In this document: piece by piece, positions 1 through 64,000 of the stretch
How the letters are laid out: each line of letters starts with the position of its first letter
Position numbering within the stretch: the first letter of the stretch is position 1
Program-made: the position numbers and the translations under genes
The notes under the pieces: model-generated
What the model was told of the DNA's origin: nothing
What the model saw: only the letters and a program-made list of their open reading frames with translations
Database searches by the model: none
Source: Prevotella sp.
Lineage (GTDB): Bacteria > Bacteroidota > Bacteroidia > Bacteroidales > Bacteroidaceae
Direction of reading: 5' to 3'
Length of the DNA stretch: 64,000 bases
Assembly (NCBI GenBank): GCA_017449495.1
Contig: JAFTFO010000043.1
Location: forward strand, 1 to 64,000

Positions 1-380
1 GGAAGACATTGCTGAACTCTATAAAAATAGGTGGAGCGTTGAGCTGTTCTTCAAATGGTTGAAGCAGCACCTACATATCAAAGAATTCTATGGAACCAGC
101 GAGAACGCTGTCAACATACAAATCTATTCTGCCATTATCACCTATTGCCTCGTTGCTATTGTGACCAGTGAACTGAAACTGAAGACGAGCACGTATGATG
201 TACTACGTGTCGTTGGGGTATCTTTATTTGACAAAACGCCTTTGGAGGAGATTCTGAAAGACGAGCCAATCGAAAATCCTGAAGAGCAGGATAAACAGCT
301 GTGGCTTGAGTTTGAGAATTAGGTCAACTATCAAAGTGTCACTTCTGGAAATGTTAACAGATTTTCGTGGACACTAGTGA
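1..380 (+). mobile_element. Right-hand part of an IS4-family insertion sequence
   Basis: The window opens inside a transposase gene, so only the 3' part of the element is present. The right terminus cannot be fixed without the left end; the stretch around 355-380 (ending near TGGACACTAGTG) is the likely edge because nothing coding follows. No target duplication can be checked. Confidence 0.4.
2..322 (+). CDS. IS4-family DDE transposase, C-terminal fragment (5' end outside window)
   Basis: This is the last 106 codons of a transposase, read in frame from base 2 to the TAG at 320-322. The sequence LYKNRWSVELFFKWLK contains the IS4-family signature Y-(2)-R-(3)-E-(6)-K, in which the Glu is the third catalytic acid of the DDE triad that binds Mg2+ for strand transfer. 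The remaining C-terminal part (ITYCLVAIVTSELKL and an acidic tail) is typical of the helical end of these enzymes. The gene is cut by the window edge, so whether the full copy is intact cannot be judged. A tRNA gene lies about 270 bp downstream. Confidence 0.85.
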   Translation, partial: EDIAELYKNRWSVELFFKWLKQHLHIKEFYGTSENAVNIQIYSAIITYCLVAIVTSELKLKTSTYDVLRVVGVSLFDKTPLEEILKDEPIENPEEQDKQLWLEFEN

Positions 381-535
381 TTCGTAATATTCCGTAATAG
401 TAATTATGGTCAATTATGGGAATTCGTTTCCAAACAGTATTAATTCGCTTCCAAAGATTACAGGCGTAAACGTTAAAAAAACACAAGGCGCATCAACTTT
501 TCACTTTTCACTCCTTACTTTTCACTCCTTTTTTG

Positions 536-543
536 TACCTTTG
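536..543 (+). promoter_or_regulatory. -7 box of the tRNA-Val promoter
   Basis: TACCTTTG matches the Bacteroidota -7 consensus TAnnTTTG and lies 47 nt before the tRNA. No convincing TTTG is seen at -33; the upstream sequence is a run of ACTTTTCAC repeats. Confidence 0.6.
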
Positions 544-590
544 CACCCGGAATTGAAATTCCAAGTGCGATGTCACCCGCAAAACGAAAA

Positions 591-664
591 GTCGGCATAG
601 CTCAGCTGGTTAGAGTATCACCTTGACATGGTGGGGGTCCTTGGTCCGAATCCAAGTGTCGACA
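591..664 (+). tRNA. tRNA-Val (anticodon GAC), variant T-loop
   Basis: The 74 nt fold into a full cloverleaf: acceptor GTCGGCA/TGTCGAC with one G-T pair, D-stem GCTC/GAGT, anticodon stem TCACC/GGTGG with loop TTGACAT (anticodon GAC), five-nt variable region, and T-stem CTTGG/CCAAG. Discriminator base is A and no CCA is encoded. The T-loop reads TCCGAAT where almost every elongator tRNA has TTCGAAT or TTCAAAT: position 55, normally pseudouridine, is C. The D-stem ends in a G-T wobble. It could be functional or a decaying copy. Confidence 0.9.
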
Positions 665-671
665 CAGGATA

Positions 672-693
672 CAAGCCGCAGAAATGCGGCTTG
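672..693 (+). terminator. Hairpin after tRNA-Val
   Basis: Perfect 9-bp stem (CAAGCCGCA / TGCGGCTTG) closed by a GAAA tetraloop, eight nt after the tRNA. Only a weak T-run follows, so it may be a processing or termination signal. Confidence 0.5.
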
Positions 694-713
694 AATTGTT
701 TCAAAGACACAGG

Positions 714-751
714 AATAGGAAAAGGCAACCAAGCGGTTGCCTTTTCCTATT
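714..751. terminator. Bidirectional intrinsic terminator
   Basis: A perfect 17-bp inverted repeat (714-730 / 735-751) with a 4-nt loop, A-rich on one side and T-rich on the other. It separates the tRNA from the convergent hydrolase gene and overlaps that gene's stop codon. Confidence 0.85.
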
Positions 752-1583
752 AAAAACTCTCCAGCCACCCTTTCAGTTCAAACACCATCTGGTAGTGGTA
801 GGCAAAGCTCTCGCGATAGCCCCAGCCGTGACCTCCCGTAGGGTAGATATGTATCGAGGCAGGTACGTCGTGTTTGTACAGTTGCTCATAATAGCTGAAG
901 CCATTGGCGGCAGGCACGGCCTTATCGTCGTCAGAAAGGGCTATGAAGGCCCGTGGCGTTGTGCGGTTCACCTGTAGGTCGTTGCTGTAGTTGGCCTCCA
1001 GGCGTCTCGTCTCCTTCTTCGAGTGATCTGTCCCTAAGAGGTTGTCGTGAGAGCCCTTATGAGTGAACGAGGGGTCCATCGTGATTACGGGGTAGAAGAG
1101 TATCTGGAAGTTGGGCGCTGCCTCGCCTGTGGAATGGGTGGCGATGGTCGAAGCCAGATGGCCACCCGCCGAGAAACCCATGATGCCTATGTCGGTACGG
1201 TCGATATGCCACTCCACGGCGTTTCTGCGCACCGTCTTGATGGCCTGCTCTGCGTCAGAGACGGGAATCATCGGGTTCCCGTGAGGCATACGGTACTTCA
1301 CCACGATGAGCGCGATGCCCTGATTGTTGAAGAATGTGGCCCACTGATGCCCCTCGTGGTCCATGGCCAAGTGTGTGTAGCCACCTCCAGGACAGCACAC
1401 CACCGCCCTGCCTTTCGCCTTCTTCGCATCAGGCAGGTAGACGGTTATCTCCGCCTTGTCGTCCTTGTCACTACTCTCATACGTCGCCCCATTGGGCCAC
1501 AGGTCCATCTTCATCCCCTTCTGCGCCATCGCTGCAGAGGAGCCCATCATCAGCATCATTGCAAGAATCTTTAGCGTTCTCAT
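750..1583 (-). CDS. Secreted alpha/beta hydrolase, esterase-like
   Basis: The 277-residue protein begins with a signal peptide (MRTLKILAMMLMMGSSAAMAQ). The start is placed at 1583 rather than at an in-frame ATG 48 nt upstream, because the signal peptide begins here and a -7 box sits at 1609-1616. The fold is recognisable from the oxyanion motif PGGGY, the nucleophile elbow GFSAGG (Ser), a D-D-D-K acid region and the GGHGWG His near the end. This arrangement is that of the carbohydrate-esterase-like branch of the alpha/beta hydrolases (acetylxylan esterase / BD-FAE type), which remove acetyl or feruloyl groups from plant polysaccharides in the periplasm or outside the cell. The exact substrate is not visible. 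It is a single-gene unit, bounded downstream by a strong terminator. Confidence 0.8.
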   Translation of the reverse strand: MRTLKILAMMLMMGSSAAMAQKGMKMDLWPNGATYESSDKDDKAEITVYLPDAKKAKGRAVVCCPGGGYTHLAMDHEGHQWATFFNNQGIALIVVKYRMPHGNPMIPVSDAEQAIKTVRRNAVEWHIDRTDIGIMGFSAGGHLASTIATHSTGEAAPNFQILFYPVITMDPSFTHKGSHDNLLGTDHSKKETRRLEANYSNDLQVNRTTPRAFIALSDDDKAVPAANGFSYYEQLYKHDVPASIHIYPTGGHGWGYRESFAYHYQMVFELKGWLESF

Positions 1584-1608
1584 TTTCCCTTTTTTTATTT
1601 CAACGGCA

Positions 1609-1616
1609 CAAAGGTA
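1609..1616 (-). promoter_or_regulatory. -7 box of the hydrolase gene
   Basis: Read on the minus strand this is TACCTTTG, 25 nt before the chosen start codon. No clear -33 TTTG at the usual distance. Confidence 0.55.
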
Positions 1617-1769
1617 CACATATTTTTCCAAATCCCGCTACCTTTCACTAAAAAAGAAGGGTGTCTTTTTCACTTCCTATAGTTCTGCATTTGACGACAT
1701 GTAAATAAAATTCGTCATCTTGTCTGGCGGTCTTGCCCTGCCTTTGTTTGCCCTTTTAGGGCGCTCGGG

Positions 1770-1798
1770 CTTTGGGCTAAGGAAACTCCGACTTTCCT
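1770..1798. repeat. 29-bp direct repeat, copy 1
   Basis: Identical over 29 bp to 21040-21068, in another non-coding spacer. The core word AAGGAAACTC recurs at 1822-1831. Both copies are followed by AAATGTAAAATAA- or AAGTGTAAAATAA-like sequence and then by a large inverted repeat. Confidence 0.85.
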
Positions 1799-1901
1799 TA
1801 TACCAAAGTCCCACTTTCCAGTAAGGAAACTCTTTGTTTCCTTATGGCCTTTTAAACGTGGATGTTTGGCTGTTTTCAAATGTAAAATAAAATCCGATTT
1901 G

Positions 1902-2111
1902 CATTACAGTTATTACAGATTACAGTTTCAAAACGTGCACCCCCTTCGCTGTTATTCTAAATTATATATATATTTATATAATATATTCTATAAATATATA
2001 TATAATTTTATAAGATCTTTTGTTTTTCTTCTCTTCTACCCATAACGTAGTGTCGACCAAAACTGATGTTACTACGTCTATTTAAAACTGTAATCTGTAA
2101 TAACTGTAATG
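1902..2111. repeat. Nested inverted repeat (27-bp outer, 20-bp inner arms)
   Basis: The outer arms 1902-1928 and 2085-2111 are perfect inverted copies built from three ATTACAG-like words. Inside them an AT-only palindrome has perfect 20-bp arms at 1959-1978 and 1989-2008 around a 10-nt loop. No reading frame of note lies between the arms. It could be a MITE-like element or a structured regulatory site; no target duplication is evident. Together with the 29-bp repeat it accounts for most of the spacer 1584-2144. Confidence 0.8.
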
Positions 2112-2144
2112 ACGGTTAGTTTTCTCAAGTTTTGCTTTGTTTTT

Positions 2145-2240
2145 TTATTTGGCATTTTGGATTTCCTGCCAGGCTTTTTCCACGTTTTCAATTTCCTGAC
2201 GCCAATCAGCATCTACTTTTCTGTACGTTACTGTCTCCAT
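2145..2240 (-). CDS. Possible 31-residue small protein
   Basis: A short frame starts with ATG at 2240 after an AGAGGAAAA stretch that could bind the ribosome, and ends in TAA at 2145. The peptide (METVTYRKVD... ending EIQNAK) is rich in charged residues and probably helical. An in-frame TAA lies seven codons upstream, so it is not the tail of a larger frame. It follows the terminator of the lipoprotein gene and has no obvious promoter. I do not recognise it. Confidence 0.3.
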   Translation of the reverse strand: METVTYRKVDADWRQEIENVEKAWQEIQNAK

Positions 2241-2293
2241 GGACAGTTTTCCTCTGACTTAATGACTCGAATCCATTCTCCAACACGAGTAAA

Positions 2294-2326
2294 ACAGCCC
2301 CTGCATGGTCATCGTGCAGGGGCTGT
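2294..2326 (-). terminator. Terminator of the small lipoprotein gene
   Basis: 12-bp stem ACAGCCCCTGCA / TGCAGGGGCTGT with a 9-nt loop, 33 nt past the lipoprotein stop; on the minus strand it is followed by TTTTAC. Confidence 0.65.
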
Positions 2327-2358
2327 ATGATGGAAAATCATCTCATCACGTTTCGTGA

Positions 2359-2895
2359 CTATTTGATGATATTCAGTGTGTTTGTTGTTTTAACCTCTCT
2401 ACTGATTCTCCTGAATGTGTATTTTACGAATGAGTCTGTCGTGAGGTCTTCAGAATTTAGAATGAGTGTTTCGGAGTTGATGGACCATTCATACGGGATA
2501 TCGAAAGAATCTATGAAAGAAAGGGAGCGAGCGCCTATAAAGGCGTCTTTAGTGCTGAAGAGGACCCAATGCTCCTCAGTGAAGTCGTAGTTGTATTGAC
2601 GAAGTGTATAATAGGGCGCCCCTCTGTCTGTGGGTGTCAGTGATATGACTAATTCGCCCTCTTTTGACGGGTTCAAATAATCATAGACGATATTTGCCTG
2701 GTTGGTGCCGCCTTGTTCGTTGGGCACTTTTAAATCTTGACGGACGAGCCCCCATGTGCCAATAATCTCAGATGTTGAATCCTTACCGTTGTCAACATCG
2801 TCCTTGTCATCGTCGCCACAGGCAGAGAATAGCATACCTAATGTGACAACCATTGTGATGGTAACTAAGCGAAAAAAGAATTGCTTATTTCTCAT
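2359..2895 (-). CDS. Small exported lipoprotein, lipocalin-like
   Basis: 178 residues with a lipoprotein signal peptide ending in LFSAC (Cys26), followed by an acidic GDDDKDD stretch, the usual surface-export signal of Bacteroidota lipoproteins. The mature part begins with EIIGTWGLVRQ and continues in alternating strands (GELVISLTP, PYYTLRQYNYDF, WSINSETLIL), a pattern like the lipocalin-like beta-barrel families (G-x-W near the start). No catalytic motif is seen and the ligand is unknown. It lies 94 bp downstream of the outer-membrane protein gene but is separated from it by a terminator, so it probably has its own promoter. Confidence 0.65.
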   Translation of the reverse strand: MRNKQFFFRLVTITMVVTLGMLFSACGDDDKDDVDNGKDSTSEIIGTWGLVRQDLKVPNEQGGTNQANIVYDYLNPSKEGELVISLTPTDRGAPYYTLRQYNYDFTEEHWVLFSTKDAFIGARSLSFIDSFDIPYEWSINSETLILNSEDLTTDSFVKYTFRRISREVKTTNTLNIIK

Positions 2896-2927
2896 AATTT
2901 CGTTATAAAAAGTTGATATAAAAGATA

Positions 2928-2972
2928 ATCAGGACAAATCCTCTTCATTTATGAAAAAGGATTCGTCCTGAT
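2928..2972 (-). terminator. Terminator of the outer-membrane protein gene
   Basis: Arms TCAGGAC-A-AATCC and GGATT-C-GTCCTGA pair with one internal mismatch around a 17-nt loop, 18 nt past the stop of the gene at 2990. Confidence 0.65.
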
Positions 2973-2989
2973 GATGTTACAAAAAACGA

Positions 2990-3556
2990 TTAGAAGTTAA
3001 AGTAAACGCCGAAGGAGCAGTTGTTGGCGAAGTCGAGGCCGAAGTTACTGCCACTCTTGCCCTCGCCCTTTGGACTGTAGTTCTCGAATCCGAGGAATCC
3101 GAGGTGGGTTACGAAACTAATCTCATCGCTAAGGTTGATGGCCAGACCTGGACGTATGCCTAATGAGAACTGTGTGCCTGCATCCTTAACGCTGCCAAAG
3201 GTAATACCACCATCGAAGAACAACTTAACGGTGTCGAATTCAACGGGGAAGTATCTGACATACGGAGAAATCTGGAAAATCTCAGTTTTCGAGTACTGAT
3301 ACTGGGCTGAGAAGTCTCCTCTGCCGAGGTTCAGACCTTCATAGGGGAAGCCTTTCTGATAACCCAAGACAGCACCAATAGCCCACTGGTCATTGAGATT
3401 GTAACCAAATTCAGGCAGAATTCTGAAGGTGAACTCAGAGTCGCTGCCACCGACGGGCTTCACGCTACCGAAACCTACGGATCCTCCTACATAGAACTGT
3501 GCACTTGCGTTCAGGCTGGCAAACAGAACGACTGCTAACAATAATACCTTTTTCAT
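2990..3556 (-). CDS. Small outer-membrane beta-barrel protein
   Basis: 188 residues. A signal peptide (MKKVLLLAVVLFASLNASA, cut before QFYVGG) is followed by alternating amphipathic strands with glycine-rich turns (GGSVGFGSV, PEFGYNLNDQWAIGAVLGYQ, SPYVRYFPV, GLAINLSDEISFVTHLG), ending in an aromatic residue (FGVYFNF), which is the typical C-terminal signal for insertion by the BAM machinery. Size and pattern fit the OmpX/PorT-like eight-strand barrels of Bacteroidota. No specific function can be read. A well-formed promoter lies upstream, divergent from the esterase gene. Confidence 0.75.
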   Translation of the reverse strand: MKKVLLLAVVLFASLNASAQFYVGGSVGFGSVKPVGGSDSEFTFRILPEFGYNLNDQWAIGAVLGYQKGFPYEGLNLGRGDFSAQYQYSKTEIFQISPYVRYFPVEFDTVKLFFDGGITFGSVKDAGTQFSLGIRPGLAINLSDEISFVTHLGFLGFENYSPKGEGKSGSNFGLDFANNCSFGVYFNF

Positions 3557-3617
3557 AATTGTTAATTTTTAATGGGTTAATACTAATGAATTTTTAATTT
3601 TATAATTTTAGTTGTCG

Positions 3618-3649
3618 CAAAGTTAAGGAAATTGTTCTAAACTACCAAA
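3618..3649 (-). promoter_or_regulatory. Promoter of the outer-membrane protein gene
   Basis: On the minus strand TTTG (3649-3646), 20 nt, then TAACTTTG (3625-3618): a close match to the Bacteroidota housekeeping promoter. The predicted leader is about 55 nt. Confidence 0.8.
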
Positions 3650-3731
3650 TATTTAACGGTTTTTTTGATAAACTGCCCGTTTCGGCTGATGAACTCGGGG
3701 GGGGTATGATATAAAATTAGACCTTAAAGCG

Positions 3732-3761
3732 TTGTTTTCTGAAATAATTTTTGTAACTTTG
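3732..3761 (+). promoter_or_regulatory. Promoter of the sialate esterase gene
   Basis: TTG at 3732-3734, 19 nt, TAACTTTG at 3754-3761. Divergent from the promoter at 3618-3649, with about 80 bp between them. Confidence 0.7.
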
Positions 3762-3779
3762 CACTCAAATAATTTAAAC

Positions 3780-5246
3780 ATGTATATGATGATGAACAAA
3801 CGGACATTTTTGCTCACAGCCCTGATGGTTTTGGCCTTGGGTGTGCAGGCTAAGGTAAGGTTGCCCCATCTGATTGGCGACAACATGGTGTTACAACAGC
3901 AGACGGAAGCCCGTCTCTGGGGCTGGGCACAGCCGGGACGGACAGTGGTAGTGACTACCTCGTGGGGTGACGAGAAAGTGTGGACCAAGGCCGATAAGCA
4001 GGGTAAATGGCTGGTGAAGGTGAAAACACCTAAAGCCTCGTACGAGCCGCTGAGCATCACCTTCGACGACGGAGAGTCGCTGACAATCAACAATGTCGTG
4101 AGTGGAGAGGTGTGGGTCTGCGCTGGTCAGTCTAATATGGAGATGCCCGTCAAAGGCTTTGGCATGTGTCCTGTGAAAGACTTCAATCAGCATGTGCTCG
4201 ACGCAGTGAACTCGAAGGGTGTGCGTAGCGTGAAGATCCCCAGCATCATGAGGGCTACGCCACAGGACGATGCCCAGTGTGAGTGGCGTCAGTGCTCACC
4301 CAAGACGGTCGTCGACTTCTCGGCCACCGGCTATTTCTTCGCCCGACTGCTGAGTCGCACACTCGATATTCCTGTGGGTATTATTGAAGCTAATAAAGGA
4401 GGTTCGCGCGTGGAGAGCTGGCTGACGAAGGAGAATCTGGAGAAATATACAAGTGATCCGACGGACTCGGTGGAGATCTGTAAGCGGTGGTCACAATGGG
4501 ACTATCATCGTTCGCTGCTCTGGGGTAACGGTACCTTCAACCCCATCCTAAACTATACGGTGAAGGGCATCCTCTACTATCAGGGCTGTTCGAACGTGGG
4601 TGACCCGGGCGACCAGTACTCTCAGCGGATGAAGCTGCTCGTGGAGCAGTGGCGTGAGCAGTTCGGACTGGGTGAGATCCCCTTCTATTTCGTGCAGATA
4701 GCACCTTACCGCTATGACGATGATGACAATGCCATCAGTGGTGCCTTGCTGAGGGAACAGCAGTACAAGGCTGCGCAGATCATTCCCAACAGCTCGCTCG
4801 TGTGTATCAACGACCTGGTCTATCCCTACGAGACCACCCAGATCCATCCAGCCCAGAAGCAGCAGGTGGGTGAGCGACTCGCCTTCACGGCCCTGAATCG
4901 TGACTACGGCTACGAGACCATCCAGTATAAGAGTTCGTCTTATAAGGATATGACCATCAAAAACGATACTGTGTTCGTTCATCTGCAGGACAACTATTGG
5001 TGTGACGCCCCCTTCGAGCAGATGGAGGGCTTTGAGGTGGCTGGCGAAGACCGGGTGTTCCATCCCGCTCAGGCCCAGCACTTCTGGCAGTCTGGCGGTG
5101 GCTACTGGGATGAGGCCATCATGATCACCTCCCCCGAGGTGAAGAAGCCTGTGGCTGTGCGCTATTGTTTCAAGAACTTCCAGATTGGTAACGTGAAGAA
5201 CGGCGGAAACCTCCCCCTCTTCCCCTTCCGAACAGATAGTTGGTAA
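3780..5246 (+). CDS. Secreted sialate O-acetylesterase-like SGNH hydrolase
   Basis: 488 residues from ATG 3780; nearby in-frame ATGs at 3786, 3789 and 3792 are also possible. A signal peptide (NKRTFLLTALMVLALGVQA) precedes a short beta-sandwich domain (VRLPHLIGDNMVLQQQ) and then the SGNH core starting at CAGQSNMEMP, where Ser118 is the nucleophile. Conserved blocks ANKGGSRVESWL and YYQGCSNVGD follow, and the catalytic Asp-x-x-His is probably DLVYPYETTQIHP. The family removes acetyl groups from sialic acids or other acetylated sugars; here it would act in the periplasm on host or plant glycans. The NUDIX gene begins one base after its stop, so the two are probably one transcript. Confidence 0.85.
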   Translation: MYMMMNKRTFLLTALMVLALGVQAKVRLPHLIGDNMVLQQQTEARLWGWAQPGRTVVVTTSWGDEKVWTKADKQGKWLVKVKTPKASYEPLSITFDDGESLTINNVVSGEVWVCAGQSNMEMPVKGFGMCPVKDFNQHVLDAVNSKGVRSVKIPSIMRATPQDDAQCEWRQCSPKTVVDFSATGYFFARLLSRTLDIPVGIIEANKGGSRVESWLTKENLEKYTSDPTDSVEICKRWSQWDYHRSLLWGNGTFNPILNYTVKGILYYQGCSNVGDPGDQYSQRMKLLVEQWREQFGLGEIPFYFVQIAPYRYDDDDNAISGALLREQQYKAAQIIPNSSLVCINDLVYPYETTQIHPAQKQQVGERLAFTALNRDYGYETIQYKSSSYKDMTIKNDTVFVHLQDNYWCDAPFEQMEGFEVAGEDRVFHPAQAQHFWQSGGGYWDEAIMITSPEVKKPVAVRYCFKNFQIGNVKNGGNLPLFPFRTDSW

Positions 5247-5247
5247 T

Positions 5248-5781
5248 ATGAAAGGTCATCCATTAGAGGTCTTTAAGTATTGTCCGAAATGCGGCAGTAG
5301 CGATTTCGTGATTCATAATGCCCTGAGCCGACATTGTGCCAACTGCGGGTTCACCTATTATCAGAACCCCAGGGCCTCTACGGCTGCTTTCATCTTGAAT
5401 GGGAGGGGGGAGCTGTTGGTAGCCCGTCGTGGGAAGGAACCCGCTAAGGGGACACTTGACCTGCCAGGCGGTTTTGTGGATAACAACGAGAATGCCGAGC
5501 AGGGGATGGTGAGGGAGATTCGGGAGGAGACGGGACTCGTGATTAGTGCCGACGACGTCAGCTATCTGTTCTCAATCCCCAATGTCTATCACTATTCAGG
5601 CATGGATATCCATACGCTCGACTTCTTTTTTGTCTGTCATGTGGCTGAAGATGCCGAGGTGCAGGCAGCTGACGATGCTGCCGAACTCACCTGGCTGCCC
5701 CTGCGGGAAGTATATGTGGAGCGCTTTGGACTCCGTTCCATCCGGGAAGCAGTACACCGTTTCCTGCAGCAGAATCGTTAA
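5248..5781 (+). CDS. NUDIX hydrolase with N-terminal zinc ribbon
   Basis: 177 residues. The N-terminus holds a four-Cys zinc ribbon (CPKCG ... CANCG), followed by the NUDIX fold. The NUDIX box is complete: G-F-V-D-N-N-E ... R-E-I-R-E-E-T-G-L, whose Glu residues bind Mg2+ for cleavage of a nucleoside diphosphate linked to another group. Ribbon plus box resembles the NADH pyrophosphatase branch, but the protein is shorter and lacks a clear NudC SQPWPFPxS motif, so the substrate (ADP-ribose, NADH or a damaged nucleotide) is open. The start is one base after the upstream stop, suggesting translational coupling. Confidence 0.85.
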   Translation: MKGHPLEVFKYCPKCGSSDFVIHNALSRHCANCGFTYYQNPRASTAAFILNGRGELLVARRGKEPAKGTLDLPGGFVDNNENAEQGMVREIREETGLVISADDVSYLFSIPNVYHYSGMDIHTLDFFFVCHVAEDAEVQAADDAAELTWLPLREVYVERFGLRSIREAVHRFLQQNR

Positions 5782-5788
5782 TAAAACA

Positions 5789-5838
5789 AAAAAACGTCTA
5801 TATAAATAAGGTGTGATAACGTTTTTTGCTTACTTTTG
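5789..5838 (+). promoter_or_regulatory. Inverted repeat and -7 box before topA
   Basis: AAAAAACGT (5789-5797) and ACGTTTTTT (5819-5827) form a 9-bp stem that may end the upstream transcript. Immediately after it TACTTTTG (5831-5838) fits the -7 consensus, 31 nt before the topA start. Confidence 0.5.
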
Positions 5839-5869
5839 CAGCCCGTAAGAAATTATAACGAGACAAAGT

Positions 5870-8203
5870 ATGCAAAAAAACTTAGTGATTGTGGAGTCTC
5901 CAGCCAAAGCGAAGACAATTGAAAAGTTCCTGGGAAAGGACTTCAAGGTGATGTCGAGCTATGGTCACATCCGCGACTTGAAGAAGAAGGAACTGAGTGT
6001 CGATGAAAAGACACTTGAACCGGAATACGAAATTCCTGAGGAGAAGACGAAGCTGGTGGCAGACCTCCGCGAAAAAGCCCATAAGGCCGAGAAGGTGTGG
6101 CTGGCATCCGATGAAGACCGTGAGGGAGAGGCCATCTCCTGGCACCTGTGCGAGGTGTTAGGTCTGGACAGCAAGAAGACGAACCGTATTGTGTTCCATG
6201 AAATCACAAAGCCCGCCATTTTGGAAGCTATTGAGCATCCCCGCCATCTGGATATGAATCTTGTGAACGCCCAGCAGGCCCGCCGTGTGCTGGACCGTAT
6301 CGTTGGTTTCAAGCTCTCGCCGGTGTTGTGGCGTAAGGTGAAGCCGGCTCTCTCTGCCGGACGTGTACAGAGCGTGGCCGTCAGACTGATTGTAGAGCGT
6401 GAGCGTGAGATTCAGAACTTCAAGAGCGAGATCTATTATGTTGTGAATGGCATCTTCGCCATCACCAACCCTGATGGCTCCGCCTCGGAGGTGAAGGCGC
6501 AGCTGGGCAGCCGTTTCAAGACTGCCGATGAGGTGCTTGCCTTCCTCGAGAAGTGCAAGGCTGCTACCTATACTGTGGAGAACATTCAGAAGAAACCCGT
6601 CAAGCGCACTCCCGCTCCCCCATTCACTACGTCAACCCTGCAACAGGAGGCTGCCCGTAAACTCGGCCTCACCGTCAGTCAGACGATGATGATTGCCCAG
6701 CACCTGTATGAGAATGGACAGATCACCTATATGCGTACAGACTCGGTGAACCTGTCGAAGCTTTGTCTGGGTGCCAGCAAGGAGGAGATTGTACGTCTCT
6801 ATGGTAAAGAATATAGTAAGACGCGCCAGTATCATACAAGTGCAAAGGGTGCCCAGGAGGCTCACGAGGCCATCCGTCCTACCTATATGGACCGTGCGGA
6901 GATAGAGGGCACAGCCCAGGAGAAGCGACTGTATGAGCTGATCTGGAAGCGTACGATCGCCAGCCAGATGGCTGATGCCGAGATGGAGAAGACTACAGTG
7001 ACGATTGCCATCAAGAACCAGGAGACAGGCGTCAGGCATCAGGAGGAGTTCATCGCACAGGGTGAAGTTGTGAAGTTCGATGGTTTCATCAAGGTATATC
7101 GTGAGTCATTTGACGACGAGGAACAACAGGAGGAGTATGGTCATATCCTTCCCCCGCTGAGCGAAGGTCAGGAACTCACCCGTCGGGAGGTCAATGCCAC
7201 CGAGCGTTTCGTTGCCGGGCCCCAGCGTTATACAGAGGCCAGTCTGGTGCATAAGATGGAAGAACTCGGTATTGGCCGTCCGTCGACCTATGCGCCTACC
7301 ATCAGCACGATCCAGCAGCGTGAGTATGTGACGAAGGGAGATAAGAAAGGTGAGGAACGTCTTTATGACGTCTATACCCTGAGGGGTAAGCAGATTGGTC
7401 AACGAACCCGCAAGGAGATCGTGGGGTCGGAGAAGGGCAAGCTGATTCCTACAGATATCGGTACCGTGGTGAATGACTTCCTGATGAAGCATTTCACGGA
7501 GATTATGGACTACAACTTTACCGCAAAGGTGGAGCAGGACTTTGATAAGATTGCCGAGGGTGACGAGGAGTGGAAGGATATGATGCACTTGTTCTACAAG
7601 GATTTCGAGCCGACGGTGGAGCAGACCATCAACAGCCGTGAGCGTCATAAGGCCGGCGAGCGTGTGCTGGGTAAGGATCCCAAGACCGGCAAGCCTGTCT
7701 TCGTGAAGATTGGTCGCTTCGGTCCTGTCGTGCAGATCGGTACGGCTGATGACAATGAGAAGCCGACTTTCGCCCAGATGCCTAAGGAGAAGAGTATCGA
7801 GACCATCACCCTTGAAGAGGCACTGGAACTGTTCAAGTTGCCGCGTGAGATCGGCGATTATGAGGGTAAGCCCGTCACCATCGGAGCCGGTCGTTTCGGA
7901 CCCTATGTCCTCTATGACCGCAAGTATACCTCGGTGCCCAAAGGTGCTGATCCGATGGCGTTGACCCTCGATGACGCTATCGCCCTTATCAAGGAGAGGC
8001 AGCAGGAAGAAAAGCGTAAGCACCTGAAGGTGTTTATCGAGGATCCGAAGCTTGAGGTGCTTGATGGCCGTTATGGTCCTTATCTGGCTTACGATGGTAA
8101 GAACTACCGTCTGCCGAAGAGCATGCATGAGAAGGCCGCCGAGCTGACCTATGAGGAGTGTATGAAGGTGATTAAGGCTGTACCCGCAAATCGTAAATCG
8201 TAA
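5870..8203 (+). CDS. topA: DNA topoisomerase I
   Basis: 777 residues; type IA topoisomerase that relaxes negative supercoils by cutting one strand through a 5'-phosphotyrosine. The Toprim domain opens at NLVIVESPAKAKTIEKFLG and includes the metal-binding DEDREGE (residues 81-87). The active-site Tyr287 lies in ITYMRTDS, followed by HEAIRPT and the GIGRPSTYA block. Instead of the zinc fingers of the E. coli enzyme, the C-terminus has glycine-rich repeats of the GRFGP-VQIG / GRFGPYVLYD / GRYGPYLAYD type, as usual in Bacteroidota. It has its own promoter and is followed 8 bp later by aroK; the last codons lie in a short tandem repeat (8188-8206). Confidence 0.97.
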   Translation: MQKNLVIVESPAKAKTIEKFLGKDFKVMSSYGHIRDLKKKELSVDEKTLEPEYEIPEEKTKLVADLREKAHKAEKVWLASDEDREGEAISWHLCEVLGLDSKKTNRIVFHEITKPAILEAIEHPRHLDMNLVNAQQARRVLDRIVGFKLSPVLWRKVKPALSAGRVQSVAVRLIVEREREIQNFKSEIYYVVNGIFAITNPDGSASEVKAQLGSRFKTADEVLAFLEKCKAATYTVENIQKKPVKRTPAPPFTTSTLQQEAARKLGLTVSQTMMIAQHLYENGQITYMRTDSVNLSKLCLGASKEEIVRLYGKEYSKTRQYHTSAKGAQEAHEAIRPTYMDRAEIEGTAQEKRLYELIWKRTIASQMADAEMEKTTVTIAIKNQETGVRHQEEFIAQGEVVKFDGFIKVYRESFDDEEQQEEYGHILPPLSEGQELTRREVNATERFVAGPQRYTEASLVHKMEELGIGRPSTYAPTISTIQQREYVTKGDKKGEERLYDVYTLRGKQIGQRTRKEIVGSEKGKLIPTDIGTVVNDFLMKHFTEIMDYNFTAKVEQDFDKIAEGDEEWKDMMHLFYKDFEPTVEQTINSRERHKAGERVLGKDPKTGKPVFVKIGRFGPVVQIGTADDNEKPTFAQMPKEKSIETITLEEALELFKLPREIGDYEGKPVTIGAGRFGPYVLYDRKYTSVPKGADPMALTLDDAIALIKERQQEEKRKHLKVFIEDPKLEVLDGRYGPYLAYDGKNYRLPKSMHEKAAELTYEECMKVIKAVPANRKS

Positions 8204-8206
8204 ATC
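8188..8206. repeat. Short tandem repeat at the topA/aroK junction
   Basis: AAATCGT is repeated twice followed by AAATC. The repeat encodes the last residues (N-R-K-S) and the stop of topA and forms most of the spacer before aroK. Confidence 0.7.
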
Positions 8207-8211
8207 CTTTA

Positions 8212-8739
8212 ATGACGCGTATCATCCTCATCGGCTATATGGGTGCTGGTAAGACCACCATCGGCAAGGCACTCTCGAAAGAATTGGGTATCATCTTCTA
8301 CGATCTCGACTGGTATATCGAGAGCCGTATGCGGAAGACCGTCTCGCAGATCTTCGCAGAGCGGGGAGAGGAGGGATTCCGGAAGATTGAATACAACATG
8401 CTCCACGAGGTGGCAGAGTTCGAAGATGTCATCATTAGCTGTGGCGGCGGCACACCCTGTTTCTTCGACAATATGGACTATCTGAACCAACAGGGCCAGG
8501 TGGTCTATCTGAAGGCAGAGCCGGAAGTGTTGTACAAGCATCTGCAGATGGCCCGTGTGGAGCGTCCACTCCTGAAGGGCAAGAGTGAGGAGGAGCTGTT
8601 GACGTTTATCAAGGAACAGATCGAGAAGCGTGAACCATTCTATACGAAGGCCCGCTATACGCTTGATGTCAGCCTCATGGACAACTACGATAAGATCAAG
8701 ATCAGTGTCGAGAAAATAAAAGAACTATTGGGATTATGA
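8212..8739 (+). CDS. aroK: Shikimate kinase
   Basis: 175 residues. The enzyme phosphorylates shikimate at O3 with ATP, the fifth step of the chorismate pathway, in the cytoplasm. The P-loop GYMGAGKTT (residues 8-16) is at the very N-terminus; the shikimate-binding D-L-D-W and the GGGTP loop (CGGGTPCF) are present, as is the lid region with RPLL. Length is normal for the family. It starts 8 bp after topA and its stop overlaps the speA start by 4 nt (ATGA), so aroK and speA are coupled. Confidence 0.95.
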   Translation: MTRIILIGYMGAGKTTIGKALSKELGIIFYDLDWYIESRMRKTVSQIFAERGEEGFRKIEYNMLHEVAEFEDVIISCGGGTPCFFDNMDYLNQQGQVVYLKAEPEVLYKHLQMARVERPLLKGKSEEELLTFIKEQIEKREPFYTKARYTLDVSLMDNYDKIKISVEKIKELLGL

Positions 8740-10628
8740 AGAAATGGACCATCGATGACTCAAAGGAGCTCTACAACATCAATGGGTGGGGCACCTCTTA
8801 TTTCGGCATCAACGAGAAAGGCGATGTCTATGTGACCCCTTGTAAGAATGGTACGCAGATCGACCTGCGTGAGGTGATGGATGAGCTGGCATTGCGTGAT
8901 GTCACGCCGCCTGTGTTGCTCCGTTTCCCCGATATCCTCGACAATCGTATCGAGAAGACGTGGAGCTGTTTCAAGAAAGCCTCTGAGGAATATGACTATA
9001 AAGGTGAGAACTATGTGGTCTATCCCATCAAGGTCAATCAGATGCAGCCTGTCGTAGAGGAGATTATCTCTCACGGCCGTAAGTTCAACCTCGGTCTGGA
9101 GGCTGGCTCGAAGCCTGAACTGCATGCCGTTATCGCCATGCAGTGCCAGAGTGACTCGATCATCGTCTGTAACGGCTATAAGGACCAGAGTTATATCGAA
9201 CTGGCATTGTTGGCCCAGAAGATGGGTAAGCAGATCTTCATTGTCGTAGAGAAGATGAACGAGCTGGAGATCATCGCCCGCGAAGCCAAGAAAATGAACA
9301 TCCGTCCGAATATCGGAATCCGCATCAAACTGGCCTCCTCTGGCTCCGGTAAATGGGAGGAGAGCGGTGGCGATGCCTCGAAGTTCGGGCTGACCAGTGC
9401 CGAGTTGTTGGAGGCGCTCGACCTGTTGGATAAGAAAGATATGCGCGATTGTCTCCGACTGATCCATTTCCATATAGGTAGTCAGATTACGAAGATCCGC
9501 CGTATTCAGACGGCTCTCCGTGAGGCCTCGCAGTTCTATATCCAACTGCATAAGATGGGCTATAATGTCGATTTCGTTGACTGTGGTGGTGGCTTAGGTG
9601 TTGACTATGACGGCACCCGTTCTCCGTCGAGCGAGTCGTCAGTCAACTATTCCATTCAGGAATATGTCAACGACTGTATCTATACCTTCGTCGATGCAGC
9701 AAATAAGAACGACCTTCCCCATCCGAATATCATCACCGAGAGTGGCCGTTCGCTGGCTGCCCACCACTCTGTGCTGGTTATCGATGTGCTGGAGACAGCC
9801 TCTCTGCCAGAGATGCCGGAGGAGTTTGAGCCTGACGAGAATTCACACCAGTTGGTGAAAGACCTCTATGATATCTGGGATAATCTCTCGCCACGTAATG
9901 TGTTGGAAGACTGGCACGATGCCGAACAGATTCGTGAGGAAGTGCTCGACCTCTTCTCACACGGTATTGTCGACCTGAAGACCCGGGCAGAGGTGGAAGC
10001 GATGTACTGGAGTGTGTGTCATGAGATCCACGCCCTCGCCAAGAGCCTGAAGCATATCCCGGAGGAGCTGATGAAGATCGACAAGCTGTTGGCAGACAAG
10101 TATTTCTGCAACTTCTCCCTCTTCCAGAGTCTCAGCGACTCGTGGGCCATCGATCAGGTATTCCCCATCATGCCCCTCCAACGACTGGATGAGCGTCCTA
10201 CACGCAATGCCACTATTCAGGATATCACCTGCGACTCAGACGGTAAGATTGCCAATTTCACCACCAATCGCCATAACTCCCACTCGCTGCCTGTTCATCC
10301 CCTCAAGAAGAATGAGCCTTATTATTTGGGTGTGTTCCTCGTAGGGGCTTATCAGGAGATTCTGGGCGACATGCATAATCTCTTTGGTGATACCAATGCC
10401 GTGCATATCTCTGAGAAAGATGGTACCTATCATATCGACCAGATCATTGACGGCGAGACGGTGGAGGAGGTTCTCGAGTACGTGCAGTATAATCCCAAGA
10501 AATTGGTCCGTCAGTTGGAGGTCTGGGTGGCCAAGAGTGTGAAGCAGGGTAAGATTTCCCTTGAGGAGGGTAAGGAGTTCCTGTCGAACTACCGTTCTGG
10601 GCTTTATGGATATACTTATCTAGAATAA
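8736..10628 (+). CDS. speA: Biosynthetic arginine decarboxylase
   Basis: 630 residues; PLP enzyme that converts arginine to agmatine, the entry to polyamine synthesis. The PLP lysine lies in VVYPIKVNQ, the phosphate-binding glycines in the barrel (HFHIGSQI, DCGGGLGVDYDG) and the ESGRSLAAHHSV block are all as in SpeA of the alanine-racemase-fold group. Length matches E. coli SpeA, including the inserted helical domain around residues 370-460. The start overlaps the aroK stop. Its downstream neighbour argB makes arginine, the substrate of this enzyme, so the pair plausibly links arginine synthesis to polyamines. Confidence 0.96.
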   Translation: MKKWTIDDSKELYNINGWGTSYFGINEKGDVYVTPCKNGTQIDLREVMDELALRDVTPPVLLRFPDILDNRIEKTWSCFKKASEEYDYKGENYVVYPIKVNQMQPVVEEIISHGRKFNLGLEAGSKPELHAVIAMQCQSDSIIVCNGYKDQSYIELALLAQKMGKQIFIVVEKMNELEIIAREAKKMNIRPNIGIRIKLASSGSGKWEESGGDASKFGLTSAELLEALDLLDKKDMRDCLRLIHFHIGSQITKIRRIQTALREASQFYIQLHKMGYNVDFVDCGGGLGVDYDGTRSPSSESSVNYSIQEYVNDCIYTFVDAANKNDLPHPNIITESGRSLAAHHSVLVIDVLETASLPEMPEEFEPDENSHQLVKDLYDIWDNLSPRNVLEDWHDAEQIREEVLDLFSHGIVDLKTRAEVEAMYWSVCHEIHALAKSLKHIPEELMKIDKLLADKYFCNFSLFQSLSDSWAIDQVFPIMPLQRLDERPTRNATIQDITCDSDGKIANFTTNRHNSHSLPVHPLKKNEPYYLGVFLVGAYQEILGDMHNLFGDTNAVHISEKDGTYHIDQIIDGETVEEVLEYVQYNPKKLVRQLEVWVAKSVKQGKISLEEGKEFLSNYRSGLYGYTYLE

Positions 10629-10651
10629 CTAGTAGAATTAGTAAGACTAGT
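10619..10651. repeat. Degenerate tandem repeat in the speA-argB spacer
   Basis: Units of 9-10 nt sharing TAGTA/ TAGTC (AACTAGTAG, AATTAGTAAG, ACTAGTC) fill the spacer right up to the argB ATG. Confidence 0.55.
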
Positions 10652-10652
10652 C

Positions 10653-11435
10653 ATGAAGCAGAAACTGACTATCGTTAAAGTGGGTGGGGCTGTCGTGGAA
10701 GATGAGGCCCAGCTCTCGCAACTGCTCAAAGACTTCAGTGCCATTGAGGGCAGAAAGGTATTGGTGCATGGTGGAGGCCGTAAGGCCACGAAGGTCGCAG
10801 AGGCCCTCGGCATTGAATCGAAGATGGTGGGTGGTCGTCGTATCACCGATGCCGACATGCTTCATGTCGTCACGATGGTCTATGGAGGTCTGGTAAACAA
10901 GAATCTCGTAGCTCGTCTGCAGGCGAATGGCGTAAATGCCCTCGGATTGACGGGTGCCGATATGGATGTCATCCGTAGTCACAGGCGCCCGTTGAAGGAT
11001 GGGGTCGACTTTGGCTTTGTTGGTGACGTAGACCGCGCTGACGGTCAGATGCTCAGTCGTCTTATTGAGGAAGGAGTTACCCCTGTGATGGCCCCCCTGA
11101 CGCACGACGGACAGGGAAACATCCTCAATACCAATGCCGATACGATCGCCTCTGAGACGGCTAAGGCACTCGCACCCTTCTACGATGTGACGCTGATCTT
11201 CAGTTTTGAGAAGAAGGGGGTGCTTCGTAATCCCGACGATGACGACTCTGTGATTCCGACCATCTCGCGTGCGGACGTTATTAAATATAAGGCCGACGGT
11301 ACTATTAGTGGTGGCATGTTGCCGAAGATTGAAAATGCCCTTGCGGCCATTGATGCTGGGGTCTCTCGTGTCATCATCACCCTTGCTACCGCCCTCGATG
11401 GTCGTCAGGGTACTGTGATTTCGGACTATCCCTAA
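10653..11435 (+). CDS. argB: Acetylglutamate kinase
   Basis: 260 residues; phosphorylates N-acetylglutamate in the second step of arginine synthesis. The amino-acid-kinase fold shows the nucleotide-binding KVGGAVVED at the N-terminus, LVHGGGRKATKVAEALG for the substrate, GLTGADMDVIRS in the middle and GGMLPKIENALAAIDAGVSRV near the C-terminus. It is slightly shorter than many ArgB proteins and lacks the N-terminal helix of arginine-inhibited forms, so feedback control is uncertain. The 24-bp gap after speA and the shared direction suggest one operon, closed by a terminator at 11452-11486. Confidence 0.95.
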   Translation: MKQKLTIVKVGGAVVEDEAQLSQLLKDFSAIEGRKVLVHGGGRKATKVAEALGIESKMVGGRRITDADMLHVVTMVYGGLVNKNLVARLQANGVNALGLTGADMDVIRSHRRPLKDGVDFGFVGDVDRADGQMLSRLIEEGVTPVMAPLTHDGQGNILNTNADTIASETAKALAPFYDVTLIFSFEKKGVLRNPDDDDSVIPTISRADVIKYKADGTISGGMLPKIENALAAIDAGVSRVIITLATALDGRQGTVISDYP

Positions 11436-11451
11436 CCCTTTTTTATCTTAG

Positions 11452-11486
11452 GAGGGGAAATCTTTTTGAAGATTTTCGCCTTTTTA
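11452..11486 (+). terminator. Terminator after argB
   Basis: AAATCTT / AAGATTT stem extended by G-C pairs, loop TTTG, followed by TTTTTATT. Confidence 0.75.
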
Positions 11487-11529
11487 TTGTAACTTTTCCG
11501 TTTCCCAATCGTCATTTATATTAGAGAGG

Positions 11530-12045
11530 ATGAAAAAGATCAGTTTCCGGAATGATATTCTGCCGCTGAAGAATGAGCTCTACAGGCTCGCGCTCCGCAT
11601 CACTCTCAATCCAGCGGAGGCGGAAGATGTGGTTCAGGAGACAATGATCAAGGTCTGGAACAGGCGAGACCGCTGGGAAGAGTTAGACTCTATCGAAGCC
11701 TTCTGCCTCACCATCTGCCGGAACATCGCTGTTGACAAGACGAGAAAGGCGGGAAACCAGAACCCGAGTCTGGAAGAGGGGCACGATTCTGCCGACTACA
11801 GCTACTCATCCAATCCCGAAGAGCAGACTATGCAGCGCGACCGTATCGCACTCGTCAGGCAGCTCATCGACAACTTGCCCGAGAAACAGCGCAGTTGCAT
11901 GCAGCTTCGGGAGTTCGAGGGCAAGAGTTATAAGGAAATAGCGCAGATACTGGGTGTCACGGAAGAGCAGGTGAAAATCAATATCTTCAGGGCACGACAA
12001 CAGATCAAGCAGCAATTTATAAAGACAGAGAATTATGGACTATAA
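11530..12045 (+). CDS. ECF-type RNA polymerase sigma factor
   Basis: 171 residues with the two-domain ECF plan. Region 2 (LYRLALRITLNPAEAEDVVQETMIKVWNRR) binds core polymerase and the -10 site; region 4 (LPEKQRSCMQLREFEGKSYKEIAQILGVTEEQVKINIFRAR) holds the helix-turn-helix for the -35 site. The acidic linker is short and there is no extra C-terminal domain. The ATG follows TAGAGAGG, an unusually good ribosome site for this genome. The next gene starts inside its 3' end, which is the normal layout for a sigma factor with its regulator. Its target promoters cannot be read here. Confidence 0.92.
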   Translation: MKKISFRNDILPLKNELYRLALRITLNPAEAEDVVQETMIKVWNRRDRWEELDSIEAFCLTICRNIAVDKTRKAGNQNPSLEEGHDSADYSYSSNPEEQTMQRDRIALVRQLIDNLPEKQRSCMQLREFEGKSYKEIAQILGVTEEQVKINIFRARQQIKQQFIKTENYGL

Positions 12046-12502
12046 GTACATCGAACAGCTATTGGAACGTTACTGGGAGGGTGAGACCACCCTTCAGGAG
12101 GAGTCGATTCTCCGCACGTTCTTCAGCCAGCCGGACATTCCAGAGGATCTTCGGAAGTTCCAGCCGCTCTTCATGTGTGAGCTGCAGAAGGATGAACCGC
12201 TGGGTGAAGCCTTCGATGCCCGCATCCTTGAACAGATCGGTGAGGCCCCTGTGGCAAAGACCGTATCGTTGAAGGATCGTCTGATGCCGCTGTTCAAGGC
12301 CGCTGCTATCGTGGCCATCATCCTGACCTTGGGTAACGCTGCCCAGGCGCCATGGGATATCTGGGAAGACCCGAGAGGTGCTTATGTGAAGGCACAGGAG
12401 GAACTGACAGATACGGTCAACGTGCTGACTACGATACAGGCGGAGAATGTCAGCGACACGATTCAGGCACCGGCGAAGGAGAAGTCCACCTATTTGGAAT
12501 AA
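12035..12502 (+). CDS. Putative single-pass membrane partner (anti-sigma-like) of the ECF factor
   Basis: 155 residues, overlapping the sigma gene by 11 nt. The N-terminal 85 residues are helical and charged (YIEQLLERYWEGETTLQEESILRTFF), followed by one membrane segment (LFKAAAIVAIILTLGNAAQA, about residues 88-108) and a short polar periplasmic tail with Thr and Glu. This topology, cytoplasmic head, one helix and short tail, is that of small anti-sigma-like proteins encoded after ECF factors in Bacteroidota. No zinc-binding HxxxCxxC motif is present, so it is not a classic ZAS protein. Function is inferred from context. Confidence 0.65.
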   Translation: MDYKYIEQLLERYWEGETTLQEESILRTFFSQPDIPEDLRKFQPLFMCELQKDEPLGEAFDARILEQIGEAPVAKTVSLKDRLMPLFKAAAIVAIILTLGNAAQAPWDIWEDPRGAYVKAQEELTDTVNVLTTIQAENVSDTIQAPAKEKSTYLE

Positions 12503-12589
12503 ATTTTTCTATGCTTTCTATATTATAGTTAAACAAAGAAGCTGTGAAGCTTCGACTCTCTCAAATTTATTAAGTACTAACAGAAGTTA

Positions 12590-12617
12590 TGGGCTGCAAC
12601 CAACGAGTTGCAGCCCA
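12590..12617. terminator. Bidirectional terminator
   Basis: Perfect 11-bp stem TGGGCTGCAAC / GTTGCAGCCCA with a 6-nt loop between the convergent sigma-partner and CPBP genes. A smaller hairpin (GAAGCT/AGCTTC, 12539-12554) precedes it. Confidence 0.75.
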
Positions 12618-12622
12618 CTTCA

Positions 12623-13381
12623 TTATTTCTCCAGTCTGACGTTTAGCTGGAACAACGCGGGCAGTAAGATACAGAGTGAGAAGCCCACAGCCATCAGTGC
12701 CATCCGTTCCGAACCAAAGAGGTCCGTCAGGGTTAGGTCTGGGTCAGGATAGAGGTTATACATCACATAAGCCACCGAGTTATTCACCCAGTGATACACC
12801 ATTCCTGGTACGATACTGTCTGTGCGATAATACAGCCATCCTAATAGCAGTCCGATGAGGAAAGCATGCGGTAGCTGGGCAGGGTTCATGTGGGCGGCAG
12901 CGAAGAGCAGTGCAGAGATGGCAATGGCTACCCAGGGTTTGCTACTCCACCGCAATAGTGAGCGCAGGATGGCACCACGGAACACCAGTTCTTCACCTAA
13001 GGGTGCTAACAGTCCGATAGCTACATAGCCCCAGCGGTCCTTCATAATCAGGTCGAACGTGTCCTCAGCGATATTAGGCAGTTCAGGCATGTGTTCCTGA
13101 ATCCAGACGGAAGGGATGATAGCACCGAGGGCAGCGACGACACACCATACCAGCGTCAGCCAAGGACGAGTCCGGATCCAGTGTCTTGATACCTCGCACC
13201 ATTTGGCCAAAAGGAACACGGCTATAGTGATTAGTGTGAACACCGTCGTTGTGACGATAATGCCTGCGGCGTCGTCCATGACATTCTTCCCAAACGCCCA
13301 GTTCCAGACACCACCTACAATCATGCTGGCAATCACTTGGATGGCCAGGAATACAAACGTATAGATAATAGCATTTTTCAT
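12623..13381 (-). CDS. CPBP-family intramembrane metalloprotease
   Basis: 252 residues with about eight membrane helices. The family's catalytic blocks are present: EELVFRGAIL (EExxxR), FAAAHMNPAQ (the second motif with His) and YHWVNNSVAY (HxxxN), which bind the metal inside the membrane. CPBP proteins include CAAX prenyl proteases and bacteriocin-immunity or maturation factors; the substrate here is unknown. It starts 23 bp after ribF on the same strand and is probably co-transcribed with it. Confidence 0.88.
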   Translation of the reverse strand: MKNAIIYTFVFLAIQVIASMIVGGVWNWAFGKNVMDDAAGIIVTTTVFTLITIAVFLLAKWCEVSRHWIRTRPWLTLVWCVVAALGAIIPSVWIQEHMPELPNIAEDTFDLIMKDRWGYVAIGLLAPLGEELVFRGAILRSLLRWSSKPWVAIAISALLFAAAHMNPAQLPHAFLIGLLLGWLYYRTDSIVPGMVYHWVNNSVAYVMYNLYPDPDLTLTDLFGSERMALMAVGFSLCILLPALFQLNVRLEK

Positions 13382-13404
13382 CTTGATAAGTACGATTTAT
13401 TGAT

Positions 13405-14352
13405 TTATGATTCGCGATTTAATAGTTCCAGACAAGCTTCACGGTCTTCCTTCAGTTGTGCCACCAGTGCCTCGGGTGATCCGAACTTCCGTTCCTCGCG
13501 CAGTCTTGATACAAACGTGATAAGTACCGTCTGACCATAGAGGTCACCGTCGAAGTCGAAGATGTTCACCTCCAGCGTCCTATTTCTGCCGTCGAAGGTG
13601 GGACGTGTGCCGATGTTCATCATGGCAGGCAGCCGATCTTTGTGCTTGCCGATCGTGGCCCATACGGCATAGACACCACTGGCGGGAATCAGTTTGAAGG
13701 GATCGTCAGACTGCAGGTTGGCTGTAGGGAATCCTAACTGATGGCCGATATGCTCGCCAGGCATAACCTTGCCAGAGAGCTGATAGGGCCGTTCCAACAG
13801 GATGGCAGCCGTCTCTACGTCGCCATCCTCAGAGAGCAGACGGCGGATGTTTGACGAACAGACGGAAATATCATCATTCAGCAATGATAGCCTGATGCCT
13901 TGATATACCTTGATGCCCAGTTCCTGACCATAGCGCATGTAGTCGTCGAACCCTTCCGTCCTATCGTGGCCGAAACGGTTGTCATAGCCAATCTGGAGCA
14001 TGTTGACGTTGAGCTTCTCCTTGAGGATCTGTGCCATGAAGTCGTGAGCCGAGAGCGAGGCCATCTCCTTGGTGAAAGGCAACACTATCAGGAAGTCGAC
14101 GCCCAATAACTCAAGTTCCTGCTCCTTCTCCTTCTGCGACGTTAGCAGTTGAGGATGAAACTGAGGGGCGAACAGTTGTTTGGGAAGACGGTCAAAGGTG
14201 ACGACCATCGATTTCAGATGGAGAGCGTGAGCATCAGAGATCAGGCGCCTGATGACCTGCCGGTGCCCTGCATGGACACCATCAAACACGCCGATGGTGG
14301 CAGCGCATTGAGGCATCAATCTCGTCTTTTCTATGTTGCGAATTATCTCCAT
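13405..14352 (-). CDS. ribF: Bifunctional riboflavin kinase / FAD synthetase
   Basis: 315 residues; makes FMN from riboflavin and then FAD. The N-terminal nucleotidyltransferase half begins with ATIGVFDGVHAGHRQVI (the GxFDGxHxGH motif) and contains ICSSNIRRLL (SSTxIR-like). The C-terminal kinase half has GEHIGHQLGFPTANLQ (GxxxGxxxGFPTAN) and VNIFDFDGDLYGQTV. An ATG 27 nt upstream gives a longer frame, but MEIIRNIEK is the normal start and the -7 box lies between the two, which makes the longer form impossible from that promoter. The mRNA would be nearly leaderless. Confidence 0.93.
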   Translation of the reverse strand: MEIIRNIEKTRLMPQCAATIGVFDGVHAGHRQVIRRLISDAHALHLKSMVVTFDRLPKQLFAPQFHPQLLTSQKEKEQELELLGVDFLIVLPFTKEMASLSAHDFMAQILKEKLNVNMLQIGYDNRFGHDRTEGFDDYMRYGQELGIKVYQGIRLSLLNDDISVCSSNIRRLLSEDGDVETAAILLERPYQLSGKVMPGEHIGHQLGFPTANLQSDDPFKLIPASGVYAVWATIGKHKDRLPAMMNIGTRPTFDGRNRTLEVNIFDFDGDLYGQTVLITFVSRLREERKFGSPEALVAQLKEDREACLELLNRES

Positions 14353-14359
14353 TGGGGTG

Positions 14360-14367
14360 CAAAGGTA
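14360..14367 (-). promoter_or_regulatory. -7 box of ribF, seven nt before the start codon
   Basis: Minus-strand TACCTTTG followed by only seven bases and then the ATG at 14352. The predicted transcript would have a leader of zero to about four nt. Confidence 0.65.
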
Positions 14368-14406
14368 CTTAATTTCCACTTATTTTGTGTTATTTAGGCA
14401 TAAAAA

Positions 14407-14438
14407 TTTGGATATTTAAAGATTTTCCTATACCTTTG
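14407..14438 (+). promoter_or_regulatory. Promoter of the CAT tRNA
   Basis: TTTG (14407-14410), 20 nt, TACCTTTG (14431-14438): full match to the Bacteroidota consensus, 13 nt before the tRNA. Confidence 0.85.
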
Positions 14439-14451
14439 CATCGCAAAACGC

Positions 14452-14525
14452 GGACTTGTAGCTCAGTTGGTCAGAGCAACAGACTCATAATCTGGAGGTC
14501 GTAGGTTCAAGCCCTACCTGGTCCA
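14452..14525 (+). tRNA. tRNA with CAT anticodon (elongator Met, or Ile2)
   Basis: 74-nt cloverleaf: acceptor GGACTTG/CTGGTCC, D-stem GCTC/GAGC, anticodon loop CTCATAA (CAT), T-stem GTAGG/CCTAC with loop TTCAAGC, discriminator A, no encoded CCA. It lacks the three G-C pairs of initiator tRNA. Position 6-67 is T-T and 27-43 is A-G, both mismatches. Elongator Met and lysidine-modified Ile2 cannot be separated by eye. Confidence 0.9.
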
Positions 14526-14552
14526 CACATTTTTTTAAGCCATCCGCATGTT

Positions 14553-16781
14553 ATGAAGAAGAAGAGCTGGATTAAGGTTTTAGCTGCTGCTGTTGCGCTT
14601 TGTTTAACGGCAGGGGGATGTTCAAAGGAATCTGGCTCAACTCCAGAAGAGGACTTCAAAGACAATTTCAAGGCACTTGTCATGGGTGGCAAGCAGGTAG
14701 ATACGCTTCAGGACTGGAGTACCTCTACAGGACTGGAAGTGAAAATCTCTGTCGACTTTGGCAATACGATGGAATACCGTGTCTACATCCTTCCCACGCC
14801 AGCCCTCTATGATGCCTCTGCCACCTATCTCGGTATGGCTCGTATGAAGTCTGGTGAGTCGAAGACCATCACGGTCTGTCGTCCTGCCCAAAATGCCTTG
14901 CTCTATGCTGCCTGTTTCGACAGCGACGGGCATGCGGTCTGTAAGCCTTTCCCCGCAAAGGCTTCTGGTAGCGAAGTGATCTTTAACGGCCAACAGCCGG
15001 AGTCGCGAGTTAATGTCCAACAGCCTACAGGTGGGGGAGAGGAGCGCTGGAGTGTGCCCATCATGCAGATGCCTGATGTGACAGACTATACCACAGGATC
15101 TTTCATCGAGGTCTCTTCGTTGGAGTCTGAACCTGAGGGTAGCGACCGCCTGCGCCTTAGCATCAGTAACGACTATACAGGCTATCTGCCCTCACTTGGC
15201 ATCCGTGGGAATATGGTCGTGTATGTGTCTGGCACCTGGACACTTAGTTTCAATCAGCGTGTGTCAAACGGCAACGTTCTGATTGTGGGCAGCGGCGGTA
15301 AGGTCGTTATTCCAGAAGGAATGACACTCAGCGCCTCACCTTTTGCCAACGGCAGTACGGGCCAGATATATATCCTGCCTGGTGGAGAGATTACTGGCGA
15401 AGGCACATTGGAGTATAACACAGGCAGTGGCACCTATAATTATAACAGCGGCTTCATCACCAGCAACGAGATTCGCCTGAAGGGTTGCACGCTTTACAAC
15501 AGCAATATCCTTGGAAGGGAGGTTAGCACGCCGACATCTGTGACCTGTACTGCCAATGATGATGGCGAACAAGGCGTGCTCATCAATCGTGGTGGTGCCT
15601 GGCTCCAACAGATCAGCGGCGAGAACTTCTCGTTGCAGAATGCCACTTATATGCAAGTCAGCCAAGAGGTGACCCTCTCGGAGAGTAGCCGTCTTGACGA
15701 CTGGAGCTTTATCCAGTGCCCCTCACTTGTGCTCAGCGGCAGTGCCGAGGGCAATAAGGTCGTCTATATGGGTAATGGTGCCACGATAGAGACGACAGAT
15801 ATCACGATTGACAACTTCGGCGTCTGGGGACCTACAGGCGACAACTTCACCGCCAATGCCCTGCTGAAGGTGGACAACTGTAATGGCTGTGTCACTACTG
15901 ATGGGCAGGCTGGTACCTATCTGCTCGACCATGTGGAGCTGATACTGCCCACATCGTTCCCCGTCAGCTATGACATTGACCATATCTCCAACAATAACCG
16001 CCTGCTCTACTATTGGCTCAATGCCTGCGAAGGACGGCTCATTAACACCAACAATTACACTTGGCAGCTGGTGGGCAATAAGGATGCCCTCGTGTGGAAC
16101 GACGGTGTCAGCGACAATGGCTGTGGCGATGCTTCACGCCAGACGTGCACCTATGGTATCTCGGCCTCTTATAACACGACCTATATGAAGAAGACTTCTT
16201 CGACGGTGCCAGAGCCCAATGGTGTGTACTATGCCTTCGAGACCATCGAGAGTTCGGTGAAGGATTACGACTATAATGATGTGGTGCTGCGAGTGGGCGT
16301 ACCTGTCGACAGAGGAGCTGGTATCTATACCTCCAACGTTCTCGTGATGTGTGTGGGCAACAGCATCAAGACCAATATCATCTACGACGGCTCCGACTTT
16401 GGCGGCGAGGTGCATAGCGTCATGGGTGTGGCCACTGATAAGCCTGCGAATATCGTGTCGATCAACCGTGTGTTCTCCAAATTAGGTGAGATCAGCTTCC
16501 CTGATGGTAATGTGCGTATCGATCAGTTGCGCTTCTCTCTGCGCACTCAGGATGATAACGGCAATATCAGGGTTCAGGAGACTGGCGAGACACCACTCTA
16601 CTTCGTCATCAACGGCAGCACTGACCGTCGTTGGTTCTGGCCTACAGAAGGTCTGAACATCGGCGTTGCCTACCCTCAGTTAAGCTATTGGGCCTCGAAC
16701 ATGCATACGGCCATTAACTGGTATGCGGGTAACAATGCGGCAGCAGGCAAGGTCGTTACCTGGACCTCCGCTGACGAATAA
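14553..16781 (+). CDS. LruC/DUF4842-domain lipoprotein 1
   Basis: 742 residues. The signal peptide ends in LTAGGC (Cys23), so the protein is lipid-anchored. Residues about 45-135 form a small sandwich (DWSTSTGLEVKISVDFG ... CKPFPA) resembling the same region of the divergent neighbour at 16815. Residues about 220-480 are Gly- and Asn-rich short strands (GNVLIVGSGGKVVIPEGMTLSASP, GQIYILPGGEITGEGTLEY), a pattern of right-handed beta-helix, shared with the sixth member of this cluster. The C-terminal part from about 550 carries YYAFETIESSVKDYDYNDVVLRV, the LruC signature. The gene begins 27 bp after a tRNA and may be transcribed from that promoter, since a T-run but no hairpin lies between. Function unknown; probably a surface binding or adhesion protein. 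Confidence 0.75.
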   Translation: MKKKSWIKVLAAAVALCLTAGGCSKESGSTPEEDFKDNFKALVMGGKQVDTLQDWSTSTGLEVKISVDFGNTMEYRVYILPTPALYDASATYLGMARMKSGESKTITVCRPAQNALLYAACFDSDGHAVCKPFPAKASGSEVIFNGQQPESRVNVQQPTGGGEERWSVPIMQMPDVTDYTTGSFIEVSSLESEPEGSDRLRLSISNDYTGYLPSLGIRGNMVVYVSGTWTLSFNQRVSNGNVLIVGSGGKVVIPEGMTLSASPFANGSTGQIYILPGGEITGEGTLEYNTGSGTYNYNSGFITSNEIRLKGCTLYNSNILGREVSTPTSVTCTANDDGEQGVLINRGGAWLQQISGENFSLQNATYMQVSQEVTLSESSRLDDWSFIQCPSLVLSGSAEGNKVVYMGNGATIETTDITIDNFGVWGPTGDNFTANALLKVDNCNGCVTTDGQAGTYLLDHVELILPTSFPVSYDIDHISNNNRLLYYWLNACEGRLINTNNYTWQLVGNKDALVWNDGVSDNGCGDASRQTCTYGISASYNTTYMKKTSSTVPEPNGVYYAFETIESSVKDYDYNDVVLRVGVPVDRGAGIYTSNVLVMCVGNSIKTNIIYDGSDFGGEVHSVMGVATDKPANIVSINRVFSKLGEISFPDGNVRIDQLRFSLRTQDDNGNIRVQETGETPLYFVINGSTDRRWFWPTEGLNIGVAYPQLSYWASNMHTAINWYAGNNAAAGKVVTWTSADE

Positions 16782-16783
16782 AC

Positions 16784-16808
16784 ACTACGAATTACACGAA
16801 TTCGTAGT
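16784..16808. terminator. Hairpin between convergent lipoprotein genes
   Basis: Perfect 10-bp arms ACTACGAATT / AATTCGTAGT with a 5-nt loop fill the 33-bp gap between the two stops. Confidence 0.65.
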
Positions 16809-16814
16809 CTCTAA

Positions 16815-18122
16815 TCAATATACTTGATTCTCTGTGGCGTATTGGTTCAGGTACCAGTCTTGGGCAGCGTTGCGGTCCATTGACCATTCGCCGAAGGAAT
16901 GTCCCCTAAGGCCGTAGGCGCCAAATCCTAAGGCATCCCTCCTCTTGAACCCAATGTTCACGCCCTCCAAGGTGTGACGGAACTTCTTGTAGGGAATGAC
17001 CAGCGACCAAGGTAGTTTCTTGATGTCAGCAACCCGATATTCATAGAGCACCCAGTCATTGCAGTAAGCATACTGGTGAACCTCGAAGATGCCACCGTTA
17101 TAGTCCTTGATGATGAAAGGATCAATCAGGTCGAAGTTCAGGTATTCCAGACCAGTCTTCTCCTTGAAGGTTACGATGTAGGTCACCTCTCTGGGCACCA
17201 TTGTCTGATAGTCCGTGCCGCTACCCTTATTCACGTTATAGCGCTTGCGCTCCAGTATGCCGAAGTTCTCATCTCCTTTTCGTAGTGCACCTGTCGCCCA
17301 GTGACCATCGCAGAACAGGTTGATCACGGCCTCCTTATCCTCGTTGCCACTCATCAGCAGAGGTTCTTTCTGTTTGTGTACTACAAGTATTTGGTTAGGG
17401 ACTTCCTCTCCCTTATCGTTTATGTTGAACGAGGCGCCTCCCTCTGTGGTGACACTCTCGATCTCGTCGTACTTGAAGTTCTTTAGTCGGATAGCGGCGC
17501 CTACCTGTCGGTCTGTGCCTACAGCAGCCAGCTCCACGTGGAAGCGTATCTCCCGCTCACCAGTCCGCTCGTAGGAGACGTTCAGGATGATGTCGTTGAA
17601 GTCGAAGTCCACCTTCAGGAAGTCAGGCATCTCATCCTCATAGCAGTAGACAAACGTCTGTGGCTGAGGCGTGTATGTGATGAGCTGCTTAGTGTAGAGA
17701 GGTGCCGAGAAGTCCACCTTATGGTCGTTGGGCGTGAAGGCCGTGACGGTATAGAGTCCCTCGTTGTCAACCAGCGCAGCATAGAGCGTATCGACGAGCT
17801 TGGGATAGCAGAAGCTCATGAAGGTCGTCTCGCCGTCGGCGATCATCACCTGTGAGGCCACTTCGGCATCCTCCTGCTGGCGGGGGTCTGCCGTCAGGAT
17901 CTTCAGCCACTGGGCGTTCACGTTGGCATTGGCTTCCACCGAGACGCTTCGTGTGTTCGACAGCAGCCAGTTATGATATTTGTCGAGTGAGTCCACAGGC
18001 GACAAGCTGTCGCTGATGTCCTGTGTAATCTGCTGGTCAAACAGGTCATGGTTGCTGCATGAAAAACTCGTAGCCAACAGAGTGGCCACCATGAGCAGGG
18101 TCATCCATCTAAAGCGTCTCAT
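16815..18122 (-). CDS. LruC/DUF4842-domain lipoprotein 2
   Basis: 435 residues, the smallest member and the only one on the minus strand. Lipobox TSFSC gives Cys22. An N-terminal sandwich (NWLLSNTRSVSVEANANVNAQWLKIL ... DGETTFMSFCYPKLVDTLYAALVDNEG) matches the layout of member 1. The LruC domain follows directly: FVYCYEDEMPDFLKVDFDFNDIILNVSYER, then alternating strands to the C-terminus, with IGFKRRDALGFGAYGLRGHSFGEW near the end. No linker or extra middle module is present, so it may represent the minimal architecture. It shares a divergent promoter region of 195 bp with member 3. Confidence 0.72.
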   Translation of the reverse strand: MRRFRWMTLLMVATLLATSFSCSNHDLFDQQITQDISDSLSPVDSLDKYHNWLLSNTRSVSVEANANVNAQWLKILTADPRQQEDAEVASQVMIADGETTFMSFCYPKLVDTLYAALVDNEGLYTVTAFTPNDHKVDFSAPLYTKQLITYTPQPQTFVYCYEDEMPDFLKVDFDFNDIILNVSYERTGEREIRFHVELAAVGTDRQVGAAIRLKNFKYDEIESVTTEGGASFNINDKGEEVPNQILVVHKQKEPLLMSGNEDKEAVINLFCDGHWATGALRKGDENFGILERKRYNVNKGSGTDYQTMVPREVTYIVTFKEKTGLEYLNFDLIDPFIIKDYNGGIFEVHQYAYCNDWVLYEYRVADIKKLPWSLVIPYKKFRHTLEGVNIGFKRRDALGFGAYGLRGHSFGEWSMDRNAAQDWYLNQYATENQVY

Positions 18123-18160
18123 AACAATCTCCTCTTATATATATTATTAATAATGTGGGG

Positions 18161-18168
18161 CAAAATTA
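18161..18168 (-). promoter_or_regulatory. -7 box of lipoprotein 2
   Basis: Minus-strand TAATTTTG, 38 nt before the start codon; no clear -33 element. Confidence 0.5.
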
Positions 18169-18253
18169 CAAAAATAATTGTATATAACATCAATTTTATT
18201 CTCTTTTTACAGAATTTAACAGAGAAAGTGATACAAGTTATCGATATTTTAAT

Positions 18254-18261
18254 TAATTTTG
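18254..18261 (+). promoter_or_regulatory. -7 box of lipoprotein 3
   Basis: TAATTTTG, giving a leader of about 50 nt. A TTTAAC word ends 34 nt upstream, as at the promoter of member 4. Confidence 0.5.
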
Positions 18262-18317
18262 CAGCCAAATCGATTTAGTTTTATAAGTTACGTAACGTCT
18301 ATTAAGTGTAAATTGCA

Positions 18318-20843
18318 ATGAAGAAGTATTTGATTAAAGGCGCATTGGCTCTCTTTGGAGGAGCTCTTTTGTTCAGTTGCGCTGAAAAGGAGACGGAGTT
18401 TGTACCTCTGGCTCAGCAAAAGGCACAGGCATTCGAGGATGTCTTTAAAGAAGTATATGGTGATATCGACCCTTATCAGGACTGGGGATTCAGCAGTGGT
18501 AAGGTAGAGATCGACGAAAACGATTCGTCGCAGATCGTCGAGGTAATTGATGTCAACGGCGATATTGCTGTTACCCGTGCTGTACCCTTTGGAGGCATGA
18601 GTAGGCTGCTGGCGTTCAATACAGGAGGTACTCGTACAGCAAACACTGAGAAGAATCTTTGGGGCGACCCCAATTATTATAATCTGAACGTGCCCCCTGC
18701 ACTGACAGAGGGTCAGAAGCTGAGGGTAAAGTTGTATTTCCAGGCTCATCCTAATCTCACTTATGTGGATCCTCACTACACGAATTTCTTCGTGCAGCAG
18801 GTCTATAAGGGTAACCCAAATACGGCAGGAACCAACTCTCCGGAGCAATACCAACAGACGAATGAAAACTGGGTTGTAGGTAGTGAAAACATGGACTGGC
18901 TGTATGTGGGTAGAAATAATGACCATGTTAATGACTTTAATGATGGTGATTACAATAATGGACAGACGATTCAGGTACTGAACACTGGTGCAAGCACCAA
19001 TGACTATACCACCCAGTCGCACCCAGATCAGATTACCTATATGGTGAACTCGTCTACGGAATATGTGGCTTACGGATCAAGTACTGCCTCTATTAAGCAT
19101 ACCAACTGCTGCGCTTTAGCAAGTGCTGCTGAAATTGATGCATGGGCCACAGCCAATAATATTGGTGGTGACCCAGTTGTGGATGGTTGGAACCGCTCGT
19201 TTGTTGGTCTGGACTATGAGAATGGTACACTGGAGTCTCTCTACAGCACAGACAAGGGAAATGCTAAGGCCTTGGATTTCTGTGACGCTAACTATATTCT
19301 CTACAATGGGCATATTTATGAAAAGAACAGCTTTACAGACTTTGAGTTAGCAACACTTGCTGGTATAAAGGCACATTATCTGACTGATAACGTGTCGAAT
19401 CAGGGTATTGCTAATTATATTAAGGATAGTAGTAATAATAATGTGACCAAGAGCACATATAATTACAATTTATCAAGATCAACATTCAGTAGCTATGGAA
19501 TAACCATCACGAATGATGAGGACAGAGTGTACAACCTTGACATGGTGATTGGTTATGTTAATCAGGGAGCTCTGCCTACTAATAATAATGGTAACTGGGT
19601 TATCTATACTGGAGGTCGCGACTATGTGTACTCTGACTGGATTGTCACGCTGACACCTGCCGGAGGTGCACCACAGCCCTCTTATCAGTATCCTGAAGAG
19701 CGTATCGACGAGTGGTGGCAAATTGAGCGTGGACGAGTGTTCTGTGAGGACCTTGGTGTAGCAAGTCGTGAGGACCTCGACTACAACGATGTCGTGTTCG
19801 ACGCCATCATCTTCAAAAACCGCTATAAATTCACCAAGTGGAAGGAAAAGTGGGTCAATAATGTATGTGTTAGTAGCGAGGTGATTGATAGCGTTCCAGA
19901 GCAAATCAAGTATTATGCCAATGTTGAGATTCTGGCTGCAGGTGGTACTATTCCCATTACCGTTGCAGACTTACCCGTACATGACCAGTTCGTGCCGAAG
20001 GCAGATCTTGTCTCTATGGTCAACACACGCGACAACAACTCTACTGCCTTTGGCAGCTATGTGGAGCGTGATCCCGTTCAGTTAGGATCTATTCATAAGA
20101 CATTCACGTTGAAAGATGACGAAAATGAGAAATTCGACGTTATGTTGTACGAGATAGACCAGCCCGAAGATGGTAAGTTCATCAACTCTATCAAAATTGT
20201 TTCCAGCTTCGGCGAGGCTCAGATCTGCGAACTGGTCGGCAAGCGGGGTGAAGCACCTCGTAAGTTCATGGCGCCGATAGGCACCAGATGGACCTCAGAG
20301 CGCAAGAACATCTCTTTGGCATATCCTGGTTTCGATGCATGGGTAAAAGGTGGCGACGCTCCTTGGAGCAATGTCAACATCAATTACATTTATGACAAGG
20401 ATCTTCATTCCAACAGCATGAAGTTGCCACTCGTGATGAAGGCCCGTCAAAGAGTCAATACTGAGGGTGAGCAGGATCTGTGGTCAGGCTCTAAGGAGTA
20501 TGGTAACAACTGGTCATTGGCAGATATGAATGCAACGCTCGACCTCGATCAGTTCTATCCTGGTGACCGCCTGCGCTTCTATGGTGAGAATATTCTCGAT
20601 GAGGCCTGGATAACGGTGGTGATTGGCGATATTACTCCCTATTTCATCGACAGTGAGTTCCCCAACTATTATATCGATTCTGACGGCAAGAAGGTTTCGA
20701 GGTCCAATGGTTGTGTGGAGGTGCTGCTTGACGAGGACAGTGCTAAACTCCTTAATAGCAAGGTGAGCGATGGTAAGGTGACCTTCCAGGTACAGGGTCG
20801 TAACTTCACTCTCACTCGCATCTGTAGAGTACTCTTCCAGTAA
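18318..20843 (+). CDS. LruC/DUF4842-domain lipoprotein 3
   Basis: 841 residues with lipobox LLFSC (Cys21). After the anchor comes FEDVFKEVYGDIDPYQDWGFSSG, the first of four copies in this cluster of a segment ending in Q-D/T-W-G-F. The middle (residues about 110-470) is rich in Asn, Tyr and Thr and resembles member 4 (LTEGQKLRVKLYFQ, NHVNDFNDGDY, VDGWNRSFVGLDYENG). The LruC core is RVFCEDLGVASREDLDYNDVVFDAIIF, followed by a C-terminal extension of about 250 residues absent from members 4 to 6. Own promoter and terminator, so a single-gene unit. Function unknown. Confidence 0.75.
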   Translation: MKKYLIKGALALFGGALLFSCAEKETEFVPLAQQKAQAFEDVFKEVYGDIDPYQDWGFSSGKVEIDENDSSQIVEVIDVNGDIAVTRAVPFGGMSRLLAFNTGGTRTANTEKNLWGDPNYYNLNVPPALTEGQKLRVKLYFQAHPNLTYVDPHYTNFFVQQVYKGNPNTAGTNSPEQYQQTNENWVVGSENMDWLYVGRNNDHVNDFNDGDYNNGQTIQVLNTGASTNDYTTQSHPDQITYMVNSSTEYVAYGSSTASIKHTNCCALASAAEIDAWATANNIGGDPVVDGWNRSFVGLDYENGTLESLYSTDKGNAKALDFCDANYILYNGHIYEKNSFTDFELATLAGIKAHYLTDNVSNQGIANYIKDSSNNNVTKSTYNYNLSRSTFSSYGITITNDEDRVYNLDMVIGYVNQGALPTNNNGNWVIYTGGRDYVYSDWIVTLTPAGGAPQPSYQYPEERIDEWWQIERGRVFCEDLGVASREDLDYNDVVFDAIIFKNRYKFTKWKEKWVNNVCVSSEVIDSVPEQIKYYANVEILAAGGTIPITVADLPVHDQFVPKADLVSMVNTRDNNSTAFGSYVERDPVQLGSIHKTFTLKDDENEKFDVMLYEIDQPEDGKFINSIKIVSSFGEAQICELVGKRGEAPRKFMAPIGTRWTSERKNISLAYPGFDAWVKGGDAPWSNVNINYIYDKDLHSNSMKLPLVMKARQRVNTEGEQDLWSGSKEYGNNWSLADMNATLDLDQFYPGDRLRFYGENILDEAWITVVIGDITPYFIDSEFPNYYIDSDGKKVSRSNGCVEVLLDEDSAKLLNSKVSDGKVTFQVQGRNFTLTRICRVLFQ

Positions 20844-20885
20844 TAGACTATATCAATCAAATACAGATAATTGCATTTTGTTCGG

Positions 20886-20914
20886 GGGCGGCTGCGTGAG
20901 TAGCTGCCCTTTTT
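20886..20914 (+). terminator. Terminator of lipoprotein 3
   Basis: GGGCGGCT / AGCTGCCC stem with one G-T pair, loop GCGTGAGT, then TTTTTAT. Loop and stem base resemble the terminators at 23381 and 29319. Confidence 0.85.
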
Positions 20915-21039
20915 ATGACTTTGACACCTGTAAAACGTAAAAATATTTCAAACACACGTTTGGTTTCCGGGTTGCTTTTGTATCTGTTTGATTTACAAGG
21001 CGTTATGATTTCCGAATTTTAAGGCTAAGGAAACCCGGA

Positions 21040-21068
21040 CTTTGGGCTAAGGAAACTCCGACTTTCCT
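21040..21068. repeat. 29-bp direct repeat, copy 2
   Basis: Identical to 1770-1798. A shorter copy of its core (GGCTAAGGAAAC) directly precedes it at 21023-21034. Nothing coding is seen in 20915-21367. Confidence 0.85.
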
Positions 21069-21160
21069 GCCTTGAAACTCCCAGAAACGTGCCACCTTTC
21101 TCCAAGAAATCCATAAGGGTTCTGAAAGTGTAAAATAATTTTGTCTGAGAGGGTATCGTG

Positions 21161-21248
21161 GGTGTCACGAGTGTCAAGTGTCATTTAGGTTCTTTTAAGG
21201 TGCTTAATGACACTTGATACACTTGATACTCATGACACTCATGACACC
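21161..21248. repeat. Nested inverted repeat built from GTGTCA words
   Basis: Arms 21161-21176 and 21233-21248 match inversely at 15 of 16 bases; an inner perfect 10-bp pair lies at 21176-21185 / 21206-21215. The right side also repeats ACACTTGATAC. The arrangement, 29-bp repeat, then a GTAAAATAA word, then an inverted repeat made of three short words, parallels 1770-2111. Confidence 0.75.
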
Positions 21249-21367
21249 AATGCGAGTAGTTACTCAAAACTATCTTTTTCCATACGAAAAGTAACAAATC
21301 GCAAATGATTGCATATTTGTTAACCTTATTTAACTAAACAAATGCACTATTATATAAATAAAAGATG

Positions 21368-21375
21368 TAAATTTG
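21368..21375 (+). promoter_or_regulatory. -7 box of lipoprotein 4
   Basis: TAAATTTG, giving a leader of about 90 nt. TTTAAC ends 34 nt upstream. Confidence 0.5.
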
Positions 21376-21473
21376 CAACCACTTTCGGAAAGTTCGAGTT
21401 AGGACATATATGTGAATTAAGGTAGATATTAAGTATTAAACCAGTATTTATAAACATTAAAATTTTGAAGATT

Positions 21474-23342
21474 ATGAGAAAGTATTTGATGACAGGTGTA
21501 GCAGCTCTTGCAATCTCCGCTGCTTTCACAAGCTGTTCAAGTAACGAGGAACTTTACAATCCTGAGCAGATCACGGCTAATGAGTCTGCCCAGATCATCG
21601 AGAACTACAACAGGGCATTCGTTGCTACGTTCGGTCAGCCTGCTGCTAACCAGGACTGGGGCTTCGGTTCAGGCACCCGCGCTGGTGGTAATTTTGCAGA
21701 GTATTCAGGTGCAGAGCCAAATGGACATTTGTGGACATCTTACGGTTTCCAGGCTCCAGATGCTCTGACTGCAGGTCAGAAATTACGTGTTCAGTACTAT
21801 TTCCAGACGAATAAGATTACAAACCCCTATCAGCCTGATAACGGAGTAAAGGACTTCTTCATGCAGCAGGTTTATGATGGCGGCACTGATCCTGTTACAA
21901 AATATAAAGATGGAGACTATTCTGCTGAAGTGTATTATGATGCAGTTGACAATAGGATTGAAAGTGGTGAGCAGATGAACTATCTAAAGGCTGGTTCTGA
22001 CCATGCTCATGTCAACAACTATAACAATGGTAATTATCCTGATCCTATTACCAACGTGGCAAATTGGAACCAGACTGTTCAGGACGATCATTCTCAGGAG
22101 CATGAAGACCAGATTATGCTGATGCTAAATACTAAGACTGATTGTTTTGGCTATCTTAACTCTAGTAACAATACGTACTATGATGATCAGTGGACACTGG
22201 TGTCATGTCAAACTATTGATAATTATTGTGATAATGTTGATGCAGCTGGTTATGCAGCGTTCCTTGCAGCACATTCTGGCGTTGAAGATAAGGCTGTTAC
22301 TGACAAGTGGAATCGTGGTTTCATTGGCTTTGACTTCAAACTGTTGCCAGACCCGAATCCTCTCACAGACAAAACAGCTCTTTATTCTGACGCAGCATCA
22401 TCGGACTGGCATCTTGAGTTTAACGGAACAAGTTTCGTAGAGTATACAAATACTTCTGCGGAAATTAAGATTAATAATAATGCTATTTCTGTTCTTGAAA
22501 ATAATCTCAACTTTTATGGTGCCAATTTGATTGGTGTTGGCAATCAAGATAATCATAACGAATATCCTTTAGAAGCTGCTTATGTAGAAGGTGGAGAAAA
22601 TAATGGTAGCCTTTATATCACAAATATCCCTGGCAGACAAAGTGATCACCGAGCTCTTAACTTGAAGTTTATTGAAAGAATGGTTAACGCAGGATATCTT
22701 CCTGTAGATACTAAGAACTTGAGACTTTGGGCAAAGGTTAGCGATCTGACTGACGGATACTATAGTGACTGGATTGTAAGCTTTATGCCTGCTGATTACA
22801 ATCCCCCTACACCTTCCGAGTGGGATATCCGCGTTATTGCTGAGGACCTGAATGCACAGGCTGCTGACTCTGAGGCAACAGACGACTGGAGCGTTGGTTC
22901 TGACTGGGACTTCAACGACGTAGTGTTCGACGTGAAGTTCACCAGTGAGACAACTGCCAACGTGAAGATTATTGGCGCAGGTGGTGTATATCCGCTCTAC
23001 GTGGCTGGTCATGAGGCTCACGAGGCACTTGGCCAAAGCATAGGAGCCGATGGACGTTACAAGATCCAGAATTCTGGCAATGCCGACGTGTTCGAGGTGA
23101 CTGGTATCAACAAGGCCAACAATGCACGTGATATCGTGATTACCGTTGTCAGAACCTCGAGCTCAGGTCAGGATATCATCTCTGAACTGAAGGCTGAGAC
23201 TGGTAAGCCCGCAGCAAAGATTGGTGTTAAACCCAAGTTTGAGCCTTGCGCTGAGCGTCAGGACATCAGAGAGAAGTATCCTCTCTTCAGCAATTGGGTA
23301 CAGGGCAACATCAATGGTGCTTGGTATACTGTTAAAGATTAA
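21474..23342 (+). CDS. LruC/DUF4842-domain lipoprotein 4
   Basis: 622 residues from the ATG at 21474; a TTG nine bases upstream is less likely because the signal peptide MRKYLMTGVAALAISAAFTSC (Cys21) begins at the ATG. The N-terminal segment YNRAFVATFGQPAANQDWGFGSGTRA is followed by a middle module like that of member 3 (LTAGQKLRVQYYFQ, FFMQQVYDGG, DKWNRGFIGFDF). The C-terminal domain has IRVIAEDLNAQ ... DWDFNDVVFDVKF, then GAGGVYPLYVAGHEAHEALG and CAERQDIREKYPLFSNWV, closely shared with members 5 and 6. Own promoter and terminator. Function unknown; surface exposure is inferred. Confidence 0.75.
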   Translation: MRKYLMTGVAALAISAAFTSCSSNEELYNPEQITANESAQIIENYNRAFVATFGQPAANQDWGFGSGTRAGGNFAEYSGAEPNGHLWTSYGFQAPDALTAGQKLRVQYYFQTNKITNPYQPDNGVKDFFMQQVYDGGTDPVTKYKDGDYSAEVYYDAVDNRIESGEQMNYLKAGSDHAHVNNYNNGNYPDPITNVANWNQTVQDDHSQEHEDQIMLMLNTKTDCFGYLNSSNNTYYDDQWTLVSCQTIDNYCDNVDAAGYAAFLAAHSGVEDKAVTDKWNRGFIGFDFKLLPDPNPLTDKTALYSDAASSDWHLEFNGTSFVEYTNTSAEIKINNNAISVLENNLNFYGANLIGVGNQDNHNEYPLEAAYVEGGENNGSLYITNIPGRQSDHRALNLKFIERMVNAGYLPVDTKNLRLWAKVSDLTDGYYSDWIVSFMPADYNPPTPSEWDIRVIAEDLNAQAADSEATDDWSVGSDWDFNDVVFDVKFTSETTANVKIIGAGGVYPLYVAGHEAHEALGQSIGADGRYKIQNSGNADVFEVTGINKANNARDIVITVVRTSSSGQDIISELKAETGKPAAKIGVKPKFEPCAERQDIREKYPLFSNWVQGNINGAWYTVKD

Positions 23343-23380
23343 TACATCAAATACTTAAAAAAACTAAATTATCATTGGAG

Positions 23381-23410
23381 GGGGCGTCTGCGTGAGCAGG
23401 CGCCCCTTTA
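23381..23410 (+). terminator. Terminator of lipoprotein 4
   Basis: 11-bp stem GGGGCGTCTGC / GCAGGCGCCCC with a GTGA loop, then TTTA. Sibling of the terminators at 20886 and 29319. Confidence 0.85.
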
Positions 23411-23439
23411 AGTGTCTCTATTACAGGGTTTTTGCTCTG

Positions 23440-23495
23440 GTACACAAATTTGTGGTCCACAAACTTGTGTACTTCAGATTTTTGTTGTATATTTG
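23440..23495 (+). promoter_or_regulatory. Palindromic operator overlapping the promoter of a deleted gene
   Basis: 16-bp arms at 23440-23455 and 23457-23472 (GTACACAAATTTGTGG, then its inverse) differ at one base around a single central T. TATATTTG at 23488-23495 is a -7 box, and the TTG at 23465-23467, 20 nt upstream, lies inside the right arm, so a bound protein would block the -33 site. Confidence 0.7.
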
Positions 23496-23522
23496 CACCC
23501 AGAATTGATAATAGTGACCAAG

Positions 23523-23691
23523 ATGGAGAAAGCATTTAAAGGCAATACTGGAGTCATATAACCTGGGTAGTAAATCGAATATTGCACGTATCACGACGGC
23601 CTTGCGAGACCGTGAGCTGATTGACATCGACAGAGACGGAGCCTATATCGAAGACCCAGTGTTTCGTATGTGGTTCAAGGGGCTACAATGA
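23523..23691 (+). pseudogene. Internally deleted ATPase gene: start and C-terminal end only
   Basis: ATG at 23523 opens MEKAFK, like the first residues of the Bacteroidota P-loop ATPases of the AAA/archaeal-type group. From 23542, one frame over, 49 codons read ILESYNLGSKSNIARITTAL ... PVFRMWFKGLQ and stop at 23691; this is the winged-helix end of the same ATPase family. The P-loop and everything between are missing, and the frames do not match, so about 1 kb seems to have been lost. The promoter and operator upstream remain. Family assignment is by pattern recognition. Confidence 0.65.
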
Positions 23692-23773
23692 GACTAAGGG
23701 GTGCTGATTGCAATATTTGGTGAATTTCTGTTAAATATTAGCGGGTTTTGTTGGTTCGTATAGAAAATATTCG

Positions 23774-23781
23774 TATTTTTG
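23774..23781 (+). promoter_or_regulatory. -7 box of lipoprotein 5
   Basis: TATTTTTG, leader about 45 nt. A GTTAAA word lies at 23730-23735. Confidence 0.45.
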
Positions 23782-23831
23782 CAAAGTTATTGCAATATAT
23801 TACCTAAATAAGCTTATTTTTGAGGATTAGT

Positions 23832-26564
23832 ATGAAGAAATTTTTGGTGACAGTCATGGCAGCCGTAGCCCTTGGAGGGTCGTTCTCTGGTTGCTCCAAT
23901 GCGATAGAAGGCGTAGAGGGAAATACCGCCGAGTTCAACATCGTGCAGAACTACGAGAATGCCTTTATCACTCGTTTCGGCCAGCCCGCAAAGACCCAGA
24001 CGTGGGGTTTCGGCCCAGCCTCCGGCGGCACCCGTGCTGTCGTGGAATTCCCCTATGTCACTGATGGGGGATACACCTATAATGCCCAGATGGCTTTGGC
24101 TTGGGAAGGCGTAGATGCAGCCGAGGATTCAGGAACAGACGAAACGGAGTTCTCGTTCATGGACTCATATAGCGCTTGGCATAATTCTGGTTGGACAGAC
24201 AAATACTATGATGTTCACGGAACAGTCGTTTCCTCTGAGCTTTCTGAGGAATTTGTTGCTGCTGCTGCGCAAGTCATTGTAGGTACTCCAGAAAAGCCTG
24301 GCTTGATTCCTGAGGGTGGCAACAATCTGTCAAAGGCGCAGTCGACGGGCTATTCGATTGTCACCGAAGGTGGTCCTGTCACACTTACTCCTATCTATCA
24401 TTACTCTAACTCTGGCGACAGGCTGAGCTACTATTATTATCCAGTGGGGTCGAAACCTACAGCGGCTGAGATCAAGGCGATGCCTAAGTATTCGCTTGGC
24501 GAGATGAGCAATGCTAATCAGAGTCACACTCATTATTATAAGAATACCTATAGCCTGGTTTATGTAGATGCAAATGGCAACTGCTCTTATGATTTCCCAG
24601 CAAACTATGTGATTAACTTTGTCATCAGTAACACCTGGGGCGGACAGTCGAACGAGATTTACCAGAACGGCGGTATCACCACAACGACTCCTGGCACAGA
24701 AGGTGAACTGACTTCTGCTGATAAATATACTGTTACCAAAGATCAGACAATCCAAAGCGGAACGGAAGTTGATGCTGAAAATAATAAGATTAAGATTAGG
24801 TTTGGTAATACGTTAAACAACTACAGGCAATTTTCCAAGACAGTAGAAGGCACTCAGTTTAATGTTTGGGGAAATTGGTTCTATCGTTATTACCCAGGTA
24901 ACGGTCTAAACGGAACACTGAATGGTGGTACTACATGCTATTATTTTAAAGCTAATGAAACAGGTTATTTGCAAGTAGGTGTACATCTGGATGGTGGTAC
25001 GCTCAAAGTTTATGAGGTCGGCAGTGATTGGAATAGCACTGACTATACTCAAATCACCCCAACGGAAACACCAAATTCCAAAGACGATGTATGTGGCTTC
25101 CCCGTAACCAGTGGTAAAGTTTATGCAGTCTATGCTGAAAGTGGAAAACTTGGCTACTACGGCTATTGCCTTTTTAACAGTGGACGAAGCGCTATAACAG
25201 AATTCAATGCGCTACCGAACTTTGAATGGGGGCCAGATGATTGCGGAACTGTCTATAATAGTTCTCAATATGGTTATAGCAAGATTTATTTGAAGTTAGG
25301 TAAAACACCAGTATACTTTGAGAAGACCAAATCAGCTGGTTATCTTACAGATGACGGATACTCTGCACTTACTGGTGGTACAGGCATCAATGGTGGTTTT
25401 ACTGCTGGTGCAACAACATATTATATCATGCCGACGGAATCTGGCGTTATGAGAGTTGCAGTGTCCTTAGCTAAAACTAAGGAATTCTTGGCAGTAGACT
25501 TAGGCGAGAATGGATGGAACAATACAAGTGGGACAACGGTAAAGAGCCAAACTAACAGTGGCTCAAGTACATATAATGGCACTATTGACTTCGATGTCGA
25601 GGCGAACCATGTATATGCTGTTTATGCATCAGGCTCCAAGTTGGGCTTCTATGGCTGTGAACTCTTTACCCGCACTTCTGCGTCAGAGGGGACTACCACT
25701 GTTTCTGACATCGTTAAGAAGACAATCTCCGTGAAGCCTGACTATTACAGTGACGGTGATCTGAATACGGAAATTCACTCTACGACTTATGGCTATGGCG
25801 TGGGTCAATATGGCGTGACGGATACACATACTTCTCATACGGCTGTGTTCCAGAGTAAGGTAGGCGACGAGGATATTACCTTCGTAGGATTCGAAGACTG
25901 GATTGACTTCGACTTCAACGACTTGGTATTTGCTGTTACTGGTACAAAGACTGAAAAGCCACAAGACCCGATAGTGATTCCAGAGGATCCAGAGAAGGAG
26001 GAACCCAAGGATCCAGGTACCTTCATCTGCCGTATTGTGGCAGAGGACCTGACGGTGGGCGAGAACAGTGACTTCGACTTCAACGATGTGGTGTTCGACG
26101 TGTACTGCGACGGCAGTACGACAACCATCCGTCTGCGTGCTGCCGGTGGTGAGCTGCCACTGTATATTGATGGCCACGAGGTTCACAAGGAGTTTGGATA
26201 CAACAGCTCTTACCCCCTCCTCAATACGGGTTGGGACGGCAAGGAGATAGACTACGTGAATAGGTATGTGGACTTTACCATCAGTGGTGTTTATAACAGC
26301 CGTGCGGCAGCCAACAACATCCCAGTGGTTGTCACGAAGAGAGGCAAGGATGAGACGCTGACGGATATTCTGCTGACGGCCAGGGAAGGTAAGGTGGCCA
26401 GCAAGGTCTGCGTAGGACGCGACTATGAGTGGTGTGCCGAGCGTCAGGATATCGACAAGAAGTTCCGCAGAGGCGATGACAAGTTGTTCACGGGCTATGT
26501 AGTCGGTACTTATGGTGATGCCTGGGAGGAAGGTACTGCCTGGTATCAGCTGAAAGGCCAGTAG
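23832..26564 (+). CDS. LruC/DUF4842-domain lipoprotein 5
   Basis: 910 residues from ATG 23832, chosen because the signal peptide ending FSGC (Cys21) starts there; the frame opens four codons earlier with TTG. The N-terminal YENAFITRFGQPAKTQTWGFGPASGG matches its neighbours. Two middle modules of about 110 residues end in VYAVYAESGKLGYYGYCLF and VYAVYASGSKLGFYGCELF and look like internal duplicates of a jelly-roll binding domain. Two LruC-type motifs follow: DWIDFDFNDLVFAV and, after a Pro/Glu linker, DFDFNDVVFDVYCD with the ELPLYIDGHEVH and CAERQDID blocks. DNA around the second motif is almost identical to 28802-28835 in member 6. Member 6 begins 116 bp downstream without a clear promoter or terminator between, so the two may be co-transcribed. 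Confidence 0.75.
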   Translation: MKKFLVTVMAAVALGGSFSGCSNAIEGVEGNTAEFNIVQNYENAFITRFGQPAKTQTWGFGPASGGTRAVVEFPYVTDGGYTYNAQMALAWEGVDAAEDSGTDETEFSFMDSYSAWHNSGWTDKYYDVHGTVVSSELSEEFVAAAAQVIVGTPEKPGLIPEGGNNLSKAQSTGYSIVTEGGPVTLTPIYHYSNSGDRLSYYYYPVGSKPTAAEIKAMPKYSLGEMSNANQSHTHYYKNTYSLVYVDANGNCSYDFPANYVINFVISNTWGGQSNEIYQNGGITTTTPGTEGELTSADKYTVTKDQTIQSGTEVDAENNKIKIRFGNTLNNYRQFSKTVEGTQFNVWGNWFYRYYPGNGLNGTLNGGTTCYYFKANETGYLQVGVHLDGGTLKVYEVGSDWNSTDYTQITPTETPNSKDDVCGFPVTSGKVYAVYAESGKLGYYGYCLFNSGRSAITEFNALPNFEWGPDDCGTVYNSSQYGYSKIYLKLGKTPVYFEKTKSAGYLTDDGYSALTGGTGINGGFTAGATTYYIMPTESGVMRVAVSLAKTKEFLAVDLGENGWNNTSGTTVKSQTNSGSSTYNGTIDFDVEANHVYAVYASGSKLGFYGCELFTRTSASEGTTTVSDIVKKTISVKPDYYSDGDLNTEIHSTTYGYGVGQYGVTDTHTSHTAVFQSKVGDEDITFVGFEDWIDFDFNDLVFAVTGTKTEKPQDPIVIPEDPEKEEPKDPGTFICRIVAEDLTVGENSDFDFNDVVFDVYCDGSTTTIRLRAAGGELPLYIDGHEVHKEFGYNSSYPLLNTGWDGKEIDYVNRYVDFTISGVYNSRAAANNIPVVVTKRGKDETLTDILLTAREGKVASKVCVGRDYEWCAERQDIDKKFRRGDDKLFTGYVVGTYGDAWEEGTAWYQLKGQ

Positions 26565-26680
26565 GAATGATGATAACTTAGGATTGAGCTGGAGCTCTCA
26601 AAGGGAGGGTTCCGTGCTTTCCTACTAATATAACGATGATTTTTTAGTGTTAAGTATTTAGTTTTTAGTATTTGTATAAT

Positions 26681-29272
26681 ATGTATAGGAAATTGATGGA
26701 AAAGTTGGCGCTCGTCGTGACGACAGGTCTGCTGGCTGGTTGTCAGGTAGAGATGGCCGATTATGGAAGCACAATTGAATTTAATGTCCAGGAAAACTAT
26801 GAGAACGCCTTTGTACAACGTTTCGGAGAGCCTGCAGCGACGCAGGACTGGGGCTTCAGTGATGCTGTCGCCTCAACCCGTGCAACGGAAGCAGAATGGA
26901 CACAGTATGCCAAGTCGGCTGACTATTATCTGGATGGCCTGACAGAGGCTGAGATGAGGGAGTATAACGCCTTCACTGATGATGATATCACCAGTCAGGG
27001 CTTTATCTTCGGCACCAGCACCATGGGCAACACCCGCGCCGCTACCAGAGCTGGTGAGCAAGTGTGGGTGCAAGGTGAACAGTATTATACGGTTCCTGTA
27101 GGATTTAATCCGACTGATGGACAGACAGTAGAGGTTAGAGGCTATAATAATATATTGTATGGCACTGTGACCTTCCACGGCACGAGCGGAGGTGCAGCTG
27201 TTGCAGACGGTAGTAATTATCCGTTAGTAGCTAAAATAACAAGAAAGGCGATTAGCTTTACGGCTAATTTCGATATGGAACAGGCTTATTTCAAGATGAA
27301 TGGTCCATGGGCTCCTTTCTATTGTTCAGATAATGGCGAACCATTCACTCTGTGGGGGAACTCGTACTGGGGATCCAACAAGAACGGTGAGATGAACTTA
27401 TCTGGCAATGTCAAGGCAGGTCATACTTATAAGGTGTGGTATGAAAGTGATGACTTGCAGTTCTGGGGTATGAAGCTATATCATCAGGGAAATGTCACAC
27501 TTGTAAATTCTGGTACTGGCGATAACACTGGCGATAACACTGGTGATAACACAGGTGATAATACTGGAGATAATACAGGTGACAACACAGGTGATAATAC
27601 TGGAGATAATACAGGTGATAACACAGGAGATAATACTGGCGACAACCAAGGCAATACTGAGGAGCCTGCTGCAATCACCAGCAAGTTCTATCGTGTGGCC
27701 AGCGGTACGGAGATCACGAAGCAGTTCAGTATCACGACTGGTGAGATGAATGGCTCTGTCATCTATGTGCAGGGTAAACTGAACATCGGAACGGGATATA
27801 TACTCAACGGCGTGACCATCGTCGTAGCTGCTGGTGGTGAGGTTGTTATCAACGGAACGCAGGAACTGTCGACCAATGGCCGCTTCATCGTGCTTCCTGG
27901 AGGTAGCATCACTGGTACACAGGGTGCCTCTCTGGCTGTGACCAATGGCTCGAAGTGCTATAATGCTGGTACCATCAGCTATGCTGGCGAACTGAACACC
28001 AACGGCTCAGACTTCTACAACTGTGGTGAAATCACCGTATCCAAGCTCCGTAACACGACGGGTGGCGGTAAGGTTACAAACTTCGGCACTATCGTGGCTG
28101 GTAGCAATGAGGGTGCTGCTGATACCTATAACTGCCAGTTTATCAACGGCTGTTACTGGCACTATCTGGGTGATGCTGGCATCGCCCCTCTGACGCTGCT
28201 TAATAACAGTCGCCTCGATGTGGATGGTAAGGCCCTGTTCTCTGGACAGTCGACACTTTATGAGAATAGTATGATCAACTGTCAGGATATGCAGTGCCAG
28301 CAAGCTACATTCAACGGTCCTACTGCTGAAGGCTCATTTGCTATCGTGAAGATCAGCCGCGACGTCTACGTAGGCAACGGTACTGATATCGTTGGTAGTG
28401 GGAATGTGTATTTCGACTGGGGCAAGAAGGATAAAGGCGTGTATCAGAATGGCGTGTGGTCGACTTTGGATAATGAGTGGAGTACGTATCACGGCGTCAA
28501 GCAGAATATGAGTAAGTTTGCCAATGAAGCTGGCAGGGAACTGTATATCCCTGAGGGTGAATGTACGGGTGCTGGCTATACTAATAATGGTAGCAATTCT
28601 GGTAATTCAGATGATTCTGGCAATTCTGATGACTCTGGCAATTCAGATGACTCTGGTAATTCTGATGATTCTGGCAATACGGGTGACTCAGGCAACTCTG
28701 GCGATTCTGGCAATACTGGTGGTGGCTCAACGATTATCGGTGGTAATCCCACCAATGCCATCTGCCGTATTATCGTGGAGGACCTGACCGTAGGCCAGAG
28801 CAGTGACTTCGACTTCAACGATGTGGTGTTCGACGTTTGTCCGAATGATGATGGTGCTACCACCACCCTGATTATCCGTGCCGTCGGCGGAGAGCTACCT
28901 CTATGGATTGAGGGCCAGGAGGTGCACCAGGCAGTATGGGGCTCTATCACTACCAGTATGATGAATACAGGTCGTGACGGTGCCATTGACTACGACAAGG
29001 AGTGCGGACGTATCGTCATTGGTAAGTATATCTCCTCTCGTGCGGCAGCTAAGAACATTGTCGTCGAGGTGACGAAGTTGGAGAAGAACATCCCGCTGAA
29101 GTCTGAGGCTGGTAAGGTGGCCAGTAAGCTTGCCGTTGGTGTAGATTACAAGTGGTGTGGCGAGACTCAGGATATCGACAGGAAATATAATTTAGACGGC
29201 GTGAAACTGTTCCAGCAGTATGTTATCGGCAACTATGCGAACGACGCTTGGTACAGGGCCATATATAAGTGA
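26681..29272 (+). CDS. LruC/DUF4842-domain lipoprotein 6 with repeat linkers
   Basis: 863 residues from ATG 26681 (MYRKLMEKLALVVTTGLLAGC, Cys21); a TTG three codons upstream is disfavoured. Order of parts: YENAFVQRFGEPAATQDWGFSD segment; a jelly-roll-like module (FKMNGPWAPFYCSDNGEPFTLWGN ... WGMKLYHQG); a G-D-N-T linker; a beta-helix-like region (VIYVQGKLNIGTGYILNGVTIVV, GRFIVLPGGSITG) closely similar to member 1; an S-D-D-S-G-N linker; and the LruC domain DFDFNDVVFDVCPN with ELPLWIEGQEVHQ and CGETQDIDRKY. The linkers suggest a long, flexible surface protein. Function unknown. Confidence 0.75.
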   Translation: MYRKLMEKLALVVTTGLLAGCQVEMADYGSTIEFNVQENYENAFVQRFGEPAATQDWGFSDAVASTRATEAEWTQYAKSADYYLDGLTEAEMREYNAFTDDDITSQGFIFGTSTMGNTRAATRAGEQVWVQGEQYYTVPVGFNPTDGQTVEVRGYNNILYGTVTFHGTSGGAAVADGSNYPLVAKITRKAISFTANFDMEQAYFKMNGPWAPFYCSDNGEPFTLWGNSYWGSNKNGEMNLSGNVKAGHTYKVWYESDDLQFWGMKLYHQGNVTLVNSGTGDNTGDNTGDNTGDNTGDNTGDNTGDNTGDNTGDNTGDNTGDNQGNTEEPAAITSKFYRVASGTEITKQFSITTGEMNGSVIYVQGKLNIGTGYILNGVTIVVAAGGEVVINGTQELSTNGRFIVLPGGSITGTQGASLAVTNGSKCYNAGTISYAGELNTNGSDFYNCGEITVSKLRNTTGGGKVTNFGTIVAGSNEGAADTYNCQFINGCYWHYLGDAGIAPLTLLNNSRLDVDGKALFSGQSTLYENSMINCQDMQCQQATFNGPTAEGSFAIVKISRDVYVGNGTDIVGSGNVYFDWGKKDKGVYQNGVWSTLDNEWSTYHGVKQNMSKFANEAGRELYIPEGECTGAGYTNNGSNSGNSDDSGNSDDSGNSDDSGNSDDSGNTGDSGNSGDSGNTGGGSTIIGGNPTNAICRIIVEDLTVGQSSDFDFNDVVFDVCPNDDGATTTLIIRAVGGELPLWIEGQEVHQAVWGSITTSMMNTGRDGAIDYDKECGRIVIGKYISSRAAAKNIVVEVTKLEKNIPLKSEAGKVASKLAVGVDYKWCGETQDIDRKYNLDGVKLFQQYVIGNYANDAWYRAIYK
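27518..27649 (+). repeat. In-frame 12-bp repeat encoding Gly-Asp-Asn-Thr
   Basis: Ten GDNT units and a final GDNQ. Third codon positions vary, so the units have diverged at silent sites while the peptide has been kept. Confidence 0.9.
28598..28714 (+). repeat. In-frame 18-bp repeat encoding Ser-Asp-Asp-Ser-Gly-Asn
   Basis: Four SDDSGN units followed by two variant units (TGDSGN, SGDSGN), directly before the LruC domain of lipoprotein 6. Confidence 0.9.
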
Positions 29273-29318
29273 AGATAACAATTTCTTTTCATCAACGTAC
29301 TTAAATACTAATCCGGAG

Positions 29319-29350
29319 GGGCGTCTGCGTGAGGCAGATGCCCTTTTTTT
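29319..29350 (+). terminator. Terminator of lipoprotein 6
   Basis: 10-bp stem GGGCGTCTGC / GCAGATGCCC, loop GTGAG, then seven T. Third sibling of the terminators after members 3 and 4. Confidence 0.9.
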
Positions 29351-29360
29351 GAGATTTATA

Positions 29361-29392
29361 TTTGGTGGAGTGCAAAGATTGTTGTACCTTTG
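29361..29392 (+). promoter_or_regulatory. Promoter of the gate-domain transporter gene
   Basis: TTTG (29361-29364), 20 nt, TACCTTTG (29385-29392), then eight bases and the ATG. The predicted leader is only a few nt. Confidence 0.8.
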
Positions 29393-29400
29393 CACTCAGT

Positions 29401-30633
29401 ATGGTATTGAATTATATTTGGATTGCGTTTTTCATCATCGCCTTCGTCATTGCAGTGGTGAAATTGGTGTTTCTGGGTGACTATGATGTGTTCCCGGCTA
29501 TGATGGACTCGACGTTCTCATCGTCGAAGACGGCCTTTGAGATCTCGTTGGGCCTGACGGGCGTGCTGTCGCTCTGGCTGGGTATCATGAAGATCGGCGA
29601 GAAGGGTGGGGTGGTGAACGTGCTGGCCCGACTGCTGTCGCCTGTGTTTGCGAAGTTGTTTCCTGATATTCCCAAGGGACATCCTGTGACGGGCTCAATC
29701 TTCATGAATATCGCTGCGAACATGCTGGGTCTCGATAATGCCGCCACGCCTCTCGGTCTGAAGGCAATGGAGCAGCTGCAGGAGATTAATCCCAAGAAGG
29801 ACACGGCCTCGAACCCGATGATCATGTTCCTTGTGCTGAACACGAGCGGTCTGACACTTATACCTATTTCTATATTAGTATATCGTGCCCAGATGGGTGC
29901 CGCCCAGCCGACGGATGTGTTTATCCCCATCCTGCTGGCGACGTTCTTCTCGACTTTGGCGGGCATCATCATCACGAGCCTCTACCAGAAGATCAACCTG
30001 CTGAACCGTACTATCCTGCTGACGTTGGGTGGTGCTGCGGTGGTCGTAGCAGCCGTTATCTGGGGCTTTGGACAACTCGACTCCGTGCTGATGAACAAGG
30101 TGAGCACCTCGGCAGCGAACATCCTGCTGATGCTGATCATCATAGCCTTTATCCTGGCGGGTGTGAGGAAGAAGGTGAACGTCTATGATGCCTTTATCGA
30201 GGGCGCAAAGGACGGCTTTACAACGGCTGTCCGCATCATCCCCTATCTGGTGGCCATCCTTGTGGGCATCGGTGTGTTCCGTGCCAGCGGGGCGATGGAT
30301 ATGCTCATCGACGGTGTTAAGTGGGGTGTGGAGGCCTGTGGCGGAAATACCGACTTCGTGGGTGCTCTTCCGACGGCCCTGATGAAACCGCTTTCCGGCA
30401 GTGGGGCCCGGGGGATGATGGTCGACGCAATGACTACCTACGGTGCTGACTCATTCGTGGGTCGTCTGAGTTGTATCTTCCAGGGCTCGACGGATACCAC
30501 CTTCTATATCCTCGCCGTCTACTTCGGTAGTGTGGGAATCGTGAAGACGCGTCATGCTGTTGCCTGCGGACTCCTGGCTGATCTTGCCGGCATCATCGCC
30601 GCAATCGCAATCGCATATCTTTTCTTTGGATAA
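29401..30633 (+). CDS. Nucleoside-recognition (gate) domain membrane protein, SpmA-SpmB fusion type
   Basis: 410 residues, about ten membrane helices. It contains two gate domains of the nucleoside-transporter superfamily: the first around GIMKIGEKGGVVNVLARLLSPVFAKLFPDIPKGHPVTGSIFMNIAANMLGLDNAATPLG, which is the SpmA signature, and the second around AFIEGAKDGFTTAVRIIPYLVAILVGIGVFRASGAMD and GSGARGMMVD, which is SpmB. Fusions of this kind are common in non-spore-forming Bacteroidota and their substrate is not established. The longer frame from 29362 is rejected since it would include the promoter. First gene of a co-directional run to 39282 with gaps of 7 to 40 bp. Confidence 0.85.
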   Translation: MVLNYIWIAFFIIAFVIAVVKLVFLGDYDVFPAMMDSTFSSSKTAFEISLGLTGVLSLWLGIMKIGEKGGVVNVLARLLSPVFAKLFPDIPKGHPVTGSIFMNIAANMLGLDNAATPLGLKAMEQLQEINPKKDTASNPMIMFLVLNTSGLTLIPISILVYRAQMGAAQPTDVFIPILLATFFSTLAGIIITSLYQKINLLNRTILLTLGGAAVVVAAVIWGFGQLDSVLMNKVSTSAANILLMLIIIAFILAGVRKKVNVYDAFIEGAKDGFTTAVRIIPYLVAILVGIGVFRASGAMDMLIDGVKWGVEACGGNTDFVGALPTALMKPLSGSGARGMMVDAMTTYGADSFVGRLSCIFQGSTDTTFYILAVYFGSVGIVKTRHAVACGLLADLAGIIAAIAIAYLFFG

Positions 30634-30673
30634 AGGTAAAAAGGTAAAAGGGCAAAAAAGTAAAAAGGTAAAA
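30633..30673 (+). repeat. AAAAGGT-type tandem repeat before the flippase start
   Basis: Units such as AAAGGTAA, AAAGGTAA, AAAAGTAA and AAAGGTAA fill the whole spacer up to the ATG at 30674. Confidence 0.65.
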
Positions 30674-32122
30674 ATGGCAAACCTGAAATCACTCGCAAAA
30701 GATACGGCCATCTACGGTCTTTCGAACATCGTCGGCAGATTCCTGAACTATCTGCTCGTACCGCTCTATACGCACTATATGCCCAAGGCCTCGGGCGACT
30801 ACGGCATCAGCACAAATGTGTATGCCTATACGGCGTTGATCCTGGTGCTGCTGACCTTCGGTATGGAGACCACGCTGTTCCGCTATGCCAACGACGAGCG
30901 GTATAAGGCCGATACGGTCTTCTCGACGGCAATGGGCATGGTTGGTTCACTGACGGCAGTATTCCTGCTGCTGATTTTCGGTTTCATCGGCCCTATCAGC
31001 AGTGCCCTCGGCTATGCAGAGCATCCTGACTACTTGCTGATGATGGCTGTGGTAGTGGCGCTTGACGCTATTCAGGCTCTGCCTTTCTGCTACCTGCGCT
31101 ATCAGAAACGTGCCGTCCGCTTTGCCTCGCTGAAGTTGCTGTTTATTGTCCTGAACATTGTCTTGAACCTTCTTTACTTTGTCGTGCTGGGCAAGACATC
31201 AGTGTTCTACGTGTTCTTTATCAACCTGATCTGCACGGGTCTCATCACCTTCTTCTTCATCCCTGATTTCTTCCGTATCCATTGGAAGTTCGACGCTAAG
31301 CTATTGAGGGAGATGCTCAGTTACTCATGGCCCATCCTCATCCTCGGCATTGCAGGCATCTTAAATCAGGTGGCTGACAAGATCATCTTTCCTTTAGTCT
31401 ACCCAGATGAATCCAATGCCAACGTGCAGTTGGGAGTCTATGGGTCGTGTGTGAAGATTGCAATGATCATGGCGATGATTACCCAGGCCTTCCGTTATGC
31501 CTATGAGCCTATCGTGTTCGCCAAGAATAAGGATGCCGATAAGACAGAGTACTATGCCTCAGCGATGAAGTACTTTATTATCTTCACGCTGCTGGCCTTC
31601 CTCTGCGTGGTAGGGTGGATGCCGTTGCTGCAGTATATCATAGGTGCTGACTATCGCGAAGGACTTGGCGTTGTGCCTATCGTGATGGCTGCAGAGATTA
31701 TGATGGGTGTATACTTTAACCTGTCGTTCTGGTATAAGCTTATCGACAAGACCATCTATGGTGCCTGGTTCTCACTGACAGGCTGTATCGTGCTTCTGGT
31801 CGTGAACATCATCTTCATTCCCAAGTTCGGCTACTGGGCCTGTGCCTGGGGAGGTGTAGCAGGTTATGGTACGGCAATGGTGCTGAGCTACATCGTAGGA
31901 CAGCGGAAGAATCCTATTCCCTATCCCATGAAGGATATCGTCCTGTATGTTGTTATTACGGCTATTCTCACATGGCCCATGATTGTCTGTCAGGATCTCC
32001 TACCCATGTGGGTTCAACTGCTGATCAATTCGTTGCTAATCGTTCTTTTCCTGACTTATATTGTCAAGAAGGACTTCCCGCTGAGCAGCCTCCCCGTCAT
32101 TGGAAAGAAATTCAAAAAGTAA
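30674..32122 (+). CDS. Polysaccharide flippase-like membrane protein (MOP superfamily)
   Basis: 482 residues with 12-14 membrane helices. The start MANLKSLAKDTAIYGLSNIVGRFLNYLLVPLYTHYMP is typical of the Wzx/oligosaccharide-flippase branch of the MOP superfamily, which moves lipid-linked sugars across the inner membrane. An in-frame start 120 nt upstream lies inside the previous gene and is rejected. No glycosyltransferase or polymerase genes are nearby, so the substrate (O-unit, capsule or peptidoglycan precursor) cannot be told from context. The next gene begins 7 bp after its stop. Confidence 0.87.
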   Translation: MANLKSLAKDTAIYGLSNIVGRFLNYLLVPLYTHYMPKASGDYGISTNVYAYTALILVLLTFGMETTLFRYANDERYKADTVFSTAMGMVGSLTAVFLLLIFGFIGPISSALGYAEHPDYLLMMAVVVALDAIQALPFCYLRYQKRAVRFASLKLLFIVLNIVLNLLYFVVLGKTSVFYVFFINLICTGLITFFFIPDFFRIHWKFDAKLLREMLSYSWPILILGIAGILNQVADKIIFPLVYPDESNANVQLGVYGSCVKIAMIMAMITQAFRYAYEPIVFAKNKDADKTEYYASAMKYFIIFTLLAFLCVVGWMPLLQYIIGADYREGLGVVPIVMAAEIMMGVYFNLSFWYKLIDKTIYGAWFSLTGCIVLLVVNIIFIPKFGYWACAWGGVAGYGTAMVLSYIVGQRKNPIPYPMKDIVLYVVITAILTWPMIVCQDLLPMWVQLLINSLLIVLFLTYIVKKDFPLSSLPVIGKKFKK

Positions 32123-32129
32123 ATATCGT

Positions 32130-34268
32130 ATGAAAAAATCCCTGATTACCCTAACGTCCCTCCTATCCCTACTCGCCCTTTCTTCTCTCCCTTTAAAGGC
32201 CGATGAGGGTATGTGGACGCTGTACAATCTGCCGAACGCCGTCTATGAGACGATGAAGCAGGAGAACTATGAACTGCCCTATGGCGCTTTGTATGAGGGC
32301 GACGATGCCATTAAGAACTGTGTGGTGAACTTCGGCGGCTTCTGCTCTGGAGTGGTCGTGAGTCCCGACGGTCTGGTGTTTACCAACCACCACTGCGGCT
32401 TCGAGGCCATCCGTTCGCACTCGACGGTGGAGCATGACTATATGCTCAACGGTTTCGTGTCGAACAGCTATGAGGAGGAACTGCCTAACAAGAACCTCTT
32501 CGTGTCGTTCATGGTGGAACAGAAGGACATCACCCTCTGGCTCGACTCCCTCGGCGTCAATCAGATGAGCAGCGACGAGCAGTACCATTTCATCGACTCG
32601 CTCGAGAACGCGATGCTAAAGGATATCGTGAAACAGGACTCTACCCTGCGAGTAGAGATTAAGCCATTTTATGAGGGAAACAAATACTACCTGACCACCT
32701 ATCGTGACTACGAGGATGTAAGACTGGTGTTCGCCCTGCCTAAGTCGATGGGCAAGTTCGGTGGTGAGACAGACAACTGGATGTGGCCGCGCCAGACTTG
32801 CGACTTCAGCGTGTTCCGTGTCTATGTAGACCCAGTGACGGGCGGTCCGGCGAAGTATTCGAAGGACAATGTGCCGATGAAACCGAAGAAATGGGCTCCC
32901 GTCTCGTTACAGGGTTATGTGCCCGGCTCCTTCTCGATGACAATCGGCTATCCCGGTAGCACAAGCCGTTATCTGTCGAGTTATGGCATCCAGGAGCGTC
33001 GTGACGCCCAGAACGAGCCGATGTACCAAACCCGTGAGGTGAAGCAGAATATCATGATCCGCCACATGCGGGCTGACGAGGCTGTCCGTATCAAATACGA
33101 CTCAAAGTATGCTAACAGCTCGAACTACTGGAAGAACAGCATCGGTATGAACAAATGTATCGATTCCATCGGTCTGATTCGCCAGAAGGCGGCCTTTGAG
33201 CAGAAGATCCGTCAGTGGCAGGATTCTACGGGCTACCTGATGGGTAAGCTCGACTTTGCCAAGTTAGAGCAACTCTACCAGAAGCGCTTTGCTGCCCGTC
33301 GCGCCTTGACCTTCTACAACGAGACCTTCGGCCGTCGTAATACCGACGAGATGACCCGTCGTGCCCTCCGTGTACAGAATGGCGCCATCATCAACGGTAA
33401 GGAAGGCAAGCCGAAGTCGTACTATATCGAGTTCAAGGACAATACCGCAGAGTGGGACTACGATACCGACCGTGAGATTCTTGCAGCTCTGCTGAAGCAC
33501 TACCGCGAGAGGGTGGAGATTAAGTATCAGCCCGACTTCTTCAATGTCATTGACCACGACTACAATGGCGACTATCAGAAGTTCGTGGACCGGCTCTACA
33601 AGAAATCGAAGCTGATGAAGAACGACAAGAAGATATACGTGAACAAGAAGAGCTATCATAAAGACTTAGGTGTGGTCTATGGCGAGAGCCTTATCTCTGT
33701 ATTGGCCGATATCCGTGCCGATCTGGGGTCGACCTACGACAGCATCGACGAGCAGGAGCGATACCTCTGTGCTGCCAAGCTGCGTATGGAGGAGGATATG
33801 CCCAACTACAGCGACGCTAACTTCACCATGCGTCTCAGCTATGGTCAGGTGGGTGAATATCTGTTGGATGGGAAGCCTTCAGGCTATTACACCGAAGCCA
33901 GCAGCATCGTGAAGAAGATGGAGCAGGGTGAGAAGGGTGTCATCGACTACGAGGCAGAGCCCATTATGAAAGAACTGCTCTCTGCCAATGACTTCGGCAA
34001 GTACACTGACAAAACTACTGGTAAGCTGCATCTCTGCTTCCTGTCGAACAACGACATCACGGGCGGCAACAGCGGTTCCCCGATGTTCAACGGTAAGGGT
34101 GAACTCATTGGTCTGGCCTTCGACGGTAACTGGGATTCCCTGTCGAGTGATATCTTCTTCGACTCTCAGCTGGCCCGTTGTATCGGCGTTGATATCCGCT
34201 ATGTGCTCTATATGATGGAGAAGTGGGGTAAGGCAGACCGTCTGCTCCGCGAGATTAATGCGAAATAG
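32130..34268 (+). CDS. S46-family dipeptidyl-peptidase, DPP7-like
   Basis: 712 residues with a signal peptide (MKKSLITLTSLLSLLALSSLPLKA) before DEGMWTLYNLP, the standard mature start. These serine exopeptidases release dipeptides in the periplasm, which matters for peptide-fermenting Bacteroidota. The catalytic His is in TNHHCGF (residues 85-91) and the nucleophile Ser648 in GGNSGSPM. In the S1 pocket the sequence FDGNWD has Gly666 where the Asp/Glu-specific DPP11 enzymes have Arg, so a preference for hydrophobic P1 residues (DPP7 type) is inferred. ATG 32130 is chosen because the signal peptide starts there. GH2 follows after 18 bp. Confidence 0.92.
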   Translation: MKKSLITLTSLLSLLALSSLPLKADEGMWTLYNLPNAVYETMKQENYELPYGALYEGDDAIKNCVVNFGGFCSGVVVSPDGLVFTNHHCGFEAIRSHSTVEHDYMLNGFVSNSYEEELPNKNLFVSFMVEQKDITLWLDSLGVNQMSSDEQYHFIDSLENAMLKDIVKQDSTLRVEIKPFYEGNKYYLTTYRDYEDVRLVFALPKSMGKFGGETDNWMWPRQTCDFSVFRVYVDPVTGGPAKYSKDNVPMKPKKWAPVSLQGYVPGSFSMTIGYPGSTSRYLSSYGIQERRDAQNEPMYQTREVKQNIMIRHMRADEAVRIKYDSKYANSSNYWKNSIGMNKCIDSIGLIRQKAAFEQKIRQWQDSTGYLMGKLDFAKLEQLYQKRFAARRALTFYNETFGRRNTDEMTRRALRVQNGAIINGKEGKPKSYYIEFKDNTAEWDYDTDREILAALLKHYRERVEIKYQPDFFNVIDHDYNGDYQKFVDRLYKKSKLMKNDKKIYVNKKSYHKDLGVVYGESLISVLADIRADLGSTYDSIDEQERYLCAAKLRMEEDMPNYSDANFTMRLSYGQVGEYLLDGKPSGYYTEASSIVKKMEQGEKGVIDYEAEPIMKELLSANDFGKYTDKTTGKLHLCFLSNNDITGGNSGSPMFNGKGELIGLAFDGNWDSLSSDIFFDSQLARCIGVDIRYVLYMMEKWGKADRLLREINAK

Positions 34269-34286
34269 CAAACTCTATCCAGTTTT

Positions 34287-36887
34287 ATGAAACCTACTAC
34301 TTTACTACTAATGGCTGTCCTCTGCCTGCCTGTGCAGGCAGAGGCACAGCCGACAAACATTGACCTGAGTGGAATATGGCAGTTCGCTTTAGACCGTGAG
34401 GGGACGGTGACACCAGATCAGGAAATGACAGAGACGGTGCAGTTACCAGGGACTACCGACACAAACAAAAAGGGCGATTTCATCGGTAAAACGGAGGAGA
34501 CGACCCATCTCTCTCGTGTCTATGCCTATAAGGGGCGTGCCTGGTATCGTCGTGCGGTTGAGATTCCTGCCAGTTGGAAAGGGAAATCAGTCTATCTGAG
34601 GCTGGAACGCACCAAACCGACAGAGGTCTACGTGGATTCGAAGCTGGTTGGATCATCCAACGATATCTCTACCCCTCAGGTGTTTGAACTCTCAAAGGTC
34701 CTCACACCAGGCAAGCACACACTCGCCATCATGGTGGACAACGGCAGCGGCATACCTGAACAGATTTATGCCAACAGCCATGCCTATACCGAGGACACCC
34801 AAACGAACTGGAACGGTATCATCGGCGACATCTCCCTATCCACCTTCCCGTATACTGCGGTATTACCGCAGTCCATCTCGTCTCAGTCCCTCCATCCGAA
34901 CTTCAAGGACTTCCATATCGAAGGTCAGCACTTCTATGCCAATGGCCATCAAATCTTCCTGCGAGGCAAACACGATGCCTGCGTCTGGCCGCTAACGGGT
35001 CATGTGGCAATGGATGTCGAATCGTGGCAACAATATCTCGGCACCTGTGCTGCCTACGGGCTGAACCACGTGCGCTTCCACAGCTGGTGTCCGCCAGAGG
35101 CAGCCTTTGTGGCAGCCGACGAGCTGGGTATCATTCTGCAACCAGAACTCCCTTTCTGGGGCGACTTCAACGAGAAAGATACGGTATTGCTGCAATTCCT
35201 GCACAAGGAGGGTGAAAACATCTTGCGCACCTACGGCCATCACCCCTCATTCCGCATGTTCGCCCTCGGCAATGAGCTTTGGGGTAGCATCCCCAAAATG
35301 GCCGAATTCATCGAGGATTTTCGGAAGATAGCCCCCGACAAGGTCTATACCTTTGGCTCGAACTACTATCTTGGTTATCAGGGCGTGAAGAAGGGTATGG
35401 ACTACTTTACGACGTGTCGTGTAGGTGGCGAGGGCTGGGGTAACTACAATACACATACCCGTGGTTCATTCTCTTTTGCTGATGCAGCTGATGGAGGGAT
35501 GATCAACCACTTCTACCCTAATACGATGATGAATTTCGTGGAAGGTTGTAAACTGGCTTTCCCAGAAGGGAGCAGTTGGACAAAGGCGGTACCTGTGATC
35601 TCTCATGAGACGGCTCAGTTCCAGACCTATCCCGACTACGATGAGATCAAGAAGTACACGGGTGTACTCTATCCTTATAATATGGAGGTGTTCCGCGACC
35701 GTCTGGAAAAGGCCGGCATGCTGGATCAGGCTAAGGACTTTTACAAGGCCAGCGGTCTCTGGTCGCTCCAACTCTACAAGCAGGACATTGAGATGGATCT
35801 ACGCACACCCAATATGGCAGGCTTCCAGCTCCTCGACCTACAGGACTACCCCGGGCAAGGCTCTGCCTACGTCGGTATCCTCGACGCCTTTATGGATTCC
35901 AAAGGACTATGTACGGAACGGGAATGGCGCCAGTGGTGTGCACCTGTCGTGCCCTTGCTGGTAGCCGATAGGTTCTGCTTTACCATTGAAGATGGTATCC
36001 ATGCCTGGATACAGATTGCCAACTATAGCGGTGAGTCGCTCAATGGTAAGACCCTCCGCTGGGAACTGTCCCCCGGTGTGGCTTCGGGTGAGATCAAGCT
36101 GCCTTCAACCGAAGGACTCTTCACCGCAGGGGAATTGAAGATCGACCTCAGCGGTCTCGACAGCCCCACCCAGTTACAACTGTCGCTCTGCATTGAGGGT
36201 ACTGAATATCTTGGTGCACCCTATCATAACACTTACGACCTCTGGGTCTATCCTGCCTGGACGGACTTGAGCAAACTCGAGAGTATGCTGACGGTGACGG
36301 ATCAACTGGATGCCAGAGCCATCGCCCAGTTGGAAAAGGGCAAGAGTGTGCTGCTGATGCCAGAGGCCTCGGAGCTGACGGTAGGAGGCTTGTTCCAGAC
36401 GGACTACTGGAACTACCGCATGTTCAAGACCATCTCGGAGAATAACAAAAAGGCAGTCTCGCCTGGTACCCTTGGTATCCTCTGCGACCCAGAGCATCCC
36501 ATCTTCCGTGGCTTCCCCACTCAGATGCACACAAACTGGCAGTGGTTCCCCATCATCAAGGCGAGCCATCCGATGATGCTCGACAATACGGGCCGTGACT
36601 ATCGACCTATTGTGCAGGTGATAGATAATATCGAGCGTAACCATAAGCTGGGACTCATCTTCGAATTTCAGGTGGGCAATGGTAAACTGCTGGTCTGCAT
36701 GGCCGATCTCGAGCATGCTGCCTCTTATCCCGAGGGTAGGGCGTTCTACCGTAGTGTCATGGAATATATGCTCTCTCCCGACTTTGCTCCCAAGACGAAG
36801 ATCACCCTTGATGACTTCCAGCGCCTGATGACCACACCTGTTGTCGAGGGTAAGATTGGTGAGTTGAACAATATCTCACCTTATTGA
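34287..36887 (+). CDS. Secreted glycoside hydrolase family 2 enzyme
   Basis: 866 residues with a signal peptide (MKPTTLLLMAVLCLPVQAEAQ). The GH2 sugar-binding domain (IDLSGIWQFALDREG ... WYRRAVEIPASWKGKSVYLRLER) comes first, then a shortened sandwich and the TIM barrel from about residue 225 (FYANGHQIFLRGKHDACVWP ... LNHVRFHSWCPPEAAFVAADELGI). Glu330 in GNELWG is the likely acid/base and Glu441 in SHETAQF the likely nucleophile. Gly-x-H-D-A in place of the usual RG-x-N-x-H and the long C-terminal region set it apart from classic beta-galactosidases; galactosidase, glucuronidase and mannosidase activities are all possible. The polymer it acts on is not evident from neighbours. Confidence 0.85.
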   Translation: MKPTTLLLMAVLCLPVQAEAQPTNIDLSGIWQFALDREGTVTPDQEMTETVQLPGTTDTNKKGDFIGKTEETTHLSRVYAYKGRAWYRRAVEIPASWKGKSVYLRLERTKPTEVYVDSKLVGSSNDISTPQVFELSKVLTPGKHTLAIMVDNGSGIPEQIYANSHAYTEDTQTNWNGIIGDISLSTFPYTAVLPQSISSQSLHPNFKDFHIEGQHFYANGHQIFLRGKHDACVWPLTGHVAMDVESWQQYLGTCAAYGLNHVRFHSWCPPEAAFVAADELGIILQPELPFWGDFNEKDTVLLQFLHKEGENILRTYGHHPSFRMFALGNELWGSIPKMAEFIEDFRKIAPDKVYTFGSNYYLGYQGVKKGMDYFTTCRVGGEGWGNYNTHTRGSFSFADAADGGMINHFYPNTMMNFVEGCKLAFPEGSSWTKAVPVISHETAQFQTYPDYDEIKKYTGVLYPYNMEVFRDRLEKAGMLDQAKDFYKASGLWSLQLYKQDIEMDLRTPNMAGFQLLDLQDYPGQGSAYVGILDAFMDSKGLCTEREWRQWCAPVVPLLVADRFCFTIEDGIHAWIQIANYSGESLNGKTLRWELSPGVASGEIKLPSTEGLFTAGELKIDLSGLDSPTQLQLSLCIEGTEYLGAPYHNTYDLWVYPAWTDLSKLESMLTVTDQLDARAIAQLEKGKSVLLMPEASELTVGGLFQTDYWNYRMFKTISENNKKAVSPGTLGILCDPEHPIFRGFPTQMHTNWQWFPIIKASHPMMLDNTGRDYRPIVQVIDNIERNHKLGLIFEFQVGNGKLLVCMADLEHAASYPEGRAFYRSVMEYMLSPDFAPKTKITLDDFQRLMTTPVVEGKIGELNNISPY

Positions 36888-36902
36888 TAATTGATTAAAG
36901 TG

Positions 36903-38741
36903 ATGAAGACATTTGAAGAATTAGGCGTCAGCGGTGTCATCCGCAAGGCCATCGAAGAGTTAGGTTTTGTGCAGCCGATGCCTGTGCAGGAGGAGGTCAT
37001 TCCCTATCTGTTGGGAAATGAGAACGATATCATTGCCCTTGCCCAGACGGGTACGGGCAAGACGGCAGCCTTTGGCATTCCACTGTTGGAGCGGATAGAC
37101 ACGTCGAGGCGGGAGACGCAGGCACTGGTGTTGAGTCCGACGCGAGAACTCTGCCTGCAGATTACGGATGATATCCGTGATTTTGCGAAATATATGGATG
37201 GGATACATGTGGAGGCCGTCTATGGCGGTGCGTCGATAGAGCCCCAGATGCGTGCCTTGAAGAAAGGGGTGAATATCATCGTGGCTACTCCCGGTCGACT
37301 CATCGACCTGAAGAACCGTGGTTACGCCAAGTTGGAGCAGGTGACGAACATCGTGCTCGACGAGGCCGACGAGATGCTGAACATGGGCTTCTCGGACAGT
37401 ATCAACGAGATCTTCGAGTCGTTGCCGGCAGACCACCATACGCTGATGTTCTCGGCTACGATGAGTCGTGAGGTGGAACGCATAGCCAAACAATATCTGC
37501 ACGACTACAAGGAGATCGTGGTGGGCAGTCGTAATGAGGGGGCAGAGAACGTGAACCACGTCTATTACATGGTGAACGCCAAGGACAAATACCTCGCCCT
37601 GAAGCGCATCGTGGACTACTATCCCCGCATCTTCGCCATCATCTTCTGCCGTACGAAGATTGAGACGCAGGAGATTGCCGATAAGTTGATCAAGGACGGC
37701 TATAATGCAGAGTCGCTGCATGGTGACCTGTCGCAGCAGCAACGTGACTTGACGATGCAGAAGTTCCGCAACCATCTGACGCAGTTGCTCGTGGCTACGG
37801 ATGTCGCAGCCCGAGGGCTCGATGTGGACGACCTGACGCATGTGATCAACTTCGGACTGCCCGACGATATCGAAAACTATACCCACCGGTCAGGTCGCAC
37901 GGGTCGTGCAGGCAAGAAAGGTACCTCGATCTCCATCATCCACAGTCGAGAGAAGCATAAGATCCGCAACATCGAGAAGGAGATTGGCAAGGAGTTCGTG
38001 AAGGCGGAGATACCGTCGGCTGAGGAAATCTGCAAGAAGCAGCTCTACAAAGTGATGGACCAAATCGTGAAGACCGACGTCGACGATGAGGAGATTGCGC
38101 CTTTCATGCAGGATATCAACCGCTACTTTGAGTATATCGACAAGGATGAACTGATCAAGAAGATTGTCTCGCTGGAGTTTGGCAAGTTCCTCGCCTATTA
38201 TGCCGACGCACCGGAAATCGAGGCTGTGGTGCCAGATAAGAAGGAGAAGAAGCCGCAGAGCGACAGGCAAAAGCTACAGAACAAGGCCCAGAAGGGTTAC
38301 CGTCGACTGTTCATCAACCTGGGCAAGCGCGACGGGTTCTATCCTGGGGAACTGATGCAGACGCTGAACCGCTTCGTGGGTGGTCGTCAGGAAGTGGGAC
38401 ATATCGACCTGCTCGACACCATCTCCTACTTCGAGGTGCCTGAGAAAGATGCCAAGAAGGTGATGATCCAGCTGACAGGCATCCGCTACAAAGGGCGGCA
38501 GGTGCGCTGCAACGATGCCGATGAAGGTGGCAAGGGGGCAAAGGATACAACACCTGTGACACGTGAGAAGCGTGGCAGACGTGGCAGTCTACTCAAGCGT
38601 CAGAATGACGAGAAGCCGAGGCGTCAGAAGAAGGATGACTGGCGCAGTCTGATGAATCACGTGCCTCGCGACCTGAGGGGACCAGAGCCAGACTTCTCAG
38701 AAGAAGGCTGGGCCATGCGCAAACCCCGTAAGAAGAAATAA
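36903..38741 (+). CDS. DEAD-box RNA helicase with DbpA-type RNA-binding domain
   Basis: 612 residues from ATG 36903; a TTG 12 nt upstream is less likely. All helicase motifs are present: Q motif (MPVQEEVIP), AQTGTGKTAAF, PTRELCLQI, DEADEMLNMGF, SATM, RGLDVDD and HRSGRTGRAG. After the two RecA domains and a linker comes RLFINLGKRDGFYPGELMQTLNRFVGG ... GIRYKGRQVRC, the RNA-recognition fold found in DbpA/CsdA proteins, and a basic tail (KPRKKK). Such enzymes unwind structured RNA in ribosome assembly and cold adaptation. LOG gene follows after 7 bp. Confidence 0.93.
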   Translation: MKTFEELGVSGVIRKAIEELGFVQPMPVQEEVIPYLLGNENDIIALAQTGTGKTAAFGIPLLERIDTSRRETQALVLSPTRELCLQITDDIRDFAKYMDGIHVEAVYGGASIEPQMRALKKGVNIIVATPGRLIDLKNRGYAKLEQVTNIVLDEADEMLNMGFSDSINEIFESLPADHHTLMFSATMSREVERIAKQYLHDYKEIVVGSRNEGAENVNHVYYMVNAKDKYLALKRIVDYYPRIFAIIFCRTKIETQEIADKLIKDGYNAESLHGDLSQQQRDLTMQKFRNHLTQLLVATDVAARGLDVDDLTHVINFGLPDDIENYTHRSGRTGRAGKKGTSISIIHSREKHKIRNIEKEIGKEFVKAEIPSAEEICKKQLYKVMDQIVKTDVDDEEIAPFMQDINRYFEYIDKDELIKKIVSLEFGKFLAYYADAPEIEAVVPDKKEKKPQSDRQKLQNKAQKGYRRLFINLGKRDGFYPGELMQTLNRFVGGRQEVGHIDLLDTISYFEVPEKDAKKVMIQLTGIRYKGRQVRCNDADEGGKGAKDTTPVTREKRGRRGSLLKRQNDEKPRRQKKDDWRSLMNHVPRDLRGPEPDFSEEGWAMRKPRKKK

Positions 38742-38748
38742 GTAACGA

Positions 38749-39282
38749 ATGAAGATATGTGTGTTTTGTTCTGCGAATAAGCAGATTGATCCCGACTTCT
38801 TCTCGATGACCGAGGAGCTGGGTAAGTGGATAGCAGAGAGTGGCCATAGCATTGTGTATGGCGGTGTGAACTGCGGACTGATGGAGCGCATAGCCAAATC
38901 CGCTAAAGAGGCTGGTGGACGAACCATCGGCGTGGTGCCGATGATCGTGGAGAAGAGTGGCCGAACGAGCGACTATGTCGACGTGGAGATTCCTTGCGAC
39001 AACCTAAGTGACCGTAAGCAGCTGATGATGGACCAGAGCGATGTGTTCATCGCCCTGCCCGGTGGTCTGGGTACGCTCGACGAGATCTTTACCGTCGTAG
39101 CCTCCGCCACCATCGGCTACCATCAGAAGACGGTTATCCTTTATAACATGAAGGGCTTCTGGAACAGTCTCATCACCCTGCTCGACAACTTGAAGCAAAG
39201 AGGCATGATCCGTGGCGACTGGCGGGAATACATCAAGGTTGCCAGCAGCCTCGAAGAACTCGCAGGCATCCTTTGTGGGTGA
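38749..39282 (+). CDS. LOG-family phosphoribohydrolase
   Basis: 177 residues. MKICVFCSANKQIDPDFF opens a Rossmann-like fold, and GGVNCGLM and PGGLGTLDEIF (PGGxGTxxE) form the nucleotide-binding and catalytic site. Family members split nucleoside 5'-monophosphates such as N6-modified AMP into base and ribose 5-phosphate; in bacteria the physiological substrate is often unknown. Length is normal. Last gene of the plus-strand run; it converges on the flavoprotein gene across 78 bp, where no strong terminator is seen. Confidence 0.9.
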   Translation: MKICVFCSANKQIDPDFFSMTEELGKWIAESGHSIVYGGVNCGLMERIAKSAKEAGGRTIGVVPMIVEKSGRTSDYVDVEIPCDNLSDRKQLMMDQSDVFIALPGGLGTLDEIFTVVASATIGYHQKTVILYNMKGFWNSLITLLDNLKQRGMIRGDWREYIKVASSLEELAGILCG

Positions 39283-39360
39283 GAGTTGGCTGGGAACAGG
39301 GATACAGAAGTCAGGAAGCCAGGAGAAAGGAGGCGCCAAAGACCGATTTTTATACCATGT

Positions 39361-40527
39361 TCATGAAAGCAGGCTGTCGGCCAACTGTTCCAGCTGTGCC
39401 TCGTCGGCAGAATGCATGCGAGAACGGATGGTCACCATCGGCTCTACAATCTCGCAGTCCTTCAAACCTTCTATCATCGAGCGCATCACCTTGCCTGCCG
39501 TAGGCATCCAGCTGCCGTTCTCGATGATGCCAAAGCGACGTTTCTGATAGTTCTTAATCTGTAGGTGGTAAAGGAAGTCGTGCATCACAGGGAACACGCC
39601 TGCGTCGTAGCTCGATGCAGCCACTACGACGGTAGGATAGCGGAAAGCATCCTCGATGACCTCTGCCATATCGTCGCGGCTCAAGTCGCTTACCACCACT
39701 TTTGGGGCACCCTTCTTGCGGAGAATCTCACCCAGGCGCTCGGCAGCGGCAGCCGTTCCGCCGTGAATGCTGGCGTAGGCAATCAGAATACCCTCGTTCT
39801 CAGGCTCGTACTTGCTCCATGTGTCGTATAGCTTGATGGCAGCAGCCAGTGGCTCACCCTTGAGCACTGGACCGTGCAAAGGACAGATGGCCTGAACCTC
39901 GAGCGCAGCCACTTTCTTCAGCACTGTCTGTACTTGCGAGCCATACTTGCCACAGATATTAAAATAGTAGCGGCGAGCCTCGCAAGCCCAGTCGTCGGTC
40001 TCGTTGACCAATGCGCCGAATTTACCGAATCCATCGGCAGAGAAGAGCACTTTGTCCAAACTGTCGTAGCTCATAATGACCTCAGGCCAATGCACCATAG
40101 CCGCTGAGATAAATTGCAGCGTGTGCTGACCAAGCTTAAGCGTGTCTCCCTCCTTGACCGTGATGACACGCCCCTCAAAGTTGAAACCTTCGAAGAAGTT
40201 TGGCAACATTTTCACAGCCTGTGTACTGCATAGAAGCTGCAGATCGGGATAAGTATCCAGCATCTCAGCGATAAGTGCTGCATGGTCGGGCTCCATGTGG
40301 TGAGCCACCAGATAGTCAGGCTGGCGACCATTGAGTGCGGCTTTCAGGTTCGCCTTCCACTCTTCGCCTTTGCGGCGGTCGGCAGTATCCAATATCGCTA
40401 TCTTCTCATCGTCAATGAGATAGGAGTTGTAACTCATGCCCTCAGGCACCACATACTGACTCTCAAACAGATCGATGTCAAGATCGTCAACACCGATGTA
40501 CTTAATGGTATCACTTATCATATTCAT
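39361..40527 (-). CDS. FprA-type flavodiiron protein
   Basis: 388 residues. The N-terminal metallo-beta-lactamase fold carries the diiron ligands in HHMEPDHAA (HxExD) and further His/Asp residues (HWPEVIMSY, FSADGFGKFG, CPLHGP). The C-terminal flavodoxin domain binds FMN (ILIAYASIHGGTAAAAERLG). Such proteins reduce O2 to water or NO to N2O and protect anaerobes. It begins only 4 bp after the PfkB-type kinase gene, so it is probably transcribed with it. The M-N-M start leaves the choice of first or third residue open. Confidence 0.92.
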   Translation of the reverse strand: MNMISDTIKYIGVDDLDIDLFESQYVVPEGMSYNSYLIDDEKIAILDTADRRKGEEWKANLKAALNGRQPDYLVAHHMEPDHAALIAEMLDTYPDLQLLCSTQAVKMLPNFFEGFNFEGRVITVKEGDTLKLGQHTLQFISAAMVHWPEVIMSYDSLDKVLFSADGFGKFGALVNETDDWACEARRYYFNICGKYGSQVQTVLKKVAALEVQAICPLHGPVLKGEPLAAAIKLYDTWSKYEPENEGILIAYASIHGGTAAAAERLGEILRKKGAPKVVVSDLSRDDMAEVIEDAFRYPTVVVAASSYDAGVFPVMHDFLYHLQIKNYQKRRFGIIENGSWMPTAGKVMRSMIEGLKDCEIVEPMVTIRSRMHSADEAQLEQLADSLLS

Positions 40528-40531
40528 TGTT

Positions 40532-41500
40532 TTAAATATTCTCTTCTATTTCTTTCAGACAGACCTCCAGTTCACGTTTCTTCTGAATGGCAAACGCTTC
40601 GTCAATGCTGTTGTTGATGCTATGACAGACATTGGCCGAGAACGCGCTGCCCTCGGTGATGAGGCTATCCCATTGCTCTGGGGTGAGGCCTGTCTCCAGC
40701 ATCTCATGGGTAATACCCTCTTTGATGAGCCCGTAGACGAAGCCTGCGTTGAAGTTGTCGCCTGCCCCGATGGTGCTGACCGTCTCTGTCGGTGCGACGG
40801 GATACTGGCGGGCAAAGCCCCCAGCGCCCCTCACTTCCACAGGCTCGGCACCCTGCGTATAGATGAAGTTCTTACAGTAGAAATCAATCTGGGCTTTGTA
40901 GACCGTCTCGGCATCGTACTTATTGAACATCACCTCGAAGTCCTCCCGACTGCCTCTGACGATGTCGGCATACTCTAAGTTCTCCAGGATATTGGCATTC
41001 AGCTTCATCACCTCGTTCTGGTGCGAGGCGCGGAAGTTCACGTCGTAATAGAGGATGGCCCCACGGTCACGGGCATACTCTAAGAAGCCCTGTACCTGCT
41101 GACGGATCACGGGGTTCACGGCATAGTAGGAGCCGAACATCACGATGTCGTCGGGTTCAATCTCTGGCAGCACGAAGTCCAAACGGTCGTGAGGGTGGTC
41201 TTTATAGAAGATGTACTCCGCATCGTTCTTCTCGTCAAGAAAGGCCAGCGACACAGGCGACTTCGACTCTGGGTAGACGTTGATGCTGCTGGCATCCACG
41301 TGGTTGTCCTCTAAGAACTGGATGATCTTCCTGCCTACACGGTCGTTGCCCGTCTCGCTGATGAAGGTTGCGCTCACACCAGCCCGCCCTAAGGAGATGA
41401 CACCATTGAACACCGATCCCCCCGGCACCGCACCTATCGGCTGATCACCCTTGAATATGATGTCGAGAATAGTCTCGCCTATACCTATGACTTTTCGCAT
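40532..41500 (-). CDS. PfkB-family carbohydrate kinase (second sugar kinase of the locus)
   Basis: 322 residues from ATG 41500. The longer frame begins 75 nt upstream but crosses the promoter, and MRKVIGIGETILDIIFKGD is the regular family start. PfkB signatures are present: GGSVFNGVISLGRAGV for sugar binding and STIGAGDNFNAGFVYGL, in which Asp is the catalytic base. It phosphorylates a sugar with ATP in the cytoplasm; beside the fructokinase gene it may act on fructose, fructose 1-phosphate or a related sugar. Specificity is not readable. Own promoter, with a perfect inverted repeat just upstream of the -33 site. Confidence 0.85.
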   Translation of the reverse strand: MRKVIGIGETILDIIFKGDQPIGAVPGGSVFNGVISLGRAGVSATFISETGNDRVGRKIIQFLEDNHVDASSINVYPESKSPVSLAFLDEKNDAEYIFYKDHPHDRLDFVLPEIEPDDIVMFGSYYAVNPVIRQQVQGFLEYARDRGAILYYDVNFRASHQNEVMKLNANILENLEYADIVRGSREDFEVMFNKYDAETVYKAQIDFYCKNFIYTQGAEPVEVRGAGGFARQYPVAPTETVSTIGAGDNFNAGFVYGLIKEGITHEMLETGLTPEQWDSLITEGSAFSANVCHSINNSIDEAFAIQKKRELEVCLKEIEENI

Positions 41501-41522
41501 TTCATTTTTACCTTTACGGCTG

Positions 41523-41555
41523 CAAAGGTACAAAAATAAAAGCAGATTTCGCAAA
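41523..41555 (-). promoter_or_regulatory. Promoter of the second PfkB kinase gene
   Basis: Minus-strand TTTG (41555-41552), 21 nt, TACCTTTG (41530-41523). It overlaps the left arm of the inverted repeat at 41542. Confidence 0.75.
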
Positions 41556-41573
41556 TAAATCTGCGAAATCTGC
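41542..41573. repeat. Perfect 12-bp inverted repeat in the kinase spacer
   Basis: GCAGATTTCGCA and TGCGAAATCTGC around 8 nt. The words continue as a nine-base periodic AATCTGCNN pattern to about 41584. It may end the fructokinase transcript or act as an operator over the -33 site. Confidence 0.8.
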
Positions 41574-41596
41574 ATAATCTCTGCGAGAAAGTACTC

Positions 41597-42475
41597 TTAT
41601 GCCTTCAGGTTGTCGGGCACGACGGGCATGGCACCGTTCTGCGTGCAGACGAAGGCACTCACCTGAACAGCCGTCTTGTGAGCATCGGGCACGGACTTGC
41701 CGTTGAGGATACTGCCTACGAACGAGCCGGTAAAAGAGTCTCCTGCGCCTACAGTATCGGCAACCACTACCTTTGGAGTTTCCTGGAACGACATGGAGCC
41801 TGGCGTGAAGACGTATGAGCCATTGGTGCCGCAGGTGAGCACGAGCATGTCGAGATTGTACTTGCCGAGAATCAGCCAGCACTTGTTCTCGATGTCGAGT
41901 CCGGGATAGCCGAACATACGGCCGATGAGTACCAACTCCTCATCGTTGATCTTCAGGATATTGCAACGCTGCAGCGATTCCTTGATGACCTCTTTCGTAT
42001 AGAACTGCTGGCGCAGATTGATGTCGAAGATCTTCAGGCAGTCCTCGGGAGTGAGGTCGAGGAAGCGGTGGATCGTCTCGCGACTGACGACATTGCGCTG
42101 GGCCAATGAGCCGAAGCAGACGGCGCGGCAGTTTCTGGCAATCTCCTGGATGTCATCGTCGAGCGGGATATTATCCCATGCCACATTTTCCTTGATGTCG
42201 TATGTGGGAATGCCCTGCTCGTCGAGCTGCACCTGTACGGTGCCCGTAGGGTAGGGTACACGTGGCAACAGGTCGTTCAAACCGTGCTCGCGGAGAGCCT
42301 CAATGGTCTCGTCGGCTAATTTGTCCTCACCAAGGGCACTGATGGCAATCGTATTGTCCATGCCTAAGAACTGTCCGGCGTGATAGGCGAAGTTGGCAGG
42401 TGCACCACCCAGTTTCTTTCCTTCGGGAAGCACGTCCCACAGCACTTCTCCGAGTCCTACTACATATCTTTTCAT
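41597..42475 (-). CDS. Fructokinase (PfkB family)
   Basis: 292 residues. VGLGEVLWDVLPEGKKLGGAPANFAYHAGQFLG is the fructokinase version of the PfkB start (E-V-L-W-D and GGAPANFA), and ADTVGAGDSFTGSFVG holds the catalytic Asp. It phosphorylates fructose to fructose 6-phosphate. Its place after GH32 and MFS genes matches the order of the Bacteroides levan locus, where the equivalent kinase follows the fructose importer. It starts 36 bp after the permease and is probably in one operon with it and GH32. Confidence 0.9.
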   Translation of the reverse strand: MKRYVVGLGEVLWDVLPEGKKLGGAPANFAYHAGQFLGMDNTIAISALGEDKLADETIEALREHGLNDLLPRVPYPTGTVQVQLDEQGIPTYDIKENVAWDNIPLDDDIQEIARNCRAVCFGSLAQRNVVSRETIHRFLDLTPEDCLKIFDINLRQQFYTKEVIKESLQRCNILKINDEELVLIGRMFGYPGLDIENKCWLILGKYNLDMLVLTCGTNGSYVFTPGSMSFQETPKVVVADTVGAGDSFTGSFVGSILNGKSVPDAHKTAVQVSAFVCTQNGAMPVVPDNLKA

Positions 42476-42477
42476 AT

Positions 42478-42504
42478 TTTGAAGTTTTAATTTTGAAGTT
42501 TGAA
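42478..42504. repeat. Short direct repeat in the permease-kinase spacer
   Basis: TTTTGAAGTTT occurs twice, then TGAA, directly before the fructokinase ATG on the minus strand. Confidence 0.6.
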
Positions 42505-42511
42505 TGTATGA

Positions 42512-43666
42512 TTACTTGACTTGTTTGATGTATGTGAAGAGGTATATGACACCGGCTGCCATCACCAGTACGGCGCCAGCCTGACCCATGGCATCGCTCA
42601 TGAAGCCCATGAGCAGGGGGAAGATGGTCCCGCCGAAGAGACCCATGATCATCAGGCCGCTCACCTCGTTCTGCTTCTGTGGCATGGCCGTGAGGGCCTG
42701 GGCGAAACAGATGGAGAAGATGTTCGAGTTGCCGTAGCCCACAAGGGCGATGGCGGCATAGAGTATCCACTTCTCTGTGCCGAAGAAGAGTCCGCCCATC
42801 GAGAGTGCCATCATGATGACACTGATGATAAAGAATGTACGGTTAGGCAGCACGCGGAGGAAGAATGATCCCGTCAGACAGCCTATGGTACGGAAGATGA
42901 AATAGAGGCTGGTGGCGAATGCGGCATCGTTGAGCGTCAGGCCTAAGCGTTCCATCAGGATCTTCGGTGCTGTGGTGTTCGTACCTACGTCAATACCCAC
43001 ATGGCACATGATGCCGAAGAAAGACAACAGCACGATAGGTGTACCCAGGAGCTTGATGCACTCTGCGAATGTCGACGGCTCACCCTCAATCTTCTCTTCC
43101 TCAATAGGTGTGATGGCCAGCAGGGCGGCAGCCAGGATACCTACCACGAAGTAGATGGCAAAGAGCACGCGCCAGTCGTAGCCAAAAGAGGGTATCACCC
43201 GTGTGGCGCCCCACATGGCGAGGTATGGTGACAGGAACGAGGCGATGGCCTTGATGAACTGTCCGAAGGTGAGCGTCGAGGCTAAGTTGCCGCCACCCAT
43301 CACCGTCGATACCAATGGATTGAGTGAGGTCTGCATCAAAGCATTGCCGATGCCGAGTAGCGAGAAGGCACAGAGCATGATGGGGAAGTTCTCACCAAAG
43401 AGCGGCAGCAGCAGCGACACGATGGTCACTACCAACGAGAGGAGTACGGTGTTCTTGCGCCCGATCTTGTTCATCAGCATGCCTGTAGGCACACTGAAGA
43501 TGAGGAACCAGAAGAACACGAGCGACGGGAAGATGTTGGCTGTTGAGTCGTTCAGCGCGAGGTCTTCCTTCACGTAGTTCGATGCAATGCCCACCAGGTC
43601 TACAAAGCCCATGGCGAAGAAGCAGAACATCACGGGGATGAGGGCGAGTTTGTTAGTCTTGCTCAT
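42512..43666 (-). CDS. MFS sugar permease (fructose importer-like)
   Basis: 384 residues with 12 membrane helices. MSKTNKLALIPVMFCFFAMGFVDLVGIASNYVKEDL and the loop GMLMNKIGRKNTVLL (MFS signature between helices 2 and 3) place it in the fucose/glucose-galactose type (FucP/GGP). Its position between GH32 and fructokinase indicates uptake of fructose released in the periplasm. ATG 43666 is preferred to one 15 nt upstream because the conserved start is there. The gap to GH32 is 25 bp. Confidence 0.9.
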   Translation of the reverse strand: MSKTNKLALIPVMFCFFAMGFVDLVGIASNYVKEDLALNDSTANIFPSLVFFWFLIFSVPTGMLMNKIGRKNTVLLSLVVTIVSLLLPLFGENFPIMLCAFSLLGIGNALMQTSLNPLVSTVMGGGNLASTLTFGQFIKAIASFLSPYLAMWGATRVIPSFGYDWRVLFAIYFVVGILAAALLAITPIEEEKIEGEPSTFAECIKLLGTPIVLLSFFGIMCHVGIDVGTNTTAPKILMERLGLTLNDAAFATSLYFIFRTIGCLTGSFFLRVLPNRTFFIISVIMMALSMGGLFFGTEKWILYAAIALVGYGNSNIFSICFAQALTAMPQKQNEVSGLMIMGLFGGTIFPLLMGFMSDAMGQAGAVLVMAAGVIYLFTYIKQVK

Positions 43667-43672
43667 AATACT

Positions 43673-43705
43673 AATTATCAATTTTCAATTATCAATTATC
43701 AATTC
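43673..43705. repeat. AATTGAT tandem repeat between GH32 and permease
   Basis: On the minus strand AATTGAT/AATTGAA units run from the last codons of GH32 (G-I-D-N-stop) to just before the permease start. Confidence 0.7.
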
Positions 43706-45368
43706 CATAGATCGTTGCCTTTCCGCCATTCACCTTTATGTTATTATAAGGCTCGTTGGGGAACACCAGGTTCGTCATCGCCATACGCCCCTCGGCATCG
43801 AAGGCCTCGATTGAGCAGTTGTCGATGAAGATGCGGAGTTGCTTGATGCTGCCATAGACGGGGGCTGTGGTCACGCAGGGGAAGGCCTCGCTGAAACTGG
43901 CGTACGAGCGGGTACGGTCCATCGAGAAGGTCTGCTGGGCAGTGTCGTACTTCATCACCACCTGCTCACCTAATGAGTTGGAGAGTGTTATCTCTGTAGT
44001 GCCCTTCACGTCGACTACGATCTCACAGGTCTTAGGCAGTTTTTTGACTACCTTTCCCCGCAGGGCATTCAGTTCCTTCGAAGGTGTCACGCCACAGTAG
44101 GTCTGGCCGTTGTGCTCGAAGAGATCCAGGTCGCGGGGCACGCTGTTGGCCGAGCGGAACTGCTTCGTGGGCACCTGGTTGGCATACTGCCAGTTCGACA
44201 TCCAGGCCAGGGCGATCTTACGGCCGTCGGGGGCATTGTCAAAGGTGACGGTAGCATAGTGGTCCTTACCGTAGTCCATCCAGCGGGTATCCTTGTGTTC
44301 GCAGGTGAACTTATGGCCGTCGAAGGTTCCGATGAAATACTGAGTGGCCGAGCCGCCGAAAGGACCGCCGGGGTTGATGTTACAGATTAGCATCCACTTC
44401 TGCTTGTCCGTGCCGCGAACAGGCAACTTCATCAGGTCGGGGCACTCCCATACGCCGTCGTGACAGCCGTAGTCCTTGCCGAAGCTGCTCTCGTAGGTCC
44501 AGTCCTTCAGGTTAGCTGAAGAGTAGATACGCATCTCCTGACCCACGGCCAACACGAGGTTCCACTTCCCAATCTCCTCATTCCAGAAAACCTTTGGGTC
44601 GCGGAAGTCCTCTTCCGTACTCACCAGGATGGGATTGCCACTGTATTTCTCGAACGTCATACCATTGTCCTTCGAGATGGCCATCGACTGCACTTGGCAC
44701 TTGCTGGCAGAGGTGTAGAAGGCCACTACCTCATTCTTATTCACCACGCACGAGCCGCTGAAGATAGCACCCAGGGCATCGGCCTCAATGGCTGTCGGCT
44801 GGCTCTCCCAGTGAATCAAGTCCTTCGACGTAGAGTGTCCCCACGTCATATTCTCCCACTGCGAGCCGTAGGGGTTCCACTGATAATAGAGGTGATAGAC
44901 ACCGTCCTTATAGAACATACCGTTGGGGTCGTTCATCCAGCCATATGCAGGAGTGTGGTGGAACGACGGACGGAACTTCTCCCTATTTGTCGTGTCGAAC
45001 GTATCGCTCTGCTTGATCTCCTTCCAACAGAGGAAGTCCTTCATCGCTCCCGTGAAGCGACGGTCACCATAGAACGTGATGTCGAGCAGCAGGTCCTTCG
45101 CCCCGAAGCGCTCTATATTAAGAGGTACGTAATAGTCTACCTTGTCTACAGCCAGTTTCACGTTCAGCGACTGCACCTGCTGGCCGGCCACCAATACGGA
45201 GATGTTGGCATTCTCCTCCCGTTCCTGTACGGGTAGCAGCAGATACTTGCCCTTCACTTCTACGCGCTGCATGGCGTGGCTCTTGCCCAGCACCTGCGGC
45301 TTCTCCTGTGCTGAGGCTCCAGTGAGCGTCAGCAGCATCGTCATCATTGTCACAATCAGTTTCTTCAT
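43692..45368 (-). CDS. GH32 fructan hydrolase (unit 1), canonical catalytic site
   Basis: 558 residues. ATG 45368 begins a type I signal peptide (MKKLIVTMMTMLLTLTGASA); the 144-nt longer frame crosses the promoter. An N-terminal sandwich of about 100 residues resembles DUF4980, often attached to levanases. The five-bladed propeller has all three GH32 acids: nucleophile Asp147 in WMNDPNG, stabiliser Asp257 in FRDPKVFW and acid/base Glu308 in ECPDL. A C-terminal sandwich ends in NCSIEAFDAEGRMAMTN. It splits beta-fructosidic bonds of levan or inulin; exo or endo action cannot be told. Likely periplasmic. A regulated promoter with two operator boxes lies upstream. Confidence 0.94.
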   Translation of the reverse strand: MKKLIVTMMTMLLTLTGASAQEKPQVLGKSHAMQRVEVKGKYLLLPVQEREENANISVLVAGQQVQSLNVKLAVDKVDYYVPLNIERFGAKDLLLDITFYGDRRFTGAMKDFLCWKEIKQSDTFDTTNREKFRPSFHHTPAYGWMNDPNGMFYKDGVYHLYYQWNPYGSQWENMTWGHSTSKDLIHWESQPTAIEADALGAIFSGSCVVNKNEVVAFYTSASKCQVQSMAISKDNGMTFEKYSGNPILVSTEEDFRDPKVFWNEEIGKWNLVLAVGQEMRIYSSANLKDWTYESSFGKDYGCHDGVWECPDLMKLPVRGTDKQKWMLICNINPGGPFGGSATQYFIGTFDGHKFTCEHKDTRWMDYGKDHYATVTFDNAPDGRKIALAWMSNWQYANQVPTKQFRSANSVPRDLDLFEHNGQTYCGVTPSKELNALRGKVVKKLPKTCEIVVDVKGTTEITLSNSLGEQVVMKYDTAQQTFSMDRTRSYASFSEAFPCVTTAPVYGSIKQLRIFIDNCSIEAFDAEGRMAMTNLVFPNEPYNNIKVNGGKATIYGIDN

Positions 45369-45405
45369 TACCTTATAGTTTTTAATTATTCTATCAATGT
45401 TGCTG

Positions 45406-45472
45406 CAAAGGTACGCTAAAAACACATATCTTACTATAAATAATGTTTCAATTACTAATAAAAATCGTTCAT
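45406..45472 (-). promoter_or_regulatory. GH32-1 promoter with two regulator boxes
   Basis: -7 box TACCTTTG (45413-45406). TGTTTCAA at 45444-45451 (31 nt from the -7 box) and ATCGTTCAT at 45464-45472 (51 nt), in plus-strand spelling. The same words at the same distances occur at 54014 and 57099. No -33 TTTG, as expected of an activated promoter. The distal box is also half of a 9-bp inverted repeat (45463-45471 / 45493-45501). Confidence 0.75.
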
Positions 45473-45513
45473 TGCAACAAAAATATATGTATTGAACGAT
45501 TATTGATAACAAA

Positions 45514-45538
45514 GGCGCGACCCGTGAAGAGTCGCGCC
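45514..45538 (-). terminator. Terminator of unit 1 lipoprotein operon
   Basis: 8-bp GC-rich stem GGCGCGAC / GTCGCGCC, loop of 9 nt, 30 nt past the lipoprotein stop. Confidence 0.65.
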
Positions 45539-45567
45539 ACTTTCATCTTAACAATTAACCTAACAAA

Positions 45568-47112
45568 TTAGATAGACATCAGGTATTCGATGCTGTTCTT
45601 AGCCAGTTTCAGAACGTTGTCCTGACAAGAGTTGTTCTTGGGGGTAGCGCTCTTGTCGGGCGTACCGTCCTCGTTCTTCATCGAGAACTCACAACCACCA
45701 TTGCCAATGCAGAGCACGGTACCAGCACCCTTCTGGAATCCCTCAGGAGCCTTGTCGGCACCCTTGGCCTCCCACACGTTGAGCTGAGATACCCAGCTTG
45801 CCTGGCTGTCCCATGTGCCGAGCGGATAGATACCGTAGTCATTGGTAAGCACATTGTAGCATTCCTCGGAGTCGTTCGGCAGATCGGTCAGCTTCGTCGG
45901 GATATCGAAGAACAGACAGTTGTGGTCCTCAGTCCATCCGGCACCCTTGAAGGCGATGGCGGCGAAGCAGTTGTCGTTCAGTTTCTCAGTGGTAATACCA
46001 GCATAGATGGGGTGTGAACTGAAGTCCTTCGAGAAGGAACCCGTGTTCAGGCAGACGCCCATCTTCCAGACGTCGGGGTTCCAACCGCCCACGCCGCAGC
46101 CGAAGGCATTGCTGACACCACGCAGCAGCGAGGTGGAGAGACGGTTGATGGCTCCGATATAAGGTACGGCATGCGACCACAGCAGCAGGTTGCCGCCATT
46201 CTTTACATACTGCTCTACGCAGGGAGCGGCGTTACGGGCCACGTCGGAGAAGTTCCAGATGTCATCCACATTGCCAGTCTCGATATCGCGCAGCCAGAAG
46301 AGCATGCGATAATCAGCAATGTCCTCCACAGTGCTGATATTGCCAAAGTAAACGTATTCTCCCTTCGGATAGTTCTCCTGGAACCAGAGCCATGCCGAGG
46401 CCTCATCGTCATCGCCATTGGCAATGAGTTCTTCTGGAGTAGCATATTCCGACAAGAATGCAGGAATCTTACCACCGATTTTGGCCGAAGCCCCTACAGG
46501 CAGAGCCTTACCTTCAGCGTTCTGGGCAATGACGGTAGCCTCGAAATGATCCTTCATCTGCACGTTCTCCAGCAGGTAGCTGGTGCCGTTGACGGTGGTG
46601 TTCACCACTTCCTCGGTGCTGTTCTTCACCACCTTCAGGATATACGATGTAGCATCAGAACTGGCAGTCCATGAGATCTGCAGGTTATGCTGATCGTCGG
46701 TGATGTCCACCTGATCCATCTTCACCTCGCTCGGTGTAGAAGCACCGAGGCGGGTATAAGATGTCATCACGCCGTTAGAGATGGCGTCGTCATTGGCATA
46801 CTTGAAGAGGAACTCATACAGTTGGTTGGTCTCCAGGTTCTTCAGTGTGAACGAGCCGGAAGGGCAGGGTGTGAGGGCCTGCTGCTGAGTGCCGTTCTTA
46901 TACACGGCGACATTCATCACGGCGCCATTATTGCCGGTAGGCCAGGTCAGCGTATAGTCATAATTGTTTTCACCGCTAAGCACACCATTTATACTTGTCA
47001 CATCAGGACTGGCAATCTGCATCTGACCAGAACCGGGCAGGTCCTTGTCCTGACAGGAAGTGAAGCCACAGATTACACAGATCGCACAGATAAAACTATA
47101 TATTGATTTCAT
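45568..47112 (-). CDS. Surface lipoprotein with FN3-like and DUF4960-like domains (unit 1)
   Basis: 514 residues from ATG 47112. The signal peptide IYSFICAICVICGFTSC ends in the lipid-anchored Cys and is made of Ile-Cys repeats. Two beta-sandwich domains follow (YDYTLTWPTGNNGAVMNVAVYKNG; NLQISWTASSDATSYILKVV, FN3-like), then a large domain from about residue 215 (LFWLRDIETGNVDDIWNF ... CVEQYVKNGGNLLLWSHAV ... CIGNGGCEFS) related to DUF4960. By position after SusC-SusD it takes the place of SusE-type surface glycan-binding proteins; fructan binding is inferred. Confidence 0.75.
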   Translation of the reverse strand: MKSIYSFICAICVICGFTSCQDKDLPGSGQMQIASPDVTSINGVLSGENNYDYTLTWPTGNNGAVMNVAVYKNGTQQQALTPCPSGSFTLKNLETNQLYEFLFKYANDDAISNGVMTSYTRLGASTPSEVKMDQVDITDDQHNLQISWTASSDATSYILKVVKNSTEEVVNTTVNGTSYLLENVQMKDHFEATVIAQNAEGKALPVGASAKIGGKIPAFLSEYATPEELIANGDDDEASAWLWFQENYPKGEYVYFGNISTVEDIADYRMLFWLRDIETGNVDDIWNFSDVARNAAPCVEQYVKNGGNLLLWSHAVPYIGAINRLSTSLLRGVSNAFGCGVGGWNPDVWKMGVCLNTGSFSKDFSSHPIYAGITTEKLNDNCFAAIAFKGAGWTEDHNCLFFDIPTKLTDLPNDSEECYNVLTNDYGIYPLGTWDSQASWVSQLNVWEAKGADKAPEGFQKGAGTVLCIGNGGCEFSMKNEDGTPDKSATPKNNSCQDNVLKLAKNSIEYLMSI

Positions 47113-47136
47113 AACTTTTACCTTTTTACTTTTCAC

Positions 47137-47230
47137 ATCTATTTTTTAAACTAATTCCCGTAATAACTCGTAATTTTTTATTATGAATAATTATGGTAAT
47201 TTGTTTCTATATTTTCACTTTTTACCTTTA
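47137..47230. other. AT-rich spacer between susD-1 and the lipoprotein
   Basis: About 94 bp of A/T-rich sequence with CTTTTTAC- and AATAATTATG-like words; no hairpin or promoter of note. Confidence 0.5.
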
Positions 47231-48946
47231 TCAGTATCCCTTGTTCTGATGATAGAGACCCTGTACGTAGTTCATCTGATTAGATGCGATAGGGAAGTAC
47301 TCGTTCTTGTTTGCCGTGAAGAAGGCGTCCTTGTAGTACAGGCCATAGGTCTGTCCGTCGTACTCGTCGGTGACCTCTGTCTCGAAGTACTTGTTGAGGG
47401 TTGTGGACAGCAGGCCCCAGCGACGCAGGTCGAAGAAGCGGTGTCCCTCCATGGCCAACTCCACACGGCGCTCCCAGCGCAGGGCCTTACGGGCATCGTC
47501 CTTAGATGCGAACGATCCATAGAGGCTGATGTCGCACTGATCCTTGGCATACTTGATGAGCGAGGTGTTCGAGATGTCTCTCTTGGCACGACTGCGGATA
47601 TCGTTGATGATCTGTAGGGCCTCGCCGTTCAGGTCGCCCTTCTCTATCAGAGCCTCGGCCCTCATCAGCATCACGTCGGTATAGCGCAGCACGTAGTCGT
47701 TCTGTCCGAATGCCTGCCAGGGGTTGTCATAGTCCTCACCCTTCGAGCGCTGGGGAATCTCCTTCATCGAGCAGTAGTAGCCGTAGGTGTTCGGTGTGCG
47801 GCTGTTGGCCTTGGTCAGCGTATACTGCTCCTCATACTTATAAGGATAGGTAGGCATGCCAACGGTGTGGAACAATCGGGGGTCGTACTTGTACTTCGTA
47901 TCGGCACCATTCACCACGATGGCATTGTGATCCTCGTCGAAGTCGTCCATCGGCAGACCGTTACGGGTCTTGAAGGCGTTCACCAGGTTCTGCGAGGGCT
48001 TGTGGAAGTCCCATCCGCACGACCAGATGCCCCATACGCCGTTCAGCATGTTTGACCAGTTGGCGCGGCCGTATTGTGTACCGTCGTCGGCCTTGTTGGA
48101 GTGTTGCACGGCGAAGATGCTCTCCACCGAGTTAGCATAGTCCTGCAGGAAGATGTGTCCGTAGGTGTCGAGATAGTCGTATGGCGAGTTCTTCACCACT
48201 TCGGTATAGTCGATCACTTTCTGGATCTTCTGCTGATCCACATGAGCATAGCCCGTCGTGGCCTCATAACCGTCGCCGTAAGCCCAGTTCAGGTAGCACT
48301 TGGCCAGGTAGGCAGCGGCAGCCACCTTATGTGCACGTCCCGTTGTGCCGGGAGCAGCCTCGGGTAGATTCTCGTAGGCATACTGGAAGTCGTCGATGAT
48401 CAGTTGCATGATCTCGTCGTGCGAGCTCTGAGGACAGGCCTCGATAGCGGCATTGTCCATGCCTTCCGTCACGAACGGCACCTCGTACCACATCTGCTGC
48501 AACTTGTAATAGAAGTGACCACGGAGGAAGCGCACCTCGGCACGATACTGCCTGTTAGTGGCATTATCCTCGGCATTGTCTAATGACTCGATGGCACGGT
48601 TGCAGCGAGAGATGGCACTATAGAGTTGATACCACAGTTCGTCGAACTCACCACGGTCGGGCTGCAGGGTAGAGAATATCTCCATGGGGTGATAGCCCGT
48701 GTCGTTCTCACCACTGCCGCCTTTCAGGCAGTCATCGGCACTCATGTCGCCGTAAGGCCAGAGATTGAACGGATAGCTGTACCAGTCATCGCCAAGTTTG
48801 GCGTATGCTGCGGTAACGAGTTTGTCGGGACTTGAAAATGCCGTCTCATCGTCCAGTACGCCCTGCGGCTTCACGTCGTCAACACTACATGATACTGCAA
48901 AGATGGAAAGCAGCAAGGTTGCGATATATATATTGATCTTTTTCAT
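47231..48946 (-). CDS. SusD/RagB-type outer-membrane glycan-binding lipoprotein (unit 1)
   Basis: 571 residues. Signal peptide MKKINIYIATLLLSIFAVSC with Cys20 for lipidation, then an N-terminal SusD part (DDVKPQGVLDDETAFSSPDKLVTAAYAKLGDDWY) with helical TPR-like repeats (AISRCNRAIESLDNAEDNA, YRAEVRFLRGHFYYKLQQMW) and the family C-terminus (KALRWERRVELAMEGHRFFDLRRWG). It forms the lid on the SusC channel and captures fructan at the cell surface. It begins 35 bp after susC-1 across a TTAAGA repeat and is co-transcribed with it. Confidence 0.94.
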   Translation of the reverse strand: MKKINIYIATLLLSIFAVSCSVDDVKPQGVLDDETAFSSPDKLVTAAYAKLGDDWYSYPFNLWPYGDMSADDCLKGGSGENDTGYHPMEIFSTLQPDRGEFDELWYQLYSAISRCNRAIESLDNAEDNATNRQYRAEVRFLRGHFYYKLQQMWYEVPFVTEGMDNAAIEACPQSSHDEIMQLIIDDFQYAYENLPEAAPGTTGRAHKVAAAAYLAKCYLNWAYGDGYEATTGYAHVDQQKIQKVIDYTEVVKNSPYDYLDTYGHIFLQDYANSVESIFAVQHSNKADDGTQYGRANWSNMLNGVWGIWSCGWDFHKPSQNLVNAFKTRNGLPMDDFDEDHNAIVVNGADTKYKYDPRLFHTVGMPTYPYKYEEQYTLTKANSRTPNTYGYYCSMKEIPQRSKGEDYDNPWQAFGQNDYVLRYTDVMLMRAEALIEKGDLNGEALQIINDIRSRAKRDISNTSLIKYAKDQCDISLYGSFASKDDARKALRWERRVELAMEGHRFFDLRRWGLLSTTLNKYFETEVTDEYDGQTYGLYYKDAFFTANKNEYFPIASNQMNYVQGLYHQNKGY

Positions 48947-48976
48947 AACTCTTAATTCTTAACTCTTAATTCTTAA
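48947..48976. repeat. TTAAGAG/TTAAGAA tandem repeat between susC-1 and susD-1
   Basis: On the minus strand four 7-8-nt units of AATTAAGA and GTTAAGA type fill the spacer up to the susD-1 start. Confidence 0.7.
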
Positions 48977-48981
48977 TTATA

Positions 48982-51900
48982 TTAGAATCCCACCTGTACA
49001 CCGAATGTGAAGGAAGCGGTGTGCGGATAGTTCCATGCAGTATTCTCAGGATCAGAGCAGGTCAGTGAACTTGACTTGATGGTCAGGAGGTTATCACCAG
49101 AGAGATAGACGCGGGCCTTCGAGAGCAACAGTTTCTTGGCAAGTGCAGTGGGGAAGGTATAGCCCAACTGGAGGGTGCGCAGTTTGATGTATGAGCCGTT
49201 CTCCACGTAGTATGAAGACATACGGCCTTCGTCGGCACCGTTTGATGTGGTCAGGGCAGGAATGGTGGAACTGCTGTTGGCAGGTGTCCATGCGTCAATC
49301 AGACGCTCACCCTTGTTCGAACCGGCATCGGTAATGCTCCAGAAGTCTGTCTGGTATTTCTGGTTGTTGATCACATCCACGCCAGATACGCCCTGCCAGA
49401 ACATGGTGAAGTCGAAATCCTTGTAGCCCAGGTCGACATTGATACCGTATGAGAAGTTGGGCACAGGGTTGAACACCCAGGTACGGTCGGCCTCGTTGAT
49501 ACGGCCGTCACCATTCAGATCGGCATACTTCAGACCACCAACGCGAGCACCAGCCTGTCCGTGGGCAAGCACCTCCTCGCGATTCTGATACAGTCCTTCC
49601 ACCACGTAACCGATCAGTGAGCCGTAGGCCTTCTCGTCCTGAGCCAGGTTGTGGTAGTCGTTGTGCTCGTATGAGTTTTTCGACTTCTCAGGCAGATAGG
49701 TCACCTTCGAGCGATAGAAGTCCACATTACCCGTAATATTGTACGACAGTCCGTATGCCGTCTGGTGACGATAGCCAAGATTAAGTTCCATACCCCAGTT
49801 CTTCAGTGTCGGACCGTTGATCCAGGTCTGACCACCGAAGCCGATGGCTCCGAGGAAAGCCGGCTGCACGAGCATGTCCTTGGTCTCCTTGAAGAAGAGG
49901 TCGTATGAACCGTAGAGCTCACCGCCGAAGAGCGAGAAGTCGGTACCGAAGTTCCACTGTGATGAAGACTCCCACTTCAGGTCCTCGTTGGCCGACTGCG
50001 ACTTGTAGTAACCTGAGGGCAGCGTACCGGAATACTGTAGATTGAGATCGTAGGCTGTGGAGTTCTCACGGTCAGAACCATAGTTGGCCACGAAGAGTCC
50101 GTAGTGAGCCGTATTCGAGTTCATGCCCTGGTTACCGGTGATACCGTAACTGGCTCGGATCTTCCAGTCGCGCAGCCAGTCGGCATCGATATGCTTGGAG
50201 AGACGATAGGCCAGAGAGGCTGAGGGGAATGTACCGTACTGGTTGTTCTTACCGAAGCGGCTTGATCCATCGTAGCGCAGGGTGAACGAAGCCAGCAGCA
50301 GGTCGTTCCAGTTGTAGTCGATCTTGCCGAAATATGACATCAGTTTGTAGGAGTCGCCAGCACCTGTGACTGTCTGGATACCCGTACCTGCACTGGGCCA
50401 CATATAGTCTATGGTCTCCAGCGGATACTCCGTACGGCGTGCAGAGAAGTCGGTGTAGTTGTCCTCGTGGGCCTCGATACCCAGAAGCACATTCAGGTTG
50501 TGGTTCTCGACGATGTCGAAGTTATACTGCAAGGTGTTCGACCAGGTCCACTTCGTGCTGTGCGTCTGCGACAGGGTGCTGGCGTTGGTGCTGTTCTTCA
50601 CCACGTCCGAGTCCCATGTGTGCTGCAGGCTGCGGATGTTGCTGTTTGTATAGTCGATACCGAAGTTCGAGCGGAAGAGCATGCCTTTCACAGGCGTGAT
50701 GTCAACGTAAGCATTGGCAAAGATGCGCCATTTCTTCAGGCGGTTGTCCTTATTATGATAAAGTTCGCGCAGGGGATTCTGGCGGTCACTCATACCACCC
50801 ACAGGGCCTGAGAAGGTCACACCGTCATCCTCATAGACTGGCAGTGTAGGCGCAATCTTCAGCGCGTTCTCCAGGGGGGCAGCATCTACATTGCTTGAAT
50901 AAGAGAACTGAGCATTCTCGCCCACGCTGACGATGCTGTTGATCTTGTAACTGCTGTTAAAGCGGGCCGAGAAGTTCTCGAAGTCAGTATGCTTCAGCAC
51001 ACCGTTAGCCTTCTTGTAGCCAAAAGAGAAGAGAGACGAACCCTTATCGGTAGCCTTCGAGAAGGAGAGGTCGTAGTTCTGGGTGACACCCGTACGCCCG
51101 ATTTCGTCTACCCAGTCAGTATCGCTGTAAATCATGGTGCGCTTGGCATTCATATAGCCATCGTAGAATCCGCCGACGGTGTACTGTTCCATGGCCTCTG
51201 TAGCAGGATTATAGACAGAAATGGGCGTGCCACCAGCCACATTAAGTGCCAGACCGTAGTTCTGGGCATAGTCTGTAGGATTCTTGCCGTCGTTCAGTGC
51301 AGCCTGCACCAGGGCGGTGGCATACTGCTGGCTATTCAGGAGTTTCATCTTCTGCGACATCCAAGCCATAGAGACCGAAGCGTTGAAGTCGATGTTCACC
51401 TTGTCGCCCTTCTTACCTTTTTTGGTTGTAATCACAATCACACCGTTAGCAGCACGCGATCCGTAGATAGAGGCAGAAGCAGCGTCCTTCAACACCTGCA
51501 TGGTCTCGATATCCGATGAGTTCAGGCTGTTCAGCGAACCGCTGAAGGGGATACCATCCACGATGTAGAGCGGAGCCGTGCTCGAACCACCCATACTGCC
51601 GATACCACGAATATGCACATCGGCCTCACCCGAAGGCGAACCATTAGAAGTGATCGTCATGCCGGGCACCTTACCCTGCAACGAGGCCATAGGGTCGGTG
51701 TTGCTGGTCTTGAAGTTTTTTGTCTCTACGACTCCTACAGCACCCGTCAGGTCTTGCTTGCGCTGCACCTGATAACCCGTCACCACAACCTCCTGCAGCA
51801 CCTCTGCATCGTCCTTCATGGTGACGTTCATGCCGTTCTGGGCAGGAAGTTCCATGGTCTGATAGCCAATGTAAGAGATGACGAGGGTTGCTCCGTCATT

Positions 51901-52092
51901 AACCTTGATTGCGAAGTTACCGTCGAAATCGGTGATTGTACCGTTCGAAGTACCCTTCTCCATCACCGTAGCACCGATGACAGGCTCGCCTGCTCCATCA
52001 ACTACGGTTCCTTTGATCTCTGTCTGCGCGTACATTATAGTACTCGTCAGAATGAGTGCGAAACTCAGAAATAGTTTTCTTAGTTGCTCCAT
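48982..52092 (-). CDS. SusC/RagA TonB-dependent transporter (unit 1)
   Basis: 1,036 residues from ATG 52092, which starts a clean signal peptide ([23 protein letters not shown]); an in-frame ATG at 52122 would also fit the promoter. The mature protein begins with a carboxypeptidase-like domain ([22 protein letters not shown]), then a TonB-box-like region and plug ([26 protein letters not shown] ... [51 protein letters not shown]) and a 22-strand barrel ending in FTFGVQVGF. It imports fructo-oligosaccharides with energy from TonB. Operator boxes lie upstream. Confidence 0.95.
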   Translation of the reverse strand: [1036 protein letters not shown]

Positions 52093-52142
52093 TGTTGAAT
52101 TTTTAATTTGGTTAGTACTCATTTTTAATGTGAATTCTGCTG

Positions 52143-52209
52143 CAAAGGTACGAACCCTTTTATATTAAAACTTGTAATTTTCGTTCATCATCAAGCAAAA
52201 ATGATACAC
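52143..52209 (-). promoter_or_regulatory. susC-1 promoter with regulator box
   Basis: -7 box TACCTTTG (52150-52143). TCGTTCAT at 52181-52188 occupies the place of the proximal box (31 nt from the -7 box). The distal place, 51 nt away, holds only a weak match (ATGATACAC at 52201). Confidence 0.6.
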
Positions 52210-52265
52210 GAAACAAATGTGGACTATTTTGTCAAAATCCTCAACTATCTTTTATAAAAAGGAAA

Positions 52266-52286
52266 AGCAGGGCGGTCAGCCCTGCT
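52266..52286 (-). terminator. Terminator of the regulator gene, spanning its stop codon
   Basis: Perfect 8-bp stem AGCAGGGC / GCCCTGCT with the TGA in the loop; on the minus strand it is followed by TTTTCCTTTTTA. Confidence 0.8.
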
Positions 52287-53817
52287 CTGCTCTTACCTCC
52301 ATCGGATATTTACCGAAATATTTCTTGAAACAATTGGAGAAGTAGCCCGGTGTGCCGAATCCCACCTCGTAGGCTATCTCGTTGACGGTCTTGGTGGTCG
52401 TGGTCAGTAGGACATAGCCCCGTTGCAATCGCATCTGACGGAGCAGTTCTACGGGCGATTGTCCCGTGATGGCCTTCACCTTCCGATACAGTTGCACGCG
52501 ACTCAGGCCGATCTCCTCGCCCAGTTCCTCCATCTTCAGGTTGGGATTGCCCATATGCTTGCGGATGGCTTCGTTGAGCGTCTCGGCAAAGATGGTGTCC
52601 TGCGAACGGGGTGCGGGTGTCTCTTCCTTGGGTGTTTCGAACACCTGGCGCAACGTTCGGCTGTCGGCGTTGGTGTAGAAGAGTGTCTCTTCCACGTTCA
52701 GGTCCTGTCGCTGTTTCGTAGCCTTACGGGTCTGGACGTAGGCTCGCCAGATCATCAAGATGGCCATGATGAGCAATGCGATGGTGATCAGACTGCCTAT
52801 CAGCATCTTGTGCTGCGTATTGTAGAGGCCGAAGTAGTTCTCCAGTTTGTCGTGGATGGTGATGAGGTCGTGGTTCTGCTGCATCAACTCCTTGCTGTTA
52901 AGGGCTTCGAGGTTGGCGTTCTCGGGTGTCACGATCATGCTGGGCAACAGGTTGTCGCGCTCGTAGGGCTGTCCTGTCAGGATGTCCAAGGCCAGCCGCA
53001 CGATCTTCTCGCCGTGGGTCGGATAGACGTAGGAACCGTCTTCCATTCCTTTCTGGACGTAGGCAATGCCTTCATCAAGCCGTCCGTCGATTCCCAGAAT
53101 CTTGACCCTGTCCCTCAACTTCGCCTCTTTTACGGCCTTATAGGCCCCGTTAGCCATAAAGTCACTGTGGCAAAAGATGATATCGGGCTGCTTTCCCAGA
53201 ACCAGTTGCCGCTTAACCACCTTATAGGCGGCTTCCGTCGACCAGTCGCTCATAATACTGGTGTACGCCAACTCCGGGTGCGCCTTCATCACCGACTCAA
53301 ATCCCTGATGCCGCTCCTGTGCTGGCGATGTGGTCATCGTGGCCGTGACCTCAAGCACGCTGCTCCCGACTCCCGACTCTTTCGCCAGACTGACGGCATA
53401 GTTGCCCATGGCCTTTCCTGCGCCGACGTTGTCGCCTCCGATAAAAGCAGTATAGTCTTCCGTATCAGCCTTCCGGTCGAAGAAGATGACGGGAATGCCC
53501 TTGGCTCTTACCTTTGCAATGGCTTCCACCAGTGGTTCTGCCTGGTTCGGGGCCACCACCAACAGGTCGATGTCACAATTGGCCAGACTGTCTATCTGGC
53601 GCTTCTGCAGTTCCGTGTCGTCGTAGGAATCCACGATGCTCACCTTCACGTCCTGTTCATACAGGTGCTGGGCGCCCAGCATCTCCTGGTTCACCTTCTC
53701 GCGCCAAGGTCCCTGAGAACACTGTGACACCGCGATCCTGTAGGTCTTACCACTCTCCGAGCAACCCGTCAGCAGGGCTGCCATTAATATAATAAGGTAT
53801 TTATGCGACTTGTGCAT
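52276..53817 (-). CDS. Membrane-spanning one-component regulator: periplasmic sugar-binding domain fused to AraC domain
   Basis: 513 residues. A signal sequence with a possible lipobox (LLTGC, Cys19) leads into a type I periplasmic binding domain, residues about 26-300 (RIAVSQCSQGPWREKVNQEM, DLLVVAPNQAEPLVEAI, VIFFDRKADTEDYTAFIGGDN, ILGIDGRLDEG), of the ribose/fructose-binding kind. One membrane helix follows (338-360, MLIGSLITIALLIMAILMIW), a 60-residue linker, and an AraC DNA-binding domain with two helix-turn-helices (425-511: LKMEELGEEIGLSRVQLYRKVKAITGQSPVELLR ... VNEIAYEVGFGTPGYFSNCFKKYFGKYP). Bacteroides fructan regulators of the hybrid two-component kind have the same ends but with kinase and receiver domains between; here these are absent. 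It should sense fructose or a short fructan in the periplasm and act at the boxes described upstream of the enzymes. Confidence 0.9.
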   Translation of the reverse strand: MHKSHKYLIILMAALLTGCSESGKTYRIAVSQCSQGPWREKVNQEMLGAQHLYEQDVKVSIVDSYDDTELQKRQIDSLANCDIDLLVVAPNQAEPLVEAIAKVRAKGIPVIFFDRKADTEDYTAFIGGDNVGAGKAMGNYAVSLAKESGVGSSVLEVTATMTTSPAQERHQGFESVMKAHPELAYTSIMSDWSTEAAYKVVKRQLVLGKQPDIIFCHSDFMANGAYKAVKEAKLRDRVKILGIDGRLDEGIAYVQKGMEDGSYVYPTHGEKIVRLALDILTGQPYERDNLLPSMIVTPENANLEALNSKELMQQNHDLITIHDKLENYFGLYNTQHKMLIGSLITIALLIMAILMIWRAYVQTRKATKQRQDLNVEETLFYTNADSRTLRQVFETPKEETPAPRSQDTIFAETLNEAIRKHMGNPNLKMEELGEEIGLSRVQLYRKVKAITGQSPVELLRQMRLQRGYVLLTTTTKTVNEIAYEVGFGTPGYFSNCFKKYFGKYPMEVRAEQG

Positions 53818-53844
53818 TTGGTCAGGTTATTTATTACACCGCGG

Positions 53845-53852
53845 CAAAGGTA
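53845..53852 (-). promoter_or_regulatory. -7 box of the regulator gene
   Basis: Minus-strand TACCTTTG, 27 nt before the start codon, immediately after the T-run of the terminator at 53863-53905. It lacks the regulator boxes found at the other promoters. Confidence 0.65.
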
Positions 53853-54009
53853 CAAAAAAGAATCCGACCCTGCAACTTTTACCACGTAAAAACTTGCGAA
53901 TCGGACTTTTGGGGGTGTCTTTCCTGGAAAACAATCTTAATAACCTAATCGTATTACTAACACTAACTAACAATTAACCTAAGTATGTATGAAACTTGAC
54001 TTCTTTCTG
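53853..54009 (-). ncRNA. Candidate small RNA (about 155 nt) or attenuated leader in the fructan locus
   Basis: A regulated promoter (54021-54014) predicts a start near 54009. Transcription would cross about 100 nt containing TTAGGTTAATTGTTAGTTAG-like sequence without any ATG frame, and end at a hairpin (53863-53905: TCCGA/TCGGA, TGCAA/TTGCG and TTTTAC/GTAAAA helices around a 3-nt loop) followed by TTCTTTTTT. The regulator's own -7 box begins right after this T-run. It may therefore be a separate RNA, or a leader through which regulator expression is attenuated. Confidence 0.5.
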
Positions 54010-54013
54010 GGTG

Positions 54014-54080
54014 CAAAGGTAGGCATAAATCGCGGTTCAGGCTTTAAACTTTGTTTCAAATGCTATCAATTATCGTTCAT
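54014..54080 (-). promoter_or_regulatory. Promoter with two regulator boxes, driving the candidate small RNA
   Basis: -7 box TACCTTTG (54021-54014); TGTTTCAA at 54052-54059 (31 nt) and ATCGTTCAT at 54072-54080 (51 nt). Spacing is identical to the two GH32 promoters. Confidence 0.75.
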
Positions 54081-54097
54081 ACGACGAAAAAACAGCA

Positions 54098-54709
54098 TTA
54101 TTTGATGAAAACATCGAGCATAATGTTCACTTTGATCGCTTTCTCGCCCTCCCGAATGGTGACGGGGTGGCTGATGTGCTGCAGCCCCTTCCCGTGTTTC
54201 CCTTCTACCGTGAAGGTGACGGGTAGGCACTCCTGACGATTGTGTTCGTCGCGATGGAGCACGATCACACTGCGCTCCTTGGTCTCACCCACAGACATCC
54301 GCCCCAGGTCGAAACGATCTGTTGAGAGGCGCAAACCGTCGTCGATACGGATGGGGAACTGCCGCATCAGGGTTTCCTCGGAAGTGATGCAAGTGCCTTC
54401 GAGTGAGAGGTGGAGGCGCTTGCGGTTGGGGGAATAGACGACCGTCCCCGTTTCCAGGAACTCACCGCCCTTGCCCTGCGGATTGAAGCGGAGGGTAACG
54501 CAGGTGCTGTCGCCAGGAGCAATGACCTTGTCCTTGGTGAACTGGATGGTGGTGCAGCCGCAGGAGGTGTAGCCCTGTACAAGGGCTACGGCCTCAGTGC
54601 CGCAGTTGCGTAGCCAGAACGAGCGTTCCACTTCTCCGTTAGACTCTTGGATGGTGCCCAGTGAGAGGGTGGCGAGGCCAAGGACTACCAGTGAATCAAC
54701 GCCCAACAT
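54098..54709 (-). CDS. DUF1573-domain protein overlapping GH32-2
   Basis: 203 residues if started at ATG 54709, which overlaps the end of GH32-2 by 14 nt; a longer frame to 54787 is possible. TSCGCT after a short strand pattern (LGTIQESNGEVERSFWLRNCG) and FNPQGKGGEF are the marks of DUF1573, an Ig-like fold found in many Bacteroidota exported proteins. A second similar fold seems to follow (LDLGRMSVGETKERSVIVLHRDE-like region, ending IMLDVFIK). No signal peptide is evident, which is unusual for the family. The role in the fructan locus is unknown; it may be a structural or chaperone-like partner of GH32-2. Confidence 0.6.
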   Translation of the reverse strand: MLGVDSLVVLGLATLSLGTIQESNGEVERSFWLRNCGTEAVALVQGYTSCGCTTIQFTKDKVIAPGDSTCVTLRFNPQGKGGEFLETGTVVYSPNRKRLHLSLEGTCITSEETLMRQFPIRIDDGLRLSTDRFDLGRMSVGETKERSVIVLHRDEHNRQECLPVTFTVEGKHGKGLQHISHPVTIREGEKAIKVNIMLDVFIK

Positions 54710-57071
54710 ATTTCCTGCCGTTCTTGATATAAACGCCTTTTCTGAGTGGATAGTGAATAGTGAATAGTGAAGAATTTGCTTCCGCACTGAGAACCTTGCG
54801 GCCCAGAAGGTCGTAGACAGAATGGTCCATTGTCGATTGACCTTTGCCGATGGCCTTGATGCCAGTGTCTCCGCCTTGCTTAGGATCGAGCGTCCACGCC
54901 CTTACACTGGCCTGCATCTCTGCCGTGGCAAACACCTCTGCACCCGTTGCCTCTGCGTCTTTGGGGAAGAGGCGAACGGAGAAAGCCCAGGTGTCGTTGA
55001 CGAAGATGTCGGCAATGGAGCCGTCGAGCCAGACGTGCAGGGTCAGTTTTTCGCCCGCATTCACCTTCTTGGGCAACGTGATGGCGTAGATGCCGTTATA
55101 GGTTGCCTCCGGGTCACGCTGTTCGCGCAGGAGTTGGGTCAGGTCGAGGGTCAGCGTGCCACGGTCTGTGTCGTAGGTGAGCGATGCCTGCTGGCTGCCC
55201 GACTTCAGGAAGTTGAAGCCGCAAGTGCCGGAGGCAACCGTGAATTCGCCCAGTAGTTCTATCTGTCGGCCACTGACGGGTGCCAGTGATTCGATGCCCG
55301 TCAGGGCGCCGTTCTTCTCGCAGGTCGTTTCCGTCCGCATGCCTTCCAGTCCGCTGTAGGGCTTCTGTATCAGCGTGCCGTCGGCAGCCAGTGAGATCTC
55401 ACGCGGCAGTGAGTAGTTGTGCGCCCAGCCCATCTCAAAGTTCTTCTGTGTGGCGAGTTTGTCGGGCACGATGCCGAGCAGCAGCGTCTTACCATCCTTC
55501 TGATAGATGGTCGGTGAGAGCAGGCCGAAGCCGTCTTTGCTGATGCCGCCCATCTCAAGATACTGCACGCCAACCGCGTCGGGGGTAAACTTGCCGTCGC
55601 TGCCAATGGTGCCTGCCCAGCAGAGGGCGCGCACACCGATACCCGTGCCGAGCGGCGTACAGGTGAAGAGCCACTTGTCGTCATCCATCGGTGTCACGTT
55701 CGGCATCTCCCAGAAAGTGCCGTGCAGATTGGCCGTCGAGCCTTGGAAGAAGACGGTGCCGTCGTTCGTCCACGCCCCATTCTCGTACTTATGGAGCGTA
55801 CAACAGCCCACGCCGTTCTTGCCAGTGCCCACGATCACGTATTTCTGTCCGTTGGCCTCGAAATAGTATGGGTCACGGAAATCAGCGAATCCACCTGCCG
55901 GTGTGCCATTGATGACGATGCCCTGCTTCTCCCAGGTCTTCAGTGAAGCATCCGTAGCCTTGGCTTGGGCGATGGTGGCACGGGCATTGTCGACAGCCGT
56001 ATATAATATATAGGTGTCACCACCGTCCTCATAGACGCTGCCACTCCAGCAGCCCTTGATGTCATACGACTCACCGGGTGCGATGGCTATCGGCTCTTCA
56101 CGCCAGTCGTAGAGGTTCTCGCTCGAGATGTGTCCCCAGTGCAGACGCGACATATACGGGCCGTTGGCATTCTTCTGGAAGAACACGTGATAGCGTCCGT
56201 CGCTGTAGGTCATACCGTGGGTCTCGTTCGTCCATGCGCCCGACGGCATCCCGTGGAACTGCGGCCGCCAGATATTGTCGGTATAACGCTCCGCAGGATA
56301 GTTGAAATCGGGGCGAAACTGACTCATGTCCACCAGATTTATGAGAGTGAAGTCTGTGACTTCATTGCTGATACTGATATCGTCGATAGCACCGCAGAAA
56401 GCATTAAGCAGCATCTTGCCTGTCCAGGGATCGGTCACGTTGTCCTGATTCTTGCCGATGTAGAAATCGGTTGTGGAGTGAACGATATCGGCTCGGCCCA
56501 TACGACCCGTAGCTATCTGTCTACCATTCAGGTAGAGCGAAGCGGCATTATTGGCCTTGTCGAGCGTTGCCGTCAGCAGGCACCACTCGCCCCGAGGCAG
56601 TTTCTCGTCTGCCAGTATTGTCATTACGAAGCCGGAGGCTGAACCATAACGGAACCGCAAGTCGCCCTGTGAGGAAAGTTCGAAGGCGAACCCCGACTTG
56701 GTCTCTTCATCAAGATTGCCGCAGATGGTGGCGAAAGTCGGTGTCTCTTCTGCCACGTCGACCTGCATCATCGGATAGGTCTCTGCAGCCAGTGTCACAC
56801 TGATGGTCATGGCCTCCGTGCTGAAGGTGCTGACGGGCAAACTCGCACGAACATAGTTAGAATAACCATCGAAGCGCAAGGCCTCGCCGTCGATGCCAGT
56901 AATGGTGCAGGCGGGTAGTTGACTGCTGACGATGTAGTCTGTGTTTGTCACTGTTTCTGTCGTTTTGCCGTCATGCAGCGACATGTCAAAATGAGCCACT
57001 TGGGTCTGGGCCATTGCTCCTGTCTCCAGTGCTGTCAGCAGGGCCGTAAGTAGTAAGTTCTTCAGTTTCAT
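54696..57071 (-). CDS. LamG-GH32 protein (unit 2) with altered nucleophile motif
   Basis: 791 residues from ATG 57071 (signal peptide MKLKNLLLTALLTALETGAMA). Residues about 25-235 form a LamG/concanavalin-like domain (VAHFDMSLHDG ... GEALRFDGYSNYVRASLP ... IDDISISNEV). The GH32 propeller follows, but the WMNDPNG motif reads AWTNETHG, so the nucleophile Asp is replaced by Glu283. The stabiliser Asp400 (FRDPYYF) is kept, and the acid/base Glu455 sits in WEMPNV rather than ECPD. A C-terminal sandwich (LHVWLDGSIADIFVNDTWAFSVRLFP) is present. The tail VYDLLGRKV ... KGVYIKNGRKYVGR resembles a short sorting-signal-like end seen on secreted Prevotella proteins. Activity may be changed or lost. Regulated promoter upstream. 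Confidence 0.88.
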   Translation of the reverse strand: MKLKNLLLTALLTALETGAMAQTQVAHFDMSLHDGKTTETVTNTDYIVSSQLPACTITGIDGEALRFDGYSNYVRASLPVSTFSTEAMTISVTLAAETYPMMQVDVAEETPTFATICGNLDEETKSGFAFELSSQGDLRFRYGSASGFVMTILADEKLPRGEWCLLTATLDKANNAASLYLNGRQIATGRMGRADIVHSTTDFYIGKNQDNVTDPWTGKMLLNAFCGAIDDISISNEVTDFTLINLVDMSQFRPDFNYPAERYTDNIWRPQFHGMPSGAWTNETHGMTYSDGRYHVFFQKNANGPYMSRLHWGHISSENLYDWREEPIAIAPGESYDIKGCWSGSVYEDGGDTYILYTAVDNARATIAQAKATDASLKTWEKQGIVINGTPAGGFADFRDPYYFEANGQKYVIVGTGKNGVGCCTLHKYENGAWTNDGTVFFQGSTANLHGTFWEMPNVTPMDDDKWLFTCTPLGTGIGVRALCWAGTIGSDGKFTPDAVGVQYLEMGGISKDGFGLLSPTIYQKDGKTLLLGIVPDKLATQKNFEMGWAHNYSLPREISLAADGTLIQKPYSGLEGMRTETTCEKNGALTGIESLAPVSGRQIELLGEFTVASGTCGFNFLKSGSQQASLTYDTDRGTLTLDLTQLLREQRDPEATYNGIYAITLPKKVNAGEKLTLHVWLDGSIADIFVNDTWAFSVRLFPKDAEATGAEVFATAEMQASVRAWTLDPKQGGDTGIKAIGKGQSTMDHSVYDLLGRKVLSAEANSSLFTIHYPLRKGVYIKNGRKYVGR
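54745..54771 (-). repeat. 7-bp tandem repeat inside the GH32-2 tail
   Basis: TAGTGAA occurs three times in a row (54751-54771), preceded by a variant. It encodes S-L-F-T-I-H-Y just before the KGVYIKNGR tail. Seven is not a multiple of three, so loss or gain of a unit would change the frame. Confidence 0.8.
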
Positions 57072-57098
57072 ATCTTGTCGTATTAATCTATTTGGCTG

Positions 57099-57165
57099 CA
57101 AAGTTACGATAAAAACCGCTTTGCCTCATTAAAATTTGTTTCAAATAATGCAAAATATCGTTCAT
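57099..57165 (-). promoter_or_regulatory. GH32-2 promoter with two regulator boxes
   Basis: -7 box TAACTTTG (57106-57099); TGTTTCAA at 57137-57144 (31 nt) and ATCGTTCAT at 57157-57165 (51 nt). Confidence 0.75.
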
Positions 57166-57187
57166 CTGTACGTTTTAACCTTAATAA

Positions 57188-57216
57188 GGCAGCGTTAACA
57201 CTCGGTTATCGCTGCC
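57188..57216 (-). terminator. Hairpin after the unit 2 lipoprotein
   Basis: 7-bp GC-rich stem GGCAGCG / CGCTGCC extended by AAC/GTT inside, 34 nt past the stop; only a weak T-run follows. Confidence 0.55.
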
Positions 57217-57249
57217 CATCCTAACTAATTAACTAATAATATGTGAATC

Positions 57250-59244
57250 TTATTTCAGATAGCCGATACAGTTGGCGGTGAACTTCTCCAACTGGTTCTG
57301 ATACTGGTTCGTTCCGCCGATGTTCCACTCGTAGGCGGCAAGGCCGACAGCGAGGATACGGCCAGCGAAAGTGCTGGTAGGCTCGAAGTCGATGATACCG
57401 GCGCAGCAGTAGTCGACGACGTGGTTCCAGGTGCCGAGGACGTGCGAGTTGGTGGTGTCTTCCCACATCTTCACCACGTTAGGCTCTGCGGCCAGACCGT
57501 AGGCGTTGAGGTCCCACATACAGTTGTGGTCACCCTTCACACCAGCTCCCTCGAAGCAGTAGATGCTACGCTCGTAGAGTCCGCTGACGAAGTCCATGCC
57601 CCAGTAGATGTCGTGGCCGGAGTGGTCGTAGATCTGTCCCTCGGTGTTGCCGATGATGGGCTGCGAGCCCCAGACGTCGCCATTGTCTCCGCCTTCGCCA
57701 TTGCCGAAGATGCCGGGTGCATAGGCTTCTGCGATACGGCCGACGGCGACGGTGAGTTGGGTGGCGTGGTTGGTGAGCAGCAGGTTACCACCGTCGGCCG
57801 TGAAAGCCTTCAGGGCATTGATGGTCTCTGCCGAGGCAAGGTCGCCGGGCAGGTTCTGCCAGCCGTGCTCCACGCCGATGCGGTCGCACATCACCCAGCA
57901 CATCGGGTTCTGCTCGATGTCGAGTTGGTCGATGGTGGCAGGCGTCAGGAGCACACCCTTACCCTGATTGACATAGTTCTGCTGGAACCAGGCCACGGCA
58001 TCCTTCTCGTCGGCACTCTGGGTGTAGTCGTTGGGTACGAGCATGGCCACTTTCTGGTCGGCAGGTGCAGCGACGTAGGAGAGACAGTTGCTGGTGAACT
58101 TCTCCAGTTGGTCCTGATAGGGGTTGGCGACGCCGATGTTCCACTCGTAGGCAGCCAGACCGACGGCGAGGATGCGACCAGCGAAGGTGCTGGTGGGGGC
58201 GAAGTCGATGATACCGGCACAGCAGTAGTCAACCACGTGGTTCCAAGTACCGAGTACGGTCGAGTTGGTCATGTCCTCCCAAGCCTTCACCACATTAGGC
58301 TCCGGAGCGAGGCCGTAGGCGTTGAGGTCCCACATACAGTTGTGGTCGCCCTTCACACCGGCTCCCTCGAAGCAGTAGATCGAACGCTCATAAAGTCCGC
58401 TGGTGAAAGTCATGCCGCGATAGATGTCATGGCCTGAGTGATCGTAGATCTGTCCCTCGGCGTTACCGATGATGGGCTGTGAGCCCCAGACATCGCCATT
58501 CTCTCCACCTTCGCCATTGCCGAAGATGCCGGGTGCGTAGGCGTCAGCGATACGGCCGACAGCAACCGTCAACTGAGTGGCGTGGTTGGTCAGGAAGAGG
58601 TTACCACCGTCAGCGGTGAACGACTTCAGAGCGTTGATGGTCTCTGCGGAGGCAAGGCCGCCAGGAAGATTCTGCCAGCCGTGCTCTACACCAATGCGGT
58701 CGCACATCACCCAGCAGGCGGTCTGCTTCTCAATGTCGAGATTGTCAATCGTGTTCGGGGTAACGAGCACACCCTTGCCAGTGTTGACATAGTTCTTCTG
58801 GAACCAGGCCACGGCATCCTTCTCGTCGGCACTCTGCTCGTAGTCGTTGGGCACGAGCATGGCCAACTGAGAGCCGCCTTTCTGCACCTCGTAGAAGATG
58901 TTGAAGCGCACGGTCTGACCTTCTGAAACACGGCCGTCGCTGTAGCGGGCCTTCACGGTATAGGCTACGTCGACATTCGTCGGTGCCTTCTTGATGAGAT
59001 AACTGCTGATAACCTCGTCGATATTAGTCACATCGTCGTTGTCTTTAATAATCTGGACACCTGTCTGACCTTGCATGGAGGGATTGGTCCAAGTGAGGTT
59101 AACCTGACGGCTGCCGTCGGCGTATTCGGCCACGAGATTGGTCACGGCTTCGCTGTACTTGGCGGCTTCGTACTCTACATCGGAGCAGGAAGTAAAGCCA
59201 CAGATTGCACAGATTACACAGATGAATTTATTGATAGTCTTCAT
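57250..59244 (-). CDS. Surface lipoprotein with duplicated DUF4960-like domain (unit 2)
   Basis: 664 residues from ATG 59244 (MKTINKFICVICAICGFTSC, lipidated Cys20). A short FN3-like domain (VNLTWTNPSMQGQTGVQIIKDN) is followed by two nearly identical domains of about 270 residues, each starting AMLVPNDY-x-QSADEKDAVAWF and containing CWVMCDRIGVEHGWQNLPG, FTADGGNL-LTNHATQLTVAVGRI and YCFEGAGVKGDHNCMWDLNAYGLA. The DNA is repeated with an 816-bp offset; a 36-bp block at 57985-58020 is identical to 58801-58836. The domain is a distant version of that in the unit 1 lipoprotein. Likely a SusE-type fructan-binding protein with two sites; recent duplication. Confidence 0.78.
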   Translation of the reverse strand: MKTINKFICVICAICGFTSCSDVEYEAAKYSEAVTNLVAEYADGSRQVNLTWTNPSMQGQTGVQIIKDNDDVTNIDEVISSYLIKKAPTNVDVAYTVKARYSDGRVSEGQTVRFNIFYEVQKGGSQLAMLVPNDYEQSADEKDAVAWFQKNYVNTGKGVLVTPNTIDNLDIEKQTACWVMCDRIGVEHGWQNLPGGLASAETINALKSFTADGGNLFLTNHATQLTVAVGRIADAYAPGIFGNGEGGENGDVWGSQPIIGNAEGQIYDHSGHDIYRGMTFTSGLYERSIYCFEGAGVKGDHNCMWDLNAYGLAPEPNVVKAWEDMTNSTVLGTWNHVVDYCCAGIIDFAPTSTFAGRILAVGLAAYEWNIGVANPYQDQLEKFTSNCLSYVAAPADQKVAMLVPNDYTQSADEKDAVAWFQQNYVNQGKGVLLTPATIDQLDIEQNPMCWVMCDRIGVEHGWQNLPGDLASAETINALKAFTADGGNLLLTNHATQLTVAVGRIAEAYAPGIFGNGEGGDNGDVWGSQPIIGNTEGQIYDHSGHDIYWGMDFVSGLYERSIYCFEGAGVKGDHNCMWDLNAYGLAAEPNVVKMWEDTTNSHVLGTWNHVVDYCCAGIIDFEPTSTFAGRILAVGLAAYEWNIGGTNQYQNQLEKFTANCIGYLK

Positions 59245-59278
59245 AATTTTCATTCTTTCATTATTCATTCTTTCATTT
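59245..59278. repeat. GAATGAAA tandem repeat before the unit 2 lipoprotein
   Basis: On the minus strand GAAAGAATGAATAAT and GAAAGAATGAA units fill the 34-bp spacer to susD-2. Confidence 0.65.
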
Positions 59279-60961
59279 TTACTTGTAGAGTCCATTAGAG
59301 TTCTCAATCTGTGAGATGGGTATCGGCAGGTAGAGTTCATCTTCGGTCACACTGGCTCCGGCGTAGTAGGGACGGAGGCTGGATTCCTCCTGCATATACT
59401 TGTTGATGGTCTCGACGGCAGTACCCCAGCGGAGCAGGTCGAACCAGCGCTGACCTTCCATTGCGAGTTCCAGGCGGCGCTCCATGCGCACGGCCATGCG
59501 GGCACGGTTCTTGGTCCAGGCGAGATTGCCGTCCCAGTCGGAGGGATAGGCGGCTACATAGTAGTCTGCCTTTGAGGGATCGAGGTCGACGGGTGTGTAA
59601 CTGCCGTTGACACTGCGGGCGGCCTTCTCACGAATTTGATTTACGAGGTCGCGGGCTTCAACGAGGCGCAGGTCTTCGGCGGCATTGCTGCCTGTAGCCT
59701 GCTCTACGAGGGCCTCGGCCTTCAGCAACAGGATGTCGGCATAGCGGATGAGCATGAAGTTCAGACCCGAGGCGCCCCAGGGGAATCCTTGTACCATGTC
59801 GGGACTGGAGGGGTCGATGAGGCCTTTCTTGCCTGAGTATTCACCGTAGGTGTTGTAGTCGCGGCACCAGCCCTGGGTGTAGAGGTGTCCACGGAAGGGG
59901 AAGCCGATGCGGCCAACGGTGAGGTCGAGGCGCGGATCGATAGTGCCGGAGTAGTCGCTGGTAAGGCGGACGCTGTTGAAGGTGCCGTCGAGGTAGGGCA
60001 GACCATTGGCGTCGGTGCGGAAGGCATTGACCAGATTCTGGGAGGCGAGGAAGAAGTCGTCGCCTGAGCCAAAGACATTGCCCTCGGAGCGGGTGGTGTT
60101 CAGCAGATTGCAGAAGTTGATGTGGATGTTGTCGTTGGCTGTCGAGAACTGGATAGCCATGATACTCTCCTTCTTGTTGTTGAACTCGAGTTTCGACATG
60201 TCGGCAAAGTTGTCGTAAAGCTGATACTTGCCACTCTTGATGACGACATCGGCCCATCGCTCTACCTCGGCCCACGAACTGGTCTGGGCATTGACCTTGG
60301 CCAGCAGGGCGGCAGCGACATATTTGGTGAAGCGACCAGGCTGATCCTGCGTCTCATGCATGGCGTTGTAGGCTTCCTCAAGGTCGGCCTTGATGGCACT
60401 GTAGATCTCGTCACGCGAGAGATTGCCGTTGGGCACAGTCTTCGGATCATCGTTCTCAGTGAAATAGGGTATGCTCTTGAAGATGCGGTTCAGGTCGAAG
60501 TAGTACCAGGCACGGAGGGTCTTCAACTCACCGATCAGGGCTTCCTTGTCGCCGACGCTGCCGGCATCGTTGATGGCCTGCATGGCCTTGTGGACACGGG
60601 CGATACCGAGATAGTTGTTTTCCCACTTGTTCAGACAGGTGGCATTGTCGCTGGAGATGTTGGATATCTCCAACTGGTGGATATTGGCCTCCATGGAGAC
60701 TCCCTCGCCGCCTTTATAGGCATCGTCGGAGCGGACATCGAAGACCCAGTTGGTGATGGGGCCGGCAAAGGCGGCGTTGTTGTCGTCGAAGAAGTGGGCT
60801 TCCAGTCCCTGATAGGCTGACGACATCAGACCCTCGATCGACTCGTCGGTCAATTGGTCGGCGGTGAACTCTCCCTGTGGGGCCAGTTCGAGCTGGTCAC
60901 TGCAAGCAGTGAAGCCACAGATTACACAGATCGCACAGATGAATTTATTGATTGTCTTCAT
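59279..60961 (-). CDS. SusD/RagB-type outer-membrane glycan-binding lipoprotein (unit 2)
   Basis: 560 residues. Signal peptide MKTINKFICAICVICGFTAC (lipidated Cys20) has the same DNA as that of the adjacent lipoprotein. The SusD body shows FTADQLTDESIEGLMSSAYQGLEAHFF, helical repeats (ARVHKAMQAINDAG, ELKTLRAWYYFDLNRIF) and the C-terminal RMAVRMERRLELAMEGQRWFDLLRWG. It pairs with the SusC-type protein encoded 64 bp upstream. Low identity to the unit 1 SusD suggests that the two units capture different fructans, for example inulin and levan. Confidence 0.94.
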   Translation of the reverse strand: MKTINKFICAICVICGFTACSDQLELAPQGEFTADQLTDESIEGLMSSAYQGLEAHFFDDNNAAFAGPITNWVFDVRSDDAYKGGEGVSMEANIHQLEISNISSDNATCLNKWENNYLGIARVHKAMQAINDAGSVGDKEALIGELKTLRAWYYFDLNRIFKSIPYFTENDDPKTVPNGNLSRDEIYSAIKADLEEAYNAMHETQDQPGRFTKYVAAALLAKVNAQTSSWAEVERWADVVIKSGKYQLYDNFADMSKLEFNNKKESIMAIQFSTANDNIHINFCNLLNTTRSEGNVFGSGDDFFLASQNLVNAFRTDANGLPYLDGTFNSVRLTSDYSGTIDPRLDLTVGRIGFPFRGHLYTQGWCRDYNTYGEYSGKKGLIDPSSPDMVQGFPWGASGLNFMLIRYADILLLKAEALVEQATGSNAAEDLRLVEARDLVNQIREKAARSVNGSYTPVDLDPSKADYYVAAYPSDWDGNLAWTKNRARMAVRMERRLELAMEGQRWFDLLRWGTAVETINKYMQEESSLRPYYAGASVTEDELYLPIPISQIENSNGLYK

Positions 60962-61020
60962 AATTTTTTACTTTTTTACCTTTTTACTTTTTTACCTTTT
61001 CACTTTTTCACCTTTTCACT
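60962..61020. repeat. AAAAAGGT/AAAAAGT tandem repeat between susC-2 and susD-2
   Basis: On the minus strand at least six units of GTGAAAAG, GTAAAAA and GGTAAAAA type follow one another up to the susD-2 start. Close kin of the repeat at 30633-30673. Confidence 0.75.
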
Positions 61021-61025
61021 CTCTT

Positions 61026-64000
61026 TTAAAACGTCAGGTTCAGACCGAGGGTGAATGTGCGGGCGCGGGGATAGAGACCGCTATCGACACGGGCTCCATA
61101 GCCGCCGAGGATCACTTCGGGATCAAGACCCTTGTAACTGGTAATGGTAAAGATGTTCTCCACCTGACCGAATACGCTGATGTTAGAGGCGTAGATCTTG
61201 GTGGCTATGTGCTTCGGCAACTGGTAGGCCAGCTTGAGGTATTTCAGTTTCAGGTACGAGCCATCCTCCACGAAGTAGTTCGACATGCGGGTCTCGTTGT
61301 TGTTGTCTACCATCGTCAGGGCGGGAATCGAGGCGCCTGTGTTGTCGGGGGTCCAGGCATCGAGGATGTCGACGCCGTGATTGGTCGACGAGCCGCCGCC
61401 GTAGTGCATGAACTCCAGCTGGCGACGGGTGGTGTTGTAGATGTCGAAACCGAACTCGCCAGAGAAGAAGGCCGACAGCGTGAAGTCTTTATAGTTGAGG
61501 TCGAGGTTCAGACCCATGGCGAAGTCGGGGTTCGGGTCGCCAATGATGCAGCGGTCGGCATCGTCGACCACACCGTTACCGTCGATGTCGCGGAAGATGA
61601 GTCGGCCTACGCCCTTGCCCTGCTGGATGGCGTGATTGGAAACCTGATCCTCGTCCTGGAAGATGCCGTCGCAGACGTAACCGTAGTAGACACCCATCGG
61701 CTGACCGACCATGAGGCGGTAGTCGCCGCCCTGAGAGGTGACCACGTCGTTGAACTTCACCAGTTCGTTCTTATACTGTGAGAGATTCAGGGTGGCGTTC
61801 CATGAGAAGTCGCCATACTCGGGTGAGCGGTAGGTGGCGGTCAGCTCCCAACCGTTGTTCTTCATCTCACCGGTGTTCATCCACATGGCTGCTCCTTCGC
61901 CCTCCACGGAGAGTGTCGGAGGAATGGTGAGCATGTCCTTGGTATTCTTCCAGAAATAGTCGAACGAGAGGCTCAGGGCTCCGCTGAACAGGTTGGCATC
62001 GATACCGAAGTTGGTCTGGGTGGTGGTCTCCCATTTCAGGTCGCGGTTACCGCTGGAGGCGGCCACGATGCCGGGTACTACCGAGTTGTTGGTGCCGTTC
62101 AGGTCGTACGATCCGTGCCGCAGGTTGTAGGCGTAACGGGTGTAGTAGGCATAGTTGTCGCTGATGGCTGAGTTACCATTCTGACCCCAGGCCAGACGGA
62201 GTTTCAGGTTGTCGATAACCTTAGTGCGCGGGAAGAACTTTTCTTCGGAGATACGCCAGGCGGCAGAGAAGGCGGGGAAGACTCCCGAGTTGTTATCCTT
62301 GTGCAGGCGGGATGTCTGGTCTCGGCGCAGAGTGGCACTGATCAGATAGCGGTCGGCATAGTTGTAGTCGAGCTTGCCGAAGAGAGAGAACAGCGCCCAC
62401 TCGGCTTTGCCGCCACCGACGGTCTGTTCGCCGCCACCGGCACCGATCTGCATGTAGTCTACATCTTCGAAAGCGTAGTCGCGATTGGCACCGCTCAAGT
62501 CTTCAGAGCGATATTTGATGAACTCTGATCCGAGCAGAGCAGTCAGGTGGTGAACACCGGCGAAGGTTTTCATATAGTTGGCTGTGTTGGTCCAGGTGTA
62601 GGTGTCGCCCTGTCCGTAGGCACGGCTCACGCTGTTCATGTCGGAGGGCTGGATGCGACGACCCAGGTTCTTGTTGAAGTACTGGGTATGCTCGATACCG
62701 AGGTTCGACTTCAGCGTCAGGCCCTCGATGGGCTTGATGTCGATATAGGCATTGCCAAAGATGCGCCACGACTCATTCGAGTTGTCACGGCCATTGTACA
62801 GTTCGTGGACTGGGTTGGAGATGTCGGAACCGCTAAGTACCATCGGATTGGTAAACACGCCGTCGCTGTCGGTGACGGGGATGGCAGGATGCTGACGCAT
62901 GGCAGTATAGGGGATGCCTCGGTCGTCGCCAGTGCCATAGCCGCGATCGGTCCACTGGGCAATCATCAGGTTCTCACCCACGCTGAACACCTTACTTATA
63001 TTATAGGTGGAGTTCAGACGGGCGGTATAGCGACGATAGAACGTGTTGTTCATCAGACCGTTCTGGTTGATATAGTTGCCAGAGAGCAGGAACGAGCCTT
63101 TCTCACCGCTTTGGGAAACGCTGGCCGAGAGGTTGTTGGTCCAAGCAGAGGAGAAGACCTCATCCTGCCAGTTGGTATCTGCAGCGTGTACTTTCCCGTC
63201 GGCATCAAGATACTCTCTCAGCTGCGGTGTGGTGCCACTGCCGTAGAAGGGGTGCGAGGGGTTCAGACCGGCATTGGTGTTGGCGGTCCAGTAGGCTAAT
63301 CCCCACTGCTCGGCATTCAGCACGTCGTACTGCTTGGCTATCGTGTTCAGCGAAGCGGTGTAGTTCACGTTCACCGTCACCTTGTCGCCCTTACCTTTCT
63401 TGGTGGTGATGATGATGACGCCATTGGCAGCACGGCTACCGTAGATGGAGGCTGATGAGGCATCTTTCAATACCTGAATACTCTCAATATCAGCGGCGTT
63501 GAGTGAGTTGAGATTCTCCGTAGTAGCCACACCGTCGATAACGTAGAGGGGAGAGGCGCCGTTCACCGTACTCATACCACGTACGCGGATCGAAGCACCG
63601 CCACCGCCGGGGGCTGCATCAGTCACGATGTTCACGCCAGGTAGTTTGCCTTGCATGGAGTTCAGCATGTTGGGGTCGCTCTCACTCTTGGCACCCTTCA
63701 TGTCCATCACGGCGACAGCACCAGTCAGGTCGGCCTTACGCTGTGTTTGGTAACCTGTTACCACCACCTCCTGCAGTTCTCTGGCATTGTCTTTCATCGT
63801 GACTTGCATGCCGTCCTGAGCGGGCAGCTCCTGTGTCTCAAAGCCGATGTAGGAGAACACAAGCGTGGCCCCTGCTTCGACCTTCAATTTGAAATTTCCG
63901 TCAAAGTCGGTGACTGTACCGTTTGACGTTCCCTTTTCCATGACCGTTGCTCCGATGACCGTCTCACCAGTAGCATCAACCACGGTACCTGTAATCTCTG
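61026..64000 (-). CDS. SusC/RagA TonB-dependent transporter (unit 2), 5' end outside window
   Basis: About 991 codons are present; the frame is open through the window edge (EITGTVVDATGETVIGATVMEKG), so the signal peptide and promoter are missing. Seen in order: carboxypeptidase-like domain, plug (EVVVTGYQTQRKADLTGAVAVMDMKG ... YVIDGVATTENLNSLNAADIESIQVLKDASSASIYGSRAANGVIIITTKKGKG) and barrel ending FTLGLNLTF. It would import a fructan oligosaccharide class with SusD-2. The N-terminal 120 residues are strikingly similar to the unit 1 transporter, while the barrels differ more. Confidence 0.94.
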   Translation of the reverse strand, partial: EITGTVVDATGETVIGATVMEKGTSNGTVTDFDGNFKLKVEAGATLVFSYIGFETQELPAQDGMQVTMKDNARELQEVVVTGYQTQRKADLTGAVAVMDMKGAKSESDPNMLNSMQGKLPGVNIVTDAAPGGGGASIRVRGMSTVNGASPLYVIDGVATTENLNSLNAADIESIQVLKDASSASIYGSRAANGVIIITTKKGKGDKVTVNVNYTASLNTIAKQYDVLNAEQWGLAYWTANTNAGLNPSHPFYGSGTTPQLREYLDADGKVHAADTNWQDEVFSSAWTNNLSASVSQSGEKGSFLLSGNYINQNGLMNNTFYRRYTARLNSTYNISKVFSVGENLMIAQWTDRGYGTGDDRGIPYTAMRQHPAIPVTDSDGVFTNPMVLSGSDISNPVHELYNGRDNSNESWRIFGNAYIDIKPIEGLTLKSNLGIEHTQYFNKNLGRRIQPSDMNSVSRAYGQGDTYTWTNTANYMKTFAGVHHLTALLGSEFIKYRSEDLSGANRDYAFEDVDYMQIGAGGGEQTVGGGKAEWALFSLFGKLDYNYADRYLISATLRRDQTSRLHKDNNSGVFPAFSAAWRISEEKFFPRTKVIDNLKLRLAWGQNGNSAISDNYAYYTRYAYNLRHGSYDLNGTNNSVVPGIVAASSGNRDLKWETTTQTNFGIDANLFSGALSLSFDYFWKNTKDMLTIPPTLSVEGEGAAMWMNTGEMKNNGWELTATYRSPEYGDFSWNATLNLSQYKNELVKFNDVVTSQGGDYRLMVGQPMGVYYGYVCDGIFQDEDQVSNHAIQQGKGVGRLIFRDIDGNGVVDDADRCIIGDPNPDFAMGLNLDLNYKDFTLSAFFSGEFGFDIYNTTRRQLEFMHYGGGSSTNHGVDILDAWTPDNTGASIPALTMVDNNNETRMSNYFVEDGSYLKLKYLKLAYQLPKHIATKIYASNISVFGQVENIFTITSYKGLDPEVILGGYGARVDSGLYPRARTFTLGLNLTF

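Follow-up and report, generated by a model that had tools for sequence, protein, structure and literature searches.

A candidate AraC-type activator operator at a fixed distance from the -7 box in a Prevotella fructan utilisation locus

Introduction

At araBAD, E. coli AraC binds as a dimer to a direct repeat of about 21 bp at a fixed place upstream of the promoter, and we know of no back-to-back four-box array of the shape described below for this protein. In E. coli XylR, which is cytoplasmic, a periplasmic-binding-protein-like sensor is fused to the AraC domain, and SusR-type regulators sense in one step, through the inner membrane into the DNA-binding domain. The excerpts of PMC3878776 report direct repeats both for HTCS motifs, with a mean distance of 21 bp, and for SusR motifs, with 67 or 77 bp, and present BT1754 (HTCS_Fru) as a fructose sensor.

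The fructan utilisation locus studied here lies in a 64,000-nt stretch of DNA (the window) from what is probably a rumen Prevotella. As in the BT1754 regulon of Bacteroides, a homologous sensor, an AraC-type domain and fructan gene targets occur together; BT1754 has a kinase and a receiver, whereas the regulator here has neither. The locus shares with araBAD a direct repeat of about 21 bp at a fixed promoter distance, but AraC is soluble, uses other promoter elements and has no membrane anchor, whereas the regulator here is predicted to be membrane-anchored. Its sensor-AraC layout is that of XylR, to which it adds a signal sequence and a single predicted transmembrane helix. Like SusR-type regulators it is predicted to sense in one step at the membrane, although its repeats are 21 bp apart compared with the 67 or 77 bp in the excerpted SusR motifs. 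The fixed -7 distance and the inverted second pair, both present here, are not described for HTCS motifs in those excerpts (PMC3878776). Among the matches listed from the open-access literature, no title concerned kinase-less fructose HTCSs or four-box HTCS operators.

Results

Operator boxes at the promoters of the locus

The initial annotation placed two boxes 31 and 51 nt beyond the -7 box of three promoters, named here by their first base (45406, 54014 and 57099), and this proved exact to the base: TGTTTCAA begins at 45444, 54052 and 57137, and ATCGTTCAT at 45464, 54072 and 57157 (Table 1). In + strand letters, CAAAGGTA is the -7 box of promoters 45406 (45406-45413) and 54014 (54014-54021) and CAAAGTTA that of promoter 57099 (57099-57106), in agreement with the Bacteroidota -7 element TANNTTTG. 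The proposed TNNTTCAW core, repeated at 21 bp core to core, is likewise present at all three promoters, giving two like half-sites in the same orientation as in an AraC-type direct repeat. At susC-1, one box in the 31-nt place and a weak distal match had been noted, and the same was found: TCGTTCAT (+ strand letters) stands at 52181, and TGATACAC, with two mismatches to the core TNNTTCAW, occupies the distal place. The fifth site suspected upstream of susC-2 lies just past the window end at the exact spacing, with its -7 box at 64120-64127 of the contig (C13), TCGTTCAT at 64158 and TGTTGCAA at 64179. The susC-1 and susC-2 sequences are near-identical about the -7 box and start codon, and in both the arm order is reversed, so susC-1 is not merely a poorer site. 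At promoter 45406, the true start of the downstream GH32 gene 2 is probably near 45368.

The lack of a -33 TTTG, also part of the annotation, extends to all five 30-nt spacers, that of susC-2 included, and these promoters therefore depart from the Bacteroidota -33 element. Across the related loci TTTG at this distance is rare, occurring at 4 of 136 operator sites vs 71 of 482 TANNTTTG strings overall (+ strand, 76 loci). As first suggested, this absence is consistent with activation, and the candidate site is probably an activating one.

Table 1. Features of the fructan locus within the window (positions are those of the window).
Feature	Position	Strand	Remark
GH32 gene 2	43692..45512	-	first in GH32-MFS-sugar kinase unit
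-7 box TACCTTTG	45406..45413	-	promoter of GH32/MFS/sugar-kinase unit
Proximal arm TTGAAACA, ACA type	45444..45451	-	promoter 45406
Distal arm ATGAACGA, CGA type	45465..45472	-	promoter 45406
Inverted near arm TTGCAACA	45472..45479	+	base 45472 common with distal arm
Inverted far arm TTGAACGA	45492..45499	+	20 bp from near arm
susC-1	48982..52122	-	followed by susD (47231-48946) and DUF4960 gene (45568-47136)
-7 box of susC-1	52143..52150	-	
Proximal arm ATGAACGA, CGA type	52181..52188	-	susC-1
Weak distal arm GTGTATCA	52202..52209	-	susC-1
Degenerate inverted pair ACGAAACA, TTGTCAAA	52208..52236	+	susC-1; score at threshold
Regulator gene, 513 aa	52276..53817	-	Peripla_BP_4 sensor and HTH_18 AraC domain
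Second -7 box TACCTTTG	53845..53852	-	35 nt before regulator ATG; no operator
Terminator-like hairpin with T6 tail	53854..53908	-	bounds approximate; between 54014 promoter and regulator gene
-7 box upstream of regulator	54014..54021	-	possibly of a short transcript
Proximal arm TTGAAACA	54052..54059	-	promoter 54014
Distal arm ATGAACGA	54073..54080	-	promoter 54014
GH32 gene 1	54696..57101	-	with laminin-G-like domain
-7 box TAACTTTG	57099..57106	-	GH32 gene 1
Proximal arm TTGAAACA	57137..57144	-	promoter 57099
Distal arm ATGAACGA	57158..57165	-	promoter 57099
susC-2	61026..63983	-	extends past window end

Specificity in the window and genome

TNNTTCAW-N13-TNNTTCAW matches the window three times, always at promoters 45406, 54014 and 57099, against a mean of 0.05 in 100 shuffles. 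With up to two mismatches there are 38 window matches against 16.5 expected, so loose matches alone say little. When a -7 box at the fixed distance is scored as well, four window sites pass, while 297 of 300 random first-order Markov windows contain no passing site and three contain one. The annotation had called for a genome scan. Of the 13 exact pattern matches in the available genome (2.24 Mb, 68% complete), only the three within the fructan locus have a -7 box at 30 nt; in two others the -7 box lies 26 and 5 nt away. Tighter patterns match the fructan locus only, with three and two hits (one of the latter being the inverted pair) and none in controls.

Conservation across related loci

Among 76 related loci, the combination of a 30-nt spacer and a 13-nt gap holds 95 sites, whereas the remaining 1580 spacing cells hold 0.65 on average, and the dominance of spacer 30 fixes the operator relative to the core promoter. 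At gap 13 the runner-up spacer, 51, has 13 sites, all at promoters that also carry a 30/13 site. Ten of the 76 loci have no site at threshold. Other frequent cells (spacer, gap), namely (30,21) with 27 matches, (30,1) with 26 and (39,4) with 26, were rejected as separate geometries: in the 12 commonest cells checked, 212 of 218 matches fall at 30/13-bearing promoters, so these cells reflect the same arrays. The cells (4,17) with 20 and (0,9) with 16, both outside these 12, come from a further scan.

Operator matches also accompany the regulator across genus genomes, averaging 2.01 in the 192 with a regulator homologue (any architecture, E<=1e-60) vs 0.58 in the 107 without (Mann-Whitney p = 5.6e-18; at most five candidates scored per genome). 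Neither pattern matches in 35 of the 192, and among the 107 at least one match is present in 39 and at least two in 14. Some matches in the homologue-free genomes resemble coding sequence, and some of these genomes are incomplete. Outside the genus, in 22 HTCS-homologue loci of which 18 have a GH32 gene, 30/13 outnumbers every other cell, with eight matches vs an all-cell mean of 0.39 at a lower score threshold. B. finegoldii and Phocaeicola massiliensis each have one site of this geometry in their fructan loci; both sites are ACA/ACA, whereas those of Prevotella include a CGA-type arm.

Of the 123 typed sites, 118 combine an ACA-type with a CGA-type arm, whichever comes first, and the two boxes are thus not interchangeable copies. 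Two paralogous regulators are an unlikely source of the mixed arms, because genomes with a single listed regulator (e.g. G035) are mixed as well. Paralogues weaker than the cut-off could exist in such genomes. The likeness of the boxes might instead be functionless promoter sequence inherited by duplicated units, as the near-identity of susC-1 and susC-2 would allow; but the arms are kept across many species while the spacer letters drift, and arm order has changed at least seven times on a quick SusC tree with nearly all sites still holding one arm of each type, which leaves this account with a negligible chance of being right.

The four-box array

At 84 of 134 sites in all loci, an inverted pair abuts the direct pair back-to-back. 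In the genome of the window this four-box array is found at 45406 and at susC-2, where it spans 64158-64214 of the contig, with the direct pair as the promoter-proximal half; the inverted pair is missing at 54014 and 57099 and marginal at susC-1. As a general rule the inverted pair does not belong to a divergent promoter, since a -7 box 30 nt away on the opposite side accompanies only 2 of the 64 gap-13 arrays. Some AraC-family proteins repress through comparable upstream site arrangements, and the upstream inverted pair resembles such layouts, so that the bound regulator might mainly block polymerase without sugar and leave on fructose. The proximal arm, however, is separated from the downstream -7 box by 30 nt, so that its core does not overlap the box, and the strongly favoured spacing and missing -33 TTTG are expected for activation. 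We regard a mainly repressive role as very improbable.

The regulator and its relatives

The regulator combines a periplasmic sensor with an AraC-type domain, as HTCSs do, but HisKA, HATPase and receiver domains gave no Pfam match in it, and its alignment with relatives has a gap where the kinase and receiver would stand. We therefore rejected its assignment as an HTCS. A lipobox-like signal sequence (judged by eye) and one strong hydrophobic segment at residues 338-356, with none from there to the HTH, predict a one-component membrane-spanning regulator. The sensor's best PDB match is 2x7x (E 2e-50), which we take to be BT1754. Among the relatives, some are full HTCSs, some HTCSs lacking the ATPase domain and some one-component forms, and the regulator seems to have lost the kinase that relatives carry. 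A single clade of one-component regulators was rejected by the AU test (40/108 rows; p = 0.00019, an optimistic value because the group was named after the first tree was seen). The test does not separate repeated loss from regain by recombination.

The locus has two paralogous regulators, the second just past the window. The gene at 52276-53817, the paralogue or both most likely encode the operator's regulator, which is probably a membrane-spanning fructose sensor that binds the operator. Another AraC-domain protein, such as a full HTCS encoded elsewhere, could bind instead, leaving the one-component proteins only to modulate. Such an arrangement would fit the presence of the same geometry at full-HTCS loci, both beyond the genus and in four cases inside it (L060, L061, L063, L072), and other regulators may be missing from a 68% complete genome; yet both homologues in this genome at E<=1e-60 are one-component and inside the locus, and in G035, G007 and G008 operators lie in the fructan locus while the sole homologue at that cut-off is one-component. 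We consider this alternative improbable.

Promoter 54014

Between promoter 54014 and the regulator gene stand a hairpin with a T run and a second -7 box, so the gene may not be driven directly from 54014, whose product may be a short RNA instead of regulator mRNA. A strict terminator scan reported none at the hairpin (53854..53908), and no known RNA family matched at the Rfam gathering level in 45000-64000. Autoregulation of the regulator gene from 54014 is a possibility we somewhat doubt. Site 54014 is the next same-strand operator upstream of the gene, and an operator lies within up to 700 nt upstream in 7 of 34 Reg1-type genes examined (two of the seven, L042 and L089, have identical sequence). 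Besides the intervening hairpin with its T6 tail and -7 box, autoregulation is opposed by the finding that in 30 of the 34 genes a -7 box stands no more than 90 nt from the chosen ATG, and that 27 of the 34 show no operator in the searched stretch.

Discussion

We consider it likely, with a probability of about 0.8, that the boxes are half-sites of an operator for an AraC-type activator of the fructan utilisation locus. Fructose would bind the periplasmic domain and change the shape of an inner-membrane regulator dimer, whose two cytoplasmic AraC domains would then occupy half-sites 21 bp apart on the same DNA face. The proximal half-site stops exactly 30 nt short of TANNTTTG on its upstream side, and from there the bound dimer would recruit RNA polymerase to promoters without a -33 element. 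A second dimer may sit back-to-back on the abutting inverted pair at many susC and some other promoters, forming a dimer of dimers on the four-box array. The original reading as an AraC-type operator stands in its direct repeat, fixed distance and locus specificity, with four corrections: the regulator is not an HTCS, the operator is often larger than two boxes, its arms almost always pair an ACA with a CGA type, and 54014 possibly makes a short RNA.

A more far-reaching joint account is tentative, and we think it rather unlikely to hold in full. Prevotella would have lost the phosphorelay repeatedly from the middle of a fructose HTCS, the ATPase first, with the phospho-accepting His and Asp retained at that stage, and then the kinase-receiver. 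The result would be a membrane activator acting directly from periplasm to DNA, with two dimers bound back-to-back to a four-box operator unchanged since the ancestor, each dimer needing an ACA and a CGA arm in either order, and 54014 would drive a short non-coding RNA before the regulator gene.

Since 21-bp direct repeats are already published for HTCSs, the operator here is a variation on a known theme, which provides a defined promoter-operator grammar for Prevotella. Full HTCSs, HTCSs without the ATPase and one-component regulators form a natural series on seemingly one operator, and the share of the kinase and receiver in sugar sensing is therefore testable by regulator swaps. In the Segatella copri inulin locus, the excerpted text of PMC11784079 reports no contiguous HTCS gene and calls the role of an upstream homologue unclear. 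A kinase-less regulator may explain such fructan loci that seemingly lack an HTCS.

A two-box element at the promoters of the fructan locus

The two-box element of the fructan locus is real, specific and conserved, and it stands at five predicted promoters: those of the GH32-MFS-sugar kinase genes, GH32 gene 1, susC-1 and susC-2, and one before the regulator gene. At all three promoters for which the initial annotation had claimed it (-7 boxes at 45406, 54014 and 57099), TGTTTCAA and ATCGTTCAT lie 31 and 51 nt past the -7 box. Read along transcription on the minus strand, each has a distal arm ATGAACGA, a 13-nt gap, a proximal arm TTGAAACA and a 30-nt spacer before TANNTTTG. The related box claimed for susC-1 is also present, and the fifth site predicted at susC-2 was found just past the end of the window. 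Both susC promoters have ATGAACGA as proximal arm, with GTGTATCA (susC-1) or TTGCAACA (susC-2) as distal arm. The reading of the element as the target of an AraC-type activator, drawn from sequence, is well supported but unproven.

The exact two-box pattern occurs three times in the window against 0.05 expected, and with two mismatches 38 times against 16.5; thus, only the exact form together with the -7 box is telling. When the two boxes were scored jointly with the -7 box, four window sites passed, while 297 of 300 first-order Markov windows held none and three held one. The window's own genome contains 13 exact two-box matches, with a -7 box at 30 nt only at the three locus copies; two of the other matches come with one at distances of 26 and 5 nt. 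Tighter patterns matched the fructan locus only (three sites in one arm order and two in the other, one of these being the inverted pair), with 0 matches for controls. Many unrelated hits at the same spacing, named at the outset as evidence against the element, were not found in this genome, which is 68% complete, so an operator elsewhere in it could be missed.

A TTAGTTAG/TTAGGTTAATTGTTA-rich stretch followed by a GC hairpin recurs past gene ends in the window and may mark 3' ends generally in this organism. The VapE-like-domain gene near susC-2 was possibly inserted.

Features of the fructan locus and related loci (window positions unless a contig, C13, or locus is named)
Feature	Position	Remark
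-7 box, GH32-MFS-sugar kinase promoter	45406	minus strand
-7 box, promoter before regulator gene	54014	minus strand
-7 box, GH32 gene 1 promoter	57099	minus strand
susC-2 two-box site	C13:64120-64186	
susC-2 four-box array	C13:64158-64214 (own genome, G000)	L009 4159-4215
Regulator gene	52276-53817	
Second one-component paralogue	C13:66191-67918	past susC-2
VapE-like-domain gene	L009 4580-5827	between susC-2 and second regulator, opposite strand
Hairpin and T6 tail	about 53854-53908	downstream of promoter 54014
Second -7 box	53845-53852	35 nt upstream of regulator ATG
Segment with a possible short operator-controlled RNA	53845-54021	
Stretch with GC hairpin	45513-45570; 57170-57250	
ATPase-less HTCS-like examples	L047, L048, L056, L057, L042:13941-16121	711-750 aa

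Conservation of the operator geometry

Related loci were searched, using a weighted score, for TANNTTTG boxes accompanied by a pair of WTGAMNSA-like arms, and spacer and gap were varied over a range. Across 37 loci (the window, L009 and L040-L074), the cell with a 30-nt spacer and a 13-nt gap (30/13) held 48 sites, and the next cells, with the proximal arm at the same place, 15 and 12. In 76 loci of named GTDB genomes (1.27 Mb), a set partly overlapping the first (e.g., L089/G020 and L145/G034, pairs whose contigs are equally long), it held 95 sites against 27 in the next cell and a mean of 0.65 in the other 1580, and 66 of the 76 loci had at least one such site. In 12 of the next commonest cells, 212/218 matches were at promoters also carrying a 30/13 site. 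The nearest named relatives are Prevotella or Prevotellaceae genomes, many rumen-derived, and the window's Prevotella is therefore most likely a rumen one.

Among 299 genomes of the genus, the 192 with a regulator homologue (any architecture, E ≤ 1e-60) had a mean of 2.01 operator matches and at least one in 157, compared to a mean of 0.58 in the 107 without a homologue at that threshold, with at least one in 39 and two or more in 14; at most five candidates were scored per genome, some genomes are incomplete and some matches resemble coding sequence. The geometry is common to loci of one-component, ATPase-less and full hybrid two-component system (HTCS) regulators, the last represented within the genus by four loci (L060, L061, L063 and L072). 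Across 22 HTCS-homologue loci outside the genus, 18 with a GH32 gene, 30/13 was again the commonest cell (eight matches against a mean of 0.39, at a lower threshold), with at least one of the eight (L186) resembling coding sequence.

The regulator and the probable loss of the phosphorelay

The regulator gene is the sole AraC-domain gene among 14 ORFs scanned (39361-63983). Its product combines a signal sequence, in which a lipobox-like cysteine was seen by eye, with a Peripla_BP_4 domain, a single strong hydrophobic segment (residues 338-356) and HTH_18; Pfam gave no match to HisKA, HATPase or a receiver. Among PDB entries, residues 25-336 best match 2x7x, a 'sensor protein' (E 2e-50), which we take to be the BT1754 sensor and which by eye is near the HTCS of a Bacteroides finegoldii fructan locus. 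PMC3878776 describes BT1754 as a fructose-sensing HTCS and names its regulon HTCS_Fru. The second one-component paralogue shares 40% identity with the regulator. An alignment places CHSD in the regulator's sensor where many relatives have CHND-, GHND- or GAND-like motifs, and this position may contact sugar.

A set of 108 regulators remained after removal of duplicates, of proteins below 470 aa and of four truncated by a locus end; they were classed by length and checked with blastp for HisKA and receiver. Of these, 75 are one-component (484-575 aa), 25 (711-750 aa) have HisKA and receiver but lack the length to hold an ATPase domain, and eight have full-HTCS length (867-938 aa). Pfam on eight relatives found HisKA and receiver without HATPase in five of the middle class, and none of these domains in three one-component proteins. 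All 25 ATPase-less regulators retain the phospho-accepting His and Asp, and none has a GxGxGL-type ATP-binding motif, against 7/8 full forms.

A careful tree built from 40 of these 108 regulators places the four HTCSs of the genus closest to the Bacteroides outgroup, and in it the label one-component requires five changes, four forced by well-supported branches. A single group of all one-component regulators was rejected for these 40 (AU p 0.00019). A quick tree of all 108 requires seven changes (six forced) and sets five genus HTCSs inside the paralogue's clade with weak support, which makes the order of architecture changes unsure. Loss and regain are indistinguishable in these trees; loss is favoured by the junctions, since most window-type regulators fuse the HisKA helix start (EQTLFYT) directly to the receiver end (RxLRxxF) and other linkers are seen in the paralogue clade. 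Deletion of the phosphorelay therefore probably happened more than once.

Mixed arms and the four-box operator

Merging identical sites left 136, of which 134 lie outside L151/L152 and 123 were typed at both arms; 11 with one or both arms neither ACA- nor CGA-type were left out of the typing. One arm of each type was present in 118 of the 123, compared to a mean of 65.6 and a maximum of 86 in 20000 arm shufflings that ignore kinship, and the scan score gives mixed pairs no advantage. GH32 promoters have the CGA arm distal in 17/17 typed sites; among susC promoters, the distal arm is ACA-type in 67 and CGA-type in 11, and one site is homotypic. In a quick phylogeny of 78 SusC proteins (81 minus three too short), arm order changes at least seven times, and supported branches force five changes where the rarer order is concerned; some of this may reflect exchange of genes or promoters. 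By eye, seven of eight sites at HTCS loci beyond the genus resemble ACA/ACA, so the CGA arm appears to be new in Prevotella. Escherichia coli AraC has one strong and one weak half-site; in a parallel arrangement, the mixed arms may provide one of each, so that a dimer anchored in the membrane would stay inactive until sugar is present.

An inverted pair, scanned for on the opposite strand upstream of the distal arm at the 134 sites, has an inner arm overlapping the distal arm by one or two bases. It occurs with gap 13 and offset 0 or 1 at 64 sites (39 and 25; 272 matches in all 742 cells) and with gap 12 at 20 more, with none at threshold at the remaining 50. Gap 13 is found in 51 and gap 12 in one of 81 susC promoters, gap 12 in seven and gap 13 in one of 18 GH32 promoters, and gap 12 in three of six regulator-upstream sites. 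In the own genome, the pair is clear at susC-2, of gap 12 at 45406 and marginal at susC-1; the opposite-strand scan found none at 54014 and 57099. The susC-2 array is a 57-bp palindrome of four boxes, forming two opposed 21-bp direct-repeat pairs with one base in common. Such arrays could mark divergent promoters, but among the 64 gap-13 arrays, two have a -7 box on the opposite flank at the 30-nt distance, so this is not normally the case. In the simplest reading, the four-box array would hold two back-to-back dimers. As the inverted pair also appears in three of the eight HTCS-locus matches outside the genus (L188, L193 and L152), it may be ancestral.

Region upstream of the regulator gene

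Downstream of promoter 54014, a U/G-rich stretch and a hairpin with a T6 tail precede the second -7 box; the 193-nt leader has a z-score of -2.2, and a strict terminator scan listed none. A short operator-controlled RNA from this segment is possible, and promoter-hairpin units away from a regulator gene occur in L104 (near 20668) and L115 (near 1919). It is also conceivable that promoter 54014 autoregulates the regulator gene. The 34 Reg1-type genes compared each have at least 420 nt of upstream sequence, and two of them encode kinase-bearing proteins truncated by the locus end. In 30 of the 34, a -7 box lies no more than 90 nt from the chosen ATG; an operator promoter stands farther upstream in seven, two of which are identical. 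A hairpin with a T run near the gene was found in the window, L045, L079 and L088 in a first screen, in L042 and L045 in a second, and in L049 by eye only. The second screen found four such sites among 129 examined (five of 134 were too close to a locus end) and missed the window's own, so it undercounts.

Relation to known HTCS operators

The motifs predicted in 2013 for 16/36 B. thetaiotaomicron HTCSs are direct repeats of 21 bp on average (PMC3878776), and PMC11253607 reports DNA-binding tests of the AraC-type domains of other HTCSs. Our searches of open-access literature turned up no mention of a constant distance to the -7 box, of the inverted pair or the mixed-arm rule, nor of kinase and receiver loss in Prevotella fructose sensors. 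The added interest of the element lies in the series of regulator architectures and in the larger operator.
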